Positions 1 to 64,000 of a stretch of DNA of 64,000 nucleotides are shown one piece after another (position 1 is the stretch's first letter; each line of letters starts with the position of its first letter). Position numbers and translations under genes: made by a program. The DNA comes from Streptomyces sp. SID12488 (GTDB lineage Bacteria; Actinomycetota; Actinomycetes; Streptomycetales; Streptomycetaceae), in contig NZ_JAAGLT010000009.1 of assembly GCF_010548275.1 (NCBI RefSeq), positions 186,001 through 250,000 of the forward strand. The letters are read 5' to 3'. The notes below the pieces were generated by a model. The model saw nothing but the letters and a program-made list of their open reading frames with translations, was not told the DNA's origin and did no database searches.

Positions 1-1124
1 CGGTGGACGGCCTGGCCTTCGTGATGAGCCGCACCTCGCTCCTCGACGGCGTTCTTCAGTTCTTCGTCCTCGCCGCCTTCGGCTGCCTGGTCGTCGACCG
101 CGACAGGGCCCGCGAACGGCTGGCGGCGGCGCTACCGCCGGACGCCGACGGCGCCGTACGGCCGGACGCCCACATCGCCGAGACGACCCGCTTCGGCGTG
201 CGCCCCTGGCGCTGGCTCGCGGGCCTGATGCTGGGCCTGGCCATCGGCACGAAGTGGAACGGCCTGTACATCCTGGCCGCGTTCTGCGTGATGGCGGTGC
301 TGTGGGACGTCGGCTCCCGCAAGGTCGCCGGCGCCCGTCACCCGTACGAGGCGGTCCTCAAGCGTGACCTGGGCTGGGCGTTCCTGGCCACGGTCCCGGT
401 CGCCGTCGTCACGTACATCCTTTCCTGGACGGCCTGGATCCTCTCGCCGTCGAACGGCAAGGGCGGCTACTACCGCGACTGGGCCGCGACCGAGGGCAAG
501 GGCAGCAGCTGGTCCTGGCTGTTCCCCGACTGGTGGCGCAGCCTCTGGCACTACGAGCACATGGTGTACGAGTTCCACGTGGGCCTGCACACCCCGCACA
601 ACTACCAGTCGAACCCGTGGAGTTGGCTGGTCCTGGGCCGCCCGGTCTCGTTCTTCTACGAGTCCCCCGAACCCGGCAAGGGCGGCTGCCCCACCAACTC
701 GGGCGAGCAGTGCGCCCGCGAGGTCCTGGCCCTCGGCACGCCCCTCCTGTGGTGGGCGGCCTGCTTCGCGGTGCTGTACGTCCTGTACCGGTGGCTGTTC
801 CGGCGCGACTGGCGGGCGGGCGCCATCGCCTGCGGGATCGCGGCGGGCTACGCCCCCTGGTTCATGTACCAGGAGCGCACGATCTTCTACTTCTACGCGA
901 TCGTCTTCCTGCCCTTCCTCTGCCTTGCCCTGGCGATGATGATCGGCGCGATCGTCGGCCCACCGGGGTCGAGCGAACGCCGCCGGGTCGCGGGGGCGGC
1001 GGGCGCGGGCGTGCTGGTGCTGCTGATCGCCTGGAACTTCGTCTACTTCTGGCCGCTGTACACGGGGACGGCGATTCCCATCGACTCCTGGCGTTCACGT
1101 ATGTGGCTGGATACCTGGGTCTAG
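1..1124 (+). CDS. pmt: Protein O-mannosyltransferase (Pmt), C-terminal part, cut by window start
   Basis: C-terminal 373 or so residues of a polytopic membrane glycosyltransferase of the dolichyl-phosphate-mannose protein mannosyltransferase family, which in actinobacteria moves mannose from polyprenyl-phosphate-mannose to secreted proteins. The visible part begins with the conserved DGLAFVMSRTSLLDG stretch, then a long hydrophilic loop with RPWRWLAG, GTKWNGLY and WSWLVLGRPVSFFYE, then hydrophobic helices including a WFMYQERTIFYFYAI segment near the end. All are typical of the family. The N-terminal catalytic Asp-Glu loop lies outside the window. The reading frame enters at base 3. The next gene (a PBP) follows in the same direction after about 100 bases. 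The order pmt-PBP-PBP-ssgE matches my memory of S. coelicolor SCO3154-3158. Confidence 0.9.
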   Translation, partial: VDGLAFVMSRTSLLDGVLQFFVLAAFGCLVVDRDRARERLAAALPPDADGAVRPDAHIAETTRFGVRPWRWLAGLMLGLAIGTKWNGLYILAAFCVMAVLWDVGSRKVAGARHPYEAVLKRDLGWAFLATVPVAVVTYILSWTAWILSPSNGKGGYYRDWAATEGKGSSWSWLFPDWWRSLWHYEHMVYEFHVGLHTPHNYQSNPWSWLVLGRPVSFFYESPEPGKGGCPTNSGEQCAREVLALGTPLLWWAACFAVLYVLYRWLFRRDWRAGAIACGIAAGYAPWFMYQERTIFYFYAIVFLPFLCLALAMMIGAIVGPPGSSERRRVAGAAGAGVLVLLIAWNFVYFWPLYTGTAIPIDSWRSRMWLDTWV

Positions 1125-1222
1125 TCACTCTTCGGACAAGAGTTGGGACAAGACAAGAAACATCCTCCACAGCGGTCCCTCAGGCCACTTACAGTGCATG
1201 GGCCAACGGGGAGGGAACACCC

Positions 1223-2854
1223 ATGCGTAAGGGAGCGAAGGCCGCCATCGTCGGGACCGTGTTCACGGTGATGGTCGGCGGGGCCGGGTACGGCGCGTTC
1301 AACATCGTGTCCGCGCTCAGCGAGGACAGCGGCACGGAGAGCGTGAAGACCGGGCCGCCGTCGAAGGACGAGATCGCGGAGGCCAGCGAGAAGTTCTTCG
1401 CGGCCTGGGAGAAGGGGCAGGCGCAGGCCGCCGCCGACCTCACCGACAACGCCGCACCGGCCGCCACACTGATCAGCGACTACAAGGCGACCGCGCACAT
1501 CACCGGGGTGAAGATCACCCCCGGGACGGCCACCGGCGCCACCGTGCCCTTCTCGGTGAAGGCCACGGTGTCCTTCCAGGGCAAGAGCAAGCCGCTCGCC
1601 TACACGAGCAGCCTGACGATCGTCCGGGGTACGACGACCGGGCGGGCGCTGGTCGGCTGGAAGCCGTCGGTCCTGCATCCCGGTCTCAAGGCCGTCGGGG
1701 ACACCCTGGTCACCGGGGAAGCGGGCAGCGCGCCGATCGAGGCGGTGGACCGGGACGGCGAGGTCCTGACGAAGGAGAAGTACCCGTCCCTCGGGCCGAT
1801 CCTGGACACCCTGCGGGCGCGCTACGGCGACAAGGCGGGCGGTACACCGGGCATCGAGCTGATGGTGCGGCACGCCGACACCAACATCGCCGACACCTCG
1901 CTGCTGACGCTCGCCGAGGGCACGCCGGGCAAGCTGAAGACAACGCTTAGCGCGAGCGCGCAGGCCGCCGCCGAGAAGGCGGTGCTGAAGTTCTCCGAGT
2001 CGTCCGTGGTCGCCGTGAAGCCGAGCACCGGTGAGGTGCTGGCGGTCGCCAACCACCGCGGGGACCAGTTCAACGCGGCCTTCGAGGGCACGCTGGCGCC
2101 GGGCTCCACGTGGAAGATCGTCACGGCGGCGATGCTGATCGACAACGGCGTGACGACGATGAACGGCCCGGCGCCCTGCACGCAGACCGCGATCTGGAAG
2201 AGCCAGACCTTCAGCAACCTCAAGGGCATGACACCGAACGAGAACGCCACCCTCGCCAACGACTTCCTGCGCTCCTGCAACACCGGTTTCATCAAGCTGA
2301 TCGACGGCACCGAGGCGAACCCGCTCACGGACGAGTCGCTGACGACCGAGGCCCAGGAGCGGTTCGGGCTCGGGCAGGACAACTGGAAGACCGGGATCAC
2401 CTCGTTCGACGGCAGCGTCCCCGCCTCCCCCGGCCCGGACCGCGCGGCCAACGCGATCGGCCAGGGCCAGGTCCAGATGAGCCCGCTGAACATGGCGTCG
2501 GTGACGGCGACGGCGATCACGGGTGAGTTCCGGCAGCCGTACCTCGTGTCGCCGAAGCTGGACAACCGTGAGCTGGCGAAGGCGAAGGGCCTCCCGTCGA
2601 GCACGTCCGCGCAGCTCAAGGAGATGATGCGGATGACGGCGACACAGGGCACCGCGACGCAGGCCATGGCCGGGCTGAGCGGCGACATCGGGGCGAAGAC
2701 GGGGTCCGCCGAGGTGGACGGCCAGACCAAGTCCAACAGCTGGTTCACCGGATTCCGGGGCGACATCGCGGCGGCGGCCATGACCCAGGAGGGCGGCCAC
2801 GGCGGCGACGCGGCCGGGCCGATTGTCGCAGCCGTGCTACGGACAGGTGGCTGA
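1223..2854 (+). CDS. Class B-like penicillin-binding protein with MecA_N (NTF2-like) domain
   Basis: 543-residue D,D-transpeptidase acting outside the membrane on peptidoglycan cross-links. An N-terminal membrane anchor (about residues 8-30) is followed by an NTF2-like MecA_N domain (about 45-155), a dimerisation-type linker and the transpeptidase domain. The three active-site motifs are present: S295-T-W-K298 (SxxK), S351-C-N353 (SxN) and K492-T-G494. The start is ATG 1223 with a GGGGAGGGA-type ribosome site about 8 bases upstream. The frame stays open a long way upstream over the end of pmt, but that extension is a shadow. The next gene is a paralogue with the same architecture, so this is a tandem duplication. 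No lipobox is seen. Confidence 0.92.
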   Translation: MRKGAKAAIVGTVFTVMVGGAGYGAFNIVSALSEDSGTESVKTGPPSKDEIAEASEKFFAAWEKGQAQAAADLTDNAAPAATLISDYKATAHITGVKITPGTATGATVPFSVKATVSFQGKSKPLAYTSSLTIVRGTTTGRALVGWKPSVLHPGLKAVGDTLVTGEAGSAPIEAVDRDGEVLTKEKYPSLGPILDTLRARYGDKAGGTPGIELMVRHADTNIADTSLLTLAEGTPGKLKTTLSASAQAAAEKAVLKFSESSVVAVKPSTGEVLAVANHRGDQFNAAFEGTLAPGSTWKIVTAAMLIDNGVTTMNGPAPCTQTAIWKSQTFSNLKGMTPNENATLANDFLRSCNTGFIKLIDGTEANPLTDESLTTEAQERFGLGQDNWKTGITSFDGSVPASPGPDRAANAIGQGQVQMSPLNMASVTATAITGEFRQPYLVSPKLDNRELAKAKGLPSSTSAQLKEMMRMTATQGTATQAMAGLSGDIGAKTGSAEVDGQTKSNSWFTGFRGDIAAAAMTQEGGHGGDAAGPIVAAVLRTGG

Positions 2855-2950
2855 ACTCACCCGCACAGTACGGGACTCTAGGGTGGTCGTTGTCGTTGAG
2901 GTGCACGAGGGCAACGGGGACCCTGAGGATTTCGCGGAGGTTCGAGAGCT

Positions 2951-4639
2951 GTGGGCAAGAGAAGGCGCGTCGCCGAGCGACAGAGTGCACCCAAGGCCAG
3001 GCCCGCCGTGATCGGCGGGATGATCGCCGTGGTCGTCGTCGGCGCCGGTTTCGGCGTGTACGGGCTGTACGGCGGCGGAGCGGCGGCCGAGGACGGCTCC
3101 TCGACGGCGACTTCGGCCGACCGGAAGCCGTCGGTGCCGTCGGGTCCCGTGTCGGCGACCCAGGTCAAGGCGGTCGCCACGCAGTTCCTGACGGCCTGGC
3201 AGACGGGCAAGGCAGCTCAGGCGGCAGCCGCGACGACGGACACGACCACGGCGGCCACCACCCTTCTCACCGGCTACACCAAGGACGCCCACATCACCGG
3301 CGTGACGATCACACCGGGTACGGCGACGGGCGCCAAGGTCCCCTTCACGGTCAAGGGCACGGTGACGTACGGCGGCACGAGCAAGCCGCTGACGTACGAG
3401 AGCGCCCTGACCGTGGTCCGTCGTACGTCCGACGGGAAGCCGCTGGTCGACTGGCACGCGTCGGTCGTCCACCCCGACCTGGCCGAGGGCGACAAGCTCC
3501 TCACCGGGGAGTCCGGCACCCCGCCGATCAAGGCCGTCGACCGGGACGGCGGTGAGCTGACGCTCACCAAGTACCCGTCGCTGGGCACGGTTCTGGACAG
3601 CCTCAGGGAGAAGTACGGCAAGAAGGCCGGCGGCAAGGCGGGCATCGAGCTCCGGGTCGTGCGCGGCAAGGCGTCCAAGGCGGCGAAGTCGGCCGACAAG
3701 ACCCTGCTGGAGCTGAGCAAGGGCACGCCGGGCACCGTGAAGACGACGCTGAGCCCGAGTCTGCAGGCGGCGGCGGAGGCACAGGTCGCGAAGAAGCCGA
3801 AGGCGTCGGTGGTGCTCATGCGCCCGTCGACGGGCGAGATCCTGGCGGTGGCGAACCAGTCGCACGGCTTCAACACCGCGTTCCAGGGCTCGTTGGCGCC
3901 GGGTTCGACGCTGAAGGTCATCACGTCGTCGCTGCTCATCGAGAAGGGGCTGGCGTCGCCCGACAAGGCGCACCCGTGCCCGAAGTACTCGACGTACGGC
4001 GGCTGGAAGTTCCAGAACGACGACGAGTTCGAGATCAAGGGCGGCACGTTCAAGGCGAGCTTCGCGCGGTCCTGCAACACCGCTTTCATCAGCCAGGCGA
4101 AGGAACTCGACAACGACAGCCTGACCAAGCAGGCGCAGCAGGTGTTCGGCCTCGGCATGAACAACTGGGCGGTCGGCGTCTCGACCTTCGACGGCTCGGT
4201 GCCGGTGCAGTCGCAGGCGCAGATGGCGGCGTCGCTGATCGGGCAGGGCGGGGTGCGGATGAACCCGCTGAACATGGCGTCGGTGGCGGCGACGGTGGAG
4301 TCCGGGGTGTTCCGGCAGCCGTATCTGGTCTCGGCGGACGTGGACGGCCGCACGCTGGCCACCGCGTCCCGGACGATGTCGTCGAAGACGCTCTCCCAGC
4401 TTCGGGAACTGCTGCAGTACACGGCGGCGTACGGCACGGCGGCGGAGGCGATGGCCGGGCTGGGCCCGGACTACGGGGCGAAGACGGGCTCGGCCGAGGT
4501 CGACGGCCAGGACAAGCCGAACGGCTGGTTCACGGCATACCGCGGAGACCTGGCAGGCGCGGGCGTGGTGGTGTCCGGCGGCCACGGAGGAAGCACGGCT
4601 GGACCGATTGTCGCGGCACTGCTGAAGGCGGGTTCCTGA
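2951..4639 (+). CDS. Second MecA_N-type penicillin-binding protein (paralogue)
   Basis: 562-residue transpeptidase paralogous to the gene just upstream: signal anchor (about 17-40), MecA_N/NTF2-like domain, then the penicillin-binding domain with S319-T-L-K322, an SCN motif and KTGSAE near the C-terminus. The start is GTG 2951 (MGKRRRVAERQ) behind a GGAGG-like site. The positively charged N-terminus before the hydrophobic stretch fits a type II membrane anchor. It lies 96 bases after its paralogue, so co-transcription is likely. The two share many identical segments, including HITGV.ITPGTATGA in MecA_N. It acts in cell-wall assembly; beta-lactam resistance would be an inference from the MecA_N architecture only. 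Confidence 0.92.
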   Translation: MGKRRRVAERQSAPKARPAVIGGMIAVVVVGAGFGVYGLYGGGAAAEDGSSTATSADRKPSVPSGPVSATQVKAVATQFLTAWQTGKAAQAAAATTDTTTAATTLLTGYTKDAHITGVTITPGTATGAKVPFTVKGTVTYGGTSKPLTYESALTVVRRTSDGKPLVDWHASVVHPDLAEGDKLLTGESGTPPIKAVDRDGGELTLTKYPSLGTVLDSLREKYGKKAGGKAGIELRVVRGKASKAAKSADKTLLELSKGTPGTVKTTLSPSLQAAAEAQVAKKPKASVVLMRPSTGEILAVANQSHGFNTAFQGSLAPGSTLKVITSSLLIEKGLASPDKAHPCPKYSTYGGWKFQNDDEFEIKGGTFKASFARSCNTAFISQAKELDNDSLTKQAQQVFGLGMNNWAVGVSTFDGSVPVQSQAQMAASLIGQGGVRMNPLNMASVAATVESGVFRQPYLVSADVDGRTLATASRTMSSKTLSQLRELLQYTAAYGTAAEAMAGLGPDYGAKTGSAEVDGQDKPNGWFTAYRGDLAGAGVVVSGGHGGSTAGPIVAALLKAGS

Positions 4640-4747
4640 TCAACCCGGCCGGGCACCATCCAGCCCGTCCGGCGTTTGAGGACGAGGCCCCTTCAGGGCC
4701 GAAAGGTGGGTCTGGGGGCGCAGCCCCCAGGGACGGGGCGCCCTACG
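4640..4747. repeat. Streptomyces interspersed intergenic repeat with terminator hairpin
   Basis: Between the convergent PBP and ssgE-like genes is a stretch with CCGTCCGGCGTTTGAGGAC and then a CTGGGGGC (4712-4719) / GCCCCCAG (4723-4730) hairpin. I recognise this wording as a sequence found in many copies between genes of Streptomyces genomes (memory, not a search). The hairpin could terminate both genes. Confidence 0.6.
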
Positions 4748-5095
4748 TCAGCTGGGCACCCGCGCCCCCGCCGAATACGTACGCCGCAAAAACCTCGTCA
4801 GCGTCTTCGTCTCGAACTGCACCACCGACACACCCCCCGCCGAGTGGAACTCGACCACCGCCTGCACCCGCCCGCACGGCCACACCCGCACCTCCCCCGA
4901 CCCCACCGGCGCCCGCAGCCCGTCCTCCAGGAGGGACCGCGAGAACGTCCACTCGTGCGGGCCGGGCAGGCCGATGCGGACCGCGCGCGGATCCCGGTCC
5001 GGGTCGTAGCGCAGGACCACGGGGACCGCGCCACGGTCGTCGTCCTGCGTGTCCGTGACGATATGGGCTCGCGCGTACTGCTCGACTACGGACAT
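4748..5095 (-). CDS. ssgE: SsgA-like sporulation/cell-division regulator (SsgE-like)
   Basis: 115-residue SsgA-like protein (SALP), a family found only in morphologically complex actinomycetes that helps place septa and control spore maturation. Family features seen include the VPVVLRYDPDRDPRAV strand, the hydrophobic EWTFSRSLL segment with GLRAPVGSGEVRVWP after it, and the FETKTLTRFLRRT C-terminal helix. The length suits the smaller SALPs. The call as ssgE rests on synteny with the upstream PBP pair (SCO3156-3158 order, from memory), so the family is certain and the exact paralogue probable. It is transcribed toward the PBPs and divergently from the cobalt/nickel transporter operon. Confidence 0.85.
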   Translation of the reverse strand: MSVVEQYARAHIVTDTQDDDRGAVPVVLRYDPDRDPRAVRIGLPGPHEWTFSRSLLEDGLRAPVGSGEVRVWPCGRVQAVVEFHSAGGVSVVQFETKTLTRFLRRTYSAGARVPS

Positions 5096-5164
5096 CCGAC
5101 GGCCCCTTACGCTGCGTAACCTGTGCAGAAGCTATGAATCCGCTTCCGCTTCCTCTCCAATGTC

Positions 5165-5184
5165 GCATATTTTCCCAAATATGC
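5165..5184. promoter_or_regulatory. Perfect 8-bp inverted repeat upstream of the metal transporter
   Basis: Arms GCATATTT (5165-5172) and AAATATGC (5177-5184) with a 4-base centre. It lies 60-80 bases before the cbiM start and just upstream of the Nur-like box, in an AT-richer stretch, so it could be a second operator or part of the promoter. The regulator is unknown. Confidence 0.5.
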
Positions 5185-5207
5185 AGCAAACCGCTTTCCC
5201 ATCGCTC

Positions 5208-5224
5208 TTGCAAGACGTTCGCAA
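5208..5224. promoter_or_regulatory. Candidate Nur (nickel uptake regulator) box
   Basis: TTGCAA (5208-5213), five bases, TCGCAA (5219-5224). This is the TTGCAA-N5-TTGCAA pattern known for the Fur-family nickel sensor Nur of Streptomyces, with one mismatch. It ends 20 bases before the transporter start, a place where a bound repressor would block expression. It suggests nickel repression of the ECF operon and that nickel is at least one substrate. Confidence 0.7.
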
Positions 5225-5244
5225 CAAGCCACTATCATCGAACG

Positions 5245-6309
5245 GTGCATGTGCCTGATGGATTCATCAACGCCCCCGTCTCCGTAGCGGCCGGAGTCGT
5301 CGCGGCCGGCGCCGTCGCCGTGAGCCTGCGCGGTGCCCGGCGCGAACTGGACGAACGGATCGCACCACTCGCCGGTCTGGTGGCCGCGTTCATCTTCGCC
5401 GTGCAGATGCTGAACTTCCCGGTCGCGGCCGGGACCAGCGGACATCTGCTCGGCGGCGCACTGGCCGCGATACTCGTGGGCCCCTACACAGGGGTCCTGT
5501 GCGTGTCCGTCGTCCTGCTCATGCAGGGCATCCTCTTCGCGGACGGCGGACTCACCGCGCTCGGCGTGAACATCACGGTCATGGCCGTCGTGACGACGGT
5601 CGTCGCCTACGCCGTCTTCCGCGGGCTGGTGAAGGTGCTGCCCAAGAAGCGCCGTTCCGTCACCGTCTCCGCCTTCGTCGCCGCCGCGCTCTCCGTACCG
5701 GCCGCCGCCCTCGCCTTCACGCTCGTCTACGCCGTCGGCGGCACGACGGACGTCCCGATCGGCCGGGTCCTCACCGCCATGGTCGGCGTCCACGTCCTGA
5801 TCGGGCTCGGCGAGGCCGCGATCACCGCGTTCACGGTCGGCGCCGTCATCGCCGTACGACCGGACCTCGTGTACGGCGCCCGCGGCCTGCGCCAGAAGCT
5901 TCGACTGCGGGTCGGCGACGAGCTGGTGGACGCGACCCCCGACCCCGAACCGGAACCCGCCCCCTCCCACCGCACGCGCAACGTCTGGCTCGCCGGCCTC
6001 GCAGCCTCCCTCGTCCTCGCCGGTGGCGTCAGCTTCTACGCCTCCGCCAGCCCCGACGGCCTGGAGAAGGTCGCCGCGGACAAGGGCATCGACGCCAAGG
6101 TCGAGGACCACGCCGCCGCCGACTCCCCGCTCGCCGACTACTCCGTCGAGGGAATCACCGACGGCCGGCTCTCCGGCGGTCTCGCCGGCGTGATCGGCGT
6201 CGGCGTCACGATCGTCGCCGGGACCGGCGTCTTCTGGGCGGTGCGCAGGCGCCGTACCGACGAGGACGTCGCAGCGGCCCCGGCCGCTACCCCGAGCGCG
6301 AGCGTCTGA
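5245..6309 (+). CDS. cbiM: ECF cobalt/nickel transporter substrate subunit, CbiM-CbiN (NikMN) fusion
   Basis: 354-residue membrane protein. The GTG at 5245 gives MHVPDGFINAP, matching the invariant N-terminus (MHIPDGF) of CbiM/NikM, whose N-terminal His coordinates the metal; longer upstream starts are unlikely. Five to seven hydrophobic segments fill residues 10-215. After a Pro/Glu-rich linker (DPEPEPAPSHR) there is a further helix, then the PDGLE motif (SPDGLEKVA) and a last helix, which is the CbiN/PDGLE module fused at the C-terminus. It is the first gene of an operon with CbiQ and CbiO. Cobalt and nickel cannot be told apart from the sequence; the Nur-like box favours nickel. Confidence 0.92.
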   Translation: MHVPDGFINAPVSVAAGVVAAGAVAVSLRGARRELDERIAPLAGLVAAFIFAVQMLNFPVAAGTSGHLLGGALAAILVGPYTGVLCVSVVLLMQGILFADGGLTALGVNITVMAVVTTVVAYAVFRGLVKVLPKKRRSVTVSAFVAAALSVPAAALAFTLVYAVGGTTDVPIGRVLTAMVGVHVLIGLGEAAITAFTVGAVIAVRPDLVYGARGLRQKLRLRVGDELVDATPDPEPEPAPSHRTRNVWLAGLAASLVLAGGVSFYASASPDGLEKVAADKGIDAKVEDHAAADSPLADYSVEGITDGRLSGGLAGVIGVGVTIVAGTGVFWAVRRRRTDEDVAAAPAATPSASV

Positions 6310-6310
6310 C

Positions 6311-7072
6311 ATGGGCGCCGGTCACGCCCACCGGCTCTACCGGCACGCGCACTCCCCCGTGCACGCGCTGCCGCCGCACACCAAGCTCGCCGCCGCTTTC
6401 GCCTTCGTGATCGTGGTCGTCTCCACGCCCCGGGAGGCGATGTGGGCCTTCGCCGTGTACGCCGTACTGCTGGCGGCCGTGGCCCGCGCCGCCCAGGTGC
6501 CCGCCGTGTTCCTGCTCAAGCGCCTGCTGATCGAGATCCCCTTCGTCGCGTTCGCCGTGCTCATGCCGTTCGTGGCACAGGGTGAGCGGGTGGACGTGCT
6601 GGGCATGTCGCTCAGCGTCAACGGCCTCTGGGGCGCCTGGAACGTGCTCGCCAAGGGCACCCTGGGCGTCGCCACCTCCGTACTCCTCGCCTCCACCATC
6701 GAACTGCGCGAACTCCTTCTCGGACTGCAACGCCTCAGGCTCCCGCCGCTGCTCGTGCAGATCGCCTCGTTCATGATCCGGTACGGCGACGTCATCGCCG
6801 ACGAGATGCGGCGGATGCGGATCGCCCGGGAGTCACGCGGGTTCGAGGCGAGCGGGGTCCGGCACTGGGGGGTGCTGGCGAAGTCCGCCGGCGCGCTGTT
6901 CATCAGGTCGTACGAACGGGGCGAGCGCGTACATCTGGCCATGGTGAGCCGGGGGTACACCGGTTCCATGCCCGTCATCGACGAGGTGACCGCGTCCCGG
7001 GCACAGTGGTCGTACGCCTTCGCCCTGCCCGTCGCCGCCCTCGCCGTCTGTCTGCTGGGATGGATCCTGTGA
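6311..7072 (+). CDS. cbiQ: ECF transporter transmembrane subunit CbiQ
   Basis: 253-residue scaffold (T) subunit of the energy-coupling-factor metal transporter. It starts one base after the cbiM stop. Hydrophobic helices occupy residues 22-60, 70-100 and 235-253. The cytoplasmic coupling helices carry the two A-R-x-type motifs expected of EcfT/CbiQ: RIARESRGF near residue 175 and a second in VHLAMVSRGYTG. It couples ATP hydrolysis by CbiO to metal movement through CbiMN. Confidence 0.93.
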   Translation: MGAGHAHRLYRHAHSPVHALPPHTKLAAAFAFVIVVVSTPREAMWAFAVYAVLLAAVARAAQVPAVFLLKRLLIEIPFVAFAVLMPFVAQGERVDVLGMSLSVNGLWGAWNVLAKGTLGVATSVLLASTIELRELLLGLQRLRLPPLLVQIASFMIRYGDVIADEMRRMRIARESRGFEASGVRHWGVLAKSAGALFIRSYERGERVHLAMVSRGYTGSMPVIDEVTASRAQWSYAFALPVAALAVCLLGWIL

Positions 7073-7848
7073 CAACCTCACCCTCACTCCCGCCATCCCC
7101 CTCACTTGAAGTGGCCGGGCTGGCCTACGCCTACCCCGACGGCCACCAGGCGCTCTTCGGCGTCGACTTCTCCGTCGGGCGCGGTGAGCGGGTCGCGCTG
7201 CTCGGGCCCAACGGGGCCGGCAAGACGACGCTCGTGCTGCATCTCAACGGCATCCTCACCGGCGGGGCGGGGACGGTCAGCGTGGCCGGGATGCCTGTCG
7301 GCAAGCGGCACATGGCCGAAATCCGACGCAAGGTCGGGATCGTCTTCCAGGACCCCGACGACCAGCTCTTCATGCCGACCGTCCGCGAGGACGTCGCGTT
7401 CGGGCCCGCCGCCGCGGGGATGAAGGGCGAGGAGCTGGAGCAGCGTGTCCGTACCGCCCTCGACCTGGTCGGCATGGCGGACTTCGCCGGCCGGCCGCCG
7501 CACCATCTCTCCTTCGGGCAGCGGCGCCGGGTGGCGGTGGCGACAGTGCTCGCCATGGAGCCCGAGATCCTCGTCCTCGACGAGCCGTCCTCCAACCTCG
7601 ACCCCGCCTCGCGCCGCGAACTGGCCGACATCCTGCGGTCGTTGGACGTCACCGTCCTCATGGTCACGCACGACCTGCCGTACGCCCTGGAGCTGTGCCC
7701 GCGTGCGCTGATCCTCAGCGAGGGCGTGATCGCCGCCGACGGACGCACCGGCGACCTCCTGGCCGACGACGAGCTGATGCGCGCCCACCGCCTGGAACTG
7801 CCCTATGGGTTCGACCCGCGCTCGGTCACCACCACCCGCACCACATGA
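7069..7848 (+). CDS. cbiO: ECF transporter ATPase CbiO
   Basis: 259-residue ABC ATPase. The start is GTG 7069, overlapping the cbiQ stop by three bases (translational coupling); longer frames upstream run through cbiQ and are shadows. Walker A GPNGAGKT at residues 46-53, Q-loop in VFQDPDDQLF, signature LSFGQRRR, Walker B VLDEPSSNLDP and the H-loop THDLPYAL are all intact, so it should be an active ATPase. It completes the three-gene cbiMN-cbiQ-cbiO operon. Confidence 0.95.
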   Translation: MTTSPSLPPSPSLEVAGLAYAYPDGHQALFGVDFSVGRGERVALLGPNGAGKTTLVLHLNGILTGGAGTVSVAGMPVGKRHMAEIRRKVGIVFQDPDDQLFMPTVREDVAFGPAAAGMKGEELEQRVRTALDLVGMADFAGRPPHHLSFGQRRRVAVATVLAMEPEILVLDEPSSNLDPASRRELADILRSLDVTVLMVTHDLPYALELCPRALILSEGVIAADGRTGDLLADDELMRAHRLELPYGFDPRSVTTTRTT

Positions 7849-7873
7849 CGATGGGCATGTGGACAATGGGCGC

Positions 7874-8362
7874 GTGATCGAACAAGCGGACGCGCACGAC
7901 GACACACCCGATCCCGGATCGCCGCGCCTCGACGACCAGTTGTGCTTCGCGCTGTACGCGGCCCAGCGCGCGGTGACCGCCGCCTACCGTCCGCTCCTGG
8001 AGGAGCTGGGGCTCACCTACCCGCAGTACCTCGTGCTGCTGGTCCTGTGGGAGCGCGGCGAGATGACCGTGAAGGAGCTGGGCACCGCCCTGTGCCTCGA
8101 CTACGGCACGGTGTCGCCGCTGCTCAAGCGGCTGGAGGCGGCGGGACTCGTCCGCCGGGAGCGGTCGGTGCTGGACGAGCGGTCGGTGTCCGTCGGTGTC
8201 ACCGGGCGGGGCGCTGAACTCCGGGAGCGCGCGGCGCTCGTACCGGGCGCGCTGCTCGCGGCGACGGAGCTGAGCGGGGGCGAGGTCGCCCGGCTGCGGG
8301 GCGACCTGCGGGAGCTGGCGGAGCGGGCACAGGGGGCGGCCGACCGGGCGCGTTCGACCTGA
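7874..8362 (+). CDS. ohrR: OhrR, MarR-family organic hydroperoxide sensor
   Basis: 162-residue winged-helix regulator. The N-terminal LDDQLCFALYAAQRA segment carries the lone reactive cysteine (C24 from the GTG at 7874) in the context typical of OhrR, where oxidation by organic peroxides releases DNA. The MarR winged helix follows (LTYPQYLVLL, TVSPLLKRLEAAGLV, wing DERSVSV). The start is not certain: an in-frame GTG lies at 7859. Its target gene ohr follows in the same direction with a 146-base gap, unlike the divergent arrangement I remember for S. coelicolor ohrA-ohrR. Confidence 0.9.
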   Translation: MIEQADAHDDTPDPGSPRLDDQLCFALYAAQRAVTAAYRPLLEELGLTYPQYLVLLVLWERGEMTVKELGTALCLDYGTVSPLLKRLEAAGLVRRERSVLDERSVSVGVTGRGAELRERAALVPGALLAATELSGGEVARLRGDLRELAERAQGAADRARST

Positions 8363-8444
8363 GCCGGTCACTGACCTGAGGTTACCCACGGTTGCTACCC
8401 CCGGGTAAGAGATACATCCCTACCAGCCGGTACCTTGTGCACGA

Positions 8445-8472
8445 TGTAGTTGCGGTATTCGCAGTATCTACA
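8445..8472. promoter_or_regulatory. Candidate OhrR operator upstream of ohr
   Basis: Nested inverted repeat in the ohrR-ohr gap: outer arms TGTAG (8445-8449) / CTACA (8468-8472) and inner arms TGCG (8451-8454) / CGCA (8460-8463). It lies about 40 bases upstream of the ohr start, where a repressor site is expected. That OhrR binds it is inference. Confidence 0.45.
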
Positions 8473-8508
8473 CATGCTCCTGTTGTCCGCTTTGGTGGAG
8501 GTTCTGCC

Positions 8509-9006
8509 GTGACTGACGCCGGTATCGACGTCGAGGCCCGTACCGAGGCCGGTAGCGAGGCCCACGCCGACGCGCATCCGGACACCCGTCCCACGAAGAT
8601 CATGTACGTCGCCGAGGCCACCGCCCACGGCGGCCGGGACGGCGATGTCACCAGCCAGGACGGCCAGATCGCGCTGAAAGTGGCGATGCCGCCACAGCTG
8701 GGCGGCGACGGCAACGGCACCAACCCGGAGCAGCTGTTCGCGGCCGGTTACAGCTCCTGCTTCCACAACGCGCTGGTCCTGGTCGGCCGCCGCGAGGGCT
8801 ACGACCTGACCGGCTCCACGGTCGCCGCGAAGGTCGGCATCGGCCCCAACAAGCAGCGCGGCTACGGCCTCGCGGTCGCCCTGAGCGTCTCGCTGCCGAT
8901 CCTCGACCAGGACATCGCGGCCAAACTGGTGGACGCGGCGCACATGGTCTGCCCGTACTCGAACGCCACCCGCGGCAACATCGATGTGACGATCATCCTG
9001 GGCTGA
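8509..9006 (+). CDS. ohr: Organic hydroperoxide resistance protein Ohr
   Basis: 165-residue thiol peroxidase of the OsmC/Ohr superfamily, which reduces fatty-acid and other organic hydroperoxides using lipoyl- or thiol-based donors. The two catalytic cysteines are in their usual settings, SSCFHNAL and HMVCPYSNATRGN, and the NPEQLFAAGYS motif is intact. The GTG at 8509 has a GGTGGAGG site 8 bases upstream. About 28 residues precede the usual family start (near IMYVAEATAHGG), a little longer than most Ohr proteins. Regulated by the upstream OhrR, by inference. Confidence 0.93.
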   Translation: MTDAGIDVEARTEAGSEAHADAHPDTRPTKIMYVAEATAHGGRDGDVTSQDGQIALKVAMPPQLGGDGNGTNPEQLFAAGYSSCFHNALVLVGRREGYDLTGSTVAAKVGIGPNKQRGYGLAVALSVSLPILDQDIAAKLVDAAHMVCPYSNATRGNIDVTIILG

Positions 9007-9066
9007 TCCTCCCGGTTTCCTTCTGGGCCGAGGAATCGAGAGCGGGTAGGTGCGCGTTACATCGGC

Positions 9067-10350
9067 GTGGACCTGGTGGACTTGAACGTAGACGTGAACG
9101 TGGACGTGAACGGCGTGGTGACCGAGGGCTTCGAGCCGGTCAGAGACGCGTTCGTACGGAACTTCGCGACCGGCGGCGAGCGCGGCGCCGCCGTGACCGT
9201 GTACCAGGACGGGCACCGGGTCGTGGACCTGTGGGCCGGGGTACGGGACTTCGACAAGGACAAGGACGAGGACGCGGACGTCGAGTCCGGGTCCGGGTCC
9301 GGGTCCGGGTCCGGGTCCGGGTCCGGGTCTGCGCCCTGGGAGCACGGCACCGCGCAGATCGTGCGCTCGGCGACGAAGGGTGTCGCCGCCGCCGTACTCC
9401 TGATGCTGGCCGAGCGCGGTGAGCTGGACCTGGACGCTCCCGTGGGCGAGTACTGGCCGGAGTTCAAGGCGGCGGGCAAGGAACGCACCCTCGTACGGCA
9501 CCTGCTCTCGCACCGCGCGGGCGTCCCCGTACTCGACCGGCCCCTCACGCCGGCGCAGGCGGCCGACCCCGCCCTCGGTGCCGCGGCGGTCGCGGCCCAG
9601 GCGCCGGCCTGGGCGCCGGGGACGGACCACGGGTACCACGCCCAGACGTACAGCTGGCTGACGGGCGAGCTCGTACGCCGGGTCAGCGGGCGCCCGATCG
9701 GCGACTGGGTCGCCACCGAGATCGCCGGGCCGGCCGGCCTCGACCTGTGGATCGGGCTGCCGGAGGCGGTGGCCGAGGCGGGGCGCGTGGGCCGGGTGGG
9801 CCGGGCCCGGACACCGGAGACGGCGGGCCCGGGCCTCAGAACGCGCCCCAAACGGTCCGTCGCCGACGCCTACGCCGACCCGGACTCCCTCACCAGCCGC
9901 GCCTTCGCCGCGATCACCCCGCTCCCGGACGAGAACGACCCCGCGTACCGGGCCGCCGCCCTCCCCGCCTCCAACGGCATTGCCACGGCCGACGGACTCG
10001 CCCGCTTCTACGCCTCCCTGATCGGCCAGGTCGACGGCGGGACCCGCCTGTTCACCCCGGCGACGGTCGAGCTGGCCCGGCGCGAGCAGTCGGCGGGCCC
10101 GGACCGCGTCCTGGTCATCGGCACCCGCTTCGGCCTCGGCTACATGCTGCACGGCAGCGCCTCACCGCTCCTGACCCCCGGCTCCTTCGGCCACCCGGGC
10201 AGAGGCGGCGCGCTGGGCTTCGCCGACCCCGACTCGGGCATCGCGTTCGGGTACGTGACGAACGGCTTCCGCAAGAGCGTGACGGCGGACGCACGGGCGC
10301 AGGCGTTGGTACGGGCGGTGCGGGAAGCCCAGGAGGGGCGGGAGACATAG
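9067..10350 (+). CDS. Serine hydrolase, beta-lactamase/esterase (class C-like) family
   Basis: 427-residue cytoplasmic-looking beta-lactamase-fold esterase. Motif SxxK is S101-A-T-K104, and the Tyr motif is in the HGYHAQTYSW region. No signal peptide is visible, so an EstB-like carboxylesterase role is more likely than beta-lactamase. The N-terminus starts with a short VDVNVDVN repeat. Between residues 70 and 90 there is a Ser-Gly tract coded by seven TCCGGG units (9286-9330), a slippage-prone hexanucleotide repeat in an acidic linker. The gene ends in tandem GAGGCGCGGGAGGCATAG-like repeats just past the stop. The GTG start at 9067 has only a weak ribosome site. Confidence 0.85.
   Translation: MDLVDLNVDVNVDVNGVVTEGFEPVRDAFVRNFATGGERGAAVTVYQDGHRVVDLWAGVRDFDKDKDEDADVESGSGSGSGSGSGSGSAPWEHGTAQIVRSATKGVAAAVLLMLAERGELDLDAPVGEYWPEFKAAGKERTLVRHLLSHRAGVPVLDRPLTPAQAADPALGAAAVAAQAPAWAPGTDHGYHAQTYSWLTGELVRRVSGRPIGDWVATEIAGPAGLDLWIGLPEAVAEAGRVGRVGRARTPETAGPGLRTRPKRSVADAYADPDSLTSRAFAAITPLPDENDPAYRAAALPASNGIATADGLARFYASLIGQVDGGTRLFTPATVELARREQSAGPDRVLVIGTRFGLGYMLHGSASPLLTPGSFGHPGRGGALGFADPDSGIAFGYVTNGFRKSVTADARAQALVRAVREAQEGRET
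9286..9330 (+). repeat. TCCGGG hexanucleotide microsatellite inside the hydrolase gene
   Basis: Seven TCCGGG units and a terminal TCT, coding (Ser-Gly)7-Ser. The unit is a multiple of three, so gain or loss would change linker length without a frameshift. Confidence 0.9.
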
Positions 10351-10396
10351 GAGGCGCGGGAGGCATAGGAGGCGCGGGAGGCATAGGGGGTGGTGC
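10343..10396 (+). repeat. Short 18-bp tandem repeat after the hydrolase gene
   Basis: About two and a half copies of GAGGCGCGGGAGGCATAG follow the stop codon. Each copy carries an in-frame TAG, as if the gene end had been duplicated by slippage. No further function is visible. Confidence 0.8.
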
Positions 10397-10613
10397 GGGT
10401 AATGGGGATGGTGGGGCTGCAGAGCGGGCGTGGCGCCCGTTGTGTGACGTTCGTCGCGATCGCCCCGGGTGAGGGATGCGCGCGCGCCCTCAGTCGTACG
10501 CTTCAAGAACCCCCGCACCGACCGCACCGACGTCAAGGAGTTGTCGTGCCCCATACCTCCGGCCGCCCCCGTCCCCACGGCGGCCGTTAACGGGCCACGG
10601 GCACGTTCCGATC

Positions 10614-12083
10614 ATGCGCTGCTGTCTCTCCGCTCCCCTCGCCGCCCTGGCGGCGTTCCCCGCTCCCCGCGACCTCGTCCGATCCGGCGCGCTGCTCACG
10701 CCCGCCGTACTCCGGTCCGCGCTCGCCGCGCGCCAGGAACGCGTCACGCGCGCCGACGTCGTGACGGCCCTCCACCTGGAGCTGGTCACGCTCACCGAGG
10801 ACCGCGCCGTCATCACCTGGTACACGGTCGTGCCCGGCACCGACGACGGCTTCGGGCACCTGGTCCCCGCGGTCACCGAGGGCGAGGTCGTGTACGGCAC
10901 CCACCCGGCCCACCTCGACCGCACGGCGTCGGAGGGCCGGCCGACCGCCCACCACTACGTCGAGCTGACGGACCTGGAACCGGGCCAGACGTACTACTAC
11001 CAGGCCCGTTCACGCGGCCGGGCGGCCACACCGACCCCCCTGCACCTGGTGCGCGGCAACGCGGTGGGCACCTCGCTGCACGGCCTGGGCTCGCACGGCG
11101 GCCCCTACTCCTTCACGACCCCCCAGCCGCCCCCCGGCCGCCATCTCCTCTCCATCGCCCTCTGCAACGACCTGCACCTCGGCGAGACCACGGCGGGCCG
11201 GGTGGCGGGCGTACCGATGCTGCGCGGGGTCTCGCAGCGACCCGGCCTCGACCCGTACCCGGAGATCATGAGCCGGGCGATGGTCGAGGAGGCCCACCGG
11301 CGCGGGGCGGACGTCCTGCTGGCGGCCGGGGACATCTCGGCGGCCGGCGCACCCCGGGACCTGGCCGAGGCCCGCCGCATCCTGGACGGCTTCGGCACCC
11401 ACGGACGGGACTACTTCGTCGTACGGGGCAACCACGACCGCCCCAGGCACCCCGACGACTCCTTCCGCGACGGATTCCTGGGCGGCGCCGACGGCCCCGG
11501 TTACTTCGCGCGCGACCTGGGCGGCCTGCGCCTGATCGGCCTGGACACCTACGAGAAGAACGGCAACGGCGGCGACGCGGGCGGACTGAGTGCAGAGCAA
11601 CTGGCTTGGCTCCAGACCGACTTGAGGCGTGACCGGGACCAGCCGACCGTCGTCTTCGGCCATCACCCGCTCACCACACGGGACTCGGTCTTCCCCATGG
11701 GCCGAGGCCAGCGCCTCGACCGCGGCCAGGCCCGCTCGATCGTCGACGCCTACGCCACCTCCCCCGGCGTCTTCCTCCACCACGCGGGCCACACCCACCG
11801 CAACAAACGCACGGTCCTGACGGGCGCACCGCACGTCACCCAGCAGGAGGTCAGCGCGGTCAAGGACTACCCGGGCGGCTTCTGCCTCCTGCGCGTCCAC
11901 ACCGGCGGCTACGCCCTCAACTACTACAAGAACAGCAGCGTCCCGGCCCGCGCCTGGGTCGAACGCAGCCGCCTCACGGCAGGCGGCCTCTGGCCCCACC
12001 ACGCCCTCGGCCGCTCGGTGACCGACCGCAACAGCATGCGCCTCCACGACCTGTCGGGCGTACGTGCTTACATGCGCGGATGA
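10614..12083 (+). CDS. Calcineurin-like metallophosphoesterase (purple acid phosphatase-like)
   Basis: 489-residue protein with a fibronectin-like N-terminal domain (about residues 45-170; ends near GPYSFTTPQPP) and a two-metal phosphoesterase domain. Metal-ligand motifs in order: NDLHLGE (DxH), LLAAGDISAAG (GD), RGNHDRP (GNHD), GHHPLT and HAGHTHRN (GHxH). Phosphatase or phosphodiesterase action is expected; the substrate is unknown. The start is uncertain: ATG 10614 gives MRCCLSAPLAAL, and an upstream in-frame ATG at 10476 would add 46 low-quality residues. A small ORF with a better ribosome site lies just before (see findings). It overlaps the next gene by ATGA. Confidence 0.85.
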   Translation: MRCCLSAPLAALAAFPAPRDLVRSGALLTPAVLRSALAARQERVTRADVVTALHLELVTLTEDRAVITWYTVVPGTDDGFGHLVPAVTEGEVVYGTHPAHLDRTASEGRPTAHHYVELTDLEPGQTYYYQARSRGRAATPTPLHLVRGNAVGTSLHGLGSHGGPYSFTTPQPPPGRHLLSIALCNDLHLGETTAGRVAGVPMLRGVSQRPGLDPYPEIMSRAMVEEAHRRGADVLLAAGDISAAGAPRDLAEARRILDGFGTHGRDYFVVRGNHDRPRHPDDSFRDGFLGGADGPGYFARDLGGLRLIGLDTYEKNGNGGDAGGLSAEQLAWLQTDLRRDRDQPTVVFGHHPLTTRDSVFPMGRGQRLDRGQARSIVDAYATSPGVFLHHAGHTHRNKRTVLTGAPHVTQQEVSAVKDYPGGFCLLRVHTGGYALNYYKNSSVPARAWVERSRLTAGGLWPHHALGRSVTDRNSMRLHDLSGVRAYMRG

Positions 12084-12646
12084 CAAACACGACAGGCGCG
12101 GCAGACACGGCAAGCTCAGCAAGCAACAGCCCTGCCGACACAGCCCGGTTCCGCGTCCGCCCCCGCACGGAGGCCGACCTCGACGCCTGCGTGCGCATAC
12201 TGGCGACGATCCACGAGCAGAACGCATACCCCCTCAACTGGCCCAGCGACCCGGCCGGTTGGCTGACCCCGCGCTCACTCCTCGCCGTGTGGGTGGCGGA
12301 GGGGGACGACGGCGAGGGGGTCATCGGCCACGTCGTCCTGTCCCGCAGCGATGCGGGCAACGCGGCGGCGGCCCTCTGGAGCGACGGCCCCACCGCCGTG
12401 ATCAACCGCCTGTACGTCGATCCGGCGGCCCGGGGCAGAGGAGTCGGCGCGGCGCTGATGACCCGGGCGACGGCAGAGGCGAAGTCCCGCGCCCTGCACC
12501 CGGTACTGGACGTGGCGTCGACAGCCCCGGCAGCGGCGGCCCTGTACGAGCGCCTGGGCTGGACGCTGCTGGCGGCGGAGGTGGAGCAGGAGTGGCTGCC
12601 GGGCCAGTGGGTGAAGCTCCGCAGTTACGCGGCCCCGACGTCCTGA
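12080..12646 (+). CDS. GNAT-family N-acetyltransferase
   Basis: 188 residues with the GNAT fold: RVRPRTEADLDACVRIL at the start, beta4 VINRLYVDPAARGRGVG with the acetyl-CoA pyrophosphate-binding motif (ARGRGVGAALM), and ALYERLGWTLL near the end. The substrate is unknown. The ATG overlaps the stop of the phosphoesterase gene by four bases, so the two are translationally coupled. About 25 Ser/Thr/Ala-rich residues precede the domain and may be a disordered tail or reflect a start that is too early. Confidence 0.85.
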   Translation: MTNTTGAADTASSASNSPADTARFRVRPRTEADLDACVRILATIHEQNAYPLNWPSDPAGWLTPRSLLAVWVAEGDDGEGVIGHVVLSRSDAGNAAAALWSDGPTAVINRLYVDPAARGRGVGAALMTRATAEAKSRALHPVLDVASTAPAAAALYERLGWTLLAAEVEQEWLPGQWVKLRSYAAPTS

Positions 12647-12693
12647 GCGAGCGCCCGCCGGAATCGCGGGCACCCACCGGGCGTTGGCCCGGT

Positions 12694-13098
12694 ATGACCT
12701 CCGACCAGCGCACGATCACCAACCCGCCAGCCCTGCACGACCCGACGCCCTTCGGCTACAGCCACGCGGTGTCGGCGCCAGGCGAGACCGTGTACATCGG
12801 CGGCCAGTACGCGTCCGACGCCACCGGCGCTCCCGTCCCCGGCGACTTCGCGGCTCAGGTGGACCTCGCCTTCGACCGGCTGCGCTCCGCGCTCGAAGGA
12901 GTCGGCCTCGGCTACGAACACGTGGTGCGGCTCGGCACGTTCATCGTCGACCACGACCTCGACAAGCTGGAGACCCTCGGCAAGGCGCTGCACGCCCGCT
13001 TCGGCGACCGACTCCCGGCGCAGACGCTCAGCGGTGTCGCCTCGCTGGCCCTGCCGGGGATGCTCTTCGAGGTGGACGCGGTGGCGGTACGCCCTTAG
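12694..13098 (+). CDS. RidA-family (YjgF/YER057c) protein
   Basis: 134 residues spanning the whole RidA/chorismate-mutase-like fold: YSHAVSAPGETVYIGGQ at the start, QVDLAFDRLRSALEGVGLGYEHVV in the middle, and a C-terminal PAQTLSGVASLALPGMLFEVDAVA. RidA proteins hydrolyse reactive enamine/imine intermediates. The key Arg of true RidA (in the R-x-x-V motif near residue 105) is not obvious here, as the matching stretch reads PAQTLSGV. It may therefore belong to one of the Rid subgroups with another activity. It converges with the isochorismatase-fold gene. Confidence 0.85.
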   Translation: MTSDQRTITNPPALHDPTPFGYSHAVSAPGETVYIGGQYASDATGAPVPGDFAAQVDLAFDRLRSALEGVGLGYEHVVRLGTFIVDHDLDKLETLGKALHARFGDRLPAQTLSGVASLALPGMLFEVDAVAVRP

Positions 13099-13156
13099 TT
13101 CCGGGCTGCGCACAACCCGGAACCAAGGGCATCCTCAGCATCGCCCGACAGACGCA

Positions 13157-13720
13157 CTATCGCGGTGCGATGGCTTTGAGCCAGTCCTCGACGGTGACGA
13201 CATCCGCCCACTGCGGGAACAGCTTCTCGGTGAGCATCGTGTGCACCTCGGGGTCGGTGTCGAGGCAACCGTCCGCCAGGACGGTGAGACCGAAGTCCAG
13301 ATCGATGGCGTGCCACAGGGTGGAGAGCACCACGGCGCTGGTGGCAATGCCGGTAAGAACAAGGCTGTCGATGTCGCGAGCCCTGAGTACCAGGTCGAGG
13401 TCGCTGCCCGAGAACGCGCTGCCCCGCCTCTTGGTGACCACCACGTCGCCCTGCTGGGGCGCAATGTCGTCATGGATCTCGGCGCCAGGGGCCCCCTCGG
13501 TGAACATTCCGGACCGCACGGCGTTCGCCATCGCCCTGTTGCGGGGGCTGACCTCCGGATCACCCGGCCGTAAGCCCATCCGCACGTAGATCACGGGGAT
13601 GCCGGCAGCCCGCGCACCGTCGATCGCTCCGCGCAGGCGCGGCAGATATCCGGAACCGTCGTCGGCGATGGCCACGACGTCCCGTTGGACGTCCATCACC
13701 AGAAGCGCGCTGTTCGCCAT
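13157..13720 (-). CDS. Isochorismatase-fold cysteine-hydrolase-like protein lacking the usual Cys
   Basis: 187-residue isochorismatase-like hydrolase. ATG 13720 gives MANSALLVMDVQ with a GGAAGGGA site upstream. D10 and K97 of the family's triad are in place, but the nucleophile motif GxxTxxC reads G124-I-A-T-S-A-V130. Valine replaces the catalytic Cys. Like EntB/PhzD types, it may use acid chemistry on an enol ether, or it may be inactive. Before the element inserted, it was the gene following the EamA transporter. Palindromic repeats lie directly upstream (13,742-13,782). Confidence 0.85.
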   Translation of the reverse strand: MANSALLVMDVQRDVVAIADDGSGYLPRLRGAIDGARAAGIPVIYVRMGLRPGDPEVSPRNRAMANAVRSGMFTEGAPGAEIHDDIAPQQGDVVVTKRRGSAFSGSDLDLVLRARDIDSLVLTGIATSAVVLSTLWHAIDLDFGLTVLADGCLDTDPEVHTMLTEKLFPQWADVVTVEDWLKAIAPR

Positions 13721-13738
13721 GCTTGCCGTCCCTTCCTC

Positions 13739-13782
13739 GTTGGGAATTCCGATGGGAGTTCCCAACGGAATTCCATGGGGAA
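13739..13782. promoter_or_regulatory. 12-bp-spaced palindromes upstream of the isochorismatase-fold gene
   Basis: GGGAATTCC (13742), GGGAGTTCCC (13754), GGAATTCC (13767) and a final GGGGAA (13778) recur every 12 bases. They include a perfect GTTGGGAA (13739-13746) / TTCCCAAC (13759-13766) pair. They lie 20-60 bases before the start codon, so they look like an operator array for an unknown regulator. Confidence 0.55.
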
Positions 13783-13829
13783 ACAAGAGCAAGTCTCGTG
13801 GATCAACCCGGCCGCGGTGGAGGTTTCCC

Positions 13830-13949
13830 CTACCCGGCGTGCAGCATCAGCCCGATCCCTACGACGAGCAGCCCGGCCGCGGCGATCCTCGGCGCCCCGA
13901 ACCGCTCCTTGAAGAACACGGCGCCGATGGCCGCGCCGACGATGATCGA
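13830..13949 (-). pseudogene. C-terminal fragment of EamA/DMT transporter, severed by element
   Basis: Last 40 codons (SIIVGAAIGAVFFKERFG... to TAG) of a drug/metabolite transporter. They continue exactly in frame the fragment at 31,713-32,441, which ends in RESS. Together they give a normal 282-residue EamA protein. The fragment has no start of its own and is presumably silent. The break at the TCG serine codon marks the integration point of the element. Confidence 0.9.
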
Positions 13950-13977
13950 TGTCATACGTTGCTCATACAGTAATTGG
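13930..13977. other. attL of the serine-integrase element
   Basis: Left junction. Chromosomal EamA sequence runs up to GA (13948-13949), then the element arm TGTCATACGTTGCTCATACA with GTAAT beyond it. The arm's GTCA, TGCTCAT and GTAAT blocks are mirrored in the attR arm. The recombinase start codon is only 30 bases inside. Confidence 0.8.
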
Positions 13978-13978
13978 C

Positions 13979-15427
13979 ATGAGTCGATCAAAGTTAGCGA
14001 GGGCCGCCATCACTCCAGGCGAGCCCGCCGCCATCTACTGCCGCATCTCGCACACCAGGGACGAGGACCAGACCGGAGTCGACCGGCAGGAACGCATCTG
14101 CCGAGAGATCGCCGAACGGCTTCAACTCCGCGTCGAGTCGGCCCACATCTACGTGGACAACAACCGTTCGGCATGGCAGCGCAACCGCAAGCGGCCGGGT
14201 TGGGAAGAGATGCTGAAGACGATGGGGGACGGAGAGATCCGGCACGTCATCGTGTACCACCCGGACCGCCTGATGAGGCAGCCCAAGGACCTGGAAGAGC
14301 TGCTGTCCATAGCCGACGACAAGCGCATCCTGCTGCACGGCGAGGCGAACCGACGCGATCTGTCGGACCCCGACGACCGGTTCATCCTCCGTATTGAGGT
14401 TGCCCACGCGTGCCGTTCTTCTGACGACACGTCACGGCGCCTGATCGACGCGCTGAAGGACAAGGCCCGGGAGGGCAAGCCGCACGTCGGCAATCGCCCG
14501 TACGGCTACACCCCCGACGGCCGCGCGATCATCGAGGAGGAGGCGGAGATCGTTCGAGAGGTCTTCCGCCGCTACCTTGACGGCGAGTCGCCGACCCGGA
14601 TCGCCCAGGAACTCAAAGCACGTTCGATCGTCTCGTCCAAGGGCAATACATGGCAGCCCCAGAACGTCCGCCATCTGCTGGCGTCGACCTTCGTGGCTGG
14701 CATTCGGATGCACAAGGGCGAAGAGGTGGGGGTGGGGACCTGGCCCGCCATCATCGACCGAGGGCAGTGGGACGAAGTGCAGCGGTTCAGCCAGTACAGG
14801 GCCGAGCGCTCCCGGGAGAGTCAGAAGCGGCCGAACCGACGTTACCTTCTGCGTGGTGTCGCTACGTGCGCTTGTGGGATGCGCATGGGCGGCACGAACA
14901 GTGTCCGATACGCCTACTACCGCTGTACCCGCGCTGGCAACGTCGGCCCGGAGAGGTGCAATCGCTCGATCGTGGCCGAGCCCCTCGAAGCGTTCGTGCG
15001 GGACGTGGCGATCAAGGTGCTCACCAAGCTGGACACCACCGGGCACGAACCCCCAACGACCGTACGGCCCGAAGCCGACGTCGAAGCGGACGAGAAGGAC
15101 CGGGCGAAGCTGCATGAGTTGAAAGAACTGTGGCTCAACGATGACGACTTCACGACCGCCGACTTCCAGGCCATGCGTGCGCCGGTCCTCAAGCGGATGA
15201 AGGAGCGCCAGCGCAGGACCGTGAAGCGACCGGTCGTCATCCTGAAGGGGATCGCAGGACCGGAAGCCGAGGCGAACTGGGAGCGATTGGAGCAGGAGGA
15301 GGACTACGCGCGCATGAACGCGATCTACCGGTTCCTCTTCTCTGCCGTGGTGGTACGCCCACCGACGAGGAAGGGCAGGGGGTTCGACACCGAGCGGGTG
15401 GACATCCAGCCGAACCCGCTCGACTAG
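13979..15427 (+). CDS. int: Large serine recombinase (site-specific integrase)
   Basis: 482 residues. An N-terminal resolvase domain (about 15-160) carries the catalytic Ser24 in AIYCRISHTRDEDQTG and the conserved DRLMRQPKDLEEL Arg block. A recombinase domain (about 170-290; NRPYGYTPDG to GQWDEVQRF) comes next, then a zinc ribbon (CACGMRMGG...YYRC...RC) near 305-345 and an acidic coiled-coil-like tail. ATG 13979 is preferred; the in-frame ATG at 13949 lies on the crossover point itself. It is placed next to attL, as usual for these integrases. It should recombine attP with the attB inside the EamA gene; excision would need a directionality factor that I cannot identify here. Confidence 0.93.
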   Translation: MSRSKLARAAITPGEPAAIYCRISHTRDEDQTGVDRQERICREIAERLQLRVESAHIYVDNNRSAWQRNRKRPGWEEMLKTMGDGEIRHVIVYHPDRLMRQPKDLEELLSIADDKRILLHGEANRRDLSDPDDRFILRIEVAHACRSSDDTSRRLIDALKDKAREGKPHVGNRPYGYTPDGRAIIEEEAEIVREVFRRYLDGESPTRIAQELKARSIVSSKGNTWQPQNVRHLLASTFVAGIRMHKGEEVGVGTWPAIIDRGQWDEVQRFSQYRAERSRESQKRPNRRYLLRGVATCACGMRMGGTNSVRYAYYRCTRAGNVGPERCNRSIVAEPLEAFVRDVAIKVLTKLDTTGHEPPTTVRPEADVEADEKDRAKLHELKELWLNDDDFTTADFQAMRAPVLKRMKERQRRTVKRPVVILKGIAGPEAEANWERLEQEEDYARMNAIYRFLFSAVVVRPPTRKGRGFDTERVDIQPNPLD

Positions 15428-15436
15428 GTAGGCGCC

Positions 15437-15661
15437 TCACCTCTTTGGCCAAGCAAACATGCTGATGATGAGGGCCAAAAGGGCGAGGAGGAGCGTGAGA
15501 GCACGCCCGAAGGCCGCACCCCCTCGCAGAATTGAGGTGGGCATGCTCGCGCCATCGAGGAGCGCCAAGAGCCAGGCTCCAGTTCCAATCAGTAACGCCA
15601 GAAGGATCACGGTCGCGAGAGATAGCGCGAGCAGCGCCACTGAGGTGAGCGACGGTTGCAT
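15437..15661 (-). CDS. Small two-to-three-helix membrane protein, unknown
   Basis: 74 residues with two or three hydrophobic helices (about 7-36 and 52-70) and a short basic C-terminus (WPKR). AAGGGAG lies about 6 bases before the ATG, supporting translation. It starts 110 bases from the divergent HTH gene and converges with the integrase. No family recognised. By position it could act in element maintenance or entry exclusion, which is only a guess. Confidence 0.6.
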   Translation of the reverse strand: MQPSLTSVALLALSLATVILLALLIGTGAWLLALLDGASMPTSILRGGAAFGRALTLLLALLALIISMFAWPKR

Positions 15662-15711
15662 TGTGCTCCCTTTCCACGATCAGCTAGGTCGTGGATGAGC
15701 CTCACGGATTC

Positions 15712-15760
15712 CACGTTCAAATCCGTTCAACCTGTAGGATAATGAATGGTGTTGAACGTG
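15712..15760. promoter_or_regulatory. GTTCAA-type inverted repeats and promoter before the HTH gene
   Basis: CACGTTCAA (15712-15720) is the reverse complement of TTGAACGTG (15752-15760). GTTCAAC (15725-15731) pairs with GTTGAAC (15751-15757). A TAGGAT -10-like hexamer lies between them at 15735. The layout suits autoregulation by the HTH protein that follows, and perhaps control of the divergent membrane-protein gene. Confidence 0.55.
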
Positions 15761-15770
15761 AGGGGGATCT

Positions 15771-16388
15771 ATGACACTGGTAGCAGCAGAGGCCGACCGC
15801 CGGGATCCACTCGCCCGACTCAAGGAAATCCTGCGTCGCGGTCGCCTGAAGAAGCAGCTCACGGTGAAGACCTTGGCGCATCGGGCTGGGTTGGGGTATG
15901 TGACCGTTAGCAAAGCCCTCAACGAGGGCCTTCCGAGCGAAGCGACCATCTACGCTCTCGCTAAGGTCCTGGCCATAGACCCCGCTCCACTTATCGAACT
16001 GAGGTCTCTGGCTGTAACAGTAACGGAGCCCCCACCTCCCCCTGTCCCACCGGACACCAGGAAATGCGATCCGGTCACGCCAGCTCAACGGGACGCGCTT
16101 CGCGCCAACCGCAATGATCAACTCATCAAGGCCCTCGAACGAGTAGGAGGAATTCAGAGGTGCACAGTCTTCCAATTAGAAGATCACACGGACAACGGAT
16201 ACCTGCTATACGTCACGTTCGATACTGATCGACTCGGCGCCGCTTCGGTCTTGCAGGCCATCCGATCCAAGTTCGAACAACTGTTCCCAGAGATCCCGTA
16301 TTGGGGCGAACTTAAATCTGAATCGGAAACCGCAGTAGGGTTTGCTTACACCTATATCGATCCACACAACATGCTCTTCCAGGACTAG
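15771..16388 (+). CDS. XRE/lambda-repressor-like HTH protein of the element
   Basis: 205 residues. A helix-turn-helix lies near residues 30-65 (VKTLAHRAGLGYVTVSKALNEG, SEATIYALAKVLAID), followed by a Pro-rich linker (EPPPPPVPPD) and an unrecognised alpha/beta C-terminal domain (about 110-205) containing GYLLYVTFDTDRLGA. GAGGGGGA lies 6 bases before the ATG. Its place next to the integrase and the inverted repeats in its promoter suggest an element regulator of integration, excision or its own synthesis. Confidence 0.75.
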   Translation: MTLVAAEADRRDPLARLKEILRRGRLKKQLTVKTLAHRAGLGYVTVSKALNEGLPSEATIYALAKVLAIDPAPLIELRSLAVTVTEPPPPPVPPDTRKCDPVTPAQRDALRANRNDQLIKALERVGGIQRCTVFQLEDHTDNGYLLYVTFDTDRLGAASVLQAIRSKFEQLFPEIPYWGELKSESETAVGFAYTYIDPHNMLFQD

Positions 16389-16401
16389 ACCACTCAGATC
16401 C

Positions 16402-16533
16402 TTATAGACTCTTCCGTGACGGGCCGAGGAGCCGCACGAGTCGTGCAGCGCTCTTCGGCCCGATCCGTGTAGGGAACTTGGCCGCCTGCCGCTCGACAGC
16501 CCGAGCCCACTGCTCGCTATGGCGTCTCGTCAC
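16402..16533 (-). CDS. Possible 43-residue protein coupled to rep
   Basis: The GTG at 16533 overlaps the rep stop codon (GTGA). It codes a basic 43-residue peptide starting MTRRHSEQWARAVERQ with a TAA stop. Codon use suits the host and the coupling is typical of real genes. The same bases also hold an imperfect hairpin (16421-16432 with 16450-16461), so the stretch could be a terminator for the HTH gene instead. No family recognised. Confidence 0.45.
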   Translation of the reverse strand: MTRRHSEQWARAVERQAAKFPTRIGPKSAARLVRLLGPSRKSL

Positions 16534-18010
16534 CGGCGTACCTCACGCTCTTCGCGTGCGACCTCGCGGTTTGTGGCGAGGTCTTCGGCGATGCCAGCCG
16601 CGATTAGAGCCGCGCCGGGGGTGTGACCCGAGCCGACATAACGCCAGTTGACGTCCGTGATCGTGCCGGGGATGCCGCTGCGGCCGACGTGGTGGGCGCG
16701 TTGGGCGCGCAGCGCGGCGTAGGTGGTGGAGTAGGCGCGGGATTTGGTGAGGATGTGGCCGCGGTAGCCGAGGGTGTGGGCCCAGGCTCGGAGGCGGAGC
16801 GGCTCGTACTCGGGGAGGCCGCCGAGGCGCCAGCACGCCCACATGAGGGTTCGGACGTGCTCGGTGACGGGTGCGGAGGCGATGTCGCCCCAGGTGGTGA
16901 TGGGGTGGTCGGTGCCGGCGCCTGTCTCGCTCGCGCCTTTGGTGACGTACTTGGCGACGTACGCGGCCACGGCGTCATCGTCGGGTCCGTCGCCGTCGGT
17001 GTGCAGTTGCCGGGCGTCGACCTGGACGCCCCAGCGCAGGGCCAGTTCGCCCACGGCCGGGCTGTATGGGGTGCGGACCAGGACGCGTCGGGCGGAGGCG
17101 CGTACGGCGTCGATGAGGAGTTGCGCCGTGCCCCAGGGCGGGGGTTGGTCGTCGGGTCCGTTCGGGCCGTCGAGGCGGACGACGGCGTGCACGTGGACGG
17201 CCGCGCGTTTCTGGTATTCGGCGACGCGGGCGAAGGAGAGCCGGGCGTGGTCGGCGAAGTGGGACTGGACGAGGCCTGCCGAGGTGGCGAGGCGGCGGCG
17301 GACGTCTATGACGAACCGGTCCCACAGCTTGGAGGCGTGCGCGTGCCACAGCACGTGGCCGGTGTAGTCGTAGCAGTCGGCGCACAGGGGTTGGCCGATG
17401 ACAGGAGCGTCCGGGGCGTGGACGGCGCCGCAGCCGAGGGGACGACCGTGTGCGCAGGTTCCGCCGTCGCGACGGGGGCGGCAACGGCCTTCCCCGGCAC
17501 GGTGGACGGGTCCGAAGGAGGGCGCGGTGAGGGTGATGAAGAGTCGGGGGCGGTTGCGGATGGTGGTGGGGATGTTCTTGCCGCCAAGGAGGCCCGCGCG
17601 GACGAGGTGGTAGGTGTCGCCCGCGTGCAGTCGTGAGCAGGGGGCGCAGACAGTCACGCGTCGGTTGCGGCAGCGGACGGAGAGGCGTTCGCCGGGTTCG
17701 GTACGGGTGTCGTAGTGGCGGAGGATCTCGCCGGTTGTCGCGTCCAGAGTCGTTGTCGACCCGGACAGGTGGACGGGGTGGGTGCAGCCGCCGGTTGCGG
17801 TGATCTGCTCCAGCCAGCGGGCGAATTGGGGGTGTTGGGCGATGTGGAGTGCGTCTCGGTCTGTTTCGGGGAGTTGGCGCAGGCGCGCCGTGCGGTCGAG
17901 GACGGCGCGCCTGTCGGCCGGGGTGATGTGTTCCGGGGTGATGGTGGTGACCTTCCGGGGTGAGCCGCCGCAGCGGCACGGATGAGGATGGATGGCGCGG
18001 TGTGGGTCAT
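16530..18010 (-). CDS. rep: Rolling-circle replication initiator (RepSA-like), apparent frameshift
   Basis: The main frame (16530-17951) codes about 474 codons of a RepSA-type initiator: a Cys pair in GGCTHPVHL, TTTLDATTGEILRHYDT, VCAPCSRLHAGDTYHL, the HUH metal motif in VHVHAVVRLDG, and the nicking-Tyr region AAYVAKYVTKG. No ATG or GTG opens this frame upstream of the GTG at 17657, which lies inside the conserved domain. An ATG at 18010 with a GGAG site opens the next frame (MTHTAPSILIRAAAAA). A shift of -1 at about 17951-17958 (CCGGAAGG) joins the two. This could be a sequence error, a mutation or recoding. Rep would nick the double-strand origin for element replication during transfer. Confidence 0.8.
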
Positions 18011-18048
18011 GGGGATCACTCCTTGTGCGGTCGGCGGGGTGGTGAGGT

Positions 18049-18162
18049 TCAGCGGATGGTTCCGGTGCCCCGGCAGACGCGGCAGCGGCGTAGTCGTCCG
18101 GTCCAGGTCTTGCGTGCTCCGTCGCCCTTGCAGACGGTGCATCTCACGCGGCGCATAGGCAT
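18049..18162 (-). CDS. 37-residue zinc-finger-like protein (two CxxC motifs)
   Basis: Very small basic protein with C-T-V-C-K-G-D-G and C-R-V-C-R-G-T-G repeats, the CxxCxGxG signature of DnaJ-type zinc fingers. An AAGGGA site lies about 8 bases before ATG 18162. It sits between spdB-like and rep genes, in the same direction. Similar tiny CxxC proteins are common in Streptomyces mobile elements next to tra and rep genes; the role is unknown. Confidence 0.65.
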   Translation of the reverse strand: MPMRRVRCTVCKGDGARKTWTGRLRRCRVCRGTGTIR

Positions 18163-18186
18163 GGCGTACGTCCCTTTCTGCTGTGT

Positions 18187-18384
18187 CTAGAAGTGGGAGA
18201 AGCCGCTGAGGACCCAGGTGACGAAGCCGTTGATGGTGAGGCTGACGGGGGTCTGGCCGAGGTAGAGGCCGAACAGGGCGATGCAGACGGCTTCCCAGGC
18301 GCGGACGTCGCGGGAGCGGACGAGGAGGAAGGTGATGATCCCGAAGACCACGACGAGGGACACGGCGGCACCTGTGCTGATCAT
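18187..18384 (-). CDS. SpdB-like small membrane protein (intramycelial spread)
   Basis: 65 residues with two hydrophobic helices (about 5-22 and 32-60) and an RSRDVRAWE turn between them. The ATG overlaps the traSA stop (ATGA), so it is translationally coupled. Small membrane proteins at this spot in AICEs and Streptomyces plasmids are Spd proteins that help spread the element between hyphal compartments. The assignment is by position and topology only. Confidence 0.6.
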   Translation of the reverse strand: MISTGAAVSLVVVFGIITFLLVRSRDVRAWEAVCIALFGLYLGQTPVSLTINGFVTWVLSGFSHF

Positions 18385-19685
18385 TGGGAGTCTCCTTCGA
18401 GAGCGGTGAGAGCGCGGGTGACGGTGGGCAGTTCGGGCACCAGGCCCGCGTGCTTACGGGTGATCGCGATGGCTTCTTGGGTGGGGGTGAGGTGGGAGCG
18501 GGCGCGGTTCCAGCCGCCGTCAGGACCCGTACAGACGGCCACGCCCTGTTCCTGGGCGGTGATCGACTGAGCTATGGCCACGGCGTCTTTGTTGAGGTCG
18601 CCGAGGATCATTTCGGCGGTGCCGGGGTCGTTGACCCGGTGGCAGATGCGTCCGCCGAGCTGTGCCCGCAGTGCGGTGACGCCGGGGCCGAGGTCGGAGC
18701 CGACTCGCTGTCCGGCGACGACGAGGTGGATGCCGAGCGCGGCCCCGAGTTGCGCCAGTCGCAGGAGGAGGGTGGAGCACTGTTCGGCTTCTGCTTTGCT
18801 CTCGCGTCTGCCGTCGGACAGGTAGAGTTCCGCGATCTCGTCGACGATCACCACGACTGGTACGGGCCGGAATCTGACGGGCAGTTCCCAGATGGAGCGG
18901 GCGCCGGCCGTGCGGCAGACGCTCATCCGGTCCTGCATGTCGACCACCAGCGCGGCGAGCACCGCGACCGCCTCACGGCGGGAGGTCGCCAGTGCGCTGA
19001 GCCGGTCGGTGAACAGGCCGAGTTCCATGCCGCCCTTGCAGTCGATGCCGACCAGGGCGACGTGCTGCGGGGCGAGTTGGGTGATCAGCCGCGCCAGCAG
19101 GGTGGACTTGCCCGACCGGGTGGCCCCGGCGATCAGCCAGTGCGGCACCACCAGAAGATCCATCACCCACGCGCCCCCGCTCTCCAACACCCCGATCAGT
19201 GCGGACAGGAGTGCCGGCGGGGCGGTAGCGAGGCCGGGGCGTTGCAGCGGATCGGTGGCCGTTGCCGTCAGCAGCGCCAGCCCCCGTTCCGGTGAGGTGA
19301 CCCGGACCGCGTGGACCTTCCATGCGTGTACGAGGGCATCGGCCGCCTTGAGGTACATGGCGGGGGTCTGGCCCGCGTGCAGCCGCACGATCACGCTCAG
19401 CCCGGCACGCGTCGGGCGGGGGAACGAGATCTTCGGTGCGACCGGCCGCAGTGGATCGCCCTTGACGACCAGGTCACCGAGGAGCCCTCGCGAAGGACGG
19501 CGGGACACGGCGAGGTCGGTGAGCATCGCGATCTTGCGCCAGGTGAACACCACCCGCCATGCAGCGGCCGGGTATCCGGCGAGGTACCAGTGCCAGACCG
19601 GGCAGTGACGCCGCAGCAGATCACCGCCGCCGAGCACCCAGACGAGAAGGGCCAGCCCGAGGGTGAGGGCGATGATGCCGGTCAT
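18381..19685 (-). CDS. traSA: TraSA/TraB-type FtsK-like DNA translocase
   Basis: 434 residues: two N-terminal membrane helices (about 3-20 and 30-50), a middle domain, then the FtsK/SpoIIIE motor with Walker A GATRSGKST (187-195), Walker B VVIVDEIAEL (278-287) and a late GGRICHRVNDPGTAEMILGD block. Such proteins form hexamers that move double-stranded DNA between mycelia through clt sites, unlike relaxase-based conjugation. The start ATG 19685 shares a base with the upstream gene's stop. The longer frame upstream is a shadow of that gene. Confidence 0.92.
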   Translation of the reverse strand: MTGIIALTLGLALLVWVLGGGDLLRRHCPVWHWYLAGYPAAAWRVVFTWRKIAMLTDLAVSRRPSRGLLGDLVVKGDPLRPVAPKISFPRPTRAGLSVIVRLHAGQTPAMYLKAADALVHAWKVHAVRVTSPERGLALLTATATDPLQRPGLATAPPALLSALIGVLESGGAWVMDLLVVPHWLIAGATRSGKSTLLARLITQLAPQHVALVGIDCKGGMELGLFTDRLSALATSRREAVAVLAALVVDMQDRMSVCRTAGARSIWELPVRFRPVPVVVIVDEIAELYLSDGRRESKAEAEQCSTLLLRLAQLGAALGIHLVVAGQRVGSDLGPGVTALRAQLGGRICHRVNDPGTAEMILGDLNKDAVAIAQSITAQEQGVAVCTGPDGGWNRARSHLTPTQEAIAITRKHAGLVPELPTVTRALTALEGDSQ

Positions 19686-20023
19686 CACGCGCCACCGGCC
19701 TTTAAGGCGCCGGTGATGGGGGTGATGGCGTCGGCGCGGAAGCTGACGCCGTGCCGGTCGCCCATCGCCCACATGAACGCGGTGAGCCCGGTGACCTTGA
19801 GGATCATGCCTTCCTCGATGCCTTTGGGTTCGCCGGTGACGGCGATCTCGATGACGGAGATGCGCCGCCGGTCCTGGCGCACGGTGACGGCGACGGTGTA
19901 GACGAGGTTGCCGTCCCGGTCCTTCTTGATCTCCTGTGTCTCCTGGTTGCTGATCTTTGCTTCGGGGGCGATGGCGCAGCGCAGTACGCCGAGCCGCCCG
20001 GTGTCCACGGGAATGGACTGCAT
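19685..20023 (-). CDS. SCO3933-family regulatory protein (element regulator)
   Basis: 112-residue beta-rich protein with the pattern I associate with the SCO3933 regulatory family of Streptomyces AICEs: an IPVDTGRL start, DRDGNLVYTVAVTV, then ILKVTGLTAFMWAMGDRHGVSFRADAITP. GGAGG lies 8 bases before ATG 20023. It is the first gene of the tra-spd-rep transcript and the probable target of the GntR repressor whose operator-like repeats lie just upstream. In pSAM2 the gene at this position (pra) activates replication, integration and excision, so a similar role is possible. Confidence 0.65.
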   Translation of the reverse strand: MQSIPVDTGRLGVLRCAIAPEAKISNQETQEIKKDRDGNLVYTVAVTVRQDRRRISVIEIAVTGEPKGIEEGMILKVTGLTAFMWAMGDRHGVSFRADAITPITGALKAGGA

Positions 20024-20071
20024 GCCTGTGGCCTCCTGGCCGATTGGGGACGCCTGACATATTCAGACGTC

Positions 20072-20145
20072 ACTTGTCCTTACGAGTGATGACTATGAAG
20101 TGTTGTACGGCGGGGATGCAAGTACTTATGCTGACGAGTGATGTC
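20072..20145. promoter_or_regulatory. Two direct operator-like repeats between the transfer operon and gntR
   Basis: ACTTGTCC..ACGAGTGATG at 20072-20093 and ACTTATGC..ACGAGTGATG at 20124-20145 are 22-base near copies with 52-base spacing, about five helix turns. They fill the divergent promoter gap, as expected for binding by the KorSA-like GntR protein encoded next door. Confidence 0.65.
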
Positions 20146-20187
20146 GCGCGTGCGACGTGACTACGACCTGAACCCGGAGATGCCGCC

Positions 20188-20967
20188 ATGTCGGAGATCC
20201 AGCGCCCCGGAGCCCTCTACCAGCAGGTGGCCGCCGCCATCCGGGAAGCGATCCTGTCGGGTGAGTTCGCGCCCGATGCCCTGCTTCCGTCCGAGGCGCA
20301 GCTCATGGCCCGCTACGGCGTATCGCGCCCCACCGTCCGCAATGCGATTGCCGCCCTGCGAGCGGAAGGCCTGGTCGACGTCCGCCACGGCAAAGGCAGC
20401 TTCGTCCGCTCCGCCGGACAGCCCGCCCTCACTCTCGAACGCCGCATCACCCGCACCGCCGACGGCACGTTCGTGATGCCAGGCGGCGACGTGTGGGACG
20501 AGGCTGAAGAGCCGAGCACCTACCGCACCCGCACCACGAAGGACACCGGCCGACTCCTCCAACTCGGTGCGGAAGAAGCTCTGTTCGGATGCGACCGTCT
20601 CCTGATCGACCCAAGTTCCGGGACACGCGCCATGCACCGCACGCTGATCCCCTTCACGACCGCCGAAGGCATCCCGGTGCTCGCCGAGGAGCCGTCCACG
20701 CGACCGGCAGCGATCTACGGTCTGCTCACCCAGGACGGGCACAAGCTGACGTGGTCCGAGACGGTCCGCGCCCGCATGCCGCTTCCCGACGAGCGGACTA
20801 CGCTCCGCCTGCCGGACGCGACCCCGGTCCTGCACCTGGCCCGTGTCACGCACTCCGCCGACGGCCGCCCGCTGATCCTCGAAGAGCTGCGCACCGGGGC
20901 GGACCGTGCCGAACTCGCCTACCGGATCACCGCCGACAAGCAGCCCACCCGACGCGCCCGCGCCTGA
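20188..20967 (+). CDS. GntR/HutC-family repressor (KorSA-like)
   Basis: 259 residues. An N-terminal GntR winged helix (about 8-72; ALYQQVAAAIREAILSGEF, LPSEAQLMARYGVSRPTVRNAI, HGKGSFV) is followed by a UTRA ligand domain (about 95-245). In AICEs and tra plasmids a GntR protein (KorSA, TraR) holds transfer and replication genes off. It is divergent from the SCO3933-type gene with two repeat operators between, consistent with that job. The effector is unknown. Confidence 0.88.
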   Translation: MSEIQRPGALYQQVAAAIREAILSGEFAPDALLPSEAQLMARYGVSRPTVRNAIAALRAEGLVDVRHGKGSFVRSAGQPALTLERRITRTADGTFVMPGGDVWDEAEEPSTYRTRTTKDTGRLLQLGAEEALFGCDRLLIDPSSGTRAMHRTLIPFTTAEGIPVLAEEPSTRPAAIYGLLTQDGHKLTWSETVRARMPLPDERTTLRLPDATPVLHLARVTHSADGRPLILEELRTGADRAELAYRITADKQPTRRARA

Positions 20968-21008
20968 GCGACAACGGCCATCGGTCGAAACAGCCTTCAC
21001 TTCCTCAA

Positions 21009-21056
21009 GGGCGCGCCTGCGGCGCGCCGGGGCGCCCGGCCGCCCCGGCCGGGCGT
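21009..21056. terminator. Very GC-rich stem-loops after gntR
   Basis: GGCGCGCC (21010-21017) pairs with GGCGCGCC (21021-21028), followed by CCCGGCCG / CGGCCGGG-type arms. These lie 40 bases past the gntR stop and could terminate it. No T-run follows. Confidence 0.4.
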
Positions 21057-21195
21057 GCGGCGTGGCCGCCGATCCCGTCCAGGCGCCAGCCGCCCCACAC
21101 CGCAGCACGCCAGGGGAGTTGAGGCGCCGACCGGCAGTGGTGGGCCGGGGCGTGGTGGGCTGGTGGTCGACGGCCTCCGAGACTTTAGGCAGCCA

Positions 21196-21305
21196 CCATG
21201 GGGCGAGCCTCGAAGAACAGGGGGCCGATCGGGCTATTGCGGGCAGCTCCAAGGACTGCCCGATCCGCTGGCGAGCGTAAGGCCCCCTGTTCACTCGCCC
21301 CATGG
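21196..21305. other. 110-bp nested hairpin: candidate single-strand origin (sti) or clt
   Basis: Outer arms CCATGGGGCGAG (21196-21207) / CTCGCCCCATGG (21294-21305), middle arms GAACAGGGGGCC (21215-21226) / GGCCCCCTGTTC (21281-21292), and an inner stem GGGCAG (21241-21246) / CTGCCC (21256-21261). That is 24 perfectly paired bases apart from short bulges. No gene overlaps it. A Rep of the HUH type implies single-stranded intermediates, so a folded second-strand origin (sti-like) or the cis locus for TraSA transfer is the natural reading; an RNA gene is possible. Confidence 0.55.
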
Positions 21306-21374
21306 CAGCTCCCGCCCAAAGTCTCTGCGGCCGGCGACGTGCCCACCCGCACCACTCACCAGCGAGAACGCTCC

Positions 21375-21665
21375 TCATGCCACACCGTCGCCAGGGTGCG
21401 ACTCCAGGAGCCAAGCAAGCCGCTCCACCGCGTCCGGCCAGCCCGTCACCCGGACCACGCCGCGCCCGTCCTCATTCGTCGAGGCGACAGCCCGCACCTC
21501 CGACAGCTCGAACCCGGCACCGAGGAACGCCCGGTTTAAGCGGTCGGCAGACTCTCGCGCGACCCGCCACGCCGCCAGGTAGTCGACGCCAGGCACCCAG
21601 AGCCCGAAGTCCGCACTGGAGTCATCGATGCCGTCGCTCAGCCAGTTCTCGCCAGCGCCAGTCAT
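21375..21665 (-). CDS. Element-borne hypothetical protein, 96 residues
   Basis: Acidic soluble protein, MTGAGENWLSDGIDD to WLLESHPGDGVA, with WVPGVDYLAAWRVARESADRLNRAFLGAG in the middle. ATG 21665 has an AGAGGTGG site; an in-frame GTG at 21674 adds three residues. I have a weak memory of similar proteins in Streptomyces integrated elements but cannot name a domain. It stands alone between the nested hairpin and two terminator-like hairpins. Confidence 0.6.
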   Translation of the reverse strand: MTGAGENWLSDGIDDSSADFGLWVPGVDYLAAWRVARESADRLNRAFLGAGFELSEVRAVASTNEDGRGVVRVTGWPDAVERLAWLLESHPGDGVA

Positions 21666-21738
21666 TGTGTCCACCTCTGTCCTGGTCCAGGTAACTGATC
21701 GTCAACTCTCTTTGGTCCAGGGCGGATGCACAGCACAA

Positions 21739-21822
21739 CGACCCCGGTACCATCAGGCACCGGGGGTCGCTGTACTCCCTTCCGGACCACCCCAGTTGCT
21801 TCCAGGCGCGGGGGTGGTCCGG
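21739..21822. terminator. Two strong hairpins in a 320-bp gap
   Basis: CGACCCCGGT / ACCGGGGGTCG (21739-21769) and CCGGACCACCCC (21782-21793) / GGGGTGGTCCGG (21811-21822). The second is followed by TCTTGCGTTTT on the plus strand. They lie between two minus-strand genes, so the first could end the HATPase transcript. Nothing else is clear in 21,666-21,984. Confidence 0.5.
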
Positions 21823-21984
21823 TCTTGCGTTTTCGGTTGTGAAGCGCGGCCCCTTGCTACTCGGGTGGGGAACCCGATGACCCAAGCCAAGAGGCCGCGC
21901 CCCGTACGCCGGAGGGATGACCCTCCAGCCCCCGGACCGTCACCCGCTCCCGAGAGAGCAAACGAGGACGTGACGGCCCGAAGA

Positions 21985-22554
21985 TCACCACAACGGCTTG
22001 CCCCCGGCGCCGTCGGTAAGGTCGAGACGGGCCCACACGGTCTTTCCGCCCTTGTCTTCCGGCGTCCACCAGACCGAGGTGGCCAGCCGCTGAACGATCA
22101 GCAGCCCCCGCCCGCTGTCAGGCAGCACAGCCTCAGACAGTTCACCAGCGAGACCAGGGGAGAACGGCTCACCCAAGGGGAGCAACGGCGGAGACGAGTC
22201 CTCATCGGTCACGCCGATGAACAGCCACTTCGGCCACAACTTGAACGCCACATCGATACGCCGCACTCCACCGGGCCTGGAAAAACAGCGCTCCGGCACA
22301 GCATGGTTGATCACGTTCCCGACCAGCTCCGACACGATCAGCCGGGCATCATCCACTACGTCATGGACCCCCGTGCTCTGAAGGAACGCACCCGTCATGT
22401 CACGCGCGAGGCGTGCGGTGTTGCCGAGTTCGGCGAAGAGCGTGAGCGTCAGGTAGTGACCACCGTCGGACAGGTTCGGCGAGATGAACCAGTGAGCGAA
22501 TGCGTCCAGCTCACTCGCGACGTGCTCACGCTTTCTGGCTTGCTTCGCGGTCAT
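21985..22554 (-). CDS. HATPase_c ATP-binding protein (anti-sigma-factor-like kinase fold)
   Basis: 189 residues with an N-box LIVSELVGNVINHA (about residues 75-88), G1-type VTDEDSSPP and G2-type GRGLLIVQRLA, followed by KTVWARL. This is the single-domain Bergerat fold seen in RsbW/SpoIIAB-like proteins, very common in Streptomyces next to XRE regulators. The divergent partner here is such a regulator with a TPR-like tail. It may act as a regulatory partner rather than a true kinase. Confidence 0.8.
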   Translation of the reverse strand: MTAKQARKREHVASELDAFAHWFISPNLSDGGHYLTLTLFAELGNTARLARDMTGAFLQSTGVHDVVDDARLIVSELVGNVINHAVPERCFSRPGGVRRIDVAFKLWPKWLFIGVTDEDSSPPLLPLGEPFSPGLAGELSEAVLPDSGRGLLIVQRLATSVWWTPEDKGGKTVWARLDLTDGAGGKPLW

Positions 22555-22731
22555 GACACAAACTCACCGTCTCCAGTCGCGTCCGCCGAGACGCTCCCGG
22601 CAGGGTGGACCGAGGATGCATCCCCTGTACCGGCTGTCGCTCCCCCCTCTTGGGGACCCCCCTCGTGGGTACACTCGCAAGACGAACGCAGAAGAGAAGA
22701 CACGTCTGGTCAATCACGATGGGGAAGTGAG

Positions 22732-24084
22732 ATGACCGAAGCAGCGCCGACACCGGCAGCCCTGCCGCCGCACGTGCTGGAACGCGCGGACGTACGGTCG
22801 GCAGTCGCCAACCACGACTTCGGCGAAGTCTTCAGACTCGCCCGACTGCACGGCAAGATCAGTTACGCCAAGATCGCCGAAGCCGTCGGCTACAAGCGCG
22901 AGCACATCGGCCTCATGGCCCGACCGGAGACCGACGGCAAGGGCACACGCCCACGGATCACCCAGCACCGCAAGATCCTCGAAGTGGTGGACGGGCTACG
23001 CATCCCCGGCCCCCTTGCAGGACTCGCCCCACGTCCGTGGGAGCTGGCCCGAAGCGCCAGTGTCTCCGTGCCGCAGGACCCGAGCACCTTGATCACAGAG
23101 GCTGGCGCAGGACTCTGGGACATCGCCGAGCTACTACGGCGAACGGAGATGTCCAATATCAACAGCGCAGCCCTGGAGTCGATCGAGCAGGGCATTGATC
23201 AACTGGCCCGGGCTTATCCGTATGCAGATGCCGACTACCTGCACGAGCGCACCCGCAACGGCTTGCAGTACGTCACCAAGCAGCTCGAAGGCCGGACGAC
23301 GCTGCGCCAGCACCGGGAACTCCTGGTCGACGCAGGCTGGCTCTTCCTGCTGAACGCGTGCGTGCAGTACGACCGGGGTCAGCGGGAGGCCGCCAACCTC
23401 AGCAAGGCCGCCGCCCTGCGGATCGGCGACGAGGCCGGCCACGGCGAGATCAAAGCATGGGCGTTCGAGATTGACGCGTGGTTCGCCCTCACGCAAAGCC
23501 GCTGGCCAGACATGCTTGATGCAGTCGAAGCAGGGCACATTGCCGATCAGACGCACTCCGTCGGCGTGCAGTTGTACGCCCACAAGGCCCGCGCAGCCGC
23601 ACGCATGGGAGACGCCCGCCTGGTCCGTGACTCCCTGGACGCCGGACGCGCCCGCCTGGACCGGCTACCCCGCCCGGATCACCCCGAACATCACTTCATA
23701 ATCGACCCGGACAAGTGGGACTTCTACGAGATGGACGCCTACCGCCTCCTCGGAGACGACGAACGCGCCGCCACCCACGCCCGCTCAGTCATCCGCATCA
23801 GCACTGGCCCCGACGGAACCGAGATCTCCCCCATGCGCGCCGCAGAGGCCCGCCTCACACTCGGAGTCGCCGCCGCCCGAACCGGCGACATAGAAGAAGC
23901 CGTCGCTATGGGCACCACGGCGCTCGAAGCCGACCGCAAGTCGCTGCCGTCCCTGCTTTTAGTCGCTGACGAGCTGGACAAGGAACTTCGTTCCAGATAC
24001 CCCCGCGAGGCCTCAACACTCCACTTCCATGAGCAGGTCACGGCCATCAAACGAGGCACAGCCAGGCCCGAACTGCCGTTCTGA
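22732..24084 (+). CDS. XRE-like regulator with TPR-like C-terminal domain
   Basis: 450 residues. An N-terminal HTH region (about 25-80; LARLHGKISYAKIAEAVGYKREHIGLMAR) is followed by a long all-helical part (about 115-440) with TPR-like pairs such as LRQHRELLVDAGWLFLLNA and AAEARLTLGVAAARTGDIEEAV. GGGGAAG lies just before ATG 22732. The fold resembles Streptomyces regulators that sense peptides or partners through TPRs. It is paired divergently with the HATPase gene. Longer upstream frames run antisense to that gene and are rejected. Confidence 0.8.
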   Translation: MTEAAPTPAALPPHVLERADVRSAVANHDFGEVFRLARLHGKISYAKIAEAVGYKREHIGLMARPETDGKGTRPRITQHRKILEVVDGLRIPGPLAGLAPRPWELARSASVSVPQDPSTLITEAGAGLWDIAELLRRTEMSNINSAALESIEQGIDQLARAYPYADADYLHERTRNGLQYVTKQLEGRTTLRQHRELLVDAGWLFLLNACVQYDRGQREAANLSKAAALRIGDEAGHGEIKAWAFEIDAWFALTQSRWPDMLDAVEAGHIADQTHSVGVQLYAHKARAAARMGDARLVRDSLDAGRARLDRLPRPDHPEHHFIIDPDKWDFYEMDAYRLLGDDERAATHARSVIRISTGPDGTEISPMRAAEARLTLGVAAARTGDIEEAVAMGTTALEADRKSLPSLLLVADELDKELRSRYPREASTLHFHEQVTAIKRGTARPELPF

Positions 24085-24292
24085 GCACTATCGCCTACGG
24101 GTCAAGTCCCGCTATGGGCGGGAACTGGGCTCGGCTGTCGACAGTAGCCCAAGGCTACGATGCCCGCTCAGAGGACTCCAAAGTGTCGAAATCAAGGTAA
24201 TTTCCTGAAATCGCTGCAAGGCGCCAGAAGGTCCTTATAGGATCACTCTCCTGTCAGGTGACCGGATCGGCATGCGGTGGAGCTGGGGAAAA

Positions 24293-26410
24293 GTGCGCAT
24301 CACCAAGGTAAAGATTACAAACTATCGAGGGCTTGAGTCAGTTGAGATTCCCCTAAGTCGATTTGGTTGCGTTATCGGCGAAAACAACGCAGGAAAGTCC
24401 TCGGTTTTCCAGGCGCTGAACACTTTTCTTCGCGGAAGCGCGATGGACGCCTCAGAATTTCTCTCAAAAACCCAATCAGTTCGCGTTCAGGTTTCTTTCT
24501 CTGACATTGATGCCGACGACCTCGCCCGGCTCGATTCCCAGCATCGCGCAAAGATCGAGAAAGAGGTTGAAGATGGCTCGTTGACTCTGTTGAGGGTTTA
24601 CTCTTCACCAGGAAAGGGGGAAATTCGAGTACTGTCCAAAGTGCCACGTGATAGCCGTTTCAGTCAAACGGCTTTAGATGAAACGCTGAAAGTGGGGCTT
24701 TCAGCGGAAGAGGTTTCCGCCAACGTGGCGCATACGTATCCGGAAATCCATGCGAAGCTGAACGGTAAGATCACGAAGGCTGCCGTCAGGAGGGAGTTTG
24801 AGGAGATCGTATCAAGCCTGCCACCGGAGGAAATGACGGAGGGAGAAGGAAGCAAACTACCCACAGGGATTGATCGGTCCATTTCGGCCCTACTTCCGGA
24901 TGTTATCTACATCCCGGCGGTCAAAGAGCTTAATGACGAAGTGAAGACGACGGATAGTTCTACCTTTGGCAAGCTACTTGGGTTGCTTTTTGGACAGATT
25001 GAACATCAGATGCCCAACCTTCAGAAATCCTTTGACGACCTGCATCGACATTTGAATGTAGTGATCGATGATCAGGGGAATGAGGACGATCAGCGACTTA
25101 AAGAAGTGCGCGATATCGAGAAACTGATCGAGCGCAACCTACAGGAAGCCTTCCCTCGTGCGGATGTGCGGCTCGACATCCCTCCGCCAGCCCTCCGTAC
25201 GCTTTTGTCAAGTGCTGAAATTTCGATTAATGATGGAGTTCCAGGTCATTTTCGTACGAAGGGCGACGGTCTGCGTCGGTCGGTCACATTCGCTATTCTT
25301 CGAGCCTACGTAGACCAGAAGAAGAAGCAGATAAAAGGCCATTCCTCTGCGACAGAGCGTCCGACAGTACTGCTCTTCGAAGAGCCAGAGGTATTTCTGT
25401 ATCCGCGAGCGCAACGGAAGCTTTTTGATGCTCTCAAATTCTTCTCTCAGTACAATGACGTGCTGGTAACTACCCACTCCTCGGCTTTTTATGGCCCAAG
25501 AGAAACGGGCACTTTTGTAAAAATGATCAAGAATCACCAGGTCGACCCACCCGTAAGTCGCGCACACGTAATTGACCTGAGTGATATCGACGCTAGAGAT
25601 CAGTTTGAGATCATTAAGCACGAGAACAATGAGGCAGCCTTCTTTGCCGATTCAGTTTTCCTGGTGGAAGGTCCGAGTGATTGCCATCTAGTCCCACATG
25701 TAGCGAAGACGTTGAACCCAGAATGGGACTTTCAAAAGCACGCTGTGGCAATCGCCAAAGTCGAGGGAAAGGGGAGCATTGCACGGTATCGTGGCTTCTT
25801 CGAAAAATTCGAGATGCAAGTCTCTGTGTTGGCTGATCTAGATGCTGTCCTTGAAGGCTTTGATAAGCTCGGGGCTAGTGACCGCTGCGCAGAAATTCGC
25901 GGTCGACTGCTTCCCCTCGTTGATAGAGATGCGAAATTGGTGGAAGAGAACCAGATTCGTGGCGAAGTATTGAAGAAGATGAGGAAGAGCGGAGAGGTTC
26001 AAGGCCTCTGGCAGCAAGCCACTGACCTGCATTCCGCTTTCGCTAAGAAAGAATGCACATGGGAGGAGCTTAACTCTGCCGTTAGCGCATTCTTTGATCG
26101 TGCTAGTTCCCGCACAAAGCGAGCCGTGCTGCGCGATGCAATTTCCGCAGATTTGCGCAAGGCTAAGCTCGAATTGCTGTCTGCCCTGAGGGCGGAGAAT
26201 ATTTTCGTCTGGGAGCGTGGCGCGATCGAGGACTACTACCCTCCATCCGTTTATCTTTCTTCCGGAAATAAGAATGTTCGAGCTCAGCGCTTCTGTGAGA
26301 GCTACAACACTGCCGATTCCCTTAGAGGGCTTCCCGCCTTTGCGGACTCCGATAGCTGTGAGTTCGACTTGATCTTTTCCAAATTCTTCGACGATGTTAC
26401 TGAAAAGTAG
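24293..26410 (+). CDS. OLD-family ATP-dependent nuclease (ABC ATPase plus TOPRIM), class 1-like
   Basis: 705 residues. The N-terminus MRITKVKITNYRGLES leads into Walker A GENNAGKSS (K35), signature-like KGDGLRRSV, Walker B LLFEEPEVFLYP (E363-E364) and TTHSSAFY. The C-terminal TOPRIM domain has E459 in FLVEGPSD and D515-L-D517. Family members cut DNA and several protect against phage. No UvrD/GajB partner follows, so it resembles single-gene class 1 OLD. The start may instead be ATG 24272. Base composition is clearly AT-richer than its neighbours (many TTT, AAA, ATT codons), pointing to recent transfer from lower-GC DNA. A TAGGAT-like -10 lies about 60 bases upstream. Confidence 0.88.
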   Translation: MRITKVKITNYRGLESVEIPLSRFGCVIGENNAGKSSVFQALNTFLRGSAMDASEFLSKTQSVRVQVSFSDIDADDLARLDSQHRAKIEKEVEDGSLTLLRVYSSPGKGEIRVLSKVPRDSRFSQTALDETLKVGLSAEEVSANVAHTYPEIHAKLNGKITKAAVRREFEEIVSSLPPEEMTEGEGSKLPTGIDRSISALLPDVIYIPAVKELNDEVKTTDSSTFGKLLGLLFGQIEHQMPNLQKSFDDLHRHLNVVIDDQGNEDDQRLKEVRDIEKLIERNLQEAFPRADVRLDIPPPALRTLLSSAEISINDGVPGHFRTKGDGLRRSVTFAILRAYVDQKKKQIKGHSSATERPTVLLFEEPEVFLYPRAQRKLFDALKFFSQYNDVLVTTHSSAFYGPRETGTFVKMIKNHQVDPPVSRAHVIDLSDIDARDQFEIIKHENNEAAFFADSVFLVEGPSDCHLVPHVAKTLNPEWDFQKHAVAIAKVEGKGSIARYRGFFEKFEMQVSVLADLDAVLEGFDKLGASDRCAEIRGRLLPLVDRDAKLVEENQIRGEVLKKMRKSGEVQGLWQQATDLHSAFAKKECTWEELNSAVSAFFDRASSRTKRAVLRDAISADLRKAKLELLSALRAENIFVWERGAIEDYYPPSVYLSSGNKNVRAQRFCESYNTADSLRGLPAFADSDSCEFDLIFSKFFDDVTEK

Positions 26411-26491
26411 GCATTTCGGCGGCGCTCAGGCACTACCGGGAGACCACGGCGACATCAGACGACAACGAGCGCAAGGCTCGAAAGCTGCTGA

Positions 26492-26528
26492 CCGAGCCTC
26501 CGGCCCCATCATGGGGCCGGAGGCTCGG
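26492..26528. terminator. Bidirectional terminator between the OLD gene and its convergent neighbour
   Basis: Perfect 16-base arms, CCGAGCCTCCGGCCCC (26492-26507) and its complement (26513-26528), with a five-base loop. The stem covers the last codons of the convergent gene, so that protein's Pro/Ala/Glu-rich tail may exist because of the terminator. Confidence 0.85.
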
Positions 26529-27639
26529 CCGGCGCCAAGGCTGGCCTCGTCGGGCTGTCCAACTGATGATGGGCAACGATGGCCGCGACAGAGTTCGGTA
26601 CGTCGAGGTACCCAGCGTGCATCAACAACTCTTCCAACACCGGCCGCACGACAGCCTGTACCGGTTCATCTGGCTTGCGGGATAGTAGGCGGTCCGCAGC
26701 GAAGCCGATGCTGGGGCAGTAGGCGTACCGGTTCTTGGCCCGAGCGAAGGAGTCCGAGCCCGGCACGTCGAGTGAATGCCATTCAACTTGCCCTTTAGCG
26801 CTGCTCATACGGCCGGTTACTCCAATGCGCCAGTCATGCCGACGGCGCTTCTCGCTCAGCCGCTTGCTATACAGATTGCGGTACTCGCTCCCCTGCGTCA
26901 CCTGATGTACCCGTCGGATAACTGCCACCACCTCGCCCAATGGCAGCGGGTCGGCTACCTCATCGATCACAGCCATGTGCAACCCCCAGCGGAGATCCAG
27001 CAGCCCGGAGCCAAACACCTCCAGATGGTGACGCTCAAAGGGACCGAACTCGCCATCGTCCATCACGACGAAACGCACTCTGTCTTCGCCGGAGTAGCTC
27101 ACCTCGTACGGCAGGTCGCCCAAGACTCTGCGCGCCACCCTCAGGGCACGGGCAGCCAACTCGACAGACGGTACCGGCTTCACCGCACGCGTAGGTCCGA
27201 CGCACACCCTCGCCACGAAGCGTTCCGAGTAGTCACGGTCCATCCCGCCACACGCGGCGATGGTGGTGTGGTCACCCTGTGCCGTCTGCTTGGCCCAGAA
27301 CCAACCGGACTGAAGCAACCACCACGTCTTCTCGAAGATATTGCCCGCCGCGTCAACCTCGCCAAAAGACATGTGACCGTCCCGCCGTGAGCGCTTATGT
27401 TGGAGGCCGGTCCGGTAGTCCTGGCGGAGCAGTGAGTCTGCCTTACGCGGCATCACCAAGAGTAGTGGGACGCTCTGACAGCCAGGCTTGCGCAACAGTT
27501 CTGCGCGGCCAGCGTCTCCGAGGACGCCGCTCAACCACTCTGCGCGCTGCGCCAGGAGATTCCGAGCCCTCAGCAGGTACGCGGGACAGCCTGTCAGTTG
27601 GCTGCGCCGCAGACAAAGAGGTCTACGAGCGCGCCTCAT
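26509..27639 (-). CDS. Unrecognised 376-residue protein beside the OLD nuclease
   Basis: I do not recognise a family. The protein is soluble, basic at the N-terminus (MRRARRPLCLRRSQ) and Trp/Asp-rich in the middle (FEKTWWLLQSGWFWAKQ, FVVMDDGEFGPFERHHLEVF, DLRWGLHMAVIDEVAD). The C-terminal half has KRRRHDWRIGVTGR and SFARAKNRYAYCPSIGF. The start is uncertain: ATG 27639 gives the full frame, ATG 27453 (MPRKADSLLRQ) a 314-residue form. It converges with the OLD gene and ends in their shared terminator. Its 5' end abuts the internal att-like repeat. The location among defence-like genes makes a defence or counter-regulation role possible but unproven. Confidence 0.6.
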   Translation of the reverse strand: MRRARRPLCLRRSQLTGCPAYLLRARNLLAQRAEWLSGVLGDAGRAELLRKPGCQSVPLLLVMPRKADSLLRQDYRTGLQHKRSRRDGHMSFGEVDAAGNIFEKTWWLLQSGWFWAKQTAQGDHTTIAACGGMDRDYSERFVARVCVGPTRAVKPVPSVELAARALRVARRVLGDLPYEVSYSGEDRVRFVVMDDGEFGPFERHHLEVFGSGLLDLRWGLHMAVIDEVADPLPLGEVVAVIRRVHQVTQGSEYRNLYSKRLSEKRRRHDWRIGVTGRMSSAKGQVEWHSLDVPGSDSFARAKNRYAYCPSIGFAADRLLSRKPDEPVQAVVRPVLEELLMHAGYLDVPNSVAAIVAHHQLDSPTRPALAPAEPPAP

Positions 27640-27660
27640 TCCTCATCCAGTCCCCGGGCC

Positions 27661-27694
27661 AGCGAAGTTATGCATGAGCACGACTTGACTGACG
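27661..27694. repeat. Internal copy of the right att arm
   Basis: AGCGAAGTTAT, then GCATGAGCACG and ACTTGACTGACG, match the attR arm at 31,680-31,717 with one substitution and a 4-base deletion (TACC missing). The GA dinucleotide sits at 27691-27692. Beyond it the sequence differs from the EamA gene. The repeat bounds the trypco2/NB-ARC module on its left. Confidence 0.85.
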
Positions 27695-27913
27695 CTTGTG
27701 CAGCACGGTGGCAGGGCACACGCGGAGGTTGCGCCATACCGTCGGAGATCACGTCCGGCGTCGCACACAGAGCGTCGCCGGCTCGTTACGTCGGCGGTCT
27801 GTTGCGGTTGCGTCCTGCCCCTGTGACAGATCGTCATTCCGGGGCATTTCTCCGGTCAGCAGCCGTTACCCTGCCCACCTGACGTCAGCTCAGCAGATCA
27901 GGGGGAACCATCA

Positions 27914-28231
27914 ATGCCGCAGGAGCCGTGGGTTGGATTGTCCGAGGCCATCAGCGCGATCCGGGCCGAGTTGGAGCAGGCTATGACCGACGGTCACGGG
28001 CATACGATCCAGTTCCGCACCGGCCCGGTGGAGATGGAGTTTGCGGTGGACGTCAAGAAGGACGCCCAGGCCGGCGCCAAGGTGTCCATCCTGCCCTGGA
28101 GCGCCAGCGCCGAGGCGAAAGCCGGATACGCGGCCGGCACCACATCCCGACTGAAGATCACCTTGCAGCCGGTCGACGAACACGGCCAGGACCAGAAGAT
28201 CGGCGCCCGCACCCCCCAGCGCCCTCAGTAG
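27914..28231 (+). CDS. Trypsin-co-occurring domain protein (trypco2-like)
   Basis: 105 residues with the trypco2 pattern: an N-terminal LSEAISAIRAELEQAM helix, then beta strands IQFRTGPVEMEFAVDVKK and a Gly/Ala-rich stretch, ending in SRLKITLQPVDEHGQ. GGGGGA lies 7 bases before ATG 27914. It precedes by 55 bases the trypsin-NB-ARC-TPR gene, the linkage for which the domain was named in studies of NTPase-based conflict systems in multicellular bacteria. It may act as an adaptor or substrate of the protease. Confidence 0.75.
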   Translation: MPQEPWVGLSEAISAIRAELEQAMTDGHGHTIQFRTGPVEMEFAVDVKKDAQAGAKVSILPWSASAEAKAGYAAGTTSRLKITLQPVDEHGQDQKIGARTPQRPQ

Positions 28232-28286
28232 TAGAGCAGCCCCGCTGGCAGCCGCTTGGTGAGATGCAGAGAACAGGGGTTCGCGA

Positions 28287-31200
28287 GTGGACGTGCAACG
28301 GGTGATGGAGATCTGGGACCCGGCGGGCCAGATCGCCGGGAGCGGATACCTCATCACAGACAGCTTGGTCCTCACCGCGTATCACAACATCCAGCAGGCG
28401 GGATCATCCTCCGAGCGGGCGGTGGAGGTGCGGCGGCTCGCCCGGCATGGAGAGCCGCAGGCCACATGGGTGGCAGCCGAGGTGTTGTGGCCGGAGCAGC
28501 CGCCCGACATCGCGCAGGATCCGCACACCGACGCTGCCCTGCTACTCATCACCGATTCAACCTGGCAGCCTCCTGACTCAGCGGCGCCGGTGCGTTGGGG
28601 ACGTCTGCCAGCTCCCTCGCCCGGTGCGGTCGAGGCGCGGGTCGGCTGTGTCGCGGTGGGGTTCCCTGAGTCCGACCAGCGGGACGGAACCCGGGACACC
28701 AAGGAGATCCGCGGGCACATAGAGACCCTGAGCGGCCTGAAATCAGGCCTGATCACCGCACACATTGACGGAGTCGCCACACCCAGCGCGACCGATGCAG
28801 TGTCGTCCTGGTCCGGGGCATCCGGAGCAACTCTGTTCTGCGGGAACCTGCTCGCCGGGGTCCTGACCACCGACCGCGCGGGAAGATATCCAGGCAACCA
28901 GCTCATCGCCGTTCCCCTGGCCACCCTCGCCGCGCGCCCCGGCTTCACCAGCACCATCAAAGCCGCAGGCAATCCACTGGCCTTGGAAGACATCACCACC
29001 CCTGCCAGCAGCAGCCACCCCCCATCAGGCCCTTACGACGTGGACGCATCCCCGGGCCTGCACAACCTCCCTGGCCTTCCCACCGAAGTCTTCGTCGGCC
29101 GAGAAGAAGCCCTCACCACCCTCGCCACCGCCATGGAACGAGACTCGAAAGCCATTACCCAGACCGTTCACGGTCTTGGCGGTGTCGGCAAGACCACCCT
29201 GGCCCTCCACTACGCCCACACGCACCGGCACTCCTACCAACTGGTGTGGTGGATTCACGCCGACACCCCTGAACAGATCATCACTGACCTCGCCGGCCTG
29301 ACCACCAGCATCCACGGCGGCGCCACCGGCCGCACCAGCGCGGAGGACGCGGACTGGGCCATCAGATGGCTCCAGATCCACCCCGGCTGGCTCCTCATCC
29401 TCGACAACGCCGAACAGCCCGACACTATCCGCCATCTGATAGGCCAGCTCCATCACGCCGGACGCCACCTGATCACCAGCCGCTTCACGGACGGCTGGCC
29501 CAGCACTCCCCTCGCCCTTCCCCTCCTCACCCCGGACGCCTCACTCGACCTACTCACCCAGCTCACCCGCCGGACCGACGCCGACAGCCAGCACCACGCC
29601 CGCCTGCTCGCCGACGAGCTCGGGCACCTGCCTCTCGCCCTCGAACAAGCCGGCGCCTTCATCGCCCAGAGTCACATCGCCCTCGGCGCCTACCGGGAGC
29701 TGCTCCGCCAATATCCGGCCCAGACCACCAGCACCGCCCCTGCGGGCAGCATTCCTCAGCGCACCATGGCCCGCATCTGGCGCATCACCCTCGACGCCCT
29801 CCACCGCACCACCCCTCTGGCCGTCGACATCCTGCGCACCGCCGCCTGGTACGCCCCCACCGCCATCCCCCGCACCCTCCTCGCACCCCTAACCGACACC
29901 CCTGTCGGCTACGCCGAAGCCCTCAGCCAGCTCGCCGCCTACAACATGATCACCCTGGACACCGACACCCTCAGCATCCACCGCCTCATCCAGACCATCG
30001 CCCGCACTCCCGACGTCACCACTGCAGACGACGCAGACCCCCACCGCACCCACGGCACCATCACCGCGGCCCGCCACCACGCCACCACTCTCCTGCTCAC
30101 TGCACTGCCCGAGCAACCAGACACGAACGTGGCCGGCTGGCCCGCCTGGCGCGCTCTGCTCCCTCACGCGGAAGCCCTCCTCAGCGCCGCCGAGCCCACC
30201 CACGACACTGATGACACTGACCTCCTCCTCACCAACACTGCCGCTTACCTGCGCGGCCAAGGGCAGATCACTCAGGCCATCACCTACCAGAAGCGCTCGG
30301 TGGCCACCTCCGCTCGCCTCCACGGCCCCGACCACCTCTCCACGCTCACCTCCAGCAACAACCTCGCGTATGCCTACGAGTCGGCAGGGGACCTCGACCG
30401 GGCCATCCCCCTCTACGAACAGACCTTCACCGACCAAATGCGGATCCTGGGCAAAGACCACCCCCACACCCTCGCCTCCCTCAACAACCTCGCGAGCGCC
30501 TACCGGGCGGCAGGGAACCTCGACCGGGCCATCCCCCTCTACGAACAAAACCTCACCGACCAAATGCGGATCCTGGGCGAAAACCACCCCCACACCCTCG
30601 CCTCCCTCAACAACCTCGCGAGCGCCTACCGGGCGGCAGGGAACCTCGACCGGGCCATCCCCCTCTACGAACAAAACCTCACCGACCGCATGCGGATCCT
30701 GGGCGAAAACCACCCCGCAACCCTCACCTCCCGCAACAACCTCGCGAGCGCCTACCGGGCGGCAGGGAACCTCGACCGGGCCATCCCCCTCTACGAACAA
30801 AACCTCACCGACCACATGCGGATCCTGGGCGAAAACCACCCCCACACCCTCGCCTCCCTCAACAACCTCGCAGGCGCCTACGAGTCGGCAGGGAACCTCG
30901 ACCGGGCCATCCCCCTCTACGAACAAAACCTCACCGACCAAATGCGGATCCTGGGCGAAAACCACCCCGACACCCTCGCCTCCCGCAACAACCTCGCAGG
31001 CGCCTACGCGTCGGCAGGGGACCTCGACCGGGCCATCCCCCTCTACGAACAAAACCTCACCGACCAAATGCGGATCCTGGGCGAAAACCACCCCGAGACC
31101 CTCACCTCCCGCAACAACCTCGCGTATGCCTACGAGTCGGCAGGGGACCTCGACCGGGCCATCCCCCTCTACGAACAGACTCTCACCGACCGCATGCGGA

Positions 31201-31526
31201 TCCTGGGCGAAAACCACCCCGACACCCTCGCCTCCCTCAACAACCTCGCAGGCGCCTACGCGTCGGCAGGGGACCTCGACCGGGCCATCCCCCTCTACGA
31301 ACAAAACCTCACCGACCGCATGCGGATCCTGGGCGAAAACCACCCCGACACCCTCGCCTCCCGCAACAACCTCGCAGGCGCCTACCGGGCGGCAGGGGAC
31401 CTCGACCGGGCCATCCCCCTCTACGAACAGACCCTCACCGATTGCCTACGGGTCTTCGGCGAAAACCACCCCACCACCCGTGTTGTCACCGCCAATCTCA
31501 CCCACGCGAAATCGACCAACGCCTGA
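28287..31526 (+). CDS. Trypsin-like protease / NB-ARC NTPase / TPR conflict protein
   Basis: 1079 residues, NLR-like architecture. The protease domain (1-225) has His33 (LTAYHN), Asp82 (HTDAALL) and Ser179 (SGASGAT), so the triad is complete. The NB-ARC STAND NTPase (about 268-600) has a GREEAL start, P-loop GLGGVGKTT (297-305), Walker B-like LLILDNAEQ and LGHLPLALEQAGAFI. After a helical linker come nine almost identical 42-residue TPRs (686-1063). GTG 28287 has AGGGG upstream. Such proteins are thought to sense an invader through the repeats, oligomerise with ATP and trigger the protease. Paired with trypco2. Confidence 0.88.
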   Translation: MDVQRVMEIWDPAGQIAGSGYLITDSLVLTAYHNIQQAGSSSERAVEVRRLARHGEPQATWVAAEVLWPEQPPDIAQDPHTDAALLLITDSTWQPPDSAAPVRWGRLPAPSPGAVEARVGCVAVGFPESDQRDGTRDTKEIRGHIETLSGLKSGLITAHIDGVATPSATDAVSSWSGASGATLFCGNLLAGVLTTDRAGRYPGNQLIAVPLATLAARPGFTSTIKAAGNPLALEDITTPASSSHPPSGPYDVDASPGLHNLPGLPTEVFVGREEALTTLATAMERDSKAITQTVHGLGGVGKTTLALHYAHTHRHSYQLVWWIHADTPEQIITDLAGLTTSIHGGATGRTSAEDADWAIRWLQIHPGWLLILDNAEQPDTIRHLIGQLHHAGRHLITSRFTDGWPSTPLALPLLTPDASLDLLTQLTRRTDADSQHHARLLADELGHLPLALEQAGAFIAQSHIALGAYRELLRQYPAQTTSTAPAGSIPQRTMARIWRITLDALHRTTPLAVDILRTAAWYAPTAIPRTLLAPLTDTPVGYAEALSQLAAYNMITLDTDTLSIHRLIQTIARTPDVTTADDADPHRTHGTITAARHHATTLLLTALPEQPDTNVAGWPAWRALLPHAEALLSAAEPTHDTDDTDLLLTNTAAYLRGQGQITQAITYQKRSVATSARLHGPDHLSTLTSSNNLAYAYESAGDLDRAIPLYEQTFTDQMRILGKDHPHTLASLNNLASAYRAAGNLDRAIPLYEQNLTDQMRILGENHPHTLASLNNLASAYRAAGNLDRAIPLYEQNLTDRMRILGENHPATLTSRNNLASAYRAAGNLDRAIPLYEQNLTDHMRILGENHPHTLASLNNLAGAYESAGNLDRAIPLYEQNLTDQMRILGENHPDTLASRNNLAGAYASAGDLDRAIPLYEQNLTDQMRILGENHPETLTSRNNLAYAYESAGDLDRAIPLYEQTLTDRMRILGENHPDTLASLNNLAGAYASAGDLDRAIPLYEQNLTDRMRILGENHPDTLASRNNLAGAYRAAGDLDRAIPLYEQTLTDCLRVFGENHPTTRVVTANLTHAKSTNA
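30342..31475 (+). repeat. Nine 126-bp near-identical repeats coding the TPR array
   Basis: Nine units of exactly 126 bases (42 codons), each reading TL-x-S-x-NNLA-x-AY-x-x-AG-x-LDRAIPLYEQ and then LTD-x-MRILGENHP. Variation is confined to a few positions: Y-ES/RA/AS-AG, D-Q/R/H-M and HP-H/A/D/E. Such homogeneity implies recent unit duplication or gene conversion, and copy number could change by recombination. Confidence 0.95.
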
Positions 31527-31712
31527 GGCACCCCACCAGCGAGCTGGGACCTTCGCTTCCAACAGCGTCCATTTTCACGCCCGATCAACTCCCCTGGTCG
31601 CACGCCACCAACCAATGCACACCCACAGTGACCATCGCGACATACACACACGAGAGCAACCTCACCAAGCCCCCTGAACAGCGAAGTTATTACCGCATGA
31701 GCACGACTTGAC
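31527..31712. other. Non-coding right end of the element
   Basis: No gene seen. It contains CA-rich stretches and ends in the att arm at 31,680. No clear terminator hairpin follows the NB-ARC gene. Confidence 0.6.
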
Positions 31713-31735
31713 CGACGATTCCCTGAGTGCCGCCA
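31680..31735. other. attR of the serine-integrase element
   Basis: Element arm (ATTACCGCATGAGCACG, ACTTGACC), then GA (31714-31715), then EamA codons. Joined to the attL arm it forms an attP in which GTCA, TGCTCAT, a C and GTAAT occur in mirror image about the GA. That is the dyad form expected for a serine integrase. Confidence 0.85.
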
Positions 31736-32441
31736 CGGGGGCGAGTTCCGCCCGGGTCTGCGCCCACAGCACCAACCCGTACGCCGCCACGGACAGCGCA
31801 CCGCCGAGCAGTCCGACGGCGGCGAACGGCCGTACCGTCGCCAGGAATTGACCCCGCCACCGGTACAGCGCGTAAGCGGGGATCGCGATGCCCTCCAGGG
31901 CCATCAGCCAGGCGATGTAGGAGAGCGAGGAGCCCGAGGCCCGTACGCCCAGCCCGTCGACGACGGTGTACGCGGCGATGGTCAGCCCGGTCGCCAACGC
32001 GGCCACGATCGCCGCCCAGTTGGGCCGGTTCCCTCGCAGCCCCCACAGCGCGACGCCGGTAAGTCCCGCACAGGACACGGTGATTCCGGCCGCCGCCCAG
32101 CCGTCGGGTACCTCGTGGGCGAACACGGCGGCGAGGACCGTGACGACGAGGGGCGCGGTACCGCGCGCGATCGGATATGCCTGCCCGAAGTCGCCGAGCC
32201 GGAACGACCGCATGAGCAGCACGTAGTACGCGATGTGGATGAGCGCCGACGCGACGAGATACGGCCAGGCCCCGGCAGCGGGAAGCGGCAGAAACGGCAG
32301 AGCGACCAGCCCGAGAACCATCCCGCCGCCCGCGATGAGCGTGAACCCGACCAGCTTGTCGGTGATGCGGTGCGCGAGCGCGTTCCAGCAGGCGTGCGTG
32401 ACGGCGGCGAGCAGTACGGCGGCGGTGACCGTCGGAGTCAC
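31713..32441 (-). pseudogene. EamA/DMT transporter, N-terminal 243 codons, disrupted by the element
   Basis: Starts at GTG 32441, overlapping the stop of the upstream deacylase gene. Eight or so hydrophobic helices, two EamA units, and ELAPVAALRESS at the break, where the second unit's last helices should follow. The missing 39 residues are at 13,830-13,949. As it stands the frame reads 17 more codons through the att arm (VKSCSCGNNF...) to a stop at 31,662, giving a truncated 259-residue protein that probably lacks function. Confidence 0.9.
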
Positions 32442-32923
32442 GAAGCCGCCGACTCGCGTACGTCCACGAGGGTCGCGCCGGCGTGGGCGATCAGGGCCTT
32501 CGGCTCCATGGGGAACACGGTGTACGGGGTGCCGGCGGCGGCCCAGACGACGTCGTGCTCCAGCAGAGAACGGTCCGCGAGCACCCGGGTCCTGGTCCGG
32601 TGCCCGAAGGGCGGCACGCCCCCGATGGCGTACCCGGTGGTATCCCGTACGACGTCCACCTTGGCGCGGGTGACCTTCGCGGCCATGAGTTCGCGCCGGA
32701 CGAGCTCGACGTCGACGCGGGAGGCGCCGTCCATGAGGACGAGCACCGGGACTCCGTCGGCGGAGAAGATCAGCGACTTGCAGATCTGGCTCAACTCACA
32801 CCCGATCGCGGCGGCGGCCTCGGCGGCGGTACGGGTCTCGTCCGGGAACCGGCGGATACGGGCGTGGAGCTCTCCGAGGCCCAGCTCATCGAGGGCCTCG
32901 GCGAAACGGGAGGACGTGGTCAT
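32438..32923 (-). CDS. YbaK/ProX-family aminoacyl-tRNA deacylase
   Basis: 161 residues of the YbaK/EbsC fold, which edits mischarged tRNA in trans. It has TAAEAAAAIGCELSQICKSLIF with the conserved Lys, a DVVRDTTGYAIGGVPPFGH Gly/Pro block, and VWAAAGTPYTVFPM near the end. ATG 32923 is preferred to an in-frame GTG at 32932. It is coupled to the broken EamA gene by a GTGA overlap, so the pair formed an operon before the element arrived. Confidence 0.9.
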   Translation of the reverse strand: MTTSSRFAEALDELGLGELHARIRRFPDETRTAAEAAAAIGCELSQICKSLIFSADGVPVLVLMDGASRVDVELVRRELMAAKVTRAKVDVVRDTTGYAIGGVPPFGHRTRTRVLADRSLLEHDVVWAAAGTPYTVFPMEPKALIAHAGATLVDVRESAAS

Positions 32924-32933
32924 GCCCGGCACG

Positions 32934-33125
32934 CTAGCTGGCGGACAGATGCGTTACGAACCTATTCCAGGTGGTGGGATCGAGGGTGAGGTGCGGGGTG
33001 TGGGTGGGGGTCTTTGAATCCCGGATGTGGATGACGTGCGGGGTGGTGGCTACTTCTACGCAGTCGCCGGGTTCACTGCTGTCGCTGTAGCTGCTCTTGA
33101 ACCAGCGGAGTTCCGAGGTGCTCAT
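32934..33125 (-). CDS. DUF397 protein
   Basis: 63 residues with the hallmark LRWFKSSYSDSSEPGDCVEVA, VIHIRDSK and a C-terminal WNRFVTHL. DUF397 proteins are small partners of Scr1-type XRE regulators in Streptomyces. The ATG overlaps the stop of the XRE gene upstream, the usual pairing, and BldB-like regulatory functions are known for the class. Confidence 0.92.
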   Translation of the reverse strand: MSTSELRWFKSSYSDSSEPGDCVEVATTPHVIHIRDSKTPTHTPHLTLDPTTWNRFVTHLSAS

Positions 33126-33967
33126 AACGCTCCAAGCGCTCGCTCGATGAAGGCCAGCGACTCCCCAGGCGGGAGAGCCTGCGCCCGGATCATCCCATAA
33201 CGCAGCTCAAGGACCCGCAGATCCCTGGGACTTGAGATCGGACGGGCATTGAACGCACCTTCGCAACGACCGACCGCCGAGCCATCGGCGAACTTCAGCA
33301 CCTGGATCAGGCCCTGCATGCTGGCGTGATCCTCACGGTCTGTCGGCATGACCTGGATCATGACGTTCCGCAACTCACTGACCTCCAGCAGGTGTTCGAG
33401 CTGCCGACGTAGCACCATTTTCCCTCCGATCGGCCGCTCAAGAGTCACCTGTTCCTGGATGAAGCTGAACGAAGGTGTGGGCTCCCGGTCGAAGACCGTT
33501 TTACGGGCCATGCGCGCGGCAACTTCCCGTTCCACCTCACCGGAAGAGAGCGGTGGCTGACGTGTCTCGAACAATGCCTTCGCGTACTCCGGCGTCTGCA
33601 GCAGGCCGTGGATGTTGTGGTTGCCGTACAACAACAACTCGACGGCCCGCCCCTCAAGCTCCTTAAGATCCCGCACCTTCTTCGGGTACTGCGCGTCCTC
33701 CACGTACTTCCGCATGGCGACGATCGCGCCCCGCGCGTTCACCAACTCATCGGCGCTGTACAGGAATTCGACCCGGGGAATCCGTGCCCCGCGTTCGACC
33801 TTCCGGATCAGGTCCTCGCCGTACCGCATGGCCGCCCCGAAGTCGGCCACCGACATTCCGGCGGCCTCCCTGTGGAACTTGATCACGCCGCCCACGACCT
33901 CGATCATCGGCGCCATATCGTCGCCGGGCTCGATCGCCCAGCCCACCTCGTCCACGTCTTCGCTCAT
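33122..33967 (-). CDS. Scr1-family XRE regulator (HTH plus DUF5753)
   Basis: 281 residues. The HTH is near residues 24-80 (VIKFHREAAGMSVADFGAAMRYGEDLIRKVERG) and the DUF5753-type C-terminal domain (about 95-275) has LLQTPEYAKALFETR, FIQEQVTLERPIGG and LRNVMIQVMP. ATG 33967 has GGAGG 5 bases upstream; a longer frame starts at 34030. With DUF397 it forms a toxin-antitoxin-like or developmental regulatory pair. It is the third such XRE-type regulator in the window but lies outside the element. Confidence 0.88.
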   Translation of the reverse strand: MSEDVDEVGWAIEPGDDMAPMIEVVGGVIKFHREAAGMSVADFGAAMRYGEDLIRKVERGARIPRVEFLYSADELVNARGAIVAMRKYVEDAQYPKKVRDLKELEGRAVELLLYGNHNIHGLLQTPEYAKALFETRQPPLSSGEVEREVAARMARKTVFDREPTPSFSFIQEQVTLERPIGGKMVLRRQLEHLLEVSELRNVMIQVMPTDREDHASMQGLIQVLKFADGSAVGRCEGAFNARPISSPRDLRVLELRYGMIRAQALPPGESLAFIERALGAL

Positions 33968-34038
33968 ACCCACCTCCAACGGCGACCCGTACCCGAACGG
34001 CACTGCGGACAGCCGGGACAGGCGGGACAAACACCGGA

Positions 34039-34069
34039 AAGGGGCACTCCGCAGCGCGGGGTGCCCCTT
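34039..34069. terminator. Hairpin between the XRE and MMPL genes
   Basis: AAGGGGCAC (34039-34047) pairs with GTGCCCCTT (34061-34069). It follows the MMPL gene on the minus strand and is a likely rho-independent terminator. Confidence 0.7.
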
Positions 34070-34090
34070 CTCAGCTTGCCGGCGTCCGAC

Positions 34091-36343
34091 TCAGACCTGT
34101 ACGAGCTCCCGGTCCTCGTCGTTCGGACGGTTGTCGTCGTCCAGGGTGCGCAGTCCCTCGCCCTCCACGTCGACGTTGGGGAGTACGCGGTCCAGCCACT
34201 TCGGGAGCCACCAGGCCCGCTTGCCCAGCAGGGCCAGCACGGCCGGGACGATCGCCATGCGGACCACGAACGCGTCGAAGAAGACCGCGATCGCCAGGCC
34301 GAAGCCGAAGAGCTTGATCATCGACTCGCTGGAGCTGATGAAGCCGCCGAAGACGGCCATCATGATGATCGCGGCGGCGACCACGACCCGGGCGCTGTGC
34401 CTGAACCCGGTCACCACGGCGTTCGACGGCGACTCACCGTGGACGTACGCCTCCCGCATGCGGGTCACGAGGAACACCTCGTAGTCCATCGCGAGACCGA
34501 AGACCACACCGACCATGAAGATCGGCACCATCGACATGATCGGGCCGGTCTCCTCGACGCCGAGCAGGCCGCTCAGCCAGCCCCACTGGAAGACCGCGAC
34601 CACTGCGCCGAGCGCGGCGAGGACGCTGAGCAGGAAGCCCAGGGCCGCCTTGAGCGGGACCAGGATGGAGCGGAAGACCAGGATCAGGAGCAGGAACGCG
34701 AGGCCGACGACCAGGCCCAGGTAGGGGATCAGGGCGTCGTTGAGCTTCTGCGAGAAGTCGATGTTCATCGCGGTGGTGCCCGTGACCAGCACCGTCGCGC
34801 CGGTCTCGGCCTTGACGTCGGCACTCTGGTCGCGGATCGCGTGCACCAGGCCCTCGGTCTGGGTCGAGGACGGCTTGGAGTCCGGGATCACAGCGATCGT
34901 CGCGGTGTCGCCGGCCTTGTTGAACTGGGCCGGGGCGACCGTGACGACGTCCTTGAGGCCCTTGATCCGGTCGACCAGCTTGTCGACACCGGCCTGGGGG
35001 TCGGCGGTGCCCCGGGCGTCGTAGACGACCATCAGGGGACCGTTGAAGCCGGGGCCGAAGCCCTCCGACAGCAGGTCGTAAGCCCTGCGCTGGGTCGTGG
35101 ACGTCGGCTGCGAGCCGTCGTCGGGCAGGCCCAGTTCCAGCTGGGTGACCGGGAGCGCGATCGCTCCCAGACCGAGCACACTGAACATCAGTACGGCGAC
35201 CGGCCGGCGGATGACGAAGCGCGCCCACCGGGTGCCCATGTTGGGCCCGGCGACCGGCTTGACCTGCTCGTTCGTCTCGCTCTCGCTCGTGCCCTTCTTC
35301 GCCTTCTTGCTCTTCTTGTCCTTCTTCTGGCCCGCCGGCTGGACCTTGCGGCCCGCGTATCCGAGCAGTGCCGGGATCAGGGTCAGCGCGATGAGTACGG
35401 CGACCACGACCGTGCCGGACGCCGCGAGGCCCATCTTGGTCAGCATCGGGACGTTGACGACAGCGAGGCCCGCCAGGGCGATCACGACGGTGAGGCCCGC
35501 GAAGACCACCGCCGAGCCGGCGGTGCCGGTGGCCCGGCCGACCGCCTCCTCGCGGTCACGGCCGTCGGCCAGTTCACCGCGGTAACGGGAGACGATGAAC
35601 AGCGCGTAGTCGATGCCGACCGCGAGACCGATCATCAGCGCGAGCGTGGACGTGCTGTCGCCGAGGTCGAGCGCGTTGGCGAGGGAGGTGATGGTGGCGC
35701 CGGCGATACCGACGCCGATGACCGCCGTCAGCAGCGGCAGTCCGGCCGCGACCAGCGAGCCCAGGGTGATGACGAGGACGAGCGCGGCGATGGCGATGCC
35801 GACGACCTCGCCGACCGCTCCCGGCTCGGACTCCGCCTGCAGCGCGTCACCCCCGACGTCGACGGTCAGCCCGGCGGCCCGGGCATCGTCGCCGGCCTTC
35901 TCCAGGGAGTCCTTGGTCGAGTCCGCCAGTTCCATGCCGGGCAGCGTGTACTTCACCGACGTGTAGGCGACCGTCCCGTCCTGGCTGACGGCGCCTGTCG
36001 TGAACGGATCGGAGACGGAGACGACTTCGGAGCCGTCGCCCAGTTGCTTGACGGTCTTCGTCACGGTCGCCTTGTTGGCAGCGTCCGTCATCTTCTGGCC
36101 CTCGGGCGCCTTGAAGACCATGCGCCCGGTCGCTCCGTCGGCGCTGGCGCCGGGGAAACGCTGTTCCAGCAGGTCGAAGGCCTTCTGGGCCTCCGTACCC
36201 GGAATGGAGAAGGAGGTGGTGCCCGCGGCGGGCGCGCTGGCCGCGCCGACTCCCGCGAGCGTCAGCAGCGCCACCCATATCAGAGCGACGAAATGCCGTC
36301 GCCTGAAGGCGAGCCGGCCGAGTTTGTAGAGGAACGTGGCCAC
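34091..36343 (-). CDS. MMPL-family RND transporter
   Basis: 750 residues, two homologous halves. Each has one helix, a large extracellular domain and a block of about five helices. Landmarks: GIDYALFIVSRYR and GLAMDYEVFLVTRMR (the conserved Asp-Tyr motifs of the proton path) and the Lys-rich loop KKDKKSKKAKKG. GTG 36343 (MATFLYKLG) fits the start of helix 1; the ORF extends upstream to 36379. Exports lipids, siderophores or drugs in relatives. Downstream of a TetR gene in the same direction, which probably controls it. Confidence 0.9.
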   Translation of the reverse strand: MATFLYKLGRLAFRRRHFVALIWVALLTLAGVGAASAPAAGTTSFSIPGTEAQKAFDLLEQRFPGASADGATGRMVFKAPEGQKMTDAANKATVTKTVKQLGDGSEVVSVSDPFTTGAVSQDGTVAYTSVKYTLPGMELADSTKDSLEKAGDDARAAGLTVDVGGDALQAESEPGAVGEVVGIAIAALVLVITLGSLVAAGLPLLTAVIGVGIAGATITSLANALDLGDSTSTLALMIGLAVGIDYALFIVSRYRGELADGRDREEAVGRATGTAGSAVVFAGLTVVIALAGLAVVNVPMLTKMGLAASGTVVVAVLIALTLIPALLGYAGRKVQPAGQKKDKKSKKAKKGTSESETNEQVKPVAGPNMGTRWARFVIRRPVAVLMFSVLGLGAIALPVTQLELGLPDDGSQPTSTTQRRAYDLLSEGFGPGFNGPLMVVYDARGTADPQAGVDKLVDRIKGLKDVVTVAPAQFNKAGDTATIAVIPDSKPSSTQTEGLVHAIRDQSADVKAETGATVLVTGTTAMNIDFSQKLNDALIPYLGLVVGLAFLLLILVFRSILVPLKAALGFLLSVLAALGAVVAVFQWGWLSGLLGVEETGPIMSMVPIFMVGVVFGLAMDYEVFLVTRMREAYVHGESPSNAVVTGFRHSARVVVAAAIIMMAVFGGFISSSESMIKLFGFGLAIAVFFDAFVVRMAIVPAVLALLGKRAWWLPKWLDRVLPNVDVEGEGLRTLDDDNRPNDEDRELVQV

Positions 36344-36526
36344 GAGGGGCGTACTCCCGGTCAGGTCGTTGAACAGCAACAGGGCAGGGTTGATCGGCCT
36401 GTTGGGGCGCAGGAGGGATCAGCCCGACGACGTGAGCGCTCGCGTCAGGTGCAAGGCAGGTACGGGTCAGGTGCAAGTGGGGTGATACGTGGGGTTGTTC
36501 AAGGGCTGGTTCGGAGACGGGCTGTC

Positions 36527-37132
36527 CTACGTGACCGGTACGCAGAGGGCGGGGAGCACCACGGCGTCGATGTAGTCACGCAAGTAGGCCTGCGTCGGGG
36601 GCAGTTCGTCGATGAGCGAGCGCGCGATGAAGCCGCCGATCATCATGTGCAGCACATAACCCATCGCCGGGTTGTCCGCGCTGACCTCACCCCGGTCGAC
36701 AGCCCGCCCCAGCACCTTGCGGAACTCGGCCATCTCAGGCTCGATGAGCAGTTCCCGAAGTGCTTTGAGGAGATCGGGGTTTCCGTGGACCGCCATGCCC
36801 AGAGCCCGCATCAGCGCGGAGGTCTGTTCCATGGCGCAGTCGTCCTCGCGGAGCAGCAGGGTATGGAAGTCGCCGCGCAGGGACCCGGTGTCGACAGCGG
36901 CGATGGCGCCGCCACCCGGCTTGAAGTGCCGCAGCGCTCTGACCACCAGTTCGGCCTTGCCACCCCACTGGCGGTAGAGCGTGGCCTTGCTGGACTTCGT
37001 ACGGGCGGCGACGGCGTCCATGGTGAGCGCCTCGTAGCCGACTTCCCGGAGCAGGTCGAGCGTGGCGCCGTACAGCTCGGCCTCCCGCTCGGGTGTGATC
37101 CGACTACGACGCGCCGTTGCGACCTCGGTCAT
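36527..37132 (-). CDS. TetR-family repressor of the MMPL transporter
   Basis: 201 residues. The N-terminal TetR HTH (about 15-60) reads REVGYEALTMDAVAARTKSSKATLYRQWGGKAELV, with a C-terminal ligand domain of the TetR_C type. ATG 37132 has GGGAAGGG 8 bases upstream. It is co-oriented with the MMPL gene 183 bases downstream. Palindromes matching a TetR operator lie upstream at 37,229, so autoregulation together with transporter control is likely. Confidence 0.9.
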   Translation of the reverse strand: MTEVATARRSRITPEREAELYGATLDLLREVGYEALTMDAVAARTKSSKATLYRQWGGKAELVVRALRHFKPGGGAIAAVDTGSLRGDFHTLLLREDDCAMEQTSALMRALGMAVHGNPDLLKALRELLIEPEMAEFRKVLGRAVDRGEVSADNPAMGYVLHMMIGGFIARSLIDELPPTQAYLRDYIDAVVLPALCVPVT

Positions 37133-37174
37133 GTCTCTCACCCTTCCCTGATCCGGTCCCGGACTCGGACGACA

Positions 37175-37243
37175 CCGTTTCGTTCAGCTACGCCCTACGT
37201 CAATGAACATACCCTGAGAATCATAGAAACGAAACCGTTTCGT
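37175..37243. promoter_or_regulatory. TetR-type operators in the divergent promoter region
   Basis: Near-perfect palindrome ACGAAAC-C-GTTTCGT at 37229-37243 and a half copy CCGTTTCGT at 37175-37183. They lie between the TetR start and the tricorn gene, so both promoters may be affected. Confidence 0.7.
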
Positions 37244-37336
37244 ACGTGTCCTCGCTCACGGGCCGCGTTCACTCGTATCCGTGTTTCCGATATTTCACAA
37301 GTTGCCCGGGCCCGATTCCCGGAAAAGCATGAGGAG

Positions 37337-40300
37337 GTGAGCTATCTGCGCCTGCCCCACCTCAACGGTGACCTGCTGTGCTTCGTCGCCGAGGACGATC
37401 TCTGGCTCGCCCGCCTCGACGGAGACGGAGGACACGACGGACCGGGGTCGTCAGGGACCGACGGCCGTGCCTGGCGGCTCACCGTCGACCGTACGAAGGT
37501 CGGGCACCCTCGTTTCTCGCCCGACGGCCGGCACATCGCGTACACGAGCTGGCGCAGTCTCGTGCCCGAGATCAACCGGGTGCCGGTGGACGGCGGCCCC
37601 GCGCGGCGGCTCACCTACTGGGGCAGCGCCGACACCCAGGTCTGCGGCTGGTCCCCGGACGGCGACATCCTCGCCGTCGCCTCCCACGGCCAGCCCTTCT
37701 CCTACTTCACCTGGGCCTACAGCGTCCCGGCGGGCGGCGGCCCCGGCGGCCGGCTCCCCTGGGGTCCCGTCTCCGACATCCAGGTCGCGGACATCGGAGG
37801 GGAGCGCAAGACCCTCCTCCTCACGGGCACCCCGCCCCATGAACCGGCCGCCTGGAAGCGCTACCGGGGCGGCGCGACCGGCCGCCTCTGGCTGCACGGC
37901 GAGCGTCTGCTCCCCGACCTCGACGGCCATCTCCACTCCCCCATGTTCGTCGGCGATCGCATCGCCTTCCTCTCCGACCACGAAGGCGTCGGCAACCTGT
38001 ACTCGTGCGCGTACGACGGTTCCGGCCTGCGCCGCCACACCGACCACGACGCCTTCTACGCCCGGCACGCCTCCAGTGACGGCACCCGGGTCGTGTACCA
38101 GTGCGCGGGCGACCTGTGGATCGTCGACGACCTCGCCGCCGACTCCGTCCCCCGCCGCCTCGACGTGCGGCTCGGCGGGCCGCGCGCGGGCCGTCGTACG
38201 TACCAGGTGCCCGCCGCGCAGCACGTCGACGGGATCTCGGTCGACGAGACGGGACGCGCGAGCGCCGTCGTCGTACGCGGCAGCCTGTACTGGCTGACGC
38301 ATCGGGACGGCCCGGCGAGGACGATCACGGACACGCCCGGCGTACGCGTCCGGATGCCCGAGATGCTCGGCTCGGGCGGGCAGGTCGCCTACGTCACGGA
38401 CGCGGAGGGCGAGGACGCGATCGAGATCGCCTACCTGCCGAGGGCCAGCGGCGAGCGGGAGCCGAGGCGGCTGGCGTCCGGCCGGCTGGGCCGGGTACTG
38501 GAACTGGTGTCCGACCCTGCGGGCGAACGCCTCGCCATCGCCGCCCACGACGGCCGACTTCTCCTCATCGACGCGGCGGAGGAGTCGAACGGGGAGGTCA
38601 CCGAGCTGATCTGCTCCCTCAACGGGCCGGTCACGGACCTCGCCTTCTCCCCCGACGGCGCCTGGCTGACCTGGTCGCACCCCGGCATCGGCCGCTCCCT
38701 GCGCCAGATCAAGATGGCCCGTATAAAGGACCGCCTGATCGTCGACGTCACCAATGGCCGCTTCGAGGACGAGAACCCGGTCTTCACCAGGGACGGCCGC
38801 TATCTGGCTTTCCTCTCCTGGCGGGGCTTCGACCCGGTGTACGACGTCCACACCGGCGACCTGTCCTTCCCGCTCGGCTGCCGGCCCTACCTTGTCCCCC
38901 TCTCCTCCGCGACCCCCTCCCCCTTCGCGCTCTCCCCCGACGGACGTCCGGCCGCCGGTGGTCTGGACCCCGCCGAGGACGAGGGTGCCGACGGCACGGT
39001 GACCGTCGAGGCCGAGGGCCTGGAGAGCCGGGTGACGCCCTTCCCGGTCGCCGCCTCCAAGTACTCGGCGCTGTACCCGGTCGCGGGCGGCGGGCTGGTG
39101 TGGCTGCGCTGGCCGATCTCGGGCGCACTGGGCGAGACATTCGCCAACCCGGCAGACACGAGCGGCCGGCCGACACTCGAACACTTCAACCTCAGCAAGG
39201 GAAAGAAGTCCGAACTCGTCGACCACCTCGACTGGTTCGCGGTGAGCGGCGACGCCTCACGGCTGGTCGTCGTGGACGAGGACGAGCTGCGCGCGGTGCC
39301 CTCCACCGACCCGGGCGACGGCGACACGACCGTCTGGATCGACCTGCGCCGGGTCCTGCACGAGGTCGACCCCCCGGCGGAATGGCGCCAGTCGTACGAG
39401 GAGGCGGGCCGTCTGATCCGCGCCTACTTCTGGGAACCCCGCATGTGCGGCATCGACTGGGACGCGGTGCTGGAGCAGTACCGCCCGCTCGTCGAACGGG
39501 TCGCGTCCCCCGACGAGTTCGCGGACCTGCTGCGGGAGGTCCTGGGCGAGCTGGGCACGTCCCACGCGTACGTGACAGCCGCCCGCCGCAACGAGGGCCC
39601 GCCCCACTACCAGCGCAGGCAGGGCCTGCTGGGCGCCAACTTCGTTCGCAGGGAGGGTGGTTGGATGCTCGACCGGATTCTCCCCGGCGACTCGTCCGAC
39701 TCCAAGGCCCGTTCCCCGCTGGCCGGTTCGGGAATCCGGGAGGGCGCGCTGCTCACGCATGTGGACGGGCGCCCGGTGGACCCGGTGACGGGCCCGTTCC
39801 CCTTGCTCGCGGGCGCGGGCGGTACGACGGTGGAGCTGACGTTCACGCCGGTGCACGACGCTCCCGGCGAGGGGCGGGCCAGGCGGGTCGCGGTGGTCCC
39901 CCTCGTCGATGAACGTCCGTTGCGGTATCAGGACTGGGTGGCCAAACGCCGGGAAGTGGTACGGGAGTTGAGCGGCGGCCGGTGCGGTTACCTGCACATC
40001 CCCGACATGGGCGGCTCGGGCTGGGCCCAGTTCAACCGCGACCTGCGCATGGAGGTGTCGAGGCCCGCCCTCATCGTCGACGTGCGCGGCAACGCCGGCG
40101 GCCACATCAGCGAACTGGTGGTGGAGAAACTGACGCGCACGATCCTGGGCTGGGACCTGACCCGCAATGCCCAGGCGGTCTCGTACGCCTCGAACGCCCC
40201 CCGGGGACCGGTGGTCGCCCTCGCCGACGAGGCGACGTCCTCCGACGGCGACATGATCACGGCCGCCTTCAAACTGCTGAAACTCGGCCCGGTGGTGGGT

Positions 40301-40606
40301 CAACGGACCTGGGGCGGAGTGGTCGGCATGACCGGCCGCCACCGCCTGGGCGACGGCACGGTGATCACGGTCCCGATGAACGCGGCATGGCTCGACACCT
40401 ACGGCTGGACAGTGGAGAACCAGGGCGTCGCCCCGGACCTGGAGGTCCTGCGCACACCCCTCGACTGGGCAGAGGGCCGCCACGTCGAAACGGACGACGC
40501 CATCAAACTGGCCCTGGCCCTACTGGAGTCCCATCCTGCGGCAACTCCCCCGGACTACACCGAGGTCCCGAACAGGGCCAGACCAAAACTCCCCCCACGT
40601 ACGTGA
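37337..40606 (+). CDS. tri: Tricorn protease homologue (S41 family)
   Basis: 1089 residues, the length of Thermoplasma tricorn. Two N-terminal beta-propellers (about 1-680) have WD-like repeats such as GHPRFSPDGRHIAYTS and DLAFSPDGAWLTWS. A PDZ-like domain and the S41 serine protease core follow, with His743 (GTSHAYV), Ser969-Asp970 (ATSSDGDM) and a late ENQGVAPD glutamate. These lie close to the tricorn numbering H746/S965/D966/E1023. Peptides from the proteasome are the known substrates. GTG 37337 is the likely start, though GAGGAG abuts it; the open frame to the left runs antisense to the MMPL genes. Confidence 0.92.
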   Translation: MSYLRLPHLNGDLLCFVAEDDLWLARLDGDGGHDGPGSSGTDGRAWRLTVDRTKVGHPRFSPDGRHIAYTSWRSLVPEINRVPVDGGPARRLTYWGSADTQVCGWSPDGDILAVASHGQPFSYFTWAYSVPAGGGPGGRLPWGPVSDIQVADIGGERKTLLLTGTPPHEPAAWKRYRGGATGRLWLHGERLLPDLDGHLHSPMFVGDRIAFLSDHEGVGNLYSCAYDGSGLRRHTDHDAFYARHASSDGTRVVYQCAGDLWIVDDLAADSVPRRLDVRLGGPRAGRRTYQVPAAQHVDGISVDETGRASAVVVRGSLYWLTHRDGPARTITDTPGVRVRMPEMLGSGGQVAYVTDAEGEDAIEIAYLPRASGEREPRRLASGRLGRVLELVSDPAGERLAIAAHDGRLLLIDAAEESNGEVTELICSLNGPVTDLAFSPDGAWLTWSHPGIGRSLRQIKMARIKDRLIVDVTNGRFEDENPVFTRDGRYLAFLSWRGFDPVYDVHTGDLSFPLGCRPYLVPLSSATPSPFALSPDGRPAAGGLDPAEDEGADGTVTVEAEGLESRVTPFPVAASKYSALYPVAGGGLVWLRWPISGALGETFANPADTSGRPTLEHFNLSKGKKSELVDHLDWFAVSGDASRLVVVDEDELRAVPSTDPGDGDTTVWIDLRRVLHEVDPPAEWRQSYEEAGRLIRAYFWEPRMCGIDWDAVLEQYRPLVERVASPDEFADLLREVLGELGTSHAYVTAARRNEGPPHYQRRQGLLGANFVRREGGWMLDRILPGDSSDSKARSPLAGSGIREGALLTHVDGRPVDPVTGPFPLLAGAGGTTVELTFTPVHDAPGEGRARRVAVVPLVDERPLRYQDWVAKRREVVRELSGGRCGYLHIPDMGGSGWAQFNRDLRMEVSRPALIVDVRGNAGGHISELVVEKLTRTILGWDLTRNAQAVSYASNAPRGPVVALADEATSSDGDMITAAFKLLKLGPVVGQRTWGGVVGMTGRHRLGDGTVITVPMNAAWLDTYGWTVENQGVAPDLEVLRTPLDWAEGRHVETDDAIKLALALLESHPAATPPDYTEVPNRARPKLPPRT

Positions 40607-40786
40607 GACCAACTCCGGCCGCAATCTTGACGGGCGCCGAGGGCACATACCCAGGGGCGCGGGGAACTGCGCGACCAGCCCCCACCCACCCACACCCGAC
40701 AACGCACCCCCAACACCCCCAACACAAAAGCAGGGTGCCCTCAAAAAAGCCGAGGGCACCCCACGTCAAAGCTCGCTCAAGCAGGA
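40607..40786. repeat. Intergenic repeat and terminator after tri
   Basis: Contains CCAGGGGCGCGGGGAACTG and CGCGACCAGCCCCCACC, wording that recurs between genes in Streptomyces (from memory). A terminator hairpin GGGTGCCCTC (40733-40742) / GAGGGCACCC (40752-40761) around AAAAAAG serves the two convergent genes. Confidence 0.6.
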
Positions 40787-41005
40787 CTACGCCTCGTGGT
40801 CCCGATTGAGCCGCTCCGCTTCCTCACGCATCGCCCGCTCCGTCTCCTCATCACGAGGACGCCCGCGCTCCGGAGTCTCCTGACCCTGCTTACCGGACCG
40901 GTCCTCCTGGCCCTGCTGACGCTGGCCCTGCTGACCCTTCCGGGTCTGCTCCATCTTCTCCTTGGCCTGGCGGGCCTTGTCCTGCATCTCGTCCTTCATG
41001 CCCAT
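40787..41005 (-). CDS. Small hydrophilic Gln/Lys/Glu-rich protein
   Basis: 72 residues, almost entirely charged or polar (MGMKDEMQDKARQAKEKMEQ, then Gln/Gly repeats, then DEETERAMREEAERLNRDHEA). The N-terminus resembles CsbD-like stress proteins and the rest is probably disordered or coiled-coil. GGGAG lies 9 bases before the ATG. Function unknown; a desiccation or general stress role would be a guess. Confidence 0.7.
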   Translation of the reverse strand: MGMKDEMQDKARQAKEKMEQTRKGQQGQRQQGQEDRSGKQGQETPERGRPRDEETERAMREEAERLNRDHEA

Positions 41006-41093
41006 GTGGGTTCACTCCCGTAAGTGGGTGAGGGGATGGGGGCTCGACCAGATTTGCACGCCAGGACAAAGCACGCATTTCGATCAGTAACGT

Positions 41094-42002
41094 TCAGTCA
41101 CTGACCGCGTCCGACCCCCGCCCGGCACCCGCGCCCCGCGCCTCCTCGTCCGCCGCGCCACCCGCGCCCACCAGCCCGGTGCCCATCCCCTGCAACCGAC
41201 CGGAGTACCGCCCGACCTCCCGCTGCCCCACCGCACCGATCAGCCCCGGCAGATACCCCCGTACCCCCTGCATCCCGCGCAGCCATCCCTGCCCGTACAC
41301 ATGACTGGACCGTCGCTCGATCCCCGCCACGAGCCGGTCGACGGCGGGCCCCAGCGGATACGTCTTGCTGGCCGGCCACGGCAGCCGCTGCCGCAACTCC
41401 CGCATGACGTCGTCCTGGTCGGCCCCGCGCACCATGTCGGTGTCGGTCCACGACAGGTACGCGACCCCCACCCGGACGCCCTTGTACCCGACCTCGGCCC
41501 GCAGACAGTGCGCGTACGCCTCGACGCCGGCCTTGGACGCGCAGTACGCGGTCATCATCGGCGCCGGGGTGAGGGCGGCCAGGGACGCGATCTGAAGGAG
41601 ATACCCCCGACTCTCCATCAGTACCGGCAGAAACGCCCGGGCGGTGACCGCCGACCCGATCAGGTTGACCTCGATGACCCGCCGCCACGACTCCGGATCA
41701 GAGTCGACGAAGGGGCCGCCGCTCGCGACACCGGCGTTGGCGACGACGATGTCGACCTTCCCGAACCGCTCCTTGACCTCCTCCGCCACCCGGGACATCG
41801 CCTCGTGATCGGTGACATCGGCGTACCAGTACGCGCTGTCGGTGTGCAACCGTTCCGAGACCTGCTTGAGCTCGTCGGCCTCCAGCCCGACCAGCGCGAC
41901 CCTTGCCCCGCGAGCGGAGAGCTTGCGCGCGAGCAGCTCACCGACCCCCCGAGCGGCCCCCGTGACGACAGCGACCTGCCCGTCCAGACTGACCTTGCTC
42001 AT
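41094..42002 (-). CDS. Short-chain dehydrogenase/reductase
   Basis: 302 residues. NAD(P) motif TGAARGVG (about 15-22), NAG in VANAGVASGG, catalytic Ser in QIASLAAL and YxxxK as AYCASKAG. The C-terminal 60 residues are an extended tail (ERRSSHVYGQGWLRGMQG...), longer than simple SDRs. It is the last gene of a three-gene run with an alpha/beta hydrolase and a Baeyer-Villiger-type monooxygenase (overlap ATGA upstream). This suits a ketone/lactone degradation or modification route. Confidence 0.9.
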   Translation of the reverse strand: MSKVSLDGQVAVVTGAARGVGELLARKLSARGARVALVGLEADELKQVSERLHTDSAYWYADVTDHEAMSRVAEEVKERFGKVDIVVANAGVASGGPFVDSDPESWRRVIEVNLIGSAVTARAFLPVLMESRGYLLQIASLAALTPAPMMTAYCASKAGVEAYAHCLRAEVGYKGVRVGVAYLSWTDTDMVRGADQDDVMRELRQRLPWPASKTYPLGPAVDRLVAGIERRSSHVYGQGWLRGMQGVRGYLPGLIGAVGQREVGRYSGRLQGMGTGLVGAGGAADEEARGAGAGRGSDAVSD

Positions 42003-42982
42003 GCGCTCTCCTCGATGGGTACGCCGCTGCCGACCCGAGTGGTCTGAGTTCCCAGAGTGCCCTGAGTACTGTTCGACCCCAACTGCCCATACGTCACGAC
42101 GAGTTCACGGATCACCCCGGTCACCGCTCCCGGCGCCTCGACCGGCGTCATGTGCCCGAGCCCGGGCAGCTCGGTCACACCGTGGCACTGGGGCAGCGCG
42201 GCGGCCAGTGCCCGCGCATGGACGGGCGGGGTCATCCGATCCGCCGTACCGACGACGACAGCGGCCGGAACCACCAACTCCCGCACCTGCACGTCAAGTT
42301 GAACCCCGTCCAGGACTCGCGCCCACGCGTACCGCACCTTGCGCGGGCACGCGTGCACGATCCGGGCGCACACCTCGACCATCGCGGGCGTCGAACCGGC
42401 GCCCATCGTCGCGTACTTGAGGATGCGCCGGGAGACCGGCGTGACCGGCCCCATCGGGGCGCGTGAGCTGAGGCTCCGCCGGGTGAGCCAGGTGCGCAGC
42501 CGCCCGGCACGCATCGGGAGGACCAGCGATTCGGCGACGAGCCGCGAACTGCCGGTACTGCACAGCAGTACGGCCGCCGCGTGCTCCCGGAACCCCGGCC
42601 GCGCGGACGCGGCCAGCACCGTCATCCCGCCCATGGAGTGCCCCACGACCACGGCCTTCTCACCGGGCGCGAGAGTGGCCGCGAGCACGGCTTCCAGGTC
42701 GTCGGCGAGTACGTCCGTACTGCAGACGGGACTCGCCGGACTGCGCCCGTGGCCGCGCTGGTCGTAGGCGACGACCCGGTGATCGGGGGCGAGTTCGCGG
42801 ATCTGGGCGGCCCAGAAGGCGGTGGAGCAGGTCCAGCCGTGCGCGAGGACGACCACGGGCCCGTCGGCCGCGCCGTGCACCTCGACATGCAGCCGGGCCC
42901 CGTCCGCCGAAACGGCGGTGAGCTCACGGAGGGGCACGGGCGGAACGTACGGACCGTCCGCCACGGACATCAGCCGGCTCAT
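41999..42982 (-). CDS. Alpha/beta-fold hydrolase
   Basis: 327 residues. Nucleophile elbow GHSMGG, oxyanion-hole LAHGWTCS, VVAYDQRGHGRS, the acid residue in VVVGTADRMTPP and the His in LPGLGHMTPVEAPG. It overlaps both neighbours by ATGA, so the operon BVMO-hydrolase-SDR is translationally coupled. A natural inference is hydrolysis of esters or lactones made by the monooxygenase. Confidence 0.9.
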   Translation of the reverse strand: MSRLMSVADGPYVPPVPLRELTAVSADGARLHVEVHGAADGPVVVLAHGWTCSTAFWAAQIRELAPDHRVVAYDQRGHGRSPASPVCSTDVLADDLEAVLAATLAPGEKAVVVGHSMGGMTVLAASARPGFREHAAAVLLCSTGSSRLVAESLVLPMRAGRLRTWLTRRSLSSRAPMGPVTPVSRRILKYATMGAGSTPAMVEVCARIVHACPRKVRYAWARVLDGVQLDVQVRELVVPAAVVVGTADRMTPPVHARALAAALPQCHGVTELPGLGHMTPVEAPGAVTGVIRELVVTYGQLGSNSTQGTLGTQTTRVGSGVPIEESA

Positions 42983-44589
42983 GCGTCCACCTCTATGGTC
43001 GAGTTGATGTCACCGACGCCGACGCCAGTGCCGGTGCTGTCGGTGTTGCTGTTGCTGTTGCTGTTGCCACCGCTGACGGTGCTGTTGTTGCCGGTCGCCC
43101 GCAGGACCTCGTACTCGGCGAGATCCACGCTCCGGGTCGCCCGCCGGAACTCGGATGTCGTACCGGGCCAGACGGTGGTGTTGCGCCCGTTCGCGTCGAG
43201 GTACCAGCTGCTGCACCCGCCCGTGCTCCACACCGTGCGCCGCATCCGCTGCTGGACCCGGTCGTTCCAGGCGTCCACGGCGGCGGGCCGGGCGTCGAGC
43301 GCCACCCGTCCCCCGAGCACGCCCAACTGCCCTACGTAGTCAGCGAGATAGTTCAGCTGGGACTCGATCATCAGGATCATGGAGGAGTTCCCGAGGCCGG
43401 TGTTGGGCCCGATGATCGTCATCCAGTTGGGGAACCCGGCGGCGGAGGCCCCGCGCAGCGCCCGCATCCCGCTGTCCGCCCAGGCCTCGGCGAGCGTACG
43501 CCCGTCGGCGCCGACGACCCGGTCGGCGATGGGCATGTCGGTGACGTGGAACCCCGTACCGAAGACGATGACGTCGACCTCGGCCGTACTCCCGTCGGCG
43601 CCGACGACGGTGGAGCCCCGCACCTCGCTCAGCCCGCTCGCCACGACGTCCACGTTGGGCCGGGTGAGCGCCGGATAGTAGGCACTCGACAGCAGGATGC
43701 GCTTGCAGCCGATGCGGTAGTCGGGGGTTAGTTTGGCGCGCAGGGCCGGATCCTTGACGGCGCGGTGCATGTTGCGCTTGGCCAGCGCCTCAACGGCCCC
43801 GAGTTCGCCCGGATGCTTGGTGAACGCCTGCACCTGCAGCTCCCGTACGCCCCACGAGAATCCGCGCCGCAGCCGGGTGGTGAAGGGCAGCGCGCGGTGC
43901 ACGGCCCGCTCGGCTTTGCCGATGGCCCGGTCGATGCGCGGCATCACCCACGGCGGAGTGCGCTGGAAGAGGGTGAGGCGGGAGACGTCGGGCTGGATCG
44001 CGGGCACGATCTGGATGGCGGAGGCCCCGGTCCCGACCATCGCGACCCGCTTGCCGCGCAGGTCGTAGTCGTGGTCCCAGCGGGCGGAGTGGAAGACCTT
44101 GCCGGGGAAGGTATCGAGCCCGGGGACGTCCGGCACCTTGGGGTCGGAGAGGGGCCCGGTGGCGGAGACGACGAGATCGGCGAGCAGGGTCCCGCTACTG
44201 GTCTCGATGACCCATGCCAACCGGCTCCCGTCCCAAGTCATCTTCTTCACCTCGGAGTTGAGGCGGAGATGGGGCCGCAGCCCGAAGACGTCGGTGACGT
44301 GCTCCAGATAGGCACGGATGTGCTCCTGCCCGGAGAAGGCGCGCGGCCAGTCGGGATTGGGCGCGAAGGAGAACGAATACAGATGGGACGGCACGTCGCA
44401 GGCGCATCCCGGATAGCTGTTGTCGCGCCAGGTACCGCCGACACTGCCGGCCCGCTCCAGGACGACGAAGTCGGTGACGCCTTCGCGGCGCAGCCGCACG
44501 GCGGCCCCGAGCCCTCCGAACCCGGACCCGATCACCGCCACCCGCACATGTTCGTGTTCGGCTTCCTGTTCGGCTTCGTGTTCAGCCAT
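42979..44589 (-). CDS. Flavin-containing (Baeyer-Villiger-type) monooxygenase
   Basis: 536 residues. FAD site GSGFGGLGAA near residue 20, the BVMO fingerprint FPGKVFHSARWDHD (FxGxxxHxxxWD), NADP site GTGASAIQI, and an ATG motif region VFGTGFHVTD. The C-terminus ends in an odd Asn/Ser/Gly tail (NNSTVSGGNSNSNSN) coded by GTTGCT repeats at 43,040-43,075. ATG 44589 is the likely start, before an acidic EAEQEAEHEH leader; the longer frame upstream overlaps the divergent MerR gene and is rejected. Confidence 0.9.
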   Translation of the reverse strand: MAEHEAEQEAEHEHVRVAVIGSGFGGLGAAVRLRREGVTDFVVLERAGSVGGTWRDNSYPGCACDVPSHLYSFSFAPNPDWPRAFSGQEHIRAYLEHVTDVFGLRPHLRLNSEVKKMTWDGSRLAWVIETSSGTLLADLVVSATGPLSDPKVPDVPGLDTFPGKVFHSARWDHDYDLRGKRVAMVGTGASAIQIVPAIQPDVSRLTLFQRTPPWVMPRIDRAIGKAERAVHRALPFTTRLRRGFSWGVRELQVQAFTKHPGELGAVEALAKRNMHRAVKDPALRAKLTPDYRIGCKRILLSSAYYPALTRPNVDVVASGLSEVRGSTVVGADGSTAEVDVIVFGTGFHVTDMPIADRVVGADGRTLAEAWADSGMRALRGASAAGFPNWMTIIGPNTGLGNSSMILMIESQLNYLADYVGQLGVLGGRVALDARPAAVDAWNDRVQQRMRRTVWSTGGCSSWYLDANGRNTTVWPGTTSEFRRATRSVDLAEYEVLRATGNNSTVSGGNSNSNSNTDSTGTGVGVGDINSTIEVDA

Positions 44590-44745
44590 GCCGATGCCTC
44601 CGACCCTCACCCGCGACTCCGCCAGTGAACACTGGCGCAATGGGGACAGTAGAGGACGCTCGTACTGATGGGTAGGGGCCGGAAGAAGGACGTTTACATC
44701 AGCGGCTCCGCCGCGGGTACCGCCGGTACGCCGTAGGGTTCCGAC

Positions 44746-45408
44746 GTGGCAGACGCAGCGGAGACCGCAGAAGAGCGCGAGTACCGGATGGAGGAGCTGG
44801 CCAGGCTGGCCGGCATCACCGTCCGCACCCTGCGCTTCTACCGCGAACGCAAACTGATCCCGCCACCCCGCCGCGAGGGCCGCATCGCCTGGTACGACGA
44901 CCACCATCTGGCCCGTCTGCGCACGATCTCGGCGCTGCTGGAACGCGGGCACACCCTCAACGGCATCGCGGAACTGGCCGAGGCCTTCGACAACGGCCGC
45001 GACGTGGCCGACCTGCTCGGCCTCGGCGCCCCCACCGAGGAGACCCCGGTCAGCCTCACCCCCGAGGACCTCGCCGATCTCTTCGGCCCGGATGCCACCC
45101 CCGAGAACCTCGCGGCCTCGATGGACCTCGGCTACCTGGGCACCGACGGCGAGCAGATCGTCCACATCAGCCGCAGCCTCCTGGACGCGTCGTCGGCGCT
45201 GGTCCAGGAGGGCATCCCGCTCTCAGCCGTCCTGGCGGCGGGCAAACGGGTACGCGACCACGCGGACGCCCTAGCCGAGATCTTCAGCGACGTGATCCTG
45301 ACCCACGCCCCGGAAGCGGACCCGACACGGATGCGTCCCCTGGCCCAGCGGGTGGTGGAGGCGGAACTTTCGCTGGCGCTGGACCGCCGAATGCGCCAGG
45401 ACACCTGA
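44746..45408 (+). CDS. MerR-family regulator
   Basis: 220 residues. N-terminal MerR HTH (EYRMEELARLAGITVRTLRFYRERKLIPPP, about 12-42; IAWYDDHHLARL) and a helical C-terminal part, with no Cys cluster for metal sensing. It starts at GTG 44746, 156 bases from the divergent BVMO operon, which it probably controls. The effector is likely an organic molecule. Confidence 0.88.
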   Translation: MADAAETAEEREYRMEELARLAGITVRTLRFYRERKLIPPPRREGRIAWYDDHHLARLRTISALLERGHTLNGIAELAEAFDNGRDVADLLGLGAPTEETPVSLTPEDLADLFGPDATPENLAASMDLGYLGTDGEQIVHISRSLLDASSALVQEGIPLSAVLAAGKRVRDHADALAEIFSDVILTHAPEADPTRMRPLAQRVVEAELSLALDRRMRQDT

Positions 45409-45429
45409 CCGCTCCTACTGCGGAGCAGC

Positions 45430-46233
45430 TCAGAGGTCGTAGACGACCGTGACAGGCGCGTGGTCCGACCAGCGCTCCTCATGCGTCGCCGCACGCTCGA
45501 CGTACCCCTTCACCGCCTTGGCGGCGAGCCCCGGCGTCGAGATCTCGTAGTCGATCCTCCAACCTGAATCGTTGTCGAAGGCCCGCCCCCGGTACGACCA
45601 CCAGGAGTACGGCCCCTCGACCTCCGGATGCAGCGCCCGCACCACATCCACGAACCCGCCGTCAGCCGCGTCGAGCACCCGCCCGAGCCACTCCCGCTCC
45701 TCCGGCAGGAACCCGGAGTTCTTCTGGTTGGCACGCCAGTTCTTGAGGTCGGCGGGCTGGTGGGCGATGTTCCAGTCGCCGCAGACGACGACCTCGCGCC
45801 CGTCGGCGGCGGCCCGCTCGCGCAGGCCCTTGAGATAGAGGAGGAACTCACCCATGAAGCGGATCTTCTCGTCCTGCCGCTCGGTGCCCACCTCGCCGGA
45901 GGGCAGATACAGACTGGCGACAGTGACACCGGGCAGGTCGGCCTCGACGTACCGGCCGCTGCCGTCGAACTCGGCGGAGCCGAAGCCGATCCGGACGCGG
46001 TCGGGCTCGCGGCGGGTGTAGAGGGAGACGCCTGCGCGGCCCTTGGCGGCGGCGGGCGCGTGCGTGACGTACCAGCCCTCGGGCGCGCGGACCTCCTCCG
46101 GCAGCTGCTGCGGTTCGGCGCGCACCTCCTGGAGGCACAGCACGTCGGCGGAGGTTCCGGCGAGCCAGTCCACGAAGCCCTTCTTGGCGGCGGCGCGGAG
46201 TCCGTTCACATTCACAGAGGTCACAGTCAGCAC
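45430..46233 (-). CDS. xth: Exodeoxyribonuclease III (AP endonuclease)
   Basis: 267 residues of the ExoIII/EEP fold: TSVNVNGLRAA, LCLQEVRA (catalytic Glu), GWYVTHAPA, ASLYLPSGE (Tyr), CGDWNIAH (Asp/Asn), WSYRGRAFDNDSGWRIDYE and the terminal SDHAPVTV His. Start GTG 46233 (MLTVTSVNV). It cuts at abasic sites in base-excision repair. Divergent from a GNAT gene. Confidence 0.93.
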   Translation of the reverse strand: MLTVTSVNVNGLRAAAKKGFVDWLAGTSADVLCLQEVRAEPQQLPEEVRAPEGWYVTHAPAAAKGRAGVSLYTRREPDRVRIGFGSAEFDGSGRYVEADLPGVTVASLYLPSGEVGTERQDEKIRFMGEFLLYLKGLRERAAADGREVVVCGDWNIAHQPADLKNWRANQKNSGFLPEEREWLGRVLDAADGGFVDVVRALHPEVEGPYSWWSYRGRAFDNDSGWRIDYEISTPGLAAKAVKGYVERAATHEERWSDHAPVTVVYDL

Positions 46234-46280
46234 GCGGGCACGATACCGGCAGAACGGAAACATCTGGCGACAGCGGCATG

Positions 46281-46299
46281 CATACATGTACCGTGTATG
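46281..46299. promoter_or_regulatory. Inverted repeat in the xth/GNAT divergent promoter
   Basis: CATACA (46281-46286) and TGTATG (46294-46299) with a 7-base spacer, immediately before the GNAT start. A candidate operator with no assigned regulator. Confidence 0.4.
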
Positions 46300-46301
46300 G
46301 A

Positions 46302-46781
46302 ATGAATATCCGCCGGGTCTCCTTCGACCACCCCGACGCCGTGAAGCTCAACGACCAGGTCCAGGCCGAGTACGCCGACCGCTACGACGACGAGGGCGAC
46401 GCCACCCACCTCGACCCGGCGATGTTCGACCCGCCGTCCGGTCTGTACCTGATCGCGTACGACGAGCAGGACCGCCCCGTCGCCACCGGCGGCTGGCGCG
46501 GCCGCGACAACGCGAACGACGAAGGTTATCTGACCGGCGACGCCGAGCTGAAGCGGATGTACGTCGTCGCGGAGGCGCGCGGACTCGGCCTGGCCCGCCG
46601 CATACTCGCCGCCCTGGAGGAGGACGCCCGCGCCGCCGGCCGCACCCGCATGGTCCTGGAGACGGGCGACAGACAGCCGGAGGCCATCGCCCTGTACACC
46701 TCCAGCGGCTACGAGCCCTCCGCGAAGTTCGGCTACTACCGCCACCACGAGGCGAGCCTCTGCTTCGCCAAGAGCCTGTAG
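46302..46781 (+). CDS. GNAT-family N-acetyltransferase
   Basis: 159 residues: ELKRMYVVAEARGLGLARRIL (beta4 and the acetyl-CoA loop A-R-G-L-G-L-A), RMVLETGDRQPEAIALYTSSGYEP and FGYYRHHEASLCF at the C-terminus. ATG 46302 is the likely start. Substrate unknown. An overlapping inverted repeat suggests regulation. Confidence 0.87.
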   Translation: MNIRRVSFDHPDAVKLNDQVQAEYADRYDDEGDATHLDPAMFDPPSGLYLIAYDEQDRPVATGGWRGRDNANDEGYLTGDAELKRMYVVAEARGLGLARRILAALEEDARAAGRTRMVLETGDRQPEAIALYTSSGYEPSAKFGYYRHHEASLCFAKSL

Positions 46782-46821
46782 GACCCGGTAAGGCGGCCAG
46801 GGCCCGGTAAGGGCCGGTTGC

Positions 46822-47499
46822 TCACGCCCGCAGAAACGCCAGTACCGCCAGCACCCGGCGATGCGTCTCGTCCGCCGGGGGCAGGTCCAGCTTGGTGAGA
46901 ATGCCGCCGATGTGCTTGCCGACGGCCGCCTCTGAGACCACCAGCTCGCGGGCTATCGAGCCGTTGGACCGGCCCTCCGCCATCAGCGCCAGCACCTCAC
47001 GCTCCCGTGGGGTCAGCCGCTCCAGCGGGTCACGCCGCCGACGCAGCAACTGCCGTACGACCTCGGGGTCGACGACCGTGCCGCCGTCCGCGACCCGTCG
47101 CAGCGCGTCGACGAACTCCTCGACCTGACCGACCCGGTCCTTGAGCAGATAACCGACGCCCGTGCCGTCGCCGGAGTCGAGCAGCTCGGCGGCGTAGGCC
47201 CGCTGGACGTACTGGCTGAGGACCAGCACGGGCAGCCCCGGCCGCGCCTCGCGGAGCTTCACCGCCGCTCGCAGCCCCTCGTCCTGGAAACCGGGCGGCA
47301 TGCGTACGTCCGTCAGCACGATGTCCGGTTCCTGCTCGGCGACCGCCGTGAGCAGGGCCTCCGCGTCCCCGACGGCCGCCACCACCTCGTGGCCGACCCG
47401 GGTGAGTAGCCCGATCAGCCCCTCCCTCAGCAGCACGCTGTCCTCGGCGAGGACTATGCGGAGCGACGGGCGCGATCCGTCGACCGGCTCAACTCGCAA
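46822..47499 (-). CDS. NarL/LuxR-type response regulator
   Basis: 225 residues. Receiver domain with ED (VLAEDSVLLREGL), phospho-acceptor Asp in VLTDVRMPP and a Lys in YLLKDRVG, then a LuxR HTH (LTPREREVLALMAEGRSN). The likely start is TTG 47499 with GGAGG 4 bases upstream, inside the 3' end of the kinase gene (46-base overlap). No ATG or GTG lies at a suitable place. It works with the upstream kinase. Confidence 0.9.
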   Translation of the reverse strand: MRVEPVDGSRPSLRIVLAEDSVLLREGLIGLLTRVGHEVVAAVGDAEALLTAVAEQEPDIVLTDVRMPPGFQDEGLRAAVKLREARPGLPVLVLSQYVQRAYAAELLDSGDGTGVGYLLKDRVGQVEEFVDALRRVADGGTVVDPEVVRQLLRRRRDPLERLTPREREVLALMAEGRSNGSIARELVVSEAAVGKHIGGILTKLDLPPADETHRRVLAVLAFLRA

Positions 47500-48770
47500 G
47501 GAACCTCCACCCGCAGCAACGTCGGTCCGCCCGGCGGGCTGGACAGGGAAAGTCTGCCATCGAGCACTGACACCCGGTCCGCGAGCCCGGTGAGCCCACT
47601 GCCGCCCCCGGCGTCCGCACCGCCCCGCCCGTCGTCCCGCACAGTGACGTACAGCCGTCCGTCACGGTGTCCCCCGCCGACCTCGGCCCGGCTCGCCCCG
47701 CTGTGCCGGTCGACGTTGGCGAGTGCCTCGCAGACCACGAAGTACGCGGCGGACTCCACCGCTCGGGGAAGTCGTCCGGGCACAACGAAGGTGACGTCCA
47801 CCGGCACCGCCGTACGGTCGGCCGCGTCGGCCACCGCGGCCTGGAGCCCGTAGTCGGCGAGGACCTGGGGATGGATCCCGTGGATCAGCTCGCGCAACTC
47901 CGCCAGCGCCTTGCCCGCCTCCCCCTGCGCCCTGGCCAGTTGCTCGGCGAACGGCCCAGGCGGTGCGTCCAGCCGGGCCAGGCCGAGCGTCACCGACAGG
48001 GCGACCAGGCGCTGTTGGGCCCCGTCGTGCAGATCGCGTTCGATCCGCCGCCGTTCCGCCTCGAAGGCGTCCACCAACCGGACTCGGGAGCGCGTGAGTT
48101 CGACGACCCGCTGCCCCAACTCGACGTCCCTGGCGGCGATCAACAGCCGCGTCAGCCCGGCCCTCGCGCCGGCGGCGACACCGAGCAGATAGGCGCCCAG
48201 GGCCAGCAGAACCAGCCCGCCGAGCAAGCAGCCGAAGGCGGTCGGCCAGTCGGCGACCGTCCACTGCTTGAGCACCTTCACCTCCTGCCCGTCGCCACCG
48301 GTAGTCATCAGCAAGGGAGTTGCCACCAAGGACACCGGAACGAACAGCGCGGCTGCGACGACAAGAGCGTCCACGGGCCACAACAGGCCCCCGAACAGCA
48401 GCGTGTACCCGAACTCCCGCCAGGTCGCCCGCTCCCGCAGCCGGACTGCCAGCCAGGGCCGCAGACCGGGCACGACCGGCGCCCGGTGCGGATCGGGCAC
48501 CGCTTCCGGATCGACAAGCCGCAGCCTGAGCCGCTCGACACGGGCCACGGGAAGCCCGGCCAGGGCGAGGGCGACGAGCAGCGGCAGGCCCACGAGCACG
48601 ATGGCGAGCACCCCGCCGACCACCGCCAGGAGCACCACCGCCACCAGGACGAGGAAGCCGGTCACCACACCGCTGACGAGATAGCCGGCCGACCGCCAGG
48701 GCCACCACGACGACAGATAGCCCGGCCGGGTCATGGCCTGCCACACGTTCCTCGGATGCATGGGGATCAC
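47454..48770 (-). CDS. Sensor histidine kinase (HisKA_3 type)
   Basis: 438 residues. Several N-terminal membrane helices (about 30-75, 120-150 and 175-205) form the sensor. The phosphorylation site is in RRIERDLHDGAQQRLVAL (HisKA_3). The HATPase domain has VRDDGRGGADAGGGSGL. It is divergently transcribed from a FtsX-type ABC exporter. Such kinase-regulator/exporter pairs usually sense cell-envelope stress or peptides, so the exporter is a probable target. Confidence 0.9.
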   Translation of the reverse strand: MIPMHPRNVWQAMTRPGYLSSWWPWRSAGYLVSGVVTGFLVLVAVVLLAVVGGVLAIVLVGLPLLVALALAGLPVARVERLRLRLVDPEAVPDPHRAPVVPGLRPWLAVRLRERATWREFGYTLLFGGLLWPVDALVVAAALFVPVSLVATPLLMTTGGDGQEVKVLKQWTVADWPTAFGCLLGGLVLLALGAYLLGVAAGARAGLTRLLIAARDVELGQRVVELTRSRVRLVDAFEAERRRIERDLHDGAQQRLVALSVTLGLARLDAPPGPFAEQLARAQGEAGKALAELRELIHGIHPQVLADYGLQAAVADAADRTAVPVDVTFVVPGRLPRAVESAAYFVVCEALANVDRHSGASRAEVGGGHRDGRLYVTVRDDGRGGADAGGGSGLTGLADRVSVLDGRLSLSSPPGGPTLLRVEVPCELSRSTDRARRSA

Positions 48771-48894
48771 GGTAGGAGGCAGCCGCCCGCGAGGACCATC
48801 GGTCCAGCCGGCGAATCGAGGGTATGCCTGGCCCTACCCCAACTCTCGCCCCTGCCGCACTGCTTCGGCACACCGCGCACGGTTGCCTTGAGCC

Positions 48895-49713
48895 ATGAAC
48901 CTCGAGCCCATGAGCCTTGCCCCCACGAACAGCGACGCGATTCAACTCCACTCCGTCACCAGGAAGTTCGGCACCGGCGGAAAGGCCGGGAGTGCGGTGA
49001 CAGCCCTCGACTCGATCACCCTCACCTTCCCCCGGGGCACCTTCACCGCCGTCATGGGCCCGTCCGGCTCGGGCAAGTCGACCCTGTTGCAGTGCGCGGC
49101 GGGGCTGGACCGTCCCACGTCCGGTTCGGTCACGCTGGACGGCACCGAGCTGACCGCCCTGAACGAACGGCAGTTGACCCTGCTGCGCCGCGACCGCGTC
49201 GGCTTCGTCTTCCAGTCCTTCAACCTGATCCCTTCCCTGACCGCCGAGCAGAACGTGGTGCTCCCGCTGCGCCTGGCCCGCCGCCGCCCCGCCAAGTCGC
49301 TGGTACGTCAGGCGCTGACGCAGGTCGGCCTCGCCGACCGGGGCCGCCACCGTCCAGCGGAACTCTCCGGCGGGCAGCAGCAACGGGTTTCCCTGGCCCG
49401 CGCGTTGATCACCCGCCCCGAGGTCCTGTTCGCCGACGAGCCGACCGGCGCCCTGGACTCCCGGTCGGGCCACGAGGTACTCCGGCTGCTGCGCTCGATG
49501 GTCGACACGGACGGCCGTACGGTCGTCATGGTCACGCACGACCCGGTGGCCGCGTCGTACGCGGACCGGGTGGTCCTCCTCGTCGACGGCAGGCTGCACG
49601 ACGAGATGACAGCCCCGTCGGCACAGAGCGTCGCCGCCCGTATGACGACCCTGGAGTCCGCGCAGGCCACCCGCCCGGAGACCGACCGTCCGGAGACCGC
49701 CCCGTGCCGATGA
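48895..49713 (+). CDS. ABC transporter ATPase (MacB/LolD-like)
   Basis: 272 residues. Walker A GPSGSGKST (55-63), VFQSFNLIPSLTAEQNV Q-loop, LSGGQQQRVSLARAL signature, LFADEPTGALDS Walker B, VTHDPVAASYADRVV. This subfamily drives FtsX-type mechanotransmission permeases, and its stop overlaps the permease start (ATGA). The start may be ATG 48895 or ATG 48910. Confidence 0.92.
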   Translation: MNLEPMSLAPTNSDAIQLHSVTRKFGTGGKAGSAVTALDSITLTFPRGTFTAVMGPSGSGKSTLLQCAAGLDRPTSGSVTLDGTELTALNERQLTLLRRDRVGFVFQSFNLIPSLTAEQNVVLPLRLARRRPAKSLVRQALTQVGLADRGRHRPAELSGGQQQRVSLARALITRPEVLFADEPTGALDSRSGHEVLRLLRSMVDTDGRTVVMVTHDPVAASYADRVVLLVDGRLHDEMTAPSAQSVAARMTTLESAQATRPETDRPETAPCR

Positions 49714-52187
49714 CGACGACCACCCTCCGTACCCGCTGGACGGCCTTCACCGGCAGCTTCGTCGCCCTCTCCCTCGGCGTCGCCCTGATCGCCGTCATGG
49801 GCCTGGCCCTGGCCGCCACCCTGGACGCCCCCACCCGCAGCCCCGAACGGTTCGCCGCCGCACCGCTGGTCGTACGAGGTGCGGACACCCTCCGCGTACA
49901 GACCCCGAACGGTCCCAAGACGCAGCAACTCGCCCACCCACGACCCGTACCACCGAAGATCGTCGCCCAACTGCGCGCTCTGGGAAGGGTCGTTGAGGAC
50001 AGAACATTCGCCGTACGAGCCGACACGAGCACCGCCCCCGACGACCTGTTGGCCCACCCCTGGTCGACGGCTGCCTTCGCCCCGTACACACTCACCGAAG
50101 GCCGGCCCCCGAGAACCGCCGCGGAGGCGGTCGTGACCGGCGACTGGACGAACCCAGGCGACCGCGTGCCCACCGCCTACGGCACGGTACGAATCGTCGG
50201 CAGGGTCAGCCCCCCGGGCACCGCGCCCGGCTTCGAGAACGCCATGTTCCTCACGGACACCTGGGCCGCCGAACTCGCCCCGTACAGCACCCAGTTGGTT
50301 GTGGACACCGATGACGTGACAGCCGTACGGGAGGCAGTGCGCGGGGCTGACGGCGTCACGGTCCTCACCGGCGGCGCCCGACGCCTCGCGGACGCGGGCC
50401 CCGACCGGGACAGGGAGGCGCTCACCACTCTGAACGCCCTGTTCGGCACGGCGGGCGGGGTCACCGGCTTCGTGTCGGTGTTCGTCGTGGCGTCGACGTT
50501 CGCGTTCACGGTGGCCCAGCGGCAACGGGAGTTCGGCCTGCTGCGCACCGCCGGAGCGACTCCGGGACAGCTCCGCCGCATGGTCCTCGCGGAGGCCCTG
50601 ACCGTCGGCGTCCTCGCCTCGGCCACCGGCTGTGTACTCGGCGCGTACGGCGCACCGCGTCTCGTCGGGTGGACGGTCGAGGCCGGTGTCGCACCGCCCT
50701 GGTTCGCGCTCGGCGACCAGGTGTGGCCGTACCATCTGGCGTTCTGGACAGGCCTGTTGGTGGCTCTGTGCGGTGTGGTGAGCGCGTCTTGGCGTGCGGG
50801 TCGCACCGCCCCGACGGAGGTGCTGCGAGAGGCCGCGCCGCACATCCGCCCCCTGCCCCGCACCCGCCTCCTGGCCGGCGCGGCCCTCCTGCTGACAGCC
50901 GTACTGACCCTCGCCGTCTCCCTGCTGACGGACCCAAGCGATCTGCTGCACCGCAAGACGTACACCAGCCGCCCCCTGTTCCTGATCACCGCGACCGCAC
51001 TCCTCGCACCGGTGCTGGTCCGGCCCCTGATCGGCTTCCTCACCCGGCCGCTGGCCCGGCTCCCGGGCGCCACAGTGCTGCTGGCCCGCGAGAACACCAC
51101 CGCGAACGTCCGCCGCACCGCCGCGATCGCGGCTCCCGTCCTGGTCACCGTCGCCCTCACGGGCTCCCTGCTGGGCGCCACCGCGACCCTCACCGGGGCG
51201 AGGGCGACCGAGCTGCGAAACGCGACGACAGCCGACCTCGTCGTCACCGCACCCCCCGGCGCGGCCTTCGACGCACAACTGGCGGCACGTCTGCGCACTC
51301 TGCCCGGGGTGGCCGAGGTCTCCGCGACCGCGCCGACAGCCGTGTACGTCCTGGAGGAGGGCGTGGCCCTCATCAAGTCCGAGGCCCGCACGGCCGATCC
51401 GGCACCGCTCGCCGCGACGGCCGACCTGCCGGTGACATCCGGCCGGGTGACCGACCTCGACGACGACTCGATCGTCGTCAACGAGGAGTGGGAACGGCAC
51501 ACGGTGGGCGACCAGGTGACGGTGTGGCTGGGCAACGGCACCAAACGGTCACTTCGGATCGCCGCGACACTGGCCACCGGCACGGGAGACAACGGCGCGT
51601 ACGTCACTCCGGTCAACGCCCGGGAAGCCCGGCCGGACCGGCTGGACGTGACCCTGGCGGCCGACGCGAACACACCGTCGACGACAACGGACCTGCGCAG
51701 GGCCATCAGCAGAACCGGCGGACAACTGCTCACCAAGTCCCAATGGCTGAGGGCCAGTTCCCCACCCTCTGCCGCCAACCCCACAACCCGCGTTGGCCTC
51801 TTCCTAGTGCTCGGTATCGCCCTCGCCTACACGGGCATCTCCCTCGCCAACACCATGACCATGGCAACCTCCGACCGATCCCGCGAACTGGCCGCACTGC
51901 GACTGGCCGGCGCGACCCGCAGGCAGGTACTGGGAGTGGTCGGCGCGGAGGCTCTCCTGATGGTGACGGTGGGTGCGGTCCTCGGCCTCCTGGTCACCGC
52001 GCTGAACCTGCTGGGCATGTGGAGCGCGCTCCGCGTCCTGTCCGTACGCACCTCGCTCGAACTCCCGTGGCCAGCACTCGCCACGACGACAACGGCCTGC
52101 GCGGCCCTGGCCGTTGCCTCGGCCCTGGCTCCGGCGGCAGTGTCCCTGCGGCGAAGGCCGGTGGACCTGGCGGGAATCCGGGAATGA
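49710..52187 (+). CDS. FtsX-type ABC permease
   Basis: 825 residues. One N-terminal helix, an extracellular domain (about 50-235), then three helices (first FtsX domain, VVASTFAFTVAQRQREFGLLRTAGATPGQLRR), a second extracellular region, and a C-terminal FtsX domain with SLANTMTMATSDRSRELAALRLAGATRRQ. Works with the ATPase just upstream. The divergent two-component system probably regulates the pair. Lantibiotic or peptide resistance or secretion are the usual roles; the substrate cannot be read from sequence. Confidence 0.9.
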   Translation: MTTTTLRTRWTAFTGSFVALSLGVALIAVMGLALAATLDAPTRSPERFAAAPLVVRGADTLRVQTPNGPKTQQLAHPRPVPPKIVAQLRALGRVVEDRTFAVRADTSTAPDDLLAHPWSTAAFAPYTLTEGRPPRTAAEAVVTGDWTNPGDRVPTAYGTVRIVGRVSPPGTAPGFENAMFLTDTWAAELAPYSTQLVVDTDDVTAVREAVRGADGVTVLTGGARRLADAGPDRDREALTTLNALFGTAGGVTGFVSVFVVASTFAFTVAQRQREFGLLRTAGATPGQLRRMVLAEALTVGVLASATGCVLGAYGAPRLVGWTVEAGVAPPWFALGDQVWPYHLAFWTGLLVALCGVVSASWRAGRTAPTEVLREAAPHIRPLPRTRLLAGAALLLTAVLTLAVSLLTDPSDLLHRKTYTSRPLFLITATALLAPVLVRPLIGFLTRPLARLPGATVLLARENTTANVRRTAAIAAPVLVTVALTGSLLGATATLTGARATELRNATTADLVVTAPPGAAFDAQLAARLRTLPGVAEVSATAPTAVYVLEEGVALIKSEARTADPAPLAATADLPVTSGRVTDLDDDSIVVNEEWERHTVGDQVTVWLGNGTKRSLRIAATLATGTGDNGAYVTPVNAREARPDRLDVTLAADANTPSTTTDLRRAISRTGGQLLTKSQWLRASSPPSAANPTTRVGLFLVLGIALAYTGISLANTMTMATSDRSRELAALRLAGATRRQVLGVVGAEALLMVTVGAVLGLLVTALNLLGMWSALRVLSVRTSLELPWPALATTTTACAALAVASALAPAAVSLRRRPVDLAGIRE

Positions 52188-52669
52188 CGACTCCGAACAC
52201 GCAGAAGCCCCAACGACCGCTGGAAAGTCAAGCTGGAACTCAAGAACCCGCCGAGGCTTCAAGTTGTGCGTGACCTCTCATGGTTGAGGTTCCTCCGGGC
52301 CGGTCACACGGGGCGGCCGGACGGTGAACACCGCTCCGCTGCCGGGGGTGCTGCCGACGGTGACGGTTACACCGCCGCCCTCCCGCTGTCGGGGACCCGC
52401 TTCTCCCCCGACCTGAGCCTGTCCAGGACGGCGAGCCGGGCCAGCGGTTCACGGCCCACTTCACCATCGAGAGCGCGGCAGCCGGACAGAAACCCGCCAA
52501 GCTCGCCTTCGAGGTCCCGCATGCCGACGGCGCCACCTGGCAGCACGCCAAGACCACTGGCGGCACCCAGCTGACGCGAACCCTCGCAACCACTCTCGCC
52601 CGGGGCGGTGTTCGACCACCGCCCGGGCGAGTTCGTCCCACCGGCTCCCTACGCCACACAGGCCACCGT
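52188..52669. pseudogene. Gene-remnant region, including a histidine-kinase C-terminus
   Basis: No intact gene. On the minus strand, codons ending at about 52,278 read VTVTVGSTPGSGAVFTVR, the G2-box end of a sensor kinase HATPase domain, with nothing of the rest of the kinase. On the plus strand about 52,435-52,560 reads GQRFTAHFTIESAAAGQKP and VPHADGATWQHAKTTGG, a plausible protein piece of unknown family. This looks like decayed genes. Confidence 0.5.
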
Positions 52670-52969
52670 CTAATCGCCGTCGCCAACGGGACCAGGACCG
52701 GGGGTCTTGGCGAACCCTCCACCCCAGACCTGAAGGACCCCACCCAGCACGACGAGCCCCAGAGCCACTATGGAAAGAACCATCGCCGCGCCGGCGGAGA
52801 AGCCGAGGAGTTTGGGTCCTCCGTCCAAGACAAAGCCGCTGCCTACCGCTACCCAGCCCCAACCAGCTCTGGGCAACCGCGCGTACGCCGCGGTTCCCCG
52901 GCCGGTCAAGGTCAACACACCCAGCACTATGAGAAAGCAGCCGGACCCCAGCATGATCCACGCGGACAT
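52670..52969 (-). CDS. Small membrane protein, unknown
   Basis: 99 residues with three hydrophobic helices (about 3-20, 34-50 and 55-75), starting MSAWIMLGSGCFLIVLGVL and ending KTPGPGPVGDGD. ATG 52969 has GGAGGG upstream. The C-terminal Gly/Pro tail is disordered. No family recognised. The frame continues upstream to 53083, but that part has poor coding character. Confidence 0.65.
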   Translation of the reverse strand: MSAWIMLGSGCFLIVLGVLTLTGRGTAAYARLPRAGWGWVAVGSGFVLDGGPKLLGFSAGAAMVLSIVALGLVVLGGVLQVWGGGFAKTPGPGPVGDGD

Positions 52970-53193
52970 GGCATCCCTCCGCAGGAAGGCTACTTCACGG
53001 GCGGAACGGCTTTGGGAAGCGGCCTGGCAAGACGTTGACCTGCGAACCTTCAGCCCTCTGTCCGAGGTCCCGGCACCCGCCACATGTGCGGCTCGTCACT
53101 CACCGCACTCGACGTCCGCTGCGCAGGCCGGGCAAGCACCTTGGGAAGCAAGATCGGAAGTAGTCGCTGTACTTCGCTGCCGTACGACACCAA

Positions 53194-53227
53194 AGAGCCC
53201 CAGCCGGATCTCTCCGGCTGGGGCTCT
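53194..53227. terminator. Terminator of the tRNA-Ala gene
   Basis: AGAGCCCCAGCCGGA (53194-53208) pairs with TCCGGCTGGGGCTCT (53213-53227), a perfect 15-base stem just past the tRNA 3' end on the minus strand, followed by TTTGG. Confidence 0.85.
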
Positions 53228-53236
53228 GAGCTGCGG

Positions 53237-53310
53237 TGGACCTGTGGGGATTTGAACCCCAGACCCCCTCGATGCGAACGAGGTGCGCTACCAGACTGCG
53301 CCACAGGCCC
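53237..53310 (-). tRNA. tRNA-Ala (anticodon CGC)
   Basis: 74-base cloverleaf. Acceptor GGGCCTG / CAGGTCC (one G-U), D arm GCGCAGTCTGGTAGCGC, anticodon stem CCTCG / CGAGG with loop TTCGCAT giving anticodon CGC, T arm TGGGG-TTCAAAT-CCCCA, discriminator A, CCA not encoded. Read from structure. It is not used as an att site here. Confidence 0.93.
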
Positions 53311-53426
53311 TTGCAACGAGTGAAACTCTAGCATCCCGATCCGGGTGCTCGGAAATCCGTTCCGCGCCGGTCGGCCGAGGCCGCCGCACGCTCTCCCACC
53401 TGCCAGTTCCGTGCCAGTTCCGCTCA

Positions 53427-54689
53427 CTACTCGTTTGCCGCGCGAGGCCGCTCGCCGTCCTCGTACTGGTCGAACAGCGGCGTACGGCCCCGCTCCCGGG
53501 CCCGCCGGGCGGAGGCCGCGCGGCGCGCGTCGGTGCGACCGTCGGAGTCCTCCAGGTCCTGCTCCGAGTCGGACTCCGGCCCCTCCGACAGGTCGGACTG
53601 CTCCGCGTCCGTCGCGTCCTCCGTCGTCGACGGCTCGTCCGCCGACGACTCCGACTCGCGGCCCACCGTGCTGGAGCGCGCCGAGCTCCAGGCGTCCGGT
53701 GCGCCGAGGTCCACGTCGGACGTGGCGCGGGGGGCGACCGGTGCTGTCACGTACGTCGGCAGCGGTACCGGGACCGGGTCCCAGCTGTCGCCGTGGCCGG
53801 GGCGGCGCTGGCGTTCGCGCTGCTGGTCGACCCACTCCGCGTGGTCGGTCTGTTCGACGAGCGCACGCCTGTCGGCGGCGAGCGCGGACAGCCCGGGGTC
53901 GGTCGCCGGCTCCGGGTGCTCGTCCTGCTCTTCGGCCCCGGGGTCGGTGGACGGCCGCCGCCGGGGCTGACGCTCACGCAGTCGCTGCGCGGCGAGCTCA
54001 GCCTGGCGCCGGTCCATCTGGTAGGTGAAACGGCGTCGTTCCTGCGTACGCAGATAGGAGATGTATCCGCTCAGCATGGCCGCCGGGACAGCGGGGGCCC
54101 AGAGGAGGGCGAGTCCGCCGACCGCCGCGACGATCGTGCCGAGCGTGAAGGCGAAGAACAGCATCACCGTCGTACGCCGTCGGCGCGCGAGCACCTTCGA
54201 GCGCCGGGCGCGCGCGGCGGCTTCCGCCGATGCGCTCGCGCTCCGCCGAGCCGCCGGCACGCGCGCACGCTCCCGTTCCCTGACCGGAGCCGGAGCGGAC
54301 GCCTGTGCGTGCTGCTCCCGCTTCGGCGCCCTCGGCTGTTCGTGCGCCTGGGCCGGCGCCTGCTCCTGGTGCGCCTGTTCCTGCGCCTGTACCTGGACCT
54401 TCGCCCTGGGGCGGGCCGGGGGCGCGGCGAAGGCCCGGACGTCCACCGAGTCGGTGACACCGTCCGGGTCTCCGGCGCTGTGCTCCCCCTCGTCGGTGGA
54501 GCGCGCCCGCAGGTCCTTGGCGTACCGGCGCTCCATGCCCGCCCGTCCGGACAGGAGCCGGATGGCGGTGCTGAAGCGTTCCGTCGGACGAGCCTCGTTC
54601 AGCTCGTCCTGCCTACGGAGCCACATCGGCACCAAGTAGGCGGCCCAGGCCCCGACAATGACTGCGTAGATGAGGCCGCTGCTGCTCAC
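53427..54689 (-). CDS. glpR: GlpR/SepX-like divisome membrane protein
   Basis: 420 residues. N-terminal helix (LIYAVIVGAWAAYLVPMWLRRQDEL), a long disordered Gln/Ala/Arg linker, two close helices (about 174-215; TTVMLFFAFTLGTIV, LALLWAPAVPAAML), then a long acidic Ser/Asp/Glu C-terminus. This topology matches GlpR, the receptor for gephyrin-like Glp, called SepX in Streptomyces and needed for division-septum stability. The partner Glp (moeA-like) gene lies three genes upstream in the same orientation, supporting the call. Confidence 0.85.
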   Translation of the reverse strand: MSSSGLIYAVIVGAWAAYLVPMWLRRQDELNEARPTERFSTAIRLLSGRAGMERRYAKDLRARSTDEGEHSAGDPDGVTDSVDVRAFAAPPARPRAKVQVQAQEQAHQEQAPAQAHEQPRAPKREQHAQASAPAPVRERERARVPAARRSASASAEAAARARRSKVLARRRRTTVMLFFAFTLGTIVAAVGGLALLWAPAVPAAMLSGYISYLRTQERRRFTYQMDRRQAELAAQRLRERQPRRRPSTDPGAEEQDEHPEPATDPGLSALAADRRALVEQTDHAEWVDQQRERQRRPGHGDSWDPVPVPLPTYVTAPVAPRATSDVDLGAPDAWSSARSSTVGRESESSADEPSTTEDATDAEQSDLSEGPESDSEQDLEDSDGRTDARRAASARRARERGRTPLFDQYEDGERPRAANE

Positions 54690-54887
54690 GCCTCACACGG
54701 TAGAGGGGTTTGCGTGAGGCCATCTGCCAATTGAGCCGGTGTGTCGCACGATCTGGCTGATATTTCGAGCTTTTTTTGTGATCGATGCGATCAGCGGGTC
54801 ATCGAGGGCGTGAATTTGGCGCCACAAGTCGATCGCCACTCGGTCGCCACTCAGTCGTCGGCCGATCATTTTCGAACACTTATTCAA
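54690..54887. other. AT-richer gap between GNAT and glpR
   Basis: 198 bases, with GCTTTTTTTGTGATCGATG and TTTTCGAACACTTATTCAAT, well above local A+T. It probably holds the glpR promoter. No gene seen. Confidence 0.5.
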
Positions 54888-55493
54888 TTACGCTGGATTC
54901 CGTGGCGTGTTCCGGGAGCGTGCCCGCTGCCAGCGGCTCAGCAACCCTTCCGGTACCTCTTCCGCTGTCAGCGCGAACACGAGATGGTCGCGCCAGGCCC
55001 CGTCGATGTGGAGATAGCGGGGCCTGAGACCCTCGTCGCGGAATCCGAGTTTCTCCACGACCCGGCGGCTGGGCCCGTTCTCGGGGCGAATGCAGACCTC
55101 GACGCGGTGCAGTCCGACCGTACGGAAACAGTGGTCGACCGCCATTGCGACCGCCGTCGGCATGACGCCCCGGCCCGCCACCGCCTCGTCCACCCAGTAG
55201 CCGACGTGTCCCGAACACATCGAGCCCCACGTGATGCCGGCGACCGTCAACTGGCCGACCAGTTGCCCCTGGTACTCGATGGCGAAGGGCAGCATCCTGC
55301 CCGCGTTCGCCTCCGCTCGCAGATGGCGGATCATCTGACGGTAGGTCGGCCGGTGGGCGATCGGGCCGCTTGGCGTCGGCGGCGGGATCGTCGCCTCCCA
55401 GGGCCGCAGCCAGTCCCGGTTGCGCCGGTTGATCTCGCGCCAGACCCGCTGGTCGCGCAGCCTCACGGGCCGGAGGACGACATCGCCGTCCAC
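54888..55493 (-). CDS. GNAT acetyltransferase (RimJ/RimL type)
   Basis: 201 residues: VVLRPVRLRDQRVWREINRRNRDWLRPWE at the start is typical of RimJ/RimL-like enzymes that acetylate protein N-termini. The acetyl-CoA site is in YWVDEAVAGRGVMPTAVAMAVDHCF, and GLHRVEVCIRPENGPSRRVVEKLGF follows. GTG 55493 is the best canonical start, but [14 protein letters not shown] in the same frame upstream matches relatives I remember, so a CTG start may be used. It is conserved between mog and glpR in actinobacteria. Confidence 0.85.
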   Translation of the reverse strand: MDGDVVLRPVRLRDQRVWREINRRNRDWLRPWEATIPPPTPSGPIAHRPTYRQMIRHLRAEANAGRMLPFAIEYQGQLVGQLTVAGITWGSMCSGHVGYWVDEAVAGRGVMPTAVAMAVDHCFRTVGLHRVEVCIRPENGPSRRVVEKLGFRDEGLRPRYLHIDGAWRDHLVFALTAEEVPEGLLSRWQRARSRNTPRNPA

Positions 55494-55519
55494 CAGCTCG
55501 ACCGGCCAGGACGGGCTGT

Positions 55520-56074
55520 TCAGCTCGCACCCCCACTGTTTCCGCCGGGTCTGGGGTGATCGCCGCCCCGGATCTGGTCGACGGCGTGTTTCAACAGGGG
55601 CTCCAGCACGGCCAGTCCGTCCTTCACCCCGCCGGTGGAACCCGGCAGATTGACGATCAGTGTCCCGGCCGCGACGCCGGCGAGTCCGCGCGACAGCGCC
55701 GACGTCGGTACCTTCTCGCGGCCGAACGCCCGGATGGCCTCGGCGATGCCGGGCACCTCGCGGTCGAGCAGCGCGCGGGTCGCCTCCGGGGTGCGGTCGG
55801 TGGGCGAGACGCCGGTGCCGCCGGTGGTGACGACGACGTCGTACCCGGCCTCGACAGCGGCCCGCAGCGCGTTCTCCACCGGCTCACCGTCGGGCACGAC
55901 CCACGGTCCGTCGACGGCGAAGCCGAAACTCTCCAGCCCCGCCACGACCAGGGGGCCGCCCCTGTCCTCGTAGACGCCGGCTGCCGCGCGGTTGGACGCG
56001 GTGACGACCAGGGCGGAGTAGGGCGCGGCCAGCGCGTCCCCCGTCGGTGGCCCGACAGGCAGCATCTGCGTCAT
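55520..56074 (-). CDS. mog: Molybdopterin adenylyltransferase-like protein (MogA/MoaB)
   Basis: 184 residues: [47 protein letters not shown] (the molybdopterin-binding TGGTG), and [19 protein letters not shown]. The start ATG 56074 overlaps the moaC stop by ATGA. In cofactor synthesis it would adenylylate molybdopterin before metal insertion by MoeA. A frame running on upstream through moaC is a shadow. Confidence 0.9.
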
Positions 56075-56553
56075 GACCTGCTCCAGGTGCCCGACTTCCC
56101 GCCCGTTTTCTCCTCCACCCGGACGTCCGTGATGACCGCCCCCTTGTCGACCGCCTTGACCATGTCGATCACGGTGAGCGCGGCGACCGAGACCGCCGTG
56201 AGGGCCTCCATCTCGACGCCCGTGCGGTCCGTCGTCTTCACGGTGGCCAGGATCTCGACGGCGTCGTCCGCGACCGACAGGTCCAGTTTCACGCCCGACA
56301 CCGACAACGGGTGGCAGAGCGGGATGAGGTCCGGGGTCCGCTTGGCGCCCATGATGCCCGCGATCCGCGCGGTGGCCAGGGCGTCCCCCTTGGGGACCCC
56401 TTCCCCGCGCAGCAGTTCGATCACCCGCGGCGAGACAAGGACACGACCGCTGGCGCGGGCGGTGCGCGCGGTCACGTCCTTGGCGGATACGTCGACCATG
56501 CGGGCGGCGCCCGCCTCGTCGATGTGCGTCAGTCGGTCGTCCTGCGTGCTCAT
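56071..56553 (-). CDS. moaC: Cyclic pyranopterin monophosphate synthase MoaC
   Basis: 160 residues. [48 protein letters not shown] with the conserved K/H/C, and [27 protein letters not shown] with catalytic Lys. ATG 56553 ([12 protein letters not shown]) fits the family N-terminus. Second enzyme of molybdenum cofactor synthesis; coupled to mog. Confidence 0.95.
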
Positions 56554-56635
56554 GTGCTGCGGCGCTCCCGGTCGGGCCTGTTGTGCGCGACACGGTACTC
56601 CCAACCGGCGCCCTTCAGCCGCCCCCGCCCGCCGG

Positions 56636-57958
56636 TCAGCCGAGCAGGACGACCTCTACCTCGGCGCCGGGCTCCACGGACTCCTGCTCCTCGGGTACGA
56701 CGATCAGCGCGTCGGCGTGTGCGAGGGCCGCGATCAGGTGCGATCCGGCGCCGCCGACCGGCGTCACCCGGCCGTCCGCGTACGTGCCGCGCAGGAACTG
56801 GCGGCGCCCGGCCGGCGAGGTCAGCGCCTTGTCCGTCACCAGGACCGCCCTGGTCGTGGGCCGGTGGATGTCCGTCACGCCCATCAGGGCACGGATCGCG
56901 GGCCGCACGAACAGCTCGAAGGAGACGTACGACGACACCGGGTTGCCCGGCAGGGCGAGCAGCGGGGTGTGGTCGGGGCCGACGGTGCCGAAGCCCTGGG
57001 GCTTGCCGGGCTGCATGGCGAGCTTGCGGAAGTCGACACCGGCGCCGGGCTCGTCCTCGTCGGAGACATGCGCGAGGGCCTCCTTGACCACGTCGTACGC
57101 GCCCACGCTGACGCCTCCGGTGGTGACGACGAGGTCGGCGCGGACGAGCTGGTCCTCGATGGCGGAGCGGAGGGTCTCGGCGTCGTCGGCGACCGCGCCC
57201 ACGCGGTAGGCGATCGCCCCGGCGTCCCGGGCGGCGGCGGTGAGGGCGAAGCTGTTGGAGTCGTAGATCTGGCCGTGGGCGAGCTTCTGGTCGGGCTGGA
57301 TCAGCTCGCTGCCGGTCGACATGACGACCACGCGCGGGCGCGGGCGTACGCGTACGGTGCCGCGGCCGATCGCGGCGAGGAGGGCGATCTGCGGCGGGCC
57401 GAGGACGGTGCCCTCGGCGAGGGCGCGGTCGCCGGCCCGGACGTCGCTGCCCTGTGCGCGCACGTGCGCGCGTGCTGGTGCCGGGCGGTGCACGCGCACC
57501 TGGCCGTAGGCACCGTCGGGGTCGGTGCTGCGGGCGCGCATCCCGGTGACGGGGCCCTCACCGAGGCCGCCGTCGGTCCACTCCACGGGGACGACGGTCT
57601 CGGCGCCGGGCGGCAGCGGGGCGCCGGTCATGATGCGGGCGGCCTGGCCGGGGCCCACGTGGAGCAGTCCGTCCTGGCCGGCCGCGACATCCCCGATGAC
57701 CGTCAGGGCGGCCGGGTACTCCTCGCTCGCGCCCGCGACATCGGCGACCCGGACCGCGTACCCGTCCATGGAGCTGTTGTCGAACGGCGGCAGGGAGATC
57801 TGCACCGTGACGTCCTCGACCAGGACGCAGCCCTGGGCGTCGAGGAGTTGCAGCTCGATGGGTTCGAGGGGGCGGACGGTCGCGAGGATGTCCTCCAGGT
57901 GCTCGTCCACCGACCACAGGTGGTCCTGGCCGGCGGTGCGGGGCGCGGCGCTGCTCAA
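56636..57958 (-). CDS. moeA: MoeA/gephyrin-like molybdotransferase (Glp)
   Basis: 440 residues. N-terminal MoeA domains I-II ([35 protein letters not shown]), then the MogA-like domain with [25 protein letters not shown] and [18 protein letters not shown], and a C-terminal domain IV. In actinobacteria this paralogue doubles as Glp, which links FtsZ with the membrane receptor GlpR/SepX. The glpR gene in the same cluster makes that role likely alongside or instead of Mo insertion. Confidence 0.9.
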
Positions 57959-57963
57959 CGTTG

Positions 57964-58866
57964 CTACATCTCCTCGGCTACGTAACTGCGAAGCCAGGTC
58001 CGGAAGTCCGGGCCCAGGTCCTCACGTTCGCATGCGAGTCTGACAATGGCACGCAGGTAGTCGCCGCGGTCCCCGGTGTCATAGCGGCGGCCCTTGAAGA
58101 CGACGCCGTGCACGGGGCCGCCGACCTTCTCGTCGTCGGCGAGTTGTTGGAGGGCGTCGGTGAGCTGGATCTCGCCGCCGCGGCCGGGCTCGGTCCGGCG
58201 GAGTACGCCGAAGATGTGGGGGTCGAGGACGTAGCGGCCGATGATCGCGTAGTTCGAGGGGGCGTCCGCGGCGTCCGGCTTCTCGACCAGGCCGGTGACC
58301 TTGACCACGTCGCCGTCGGCGGTGGTCTCGACGGCCGCGCAGCCGTACATGTGGATCTGTTCGGGGGCGACCTCCATGAGGGCGATCACGCTGCCGCCGT
58401 GCTGCTCCTGGACCTCGATCATGCGCTTGAGGAGGGGGTCGCGGGGGTCGATGAGGTCGTCGCCGAGGAGGACGGCGAAGGGCTCGTGGCCGACGTGCGG
58501 GGCCGCGCACAGGACCGCGTGGCCGAGGCCCTTGGGGTCGCCCTGGCGGACGTAGTGCATGGTCGCGAGGTCGCTGGACTCCTGGACCTTGGCGAGTCGC
58601 GCGGCGTCGCCCTTCTTCTGAAGGGCGGACTCCAGTTCGTAGTTGCGGTCGAAGTGGTCCTCGAGGGGGCGCTTGTTGCGTCCCGTGATCATGAGGACGT
58701 CGTCGAGGCCCGCGGACGCGGCCTCCTCGACCACGTACTGGATCGCCGGCTTGTCGACGACCGGCAGCATCTCCTTGGGAGTGGCCTTCGTGGCCGGCAG
58801 GAACCGGGTGCCGAGGCCTGCTGCGGGGATGACAGCCTTGCTGATCCTGGGGTGCGACTCAGTCAT
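57964..58866 (-). CDS. galU: UTP-glucose-1-phosphate uridylyltransferase
   Basis: 300 residues: KAVIPAAGLGTRFLPATKATPKEMLP, DKPAIQYVVEEA, VLLGDDLID and GRYVLDPHIFGVL, all standard GalU motifs. ATG 58866 (MTESHPRISK) is the start; the upstream extension is not family-like. Makes UDP-glucose for cell-envelope sugars. Six bases from moeA and divergent from the 5-FTHF cyclo-ligase gene. Confidence 0.94.
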   Translation of the reverse strand: MTESHPRISKAVIPAAGLGTRFLPATKATPKEMLPVVDKPAIQYVVEEAASAGLDDVLMITGRNKRPLEDHFDRNYELESALQKKGDAARLAKVQESSDLATMHYVRQGDPKGLGHAVLCAAPHVGHEPFAVLLGDDLIDPRDPLLKRMIEVQEQHGGSVIALMEVAPEQIHMYGCAAVETTADGDVVKVTGLVEKPDAADAPSNYAIIGRYVLDPHIFGVLRRTEPGRGGEIQLTDALQQLADDEKVGGPVHGVVFKGRRYDTGDRGDYLRAIVRLACEREDLGPDFRTWLRSYVAEEM

Positions 58867-58980
58867 GGCGGCAACCTTATCCGCAGCCTTTGTGCTGATT
58901 CCGTGGCACCGATTAACCAATGCTCACATCTGCATATGAAGCACCTGAGAACACCGGACGCGATAGTGGGAGAGCGAGCC

Positions 58981-59589
58981 ATGGGGGCAGAGCCCGACAA
59001 GCGAACGTTGCGACGGGACCTCCTCGCGGTGAGAAGCGGGTTGACGGCCGCCGACGTCGAGGCGGCGGGGGCCGCCCTGGCCTCCCGCGCGCTCGGTCTG
59101 CCCGAGCTCGCGCACGCGCGCACTGTGGCCGCGTACGTCTCCGTCGGCACCGAACCCGGCACCCGTGCGCTGCTCGACGCCCTCCACGCGCGCGGGGTAC
59201 GGGTCCTGCTGCCGGTCCTCCTCCCGGACAACGACCTCGACTGGGGCACGTACGCCGGGGAGGGGTCCCTGGTGGAAGTGCGGCACGGCGGGCGGATGGC
59301 CCTCCTGGAACCGTCCGGAGACCGCCTCGGAGCGGACGCCGTGACGGGCGCGGACGCCGTCCTGCTGCCCGGCCTGGCCGTGGACGGCCTCGGCCTGCGC
59401 CTGGGGCGCGGCGGAGGCTCGTACGACCGCGTGCTGGCCCGGCTGGAGCGCTCGGGCGCCGATCCGGCCCTGGTGGTGCTGCTGTACGACTCCGAGGTCG
59501 TCCCCCGCGTCCCGGCCGAGCCGCACGACCGGCCGGTGCGCGCGGTGGTCACTCCGTCGGGAGTACGCCGTTTCGGCGCCCCCTCCTGA
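58981..59589 (+). CDS. 5-formyltetrahydrofolate cyclo-ligase
   Basis: 202 residues: KRTLRRDLLAVRSGL, AYVSVGTEPGTRALLDALHARG, LLPGLAVDGLGLRLGRGGGSYDR (the ATP/folate GRGGGYYDR-type motif) and AEPHDRPVRAVVTP. It salvages 5-formyl-THF using ATP. ATG 58981 has GGGAGAG 7 bases upstream; an earlier ATG at 58936 is possible. Confidence 0.92.
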   Translation: MGAEPDKRTLRRDLLAVRSGLTAADVEAAGAALASRALGLPELAHARTVAAYVSVGTEPGTRALLDALHARGVRVLLPVLLPDNDLDWGTYAGEGSLVEVRHGGRMALLEPSGDRLGADAVTGADAVLLPGLAVDGLGLRLGRGGGSYDRVLARLERSGADPALVVLLYDSEVVPRVPAEPHDRPVRAVVTPSGVRRFGAPS

Positions 59590-59607
59590 AGCGGAACGGC
59601 GCTGAAC

Positions 59608-59645
59608 GGAAACGGCCCTCCACGCGCGCGTGGAGGGCCGTTTCC
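59608..59645. terminator. Bidirectional terminator between convergent genes
   Basis: Perfect stem with 17-base arms GGAAACGGCCCTCCACG and its complement around CGCG. It serves the cyclo-ligase gene and the penicillin-acylase homologue. Confidence 0.9.
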
Positions 59646-59668
59646 AGGACTTGGGGACTACCGCGTGC

Positions 59669-62422
59669 TCACGGTTTCAGCAGCAGCGTGTCGTTCGTGC
59701 TGTCGTCGACCGCCTTGTCCGTGAAGGACCAGTCCAGCAGTTCGCCCTCGACCCACTTGCCGGTCTGGTCGGTGTAGTGGTCGCTGAAGGCGTGCCCGGA
59801 GGCTCCCGTCAGGTTGATCCACTTCGACTTGTCGAGGTCGCCGAGGTTGACCACCATCCGCATCGACGGCACCCAGACGACGCCGTAGCCGCCGGCCGCG
59901 TTCCAGCCGGTCGCGTTGACCGTCGCCTCGCCACCGCCGAGGTTCCAGGGGCCGCGGTTGAGGATGTACTGCACGAAGCCGGGACCCTCGGTGCCCAGGG
60001 TCTGGTTCTTCAGGAACAGGCGGTGCAGCCGGCCCCAGCTCCAGGTGTCGATGTCCTTGCCGAGCTTGGCGGTCAGCTCCCAGCGGGCGTCCGACAGGGC
60101 CCGCCCGAAGAGCTGGTCGCGGTTGGTCGCGGCCTTCTCGGTGCGGGTGGCCGGCGTGGTCCACCAGTCGTTGTCCTGGTCGTTGATGAGCTTGCGGACC
60201 ACCTCGAACCAGCGGTCGCCGCCGTCCGGCTGCGCCTGGTCCGCGTCCCGCTGGCCGCACTCGAGCACCCGCTGGTCCGCGTCGGCGGGGCTGGTGGTGT
60301 TCACCGGCTTGACGTACAGGCACTGGCCCTCGACCCGCACCTCCTTGGGCAGCTTGTTGCCGAAAGCGAGCTTCAGGATGTTGCGCCAGACCGAGTTGAA
60401 GTAGGCCGCCGCGGCCGAGTCCGCGTCCTGGGTGTAGTCCCAGCCCACGAGGAGCTTCTGCGCCTCACGGACGTACTTGTCCTTGACGTCGATCGCCAGC
60501 AGTTTGGGCACCAGCAGCTTGGCGATCTCGCTGCTGTTGTCCAGCTGCATCTGGCGCATGTCGTCCGTGGAGATCTTGCCGCCGCCCTTGATCTTCGAGG
60601 CGATCAGGTCGGCGATGCGCTGGCTGCGGGTGCCGTAGCCCCAGTCCCTGGTGAGCGTGTACGGGTACTTGGCCTGGTCGACGACGGCCTGGTTGGCGGT
60701 CACGATGTAGCCGCGCTTGGGGTCGAACTCGAAGGGCAGCTCGGCCTGCTTGAGGTAACCCGTCCAGCGGTACTTGGAGTCCCAGCCGGGGACCGGCAGC
60801 GAGCCGTCGTCGCCCGCCGCGCGCTTGGGGATGCGTCCCGGCAGCTGGTAGCCGATGTGGCCCGCGGTGTCCGCGTAGACGAGGTTCTGCGAGGGCACGT
60901 CGAAGGAGGCCGCGCCCGCGCGGAACTCGGTCCAGTTCGACGCCTTGTCGATCAGGAAGACGGCGTCCATGGAGGTGCCGGGGTCCAGCGCGGTCCAGCG
61001 CAGCGCGATGCCGTAGCCGTCACCGCGGTCGGGGGCCGCTGCGTCGACGGTGGCCTTCTGGCCGGCCTTGACGAGCTCGTCGTCGCGGTCGGACAGCAGG
61101 GGTCCGTTCTCGGTCTCGCGGACGACGATCTTCTTGGACGCGCCGCCGGCGACCTCGATGGTCTCTTCGCGCGTGGTGAACGGCTTCGTCTTCCCGTCGT
61201 ACAGGTAGCCGTCGCCGGAGAGCTTCTCCAGGTAGAGGTCGGTGACGTCGGCGCCCGAGTTGGTCATGCCCCAGGCGATGTCGCCGTTGTGGCCGATGAC
61301 CACACCGGGCATGCCCGCGAAGGTGTACCCGGAGACGTCGTACTGGCACTTGCTGGAGACGCTGCGGCAGTGCAGGCCCATCTGGTACCAGACGGACGGC
61401 AGCGACGGCGACAGGTGCGGGTCGTTGGCCAGCAGCGGCTTGCCGGTGATGGTGTGGGCGCCCGCGACGACCCAGGAGTTCGAGCCGATGCCGTTGCCGT
61501 TCACGCCGACGGCCGCCGGGACGTCGTCGAGGACCCGGTAGAGGCCCTCCAGCTGGCTCTGGAAGGCCGCGGAGTCGACGGTCGAGGTTCCGGACGTGCC
61601 CAAGGACGCGGACTCCGTGCTCGCGGCGCTGCCGCCCTGCACGTACGTCTGCGTCGCTGCGTCGTACTCGCCTTCCTGGACGATCGGCTTGTTCCGGCTG
61701 TACGGGTACTCGGGGTACAGGTCGGCGATCTGCTGCGGGCCGAGGCGGCTGGTCAGCAGGGACCGGTCGATCTCGTCCTGCATGTTGCCGCGCAGGTCCC
61801 AGGCCATCGCCTTCAGCCACGCGACCGAGTCGACCGGGGTCCACTCCTGCGGCTTGTAGTCGTTCTCGAACCCGAGGGCCGCGTACTCCAGGGAGATTTC
61901 CGCGCCGTCCTTGCCGTTCAGGTAGGCGTTGACTCCCTTGGCGTAGGCCTGGAGGTACTTCTTGGTGGCGGCCGACAGGGTCTTGTCGTACTCCTCCTTG
62001 GCCACCCGGTCCCAGCCCATGGTGCGCAGGAACTCGTCGTTCTCGACCTGCCCCTTGCCGAACATCTCGGAGAGCCGGCCCGACGTCATGTGCCGGCGTA
62101 CGTCCATCTCGTAGAACCGGTCCTGCGCCTGGACGTAGCCCTGCGCCATGAACAGGTCCTCGTCGGAGGAGGCGTAGATCTGCGGGATGCCGTAGCTGTC
62201 GCGCCTGACGTCGACGGGACCCGACAGGCCCTCGAGCGAGATTGAGCCCTTGGTCTGTGGGAAGGAGGCCCGGACGGTACTGATGGACCAGTAGGCGCCG
62301 AAGGCGACGCCTCCGACGATGGCCAGAACCAGGACGATCACGAACAGTCGGGCTTTGCGCCCCTTCTTCCTGCCGGACTTGCCGGACTTGTGGCCGGAAG
62401 AGCTGGTGGTGGTGGGGGGCAT
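59669..62422 (-). CDS. Penicillin acylase-family (Ntn) amidase
   Basis: 917 residues. Lys-rich N-terminus and one membrane helix (about 24-46; LFVIVLVLAIVGGVAFGAYW), then the alpha-chain region DVRRDSYGIPQIYA, a spacer and the beta-chain start at G|S314-N-S-W, the Ser that becomes the N-terminal nucleophile after self-cleavage. Later VIGHNGDIAWGMTNSG and VDAAAPDRGDGYGIALRWTA carry family residues. Relatives deacylate penicillins, quorum signals or aculeacin-like peptides; the natural substrate is unknown. ATG 62422 gives MPPTTTSSSGHKSG; the further frame to 62545 is less likely. Confidence 0.9.
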   Translation of the reverse strand: MPPTTTSSSGHKSGKSGRKKGRKARLFVIVLVLAIVGGVAFGAYWSISTVRASFPQTKGSISLEGLSGPVDVRRDSYGIPQIYASSDEDLFMAQGYVQAQDRFYEMDVRRHMTSGRLSEMFGKGQVENDEFLRTMGWDRVAKEEYDKTLSAATKKYLQAYAKGVNAYLNGKDGAEISLEYAALGFENDYKPQEWTPVDSVAWLKAMAWDLRGNMQDEIDRSLLTSRLGPQQIADLYPEYPYSRNKPIVQEGEYDAATQTYVQGGSAASTESASLGTSGTSTVDSAAFQSQLEGLYRVLDDVPAAVGVNGNGIGSNSWVVAGAHTITGKPLLANDPHLSPSLPSVWYQMGLHCRSVSSKCQYDVSGYTFAGMPGVVIGHNGDIAWGMTNSGADVTDLYLEKLSGDGYLYDGKTKPFTTREETIEVAGGASKKIVVRETENGPLLSDRDDELVKAGQKATVDAAAPDRGDGYGIALRWTALDPGTSMDAVFLIDKASNWTEFRAGAASFDVPSQNLVYADTAGHIGYQLPGRIPKRAAGDDGSLPVPGWDSKYRWTGYLKQAELPFEFDPKRGYIVTANQAVVDQAKYPYTLTRDWGYGTRSQRIADLIASKIKGGGKISTDDMRQMQLDNSSEIAKLLVPKLLAIDVKDKYVREAQKLLVGWDYTQDADSAAAAYFNSVWRNILKLAFGNKLPKEVRVEGQCLYVKPVNTTSPADADQRVLECGQRDADQAQPDGGDRWFEVVRKLINDQDNDWWTTPATRTEKAATNRDQLFGRALSDARWELTAKLGKDIDTWSWGRLHRLFLKNQTLGTEGPGFVQYILNRGPWNLGGGEATVNATGWNAAGGYGVVWVPSMRMVVNLGDLDKSKWINLTGASGHAFSDHYTDQTGKWVEGELLDWSFTDKAVDDSTNDTLLLKP

Positions 62423-62534
62423 CGCTGTCCTTGCTGTCCTAACGCGAGCGGCAGGCGGTACTGGAGTGCTGGAGCAACCATAGGCGCAGGGCCCGGCGCG
62501 ACTTGACGCGGAGTCGGGTACGCGAACGAGCGGG

Positions 62535-62600
62535 CGTTCGATCATGCCTGCGGAAGTGTCAAGAAATCGTCAAGAGTTAGGTAAGGTAACGAAGTACTTG
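62535..62600. promoter_or_regulatory. Promoter region with direct repeats before the antiporter gene
   Basis: GTCAAGAAATC and GTCAAGAGTTA are adjacent 11-base units around 62,557-62,578. They are followed by TTAGGTAAGGTAAC, which looks like half of an actinobacterial iron box. An inverted repeat CGAACG / CGTTCG lies at 62523-62540. Which of these are functional is unclear. Confidence 0.35.
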
Positions 62601-62680
62601 GGTGCGCGGTGACCTCACCTCGTGTCCGATGTACGTGAGCCCCGCGCGTGCCGCGCCCGGGCCAGGGAAGGGAACGGCCG

Positions 62681-64000
62681 CTGACTGTCCACCACCTCAA
62701 CCAGCTCCTGCTCGTCTGCTCGCTCGTCCTCCTCATCGCTGTGGCAGCGGTCCGGATCTCCTCGCGCAGCGGGCTCCCCAGCCTGCTCGTGTACCTGGGG
62801 ATCGGCGTCGCCATGGGCCAGGACGGCATCGGCGACATCCACTTCGACAACGCCGAACTGACCCAGGTCATCGGATACGCGGCCCTGGTCGTGATCCTGG
62901 CCGAGGGCGGACTCGCCACGAAGTGGAAGGAGATCAAACCCGCCCTCCCGGCAGCCTCCGTGCTGGCGCTGGCGGGGGTCGCGGTGAGCGTCGGGATCAC
63001 GGCGACGGCCGCGCACTACCTGATCGGTCTCGAGTGGCGGCAGGCGTTCATCATCGGCGCGGTGGTGTCCTCGACGGACGCGGCGGCGGTCTTCTCCGTC
63101 CTGCGGAAGATCCCCCTCCCCGCGCGCGTGACGGGCACCCTCGAGGCCGAGTCGGGCTTCAACGACGCCCCGGTGGTCATTCTGGTCGTCTCGCTGTCCA
63201 CGGCGGGCCCGGTCGAGCACTGGTACACGCTGCTGGGCGTCATCGTCCTCGAGCTGGCCATCGGCGCGGCCATCGGGATCGCGGTCGGCTGGCTAGGCGC
63301 CTGGGGCCTGCGGCACGTGGCCCTGCCCGCGTCCGGCCTCTACCCCATCGCCGTGATGGCCATCGCGGTCACCGCGTACGCCGCCGGCGCGCTGGCCCAC
63401 GGCAGCGGTTTCCTCGCGGTCTACCTGGCCGCCATGGTCCTCGGCAACGCCAAGCTGCCGCACTGGCCGGCCACCCGCGGCTTCGCCGACGGACTCGGCT
63501 GGATCGCCCAGATCGGCATGTTCGTCCTGCTCGGCCTGCAGGTGACCCCGCACGAGATGGGCGACGACATCTGGCCCGCGCTCGTCATAGGCCTGGCCCT
63601 GACCATGGTCGCGCGCCCGCTGAGCGTGATCGTCAGTCTGACGCCGTTCCGGGTCCCGTGGCAGGAGCAGACCCTGATGTCCTGGGCCGGGCTGCGCGGC
63701 GCGGTACCCATCATCCTGGCGACGATCCCGATGGTGAGCGGCGTCGAGGACAGCCGTCGCATCTTCAACATCGTCTTCGTCCTGGTCGTCGTCTACACCC
63801 TCGTCCAGGGCCCGACGCTCCCCTGGCTGGCCCGCAAACTGCACCTCGACACGAGCGACGAGGCCGCCGACCTCGGCATCGAGTCGGCGCCCCTGGAGCG
63901 GCTGCGCGGCCATCTGCTGTCCGTCGCGATACCCGACGGCTCCAAGATGCACGGCGTGGAGGTGGGCGAACTGAGGCTGCCGGCGGGCGCCGCGGTCACC
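62681..64000 (+). CDS. Potassium/proton antiporter (CPA1, CvrA/NhaP2-like), 3' end outside window
   Basis: At least 440 residues, open to the window end. Twelve or so hydrophobic helices; conserved blocks GAVVSSTDAAAVFSVL, EAESGFNDAPVVILV and SWAGLRGAVPIILA. The last part (LRGHLLSVAIPDGSKMHGV) begins a TrkA_C-like regulatory domain. The family N-terminus (TVHHLNQLLLVCSLVLL) starts at a CTG (62681) preceded by GGGAAGGG at 8 bases; the only canonical in-frame start nearby is GTG 62648, which lacks a ribosome site. I favour CTG. It balances cytoplasmic K+ and pH. Confidence 0.9.
   Translation, partial: MTVHHLNQLLLVCSLVLLIAVAAVRISSRSGLPSLLVYLGIGVAMGQDGIGDIHFDNAELTQVIGYAALVVILAEGGLATKWKEIKPALPAASVLALAGVAVSVGITATAAHYLIGLEWRQAFIIGAVVSSTDAAAVFSVLRKIPLPARVTGTLEAESGFNDAPVVILVVSLSTAGPVEHWYTLLGVIVLELAIGAAIGIAVGWLGAWGLRHVALPASGLYPIAVMAIAVTAYAAGALAHGSGFLAVYLAAMVLGNAKLPHWPATRGFADGLGWIAQIGMFVLLGLQVTPHEMGDDIWPALVIGLALTMVARPLSVIVSLTPFRVPWQEQTLMSWAGLRGAVPIILATIPMVSGVEDSRRIFNIVFVLVVVYTLVQGPTLPWLARKLHLDTSDEAADLGIESAPLERLRGHLLSVAIPDGSKMHGVEVGELRLPAGAAVT

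What the first reader, a model, noticed from the sequence alone, without database searches (positions are those of the whole stretch)
27661..31717. Defence module of 4.02 kb bounded by direct repeats of the att arm
An att-arm copy at 27,661-27,694 (one substitution, 4-base deletion) matches the attR arm at 31,680-31,717. Between them lie only trypco2 and the trypsin-NB-ARC-TPR gene. Distances between GA dinucleotides are 13,743 and 4,023 bp. This suggests cargo added at attR by a separate integrase-mediated event (tandem accretion), or a formerly independent element that could be mobilised in trans. The bases right of the inner GA differ from EamA, so the inner site could be an old attR from another target.
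Basis: partly seen in the sequence, partly recalled or inferred. Interest (0 to 1): 0.85.

Follow-up and report, generated by a model that had tools for sequence, protein, structure and literature searches.

The report
Defence genes captured by stacked elements
A Streptomyces mobile element carries an immune-like gene pair between two copies of its own right-end attachment site, most likely because one element landed against the remains of a sibling and made it cargo; stacking is known for other elements, but this serine-integrase version with fossil attachment sites looks like a new variant.

Summary
The arm copy left of 27,691 is a real P arm of this element family (48/56 bases to its own attR arm; no other match in the 9.6-Mb genome). 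It is no closer to its own attR arm than to arms of other elements, so it is not a recent local copy. The element is an AICE with a serine integrase in an EamA gene. Of 8 EamA loci with an attR, 3 hold a second, damaged arm; the other two bound a different small cargo gene. A fourth locus (MBT65) is a 4.2-kb remnant without integrase, its left edge attB-like, its right edge attR. Best reading: accretion. The inner site is a fossil attR of the front element; the trypco2/trypsin-NB-ARC-TPR module plus outer attR is the right-hand remainder of a sibling, now cargo of a 17.8-kb unit. What the right half of the inner site was is not settled. Independent mobility of the module is unlikely. Excision was not tested.

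The parts
13830..13949 (-). 3' part of the split EamA gene, ending in attL (core GA 13948-13949)
   Evidence: Sequence; EamA-like sequence up to the core in 5 siblings and uninterrupted in 6 empty sites
13950..13980 (+). P' arm of attL
   Evidence: Lined up with P' arms of siblings and of the plasmid pNL15-2K-Cir
13949..15427 (+). Large serine integrase (Resolvase + Recombinase + zinc ribbon); start codon not verified
   Evidence: Pfam; near full-length relatives, 72-84% identical, in 7 other genomes of 392
16530..17657 (-). RepSA-type replication initiator
   Evidence: Pfam PF20199, E 3e-126
18381..20060 (-). FtsK/SpoIIIE-type transfer protein
   Evidence: Pfam PF01580
20188..20967 (+). GntR/UTRA regulator
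   Evidence: Pfam
24272..26410 (+). OLD-family ATPase-TOPRIM protein, cargo of the front element
   Evidence: Pfam OLD-like_TOPRIM; PADLOC Old 6.6e-91
26509..27639 (-). ORF without known family, last ORF of the front element
   Evidence: No Pfam or PADLOC match at E 0.001
27633..27692 (+). Inner site: P arm with a 4-base deletion plus core GA 27691-27692; read as a fossil attR
27693..27913 (+). Right flank of the inner site: not P', not demonstrably EamA; 10-mer shared with an isochorismatase-gene attR
27914..28231 (+). Trypco2 protein
   Evidence: Pfam PF19631, E 1.3e-21
28287..31526 (+). Trypsin-like peptidase / NB-ARC / TPR protein (1079 aa)
   Evidence: Pfam (the Trypsin_2 match is below the curated cut-off)
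30341..31479 (+). Nine 126-bp TPR-coding repeats, 92% matches
31654..31715 (+). Outer site: P arm without indels plus core GA 31714-31715; attR
31716..32441 (-). 5' part of the split EamA gene
   Evidence: Pfam PF00892; same attR junction in 7 of 392 genomes including this one

Best explanation
This is a composite AICE made by site-specific accretion. The front part (13,950-27,692) is one element whose own right end was the inner site, a P arm and core that I read as its attR; the right half of that site is unidentified but is not P'. The back part (27,693-31,715), with the trypco2 and trypsin-NB-ARC-TPR genes and the outer attR, is the right-hand remainder of a sibling element that has lost its integrase and transfer genes. 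Because a serine integrase joins attP to attB, the front element must have entered an attB-like site at the left edge of that remainder, either a regenerated attB (as MBT65 suggests) or an alternative attB inside it. The element would now leave by attL x outer attR as a 17.8-kb circle that carries the defence-like genes, while the inner site decays. Shown: homologous arms, core position, separate arm lineages, recurrence, damage to the inner arms. Inferred: order of events, integrase as agent, present mobility, defence function.
For: Inner arm scores 20.1 against a P-arm matrix that excludes the window (top of 15 shuffles 8.6). Identity of inner to own outer arm 48/56, to G130 48/55, G363 46/53, pNL15 46/53; in G322 the inner arm is 44/57 to its own outer arm but 52/60 to the window's outer arm and 53/61 to MBT65. 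Two more double-arm loci: G322 (57-60 bases at 86-87%, E 6e-11 to 1e-12) and G109 (decayed; 21.9 against a top of 19.9 in 100 shuffles), with the same 0.69-kb 'MADVWN' block between the arms. DNA shared by G322, G109 and G342 starts at the 6th (G322/G109), 11th (G322/G342) and 15th (G109/G342) base right of the inner cores; DNA left of it differs. MBT65: EamA sequence exactly to the core, then a B'-like flank (0.2% of 4000 controls score as high; P' 34%), 4,195 bp, then attR; no integrase relative at E 1e-80 in that genome. The three inner arms carry a 4-bp deletion (window), a 1-bp insertion plus substitutions (G322), and many substitutions including the core (G109).
Against: The right flank of the window's inner site is not significantly like EamA (8% of 4000 controls as good), nor are G322's and G109's (21%, 26%). 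The isochorismatase match is a 10-mer found after the fact; whole alignments are as good in 6-16% of controls. 5 of 8 loci show no second arm (an ungapped matrix that could miss arms with indels, as it nearly missed G322's, 12.9; the gapped BLASTs added none), and G342 has the MADVWN gene at its attR without an inner arm. G109's inner arm is only just above chance by score, and in a background scan four viral stretches that I had picked by the arm pattern scored 22.4-28.6. One substitution of G322's inner arm (CATC for CATG) also occurs in G024's attR, so not every change is a lesion. G322's left end is off the contig, and no close integrase was found in that genome. No stand-alone front element was found. 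Reads were not available.
Confidence: 0.72

Rival explanations
1. Cargo was inserted beside or inside the right end by illegitimate or homologous recombination between siblings; the integrase played no part, and the arm copy came along with the cargo.
For: Cargo at the right end differs between members; in G109 recognisable arm sequence stops about 31 bases left of the core; G342 has the same right-end gene without an inner arm.
Against: Shared DNA in G322, G109 and G342 begins at the 6th to 15th base right of the inner core, MBT65 breaks at the core, and G322's inner arm is closer to arms of other elements than to its own outer arm.
Confidence: 0.18
2. The module is a separate integrative unit (a cis- or trans-mobilisable element with its own two attachment sites) that the integrase can cut out and insert alone.
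For: It is bounded by two copies of the same arm; MBT65 has a 4.2-kb island at the same EamA site without a recognisable integrase.
Against: No P' arm found between the sites; two directly repeated attR sites are not a productive pair for deletion in a published model (PMC3783163, passages); the inner arm has lost 4 bases of the conserved outer P arm; none of the 7 EamA loci is a solo copy of this module.
Confidence: 0.05
3. The second arm is a local duplication of attR or a chance resemblance, and the module is ordinary cargo.
For: Right-end cargo is variable in this family; 1 of 100 shuffles of the window also gave two loose matches to the core 17-mer.
Against: Both window copies of the 17-mer are exact; BLAST E 1.7e-8 in the own genome; 15 shuffles reach at most 8.6 against 20.1; inner and outer arms are as far apart as arms of different elements.
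Confidence: 0.05

Closest known systems
ICE-CIME and IME-CIME accretion (three-step model in PMC5704250, passages)
   Same: An element decays to a remnant with att sites but no integration or transfer genes; a newcomer integrates at its edge; the pair has an internal att site and can move together
   Different: In that model the newcomer integrates in the resident's attR, which suits tyrosine integrases (recalled); here a serine integrase needs an attB, and the internal site is a damaged attR-type site
AICE / defective-AICE accretion in a Streptomyces population (PMC9513070, passages)
   Same: Same genus and class of element, stacked at one site with a remnant; mobilisation in cis proposed
   Different: Their illustrated case is at a tRNA-Arg gene; here a protein gene, a serine integrase, and only the right-hand remainder of the older element
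PAISt of Streptomyces turgidiscabies (PMC4057263, passages)
   Same: Three att sites divide an island into modules
   Different: Tyrosine recombinase, 8-bp palindrome, 105 + 569 kb; modular excision was detected by nested PCR
Composite SCC islands of staphylococci (recalled, no call)
   Same: Serine recombinases, repeated att sites inside, elements without recombinase genes
   Different: Unrelated Ccr recombinases and target
NTP-dependent conflict systems with trypsin and Trypco2 (PMC7159879, passages)
   Same: Trypco2 gene next to a trypsin domain fused to another domain
   Different: In the passages seen the pairing is described for VMAP proteins of vWA-MoxR systems; here an NB-ARC-TPR protein, and no function tested

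Membership tests
AICE | Site-specific integrase, plasmid-type Rep and FtsK-like Tra in one integrated element | tested here: met
   Integrase, RepSA, FtsK/SpoIIIE by Pfam; attL and attR here, empty sites elsewhere
AICE | Exists as a replicating circle with attP | tested here: inconclusive
   Sibling pNL15-2K-Cir (84% integrase) is an 11.6-kb plasmid record with uncut attP; not tested for the window's element
CIME (cis-mobilisable element) | No integration or transfer genes | tested here: met
   Only trypco2 and the NB-ARC-TPR gene recognised between the sites
CIME (cis-mobilisable element) | Flanked by its own attL and attR | tested here: not met
   Right: attR. Left: an attR-type site of the front element; no P' arm found. 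Works like a CIME; not filed as one
CIME (cis-mobilisable element) | Excises and transfers together with the adjacent element | not testable with these tools
   Needs reads or PCR
[quoted passage not shown]
   Inner P arm and core in the window, G322 and (decayed) G109
[quoted passage not shown]
   MBT65 at the core; G322 and G109 against each other and G342 at the 6th to 15th base right of it; no unbroken relative for the window
Trypco2-trypsin conflict systems | Trypco2 beside a trypsin domain in an NTPase protein | tested here: met
   PF19631 E 1.3e-21; Trypsin_2 25.7 bits (below its cut-off 27.6); NB-ARC 25.0 bits (cut-off 23.5)
Trypco2-trypsin conflict systems | Shown anti-phage activity | not tested
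   PADLOC gives only weak trypsin-region matches (LmuA 6e-5, Avs1b 3e-4)

The most novel reading that the evidence does not exclude
A cargo-capture ratchet for a directional integrase: an older element decays to a right-end remnant whose left edge becomes an attB again (MBT65 state); a new sibling integrates there, making two tandem attR sites; loss of the inner site by small indels then locks the remnant's immune genes into the new element's transferable unit. The window, G322/G109 and MBT65 would be stages of one cycle that keeps reshuffling defence cargo at the right end of this AICE family.
Probability: 0.4. Interest if true: 0.66.

Novelty: new variant of a known kind. Interest (0 to 1): 0.5.

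Why it matters
Tandem accretion is well described for elements whose integrase can use the resident's att site. Serine integrases accept attP x attB, so how their elements stack and trade cargo is less obvious. This family offers a testable answer, with sites at single-base resolution, empty sites, a sibling plasmid with uncut attP, three double-arm loci and a remnant without a recognisable integrase. It also points to the right end of an AICE as a place where predicted NLR-like, caspase, TIR and OLD-type immune genes collect.

Tried and rejected
EamA relic right of the inner core: by eye 17 of 23 bases match with one gap, but whole-flank alignments and an anchored profile put it at chance level (8% of controls), so I dropped it. 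P' on the right of the inner core (stacking by attP x attL): rejected. Isochorismatase relic: suggestive only. Viral contigs: no relative of the integrase; the arm pattern gave 12 stretches, which I did not read one by one; they entered the background scan, where they are biased by how they were picked, as are two true family sites (L057, L090) that I had not removed. A second draw of 395 genomes gave no new carrier at E 1e-200. One search spent 387 genomes on the end of a DUF742-type cargo gene and told nothing about the arms. My pattern had three N where the arm has four: it found both window sites at 3 mismatches but none of G322's, so its empty answer for 10 genomes with module relatives is weak. 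G322's EamA locus was fetched as a candidate empty site; searches show that it is occupied. G030, whose element lies in EamA the other way round, is left out of the count of 8 loci.

Full report
What was claimed.

Check of the observation. The sequence is as described. The two halves of the arm are found as direct repeats 4,019 and 4,023 bases apart, the difference being the 4-base deletion. Against the 9.6-Mb genome the inner copy matches only itself and the attR, 80% over 57 bases, E 1.7e-8. The 17-base core occurs twice in the window, both times exact; with three mismatches allowed shuffles give 0.15 on average, and 1 of 100 shuffles also gave two. In the genome-contig collection (84,980 species) a form of the arm with 18 specified bases occurs in 8 stretches: S. 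hirsutus, S. dioscori and Streptomyces sp. MBT65, all at an EamA attR, and five unrelated records. The repeat is therefore specific.

What the element is. Between 13,950 and 31,715 lie a large serine integrase, a RepSA initiator, an FtsK/SpoIIIE transfer protein and a GntR regulator: an AICE. It splits an EamA transporter gene. In 392 genomes of the genus, 8 including the own one have a near full-length integrase at 72-100% identity and one more a fragment; 7 of 392 have the P-arm/EamA attR junction by an exact pattern. Of 8 other EamA loci that I fetched as candidate empty sites, 6 read ..GATCGACGA.. across the site; G322 turned out to be occupied and G094 gave no alignment under my limit. 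A sibling plasmid record, pNL15-2K-Cir (NZ_CP130632.1, integrase 84% identical), has an uncut attP.

The inner site is a P arm of another lineage. A matrix made from P arms, leaving the window out, gives the inner site 20.1 in spite of its deletion, where 15 shuffles reach at most 8.6. Over about 60 bases the inner arm matches its own outer arm 48/56, and G130, G363 and pNL15 equally well (48/55, 46/53, 46/53). A recent duplication would be closer to its own outer arm. In G322 the contrast is sharper: inner to own outer 44/57, inner to the window's outer 52/60, inner to MBT65 53/61.

Recurrence. Of 8 EamA loci with an attR (7 plus MBT65; G030, inserted the other way round, is left out), 3 hold a second arm: the window, G322 and G109. 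G322's inner arm is plain by BLAST (57-60 bases, 86-87%, E 6e-11 to 1e-12), though its 1-base insertion lowers the ungapped score to 12.9. G109's is decayed (21.9; the top of 100 shuffles is 19.9, of 200 shuffles of the cargo part 16.1), but it stands at the same place beside the same block as in G322. In both, a 0.69-kb block with a gene of unknown family ('MADVWN'; no Pfam match) lies between inner and outer site. The same block ends G342 without an inner arm. Shared DNA begins at the 6th (G322/G109), 11th (G322/G342) and 15th (G109/G342) base right of the inner cores, and the DNA to the left differs between G322 (NB-ARC-TPR, caspase-like and EACC1 genes), G109 (VMAP/caspase, AAA and kinase genes) and G342. 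The other 5 loci (G130, G295, G342, G363, MBT65) show no second arm by the ungapped matrix, nor in the gapped BLASTs.

A remnant. In MBT65 (NZ_JAENRY010000132.1, read as L107 and L108) EamA sequence, with an apparent frameshift some 60 bases away, runs exactly to the core; then comes a flank that resembles the EamA right half-site (0.2% of 4000 control flanks score as high) and not P' (34%), then 4,195 bases, then an attR. No relative of the integrase at E 1e-80 was found in that draft genome. This is what would remain if a front element left by attL x inner attR, and equally what a newcomer would need as landing site.

What the inner right flank is. It is not P', which argues against a stack made by attP x attL. 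It is not demonstrably EamA (8% of controls as good). A sibling in G024 uses another target: its attL and attR lie in the two halves of an isochorismatase-family gene (unbroken relatives L135 and L136). The window's inner flank shares an exact 10-mer, TGCAGCACGG, with that right half; 12 of 8000 control flanks do so, but longer alignments are at chance level (12% of 5000 and 16% of 4000 controls as good, 6-7% in two other controls, 11% of 3000 at protein level).

Mechanism. Serine integrases join attP to attB, and attL to attR with a directionality factor; in the published model other pairings are not productive for deletion, and a P half-site is 25 bp with zinc-ribbon contacts at positions 16-24 (PMC3783163, passages; another integrase). 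So the stack needs an attB-like site left of the remnant: regenerated, as MBT65 suggests, or an alternative one inside the resident followed by loss of one of the duplicated integrase-rep-tra blocks. The window's inner deletion removes about positions 21-24 (my count); G322's insertion falls between the two contact regions; G109 has lost the core GA. The three inner arms are thus damaged, while the outer arms keep the conserved pattern without indels, G295's being the most divergent. I infer that the outer site is the one in use, that the present mobile unit is 17.77 kb, and that the module is locked-in cargo. Excision from the inner site would leave the module behind.

The module. Trypco2 (PF19631) and a 1,079-residue protein with trypsin-like, NB-ARC and TPR regions resemble the published pairing of Trypco genes with trypsin domains in conflict systems (PMC7159879, passages). 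PADLOC finds only weak trypsin-region matches. Relatives at 65-75% DNA identity, plus one 63-base match at 95%, occur in 10 other genomes of 392; none reaches left of 27,903, so the cassette also exists apart from these arms. Defence is predicted, not shown.

Comparison with what is in print. Accretion of ICEs or IMEs with integrase-less remnants (CIMEs) is a standard model (PMC5704250, passages); AICE stacking with remnants is described in Streptomyces (PMC9513070, passages); modular excision from three att sites was shown for PAISt (PMC4057263, passages). My search for CIME + serine integrase + accretion gave 3 papers, of which I saw passages of one; two related searches listed 20 of 273 and 10 of 128 papers, which I did not read through. 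No case like this was visible in those titles and abstract openings. I therefore call it a new variant of a known kind.

Noticed in passing
L056 (G024:C56) about 2,100 and L134 (G024:C86) about 1,500: An 81% identical integrase sits in an isochorismatase-family gene instead of EamA, so the family has at least two targets; both share TGATCGA up to the core.
   Followed up: partly
L092 (NZ_CP130632.1): pNL15-2K-Cir, filed under Kutzneria buriramensis but described as a Streptomyces sp. NL15-2K plasmid, is a sibling with uncut attP; its record topology is given as linear.
   Followed up: partly
L054 (G130, S. hirsutus): A 3.1-kb element at the EamA site with a full-length integrase but no match to the window's rep or tra genes: a decayed or minimal form.
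   Followed up: partly
L055 (G030:C25): A relative (72% integrase with one in-frame TAA) lies in EamA with the integrase next to the other gene half; beside it a TPR protein about 31% identical to the window's.
   Followed up: no
L124 1-4144 (G322): Partial NB-ARC-TPR gene, caspase-like gene and EACC1 gene left of G322's inner site: a second immune-type cassette in the same family's right end. No close integrase was found in this draft genome.
   Followed up: partly
window 30341-31479: Nine 126-bp (42-residue) TPR repeats at 92% matches, probably a recently expanded array inside the NB-ARC protein.
   Followed up: no
window 26492-26528: A near-perfect 37-base palindrome (97% to its own reverse complement) at the facing 3' ends of the OLD-family gene and ORF 26509-27639, perhaps a terminator.
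   Followed up: no
window 13157-13735: The gene next to the EamA target looks like an isochorismatase-family protein (by eye, no family search), the same family as the second integration target in G024.
   Followed up: no
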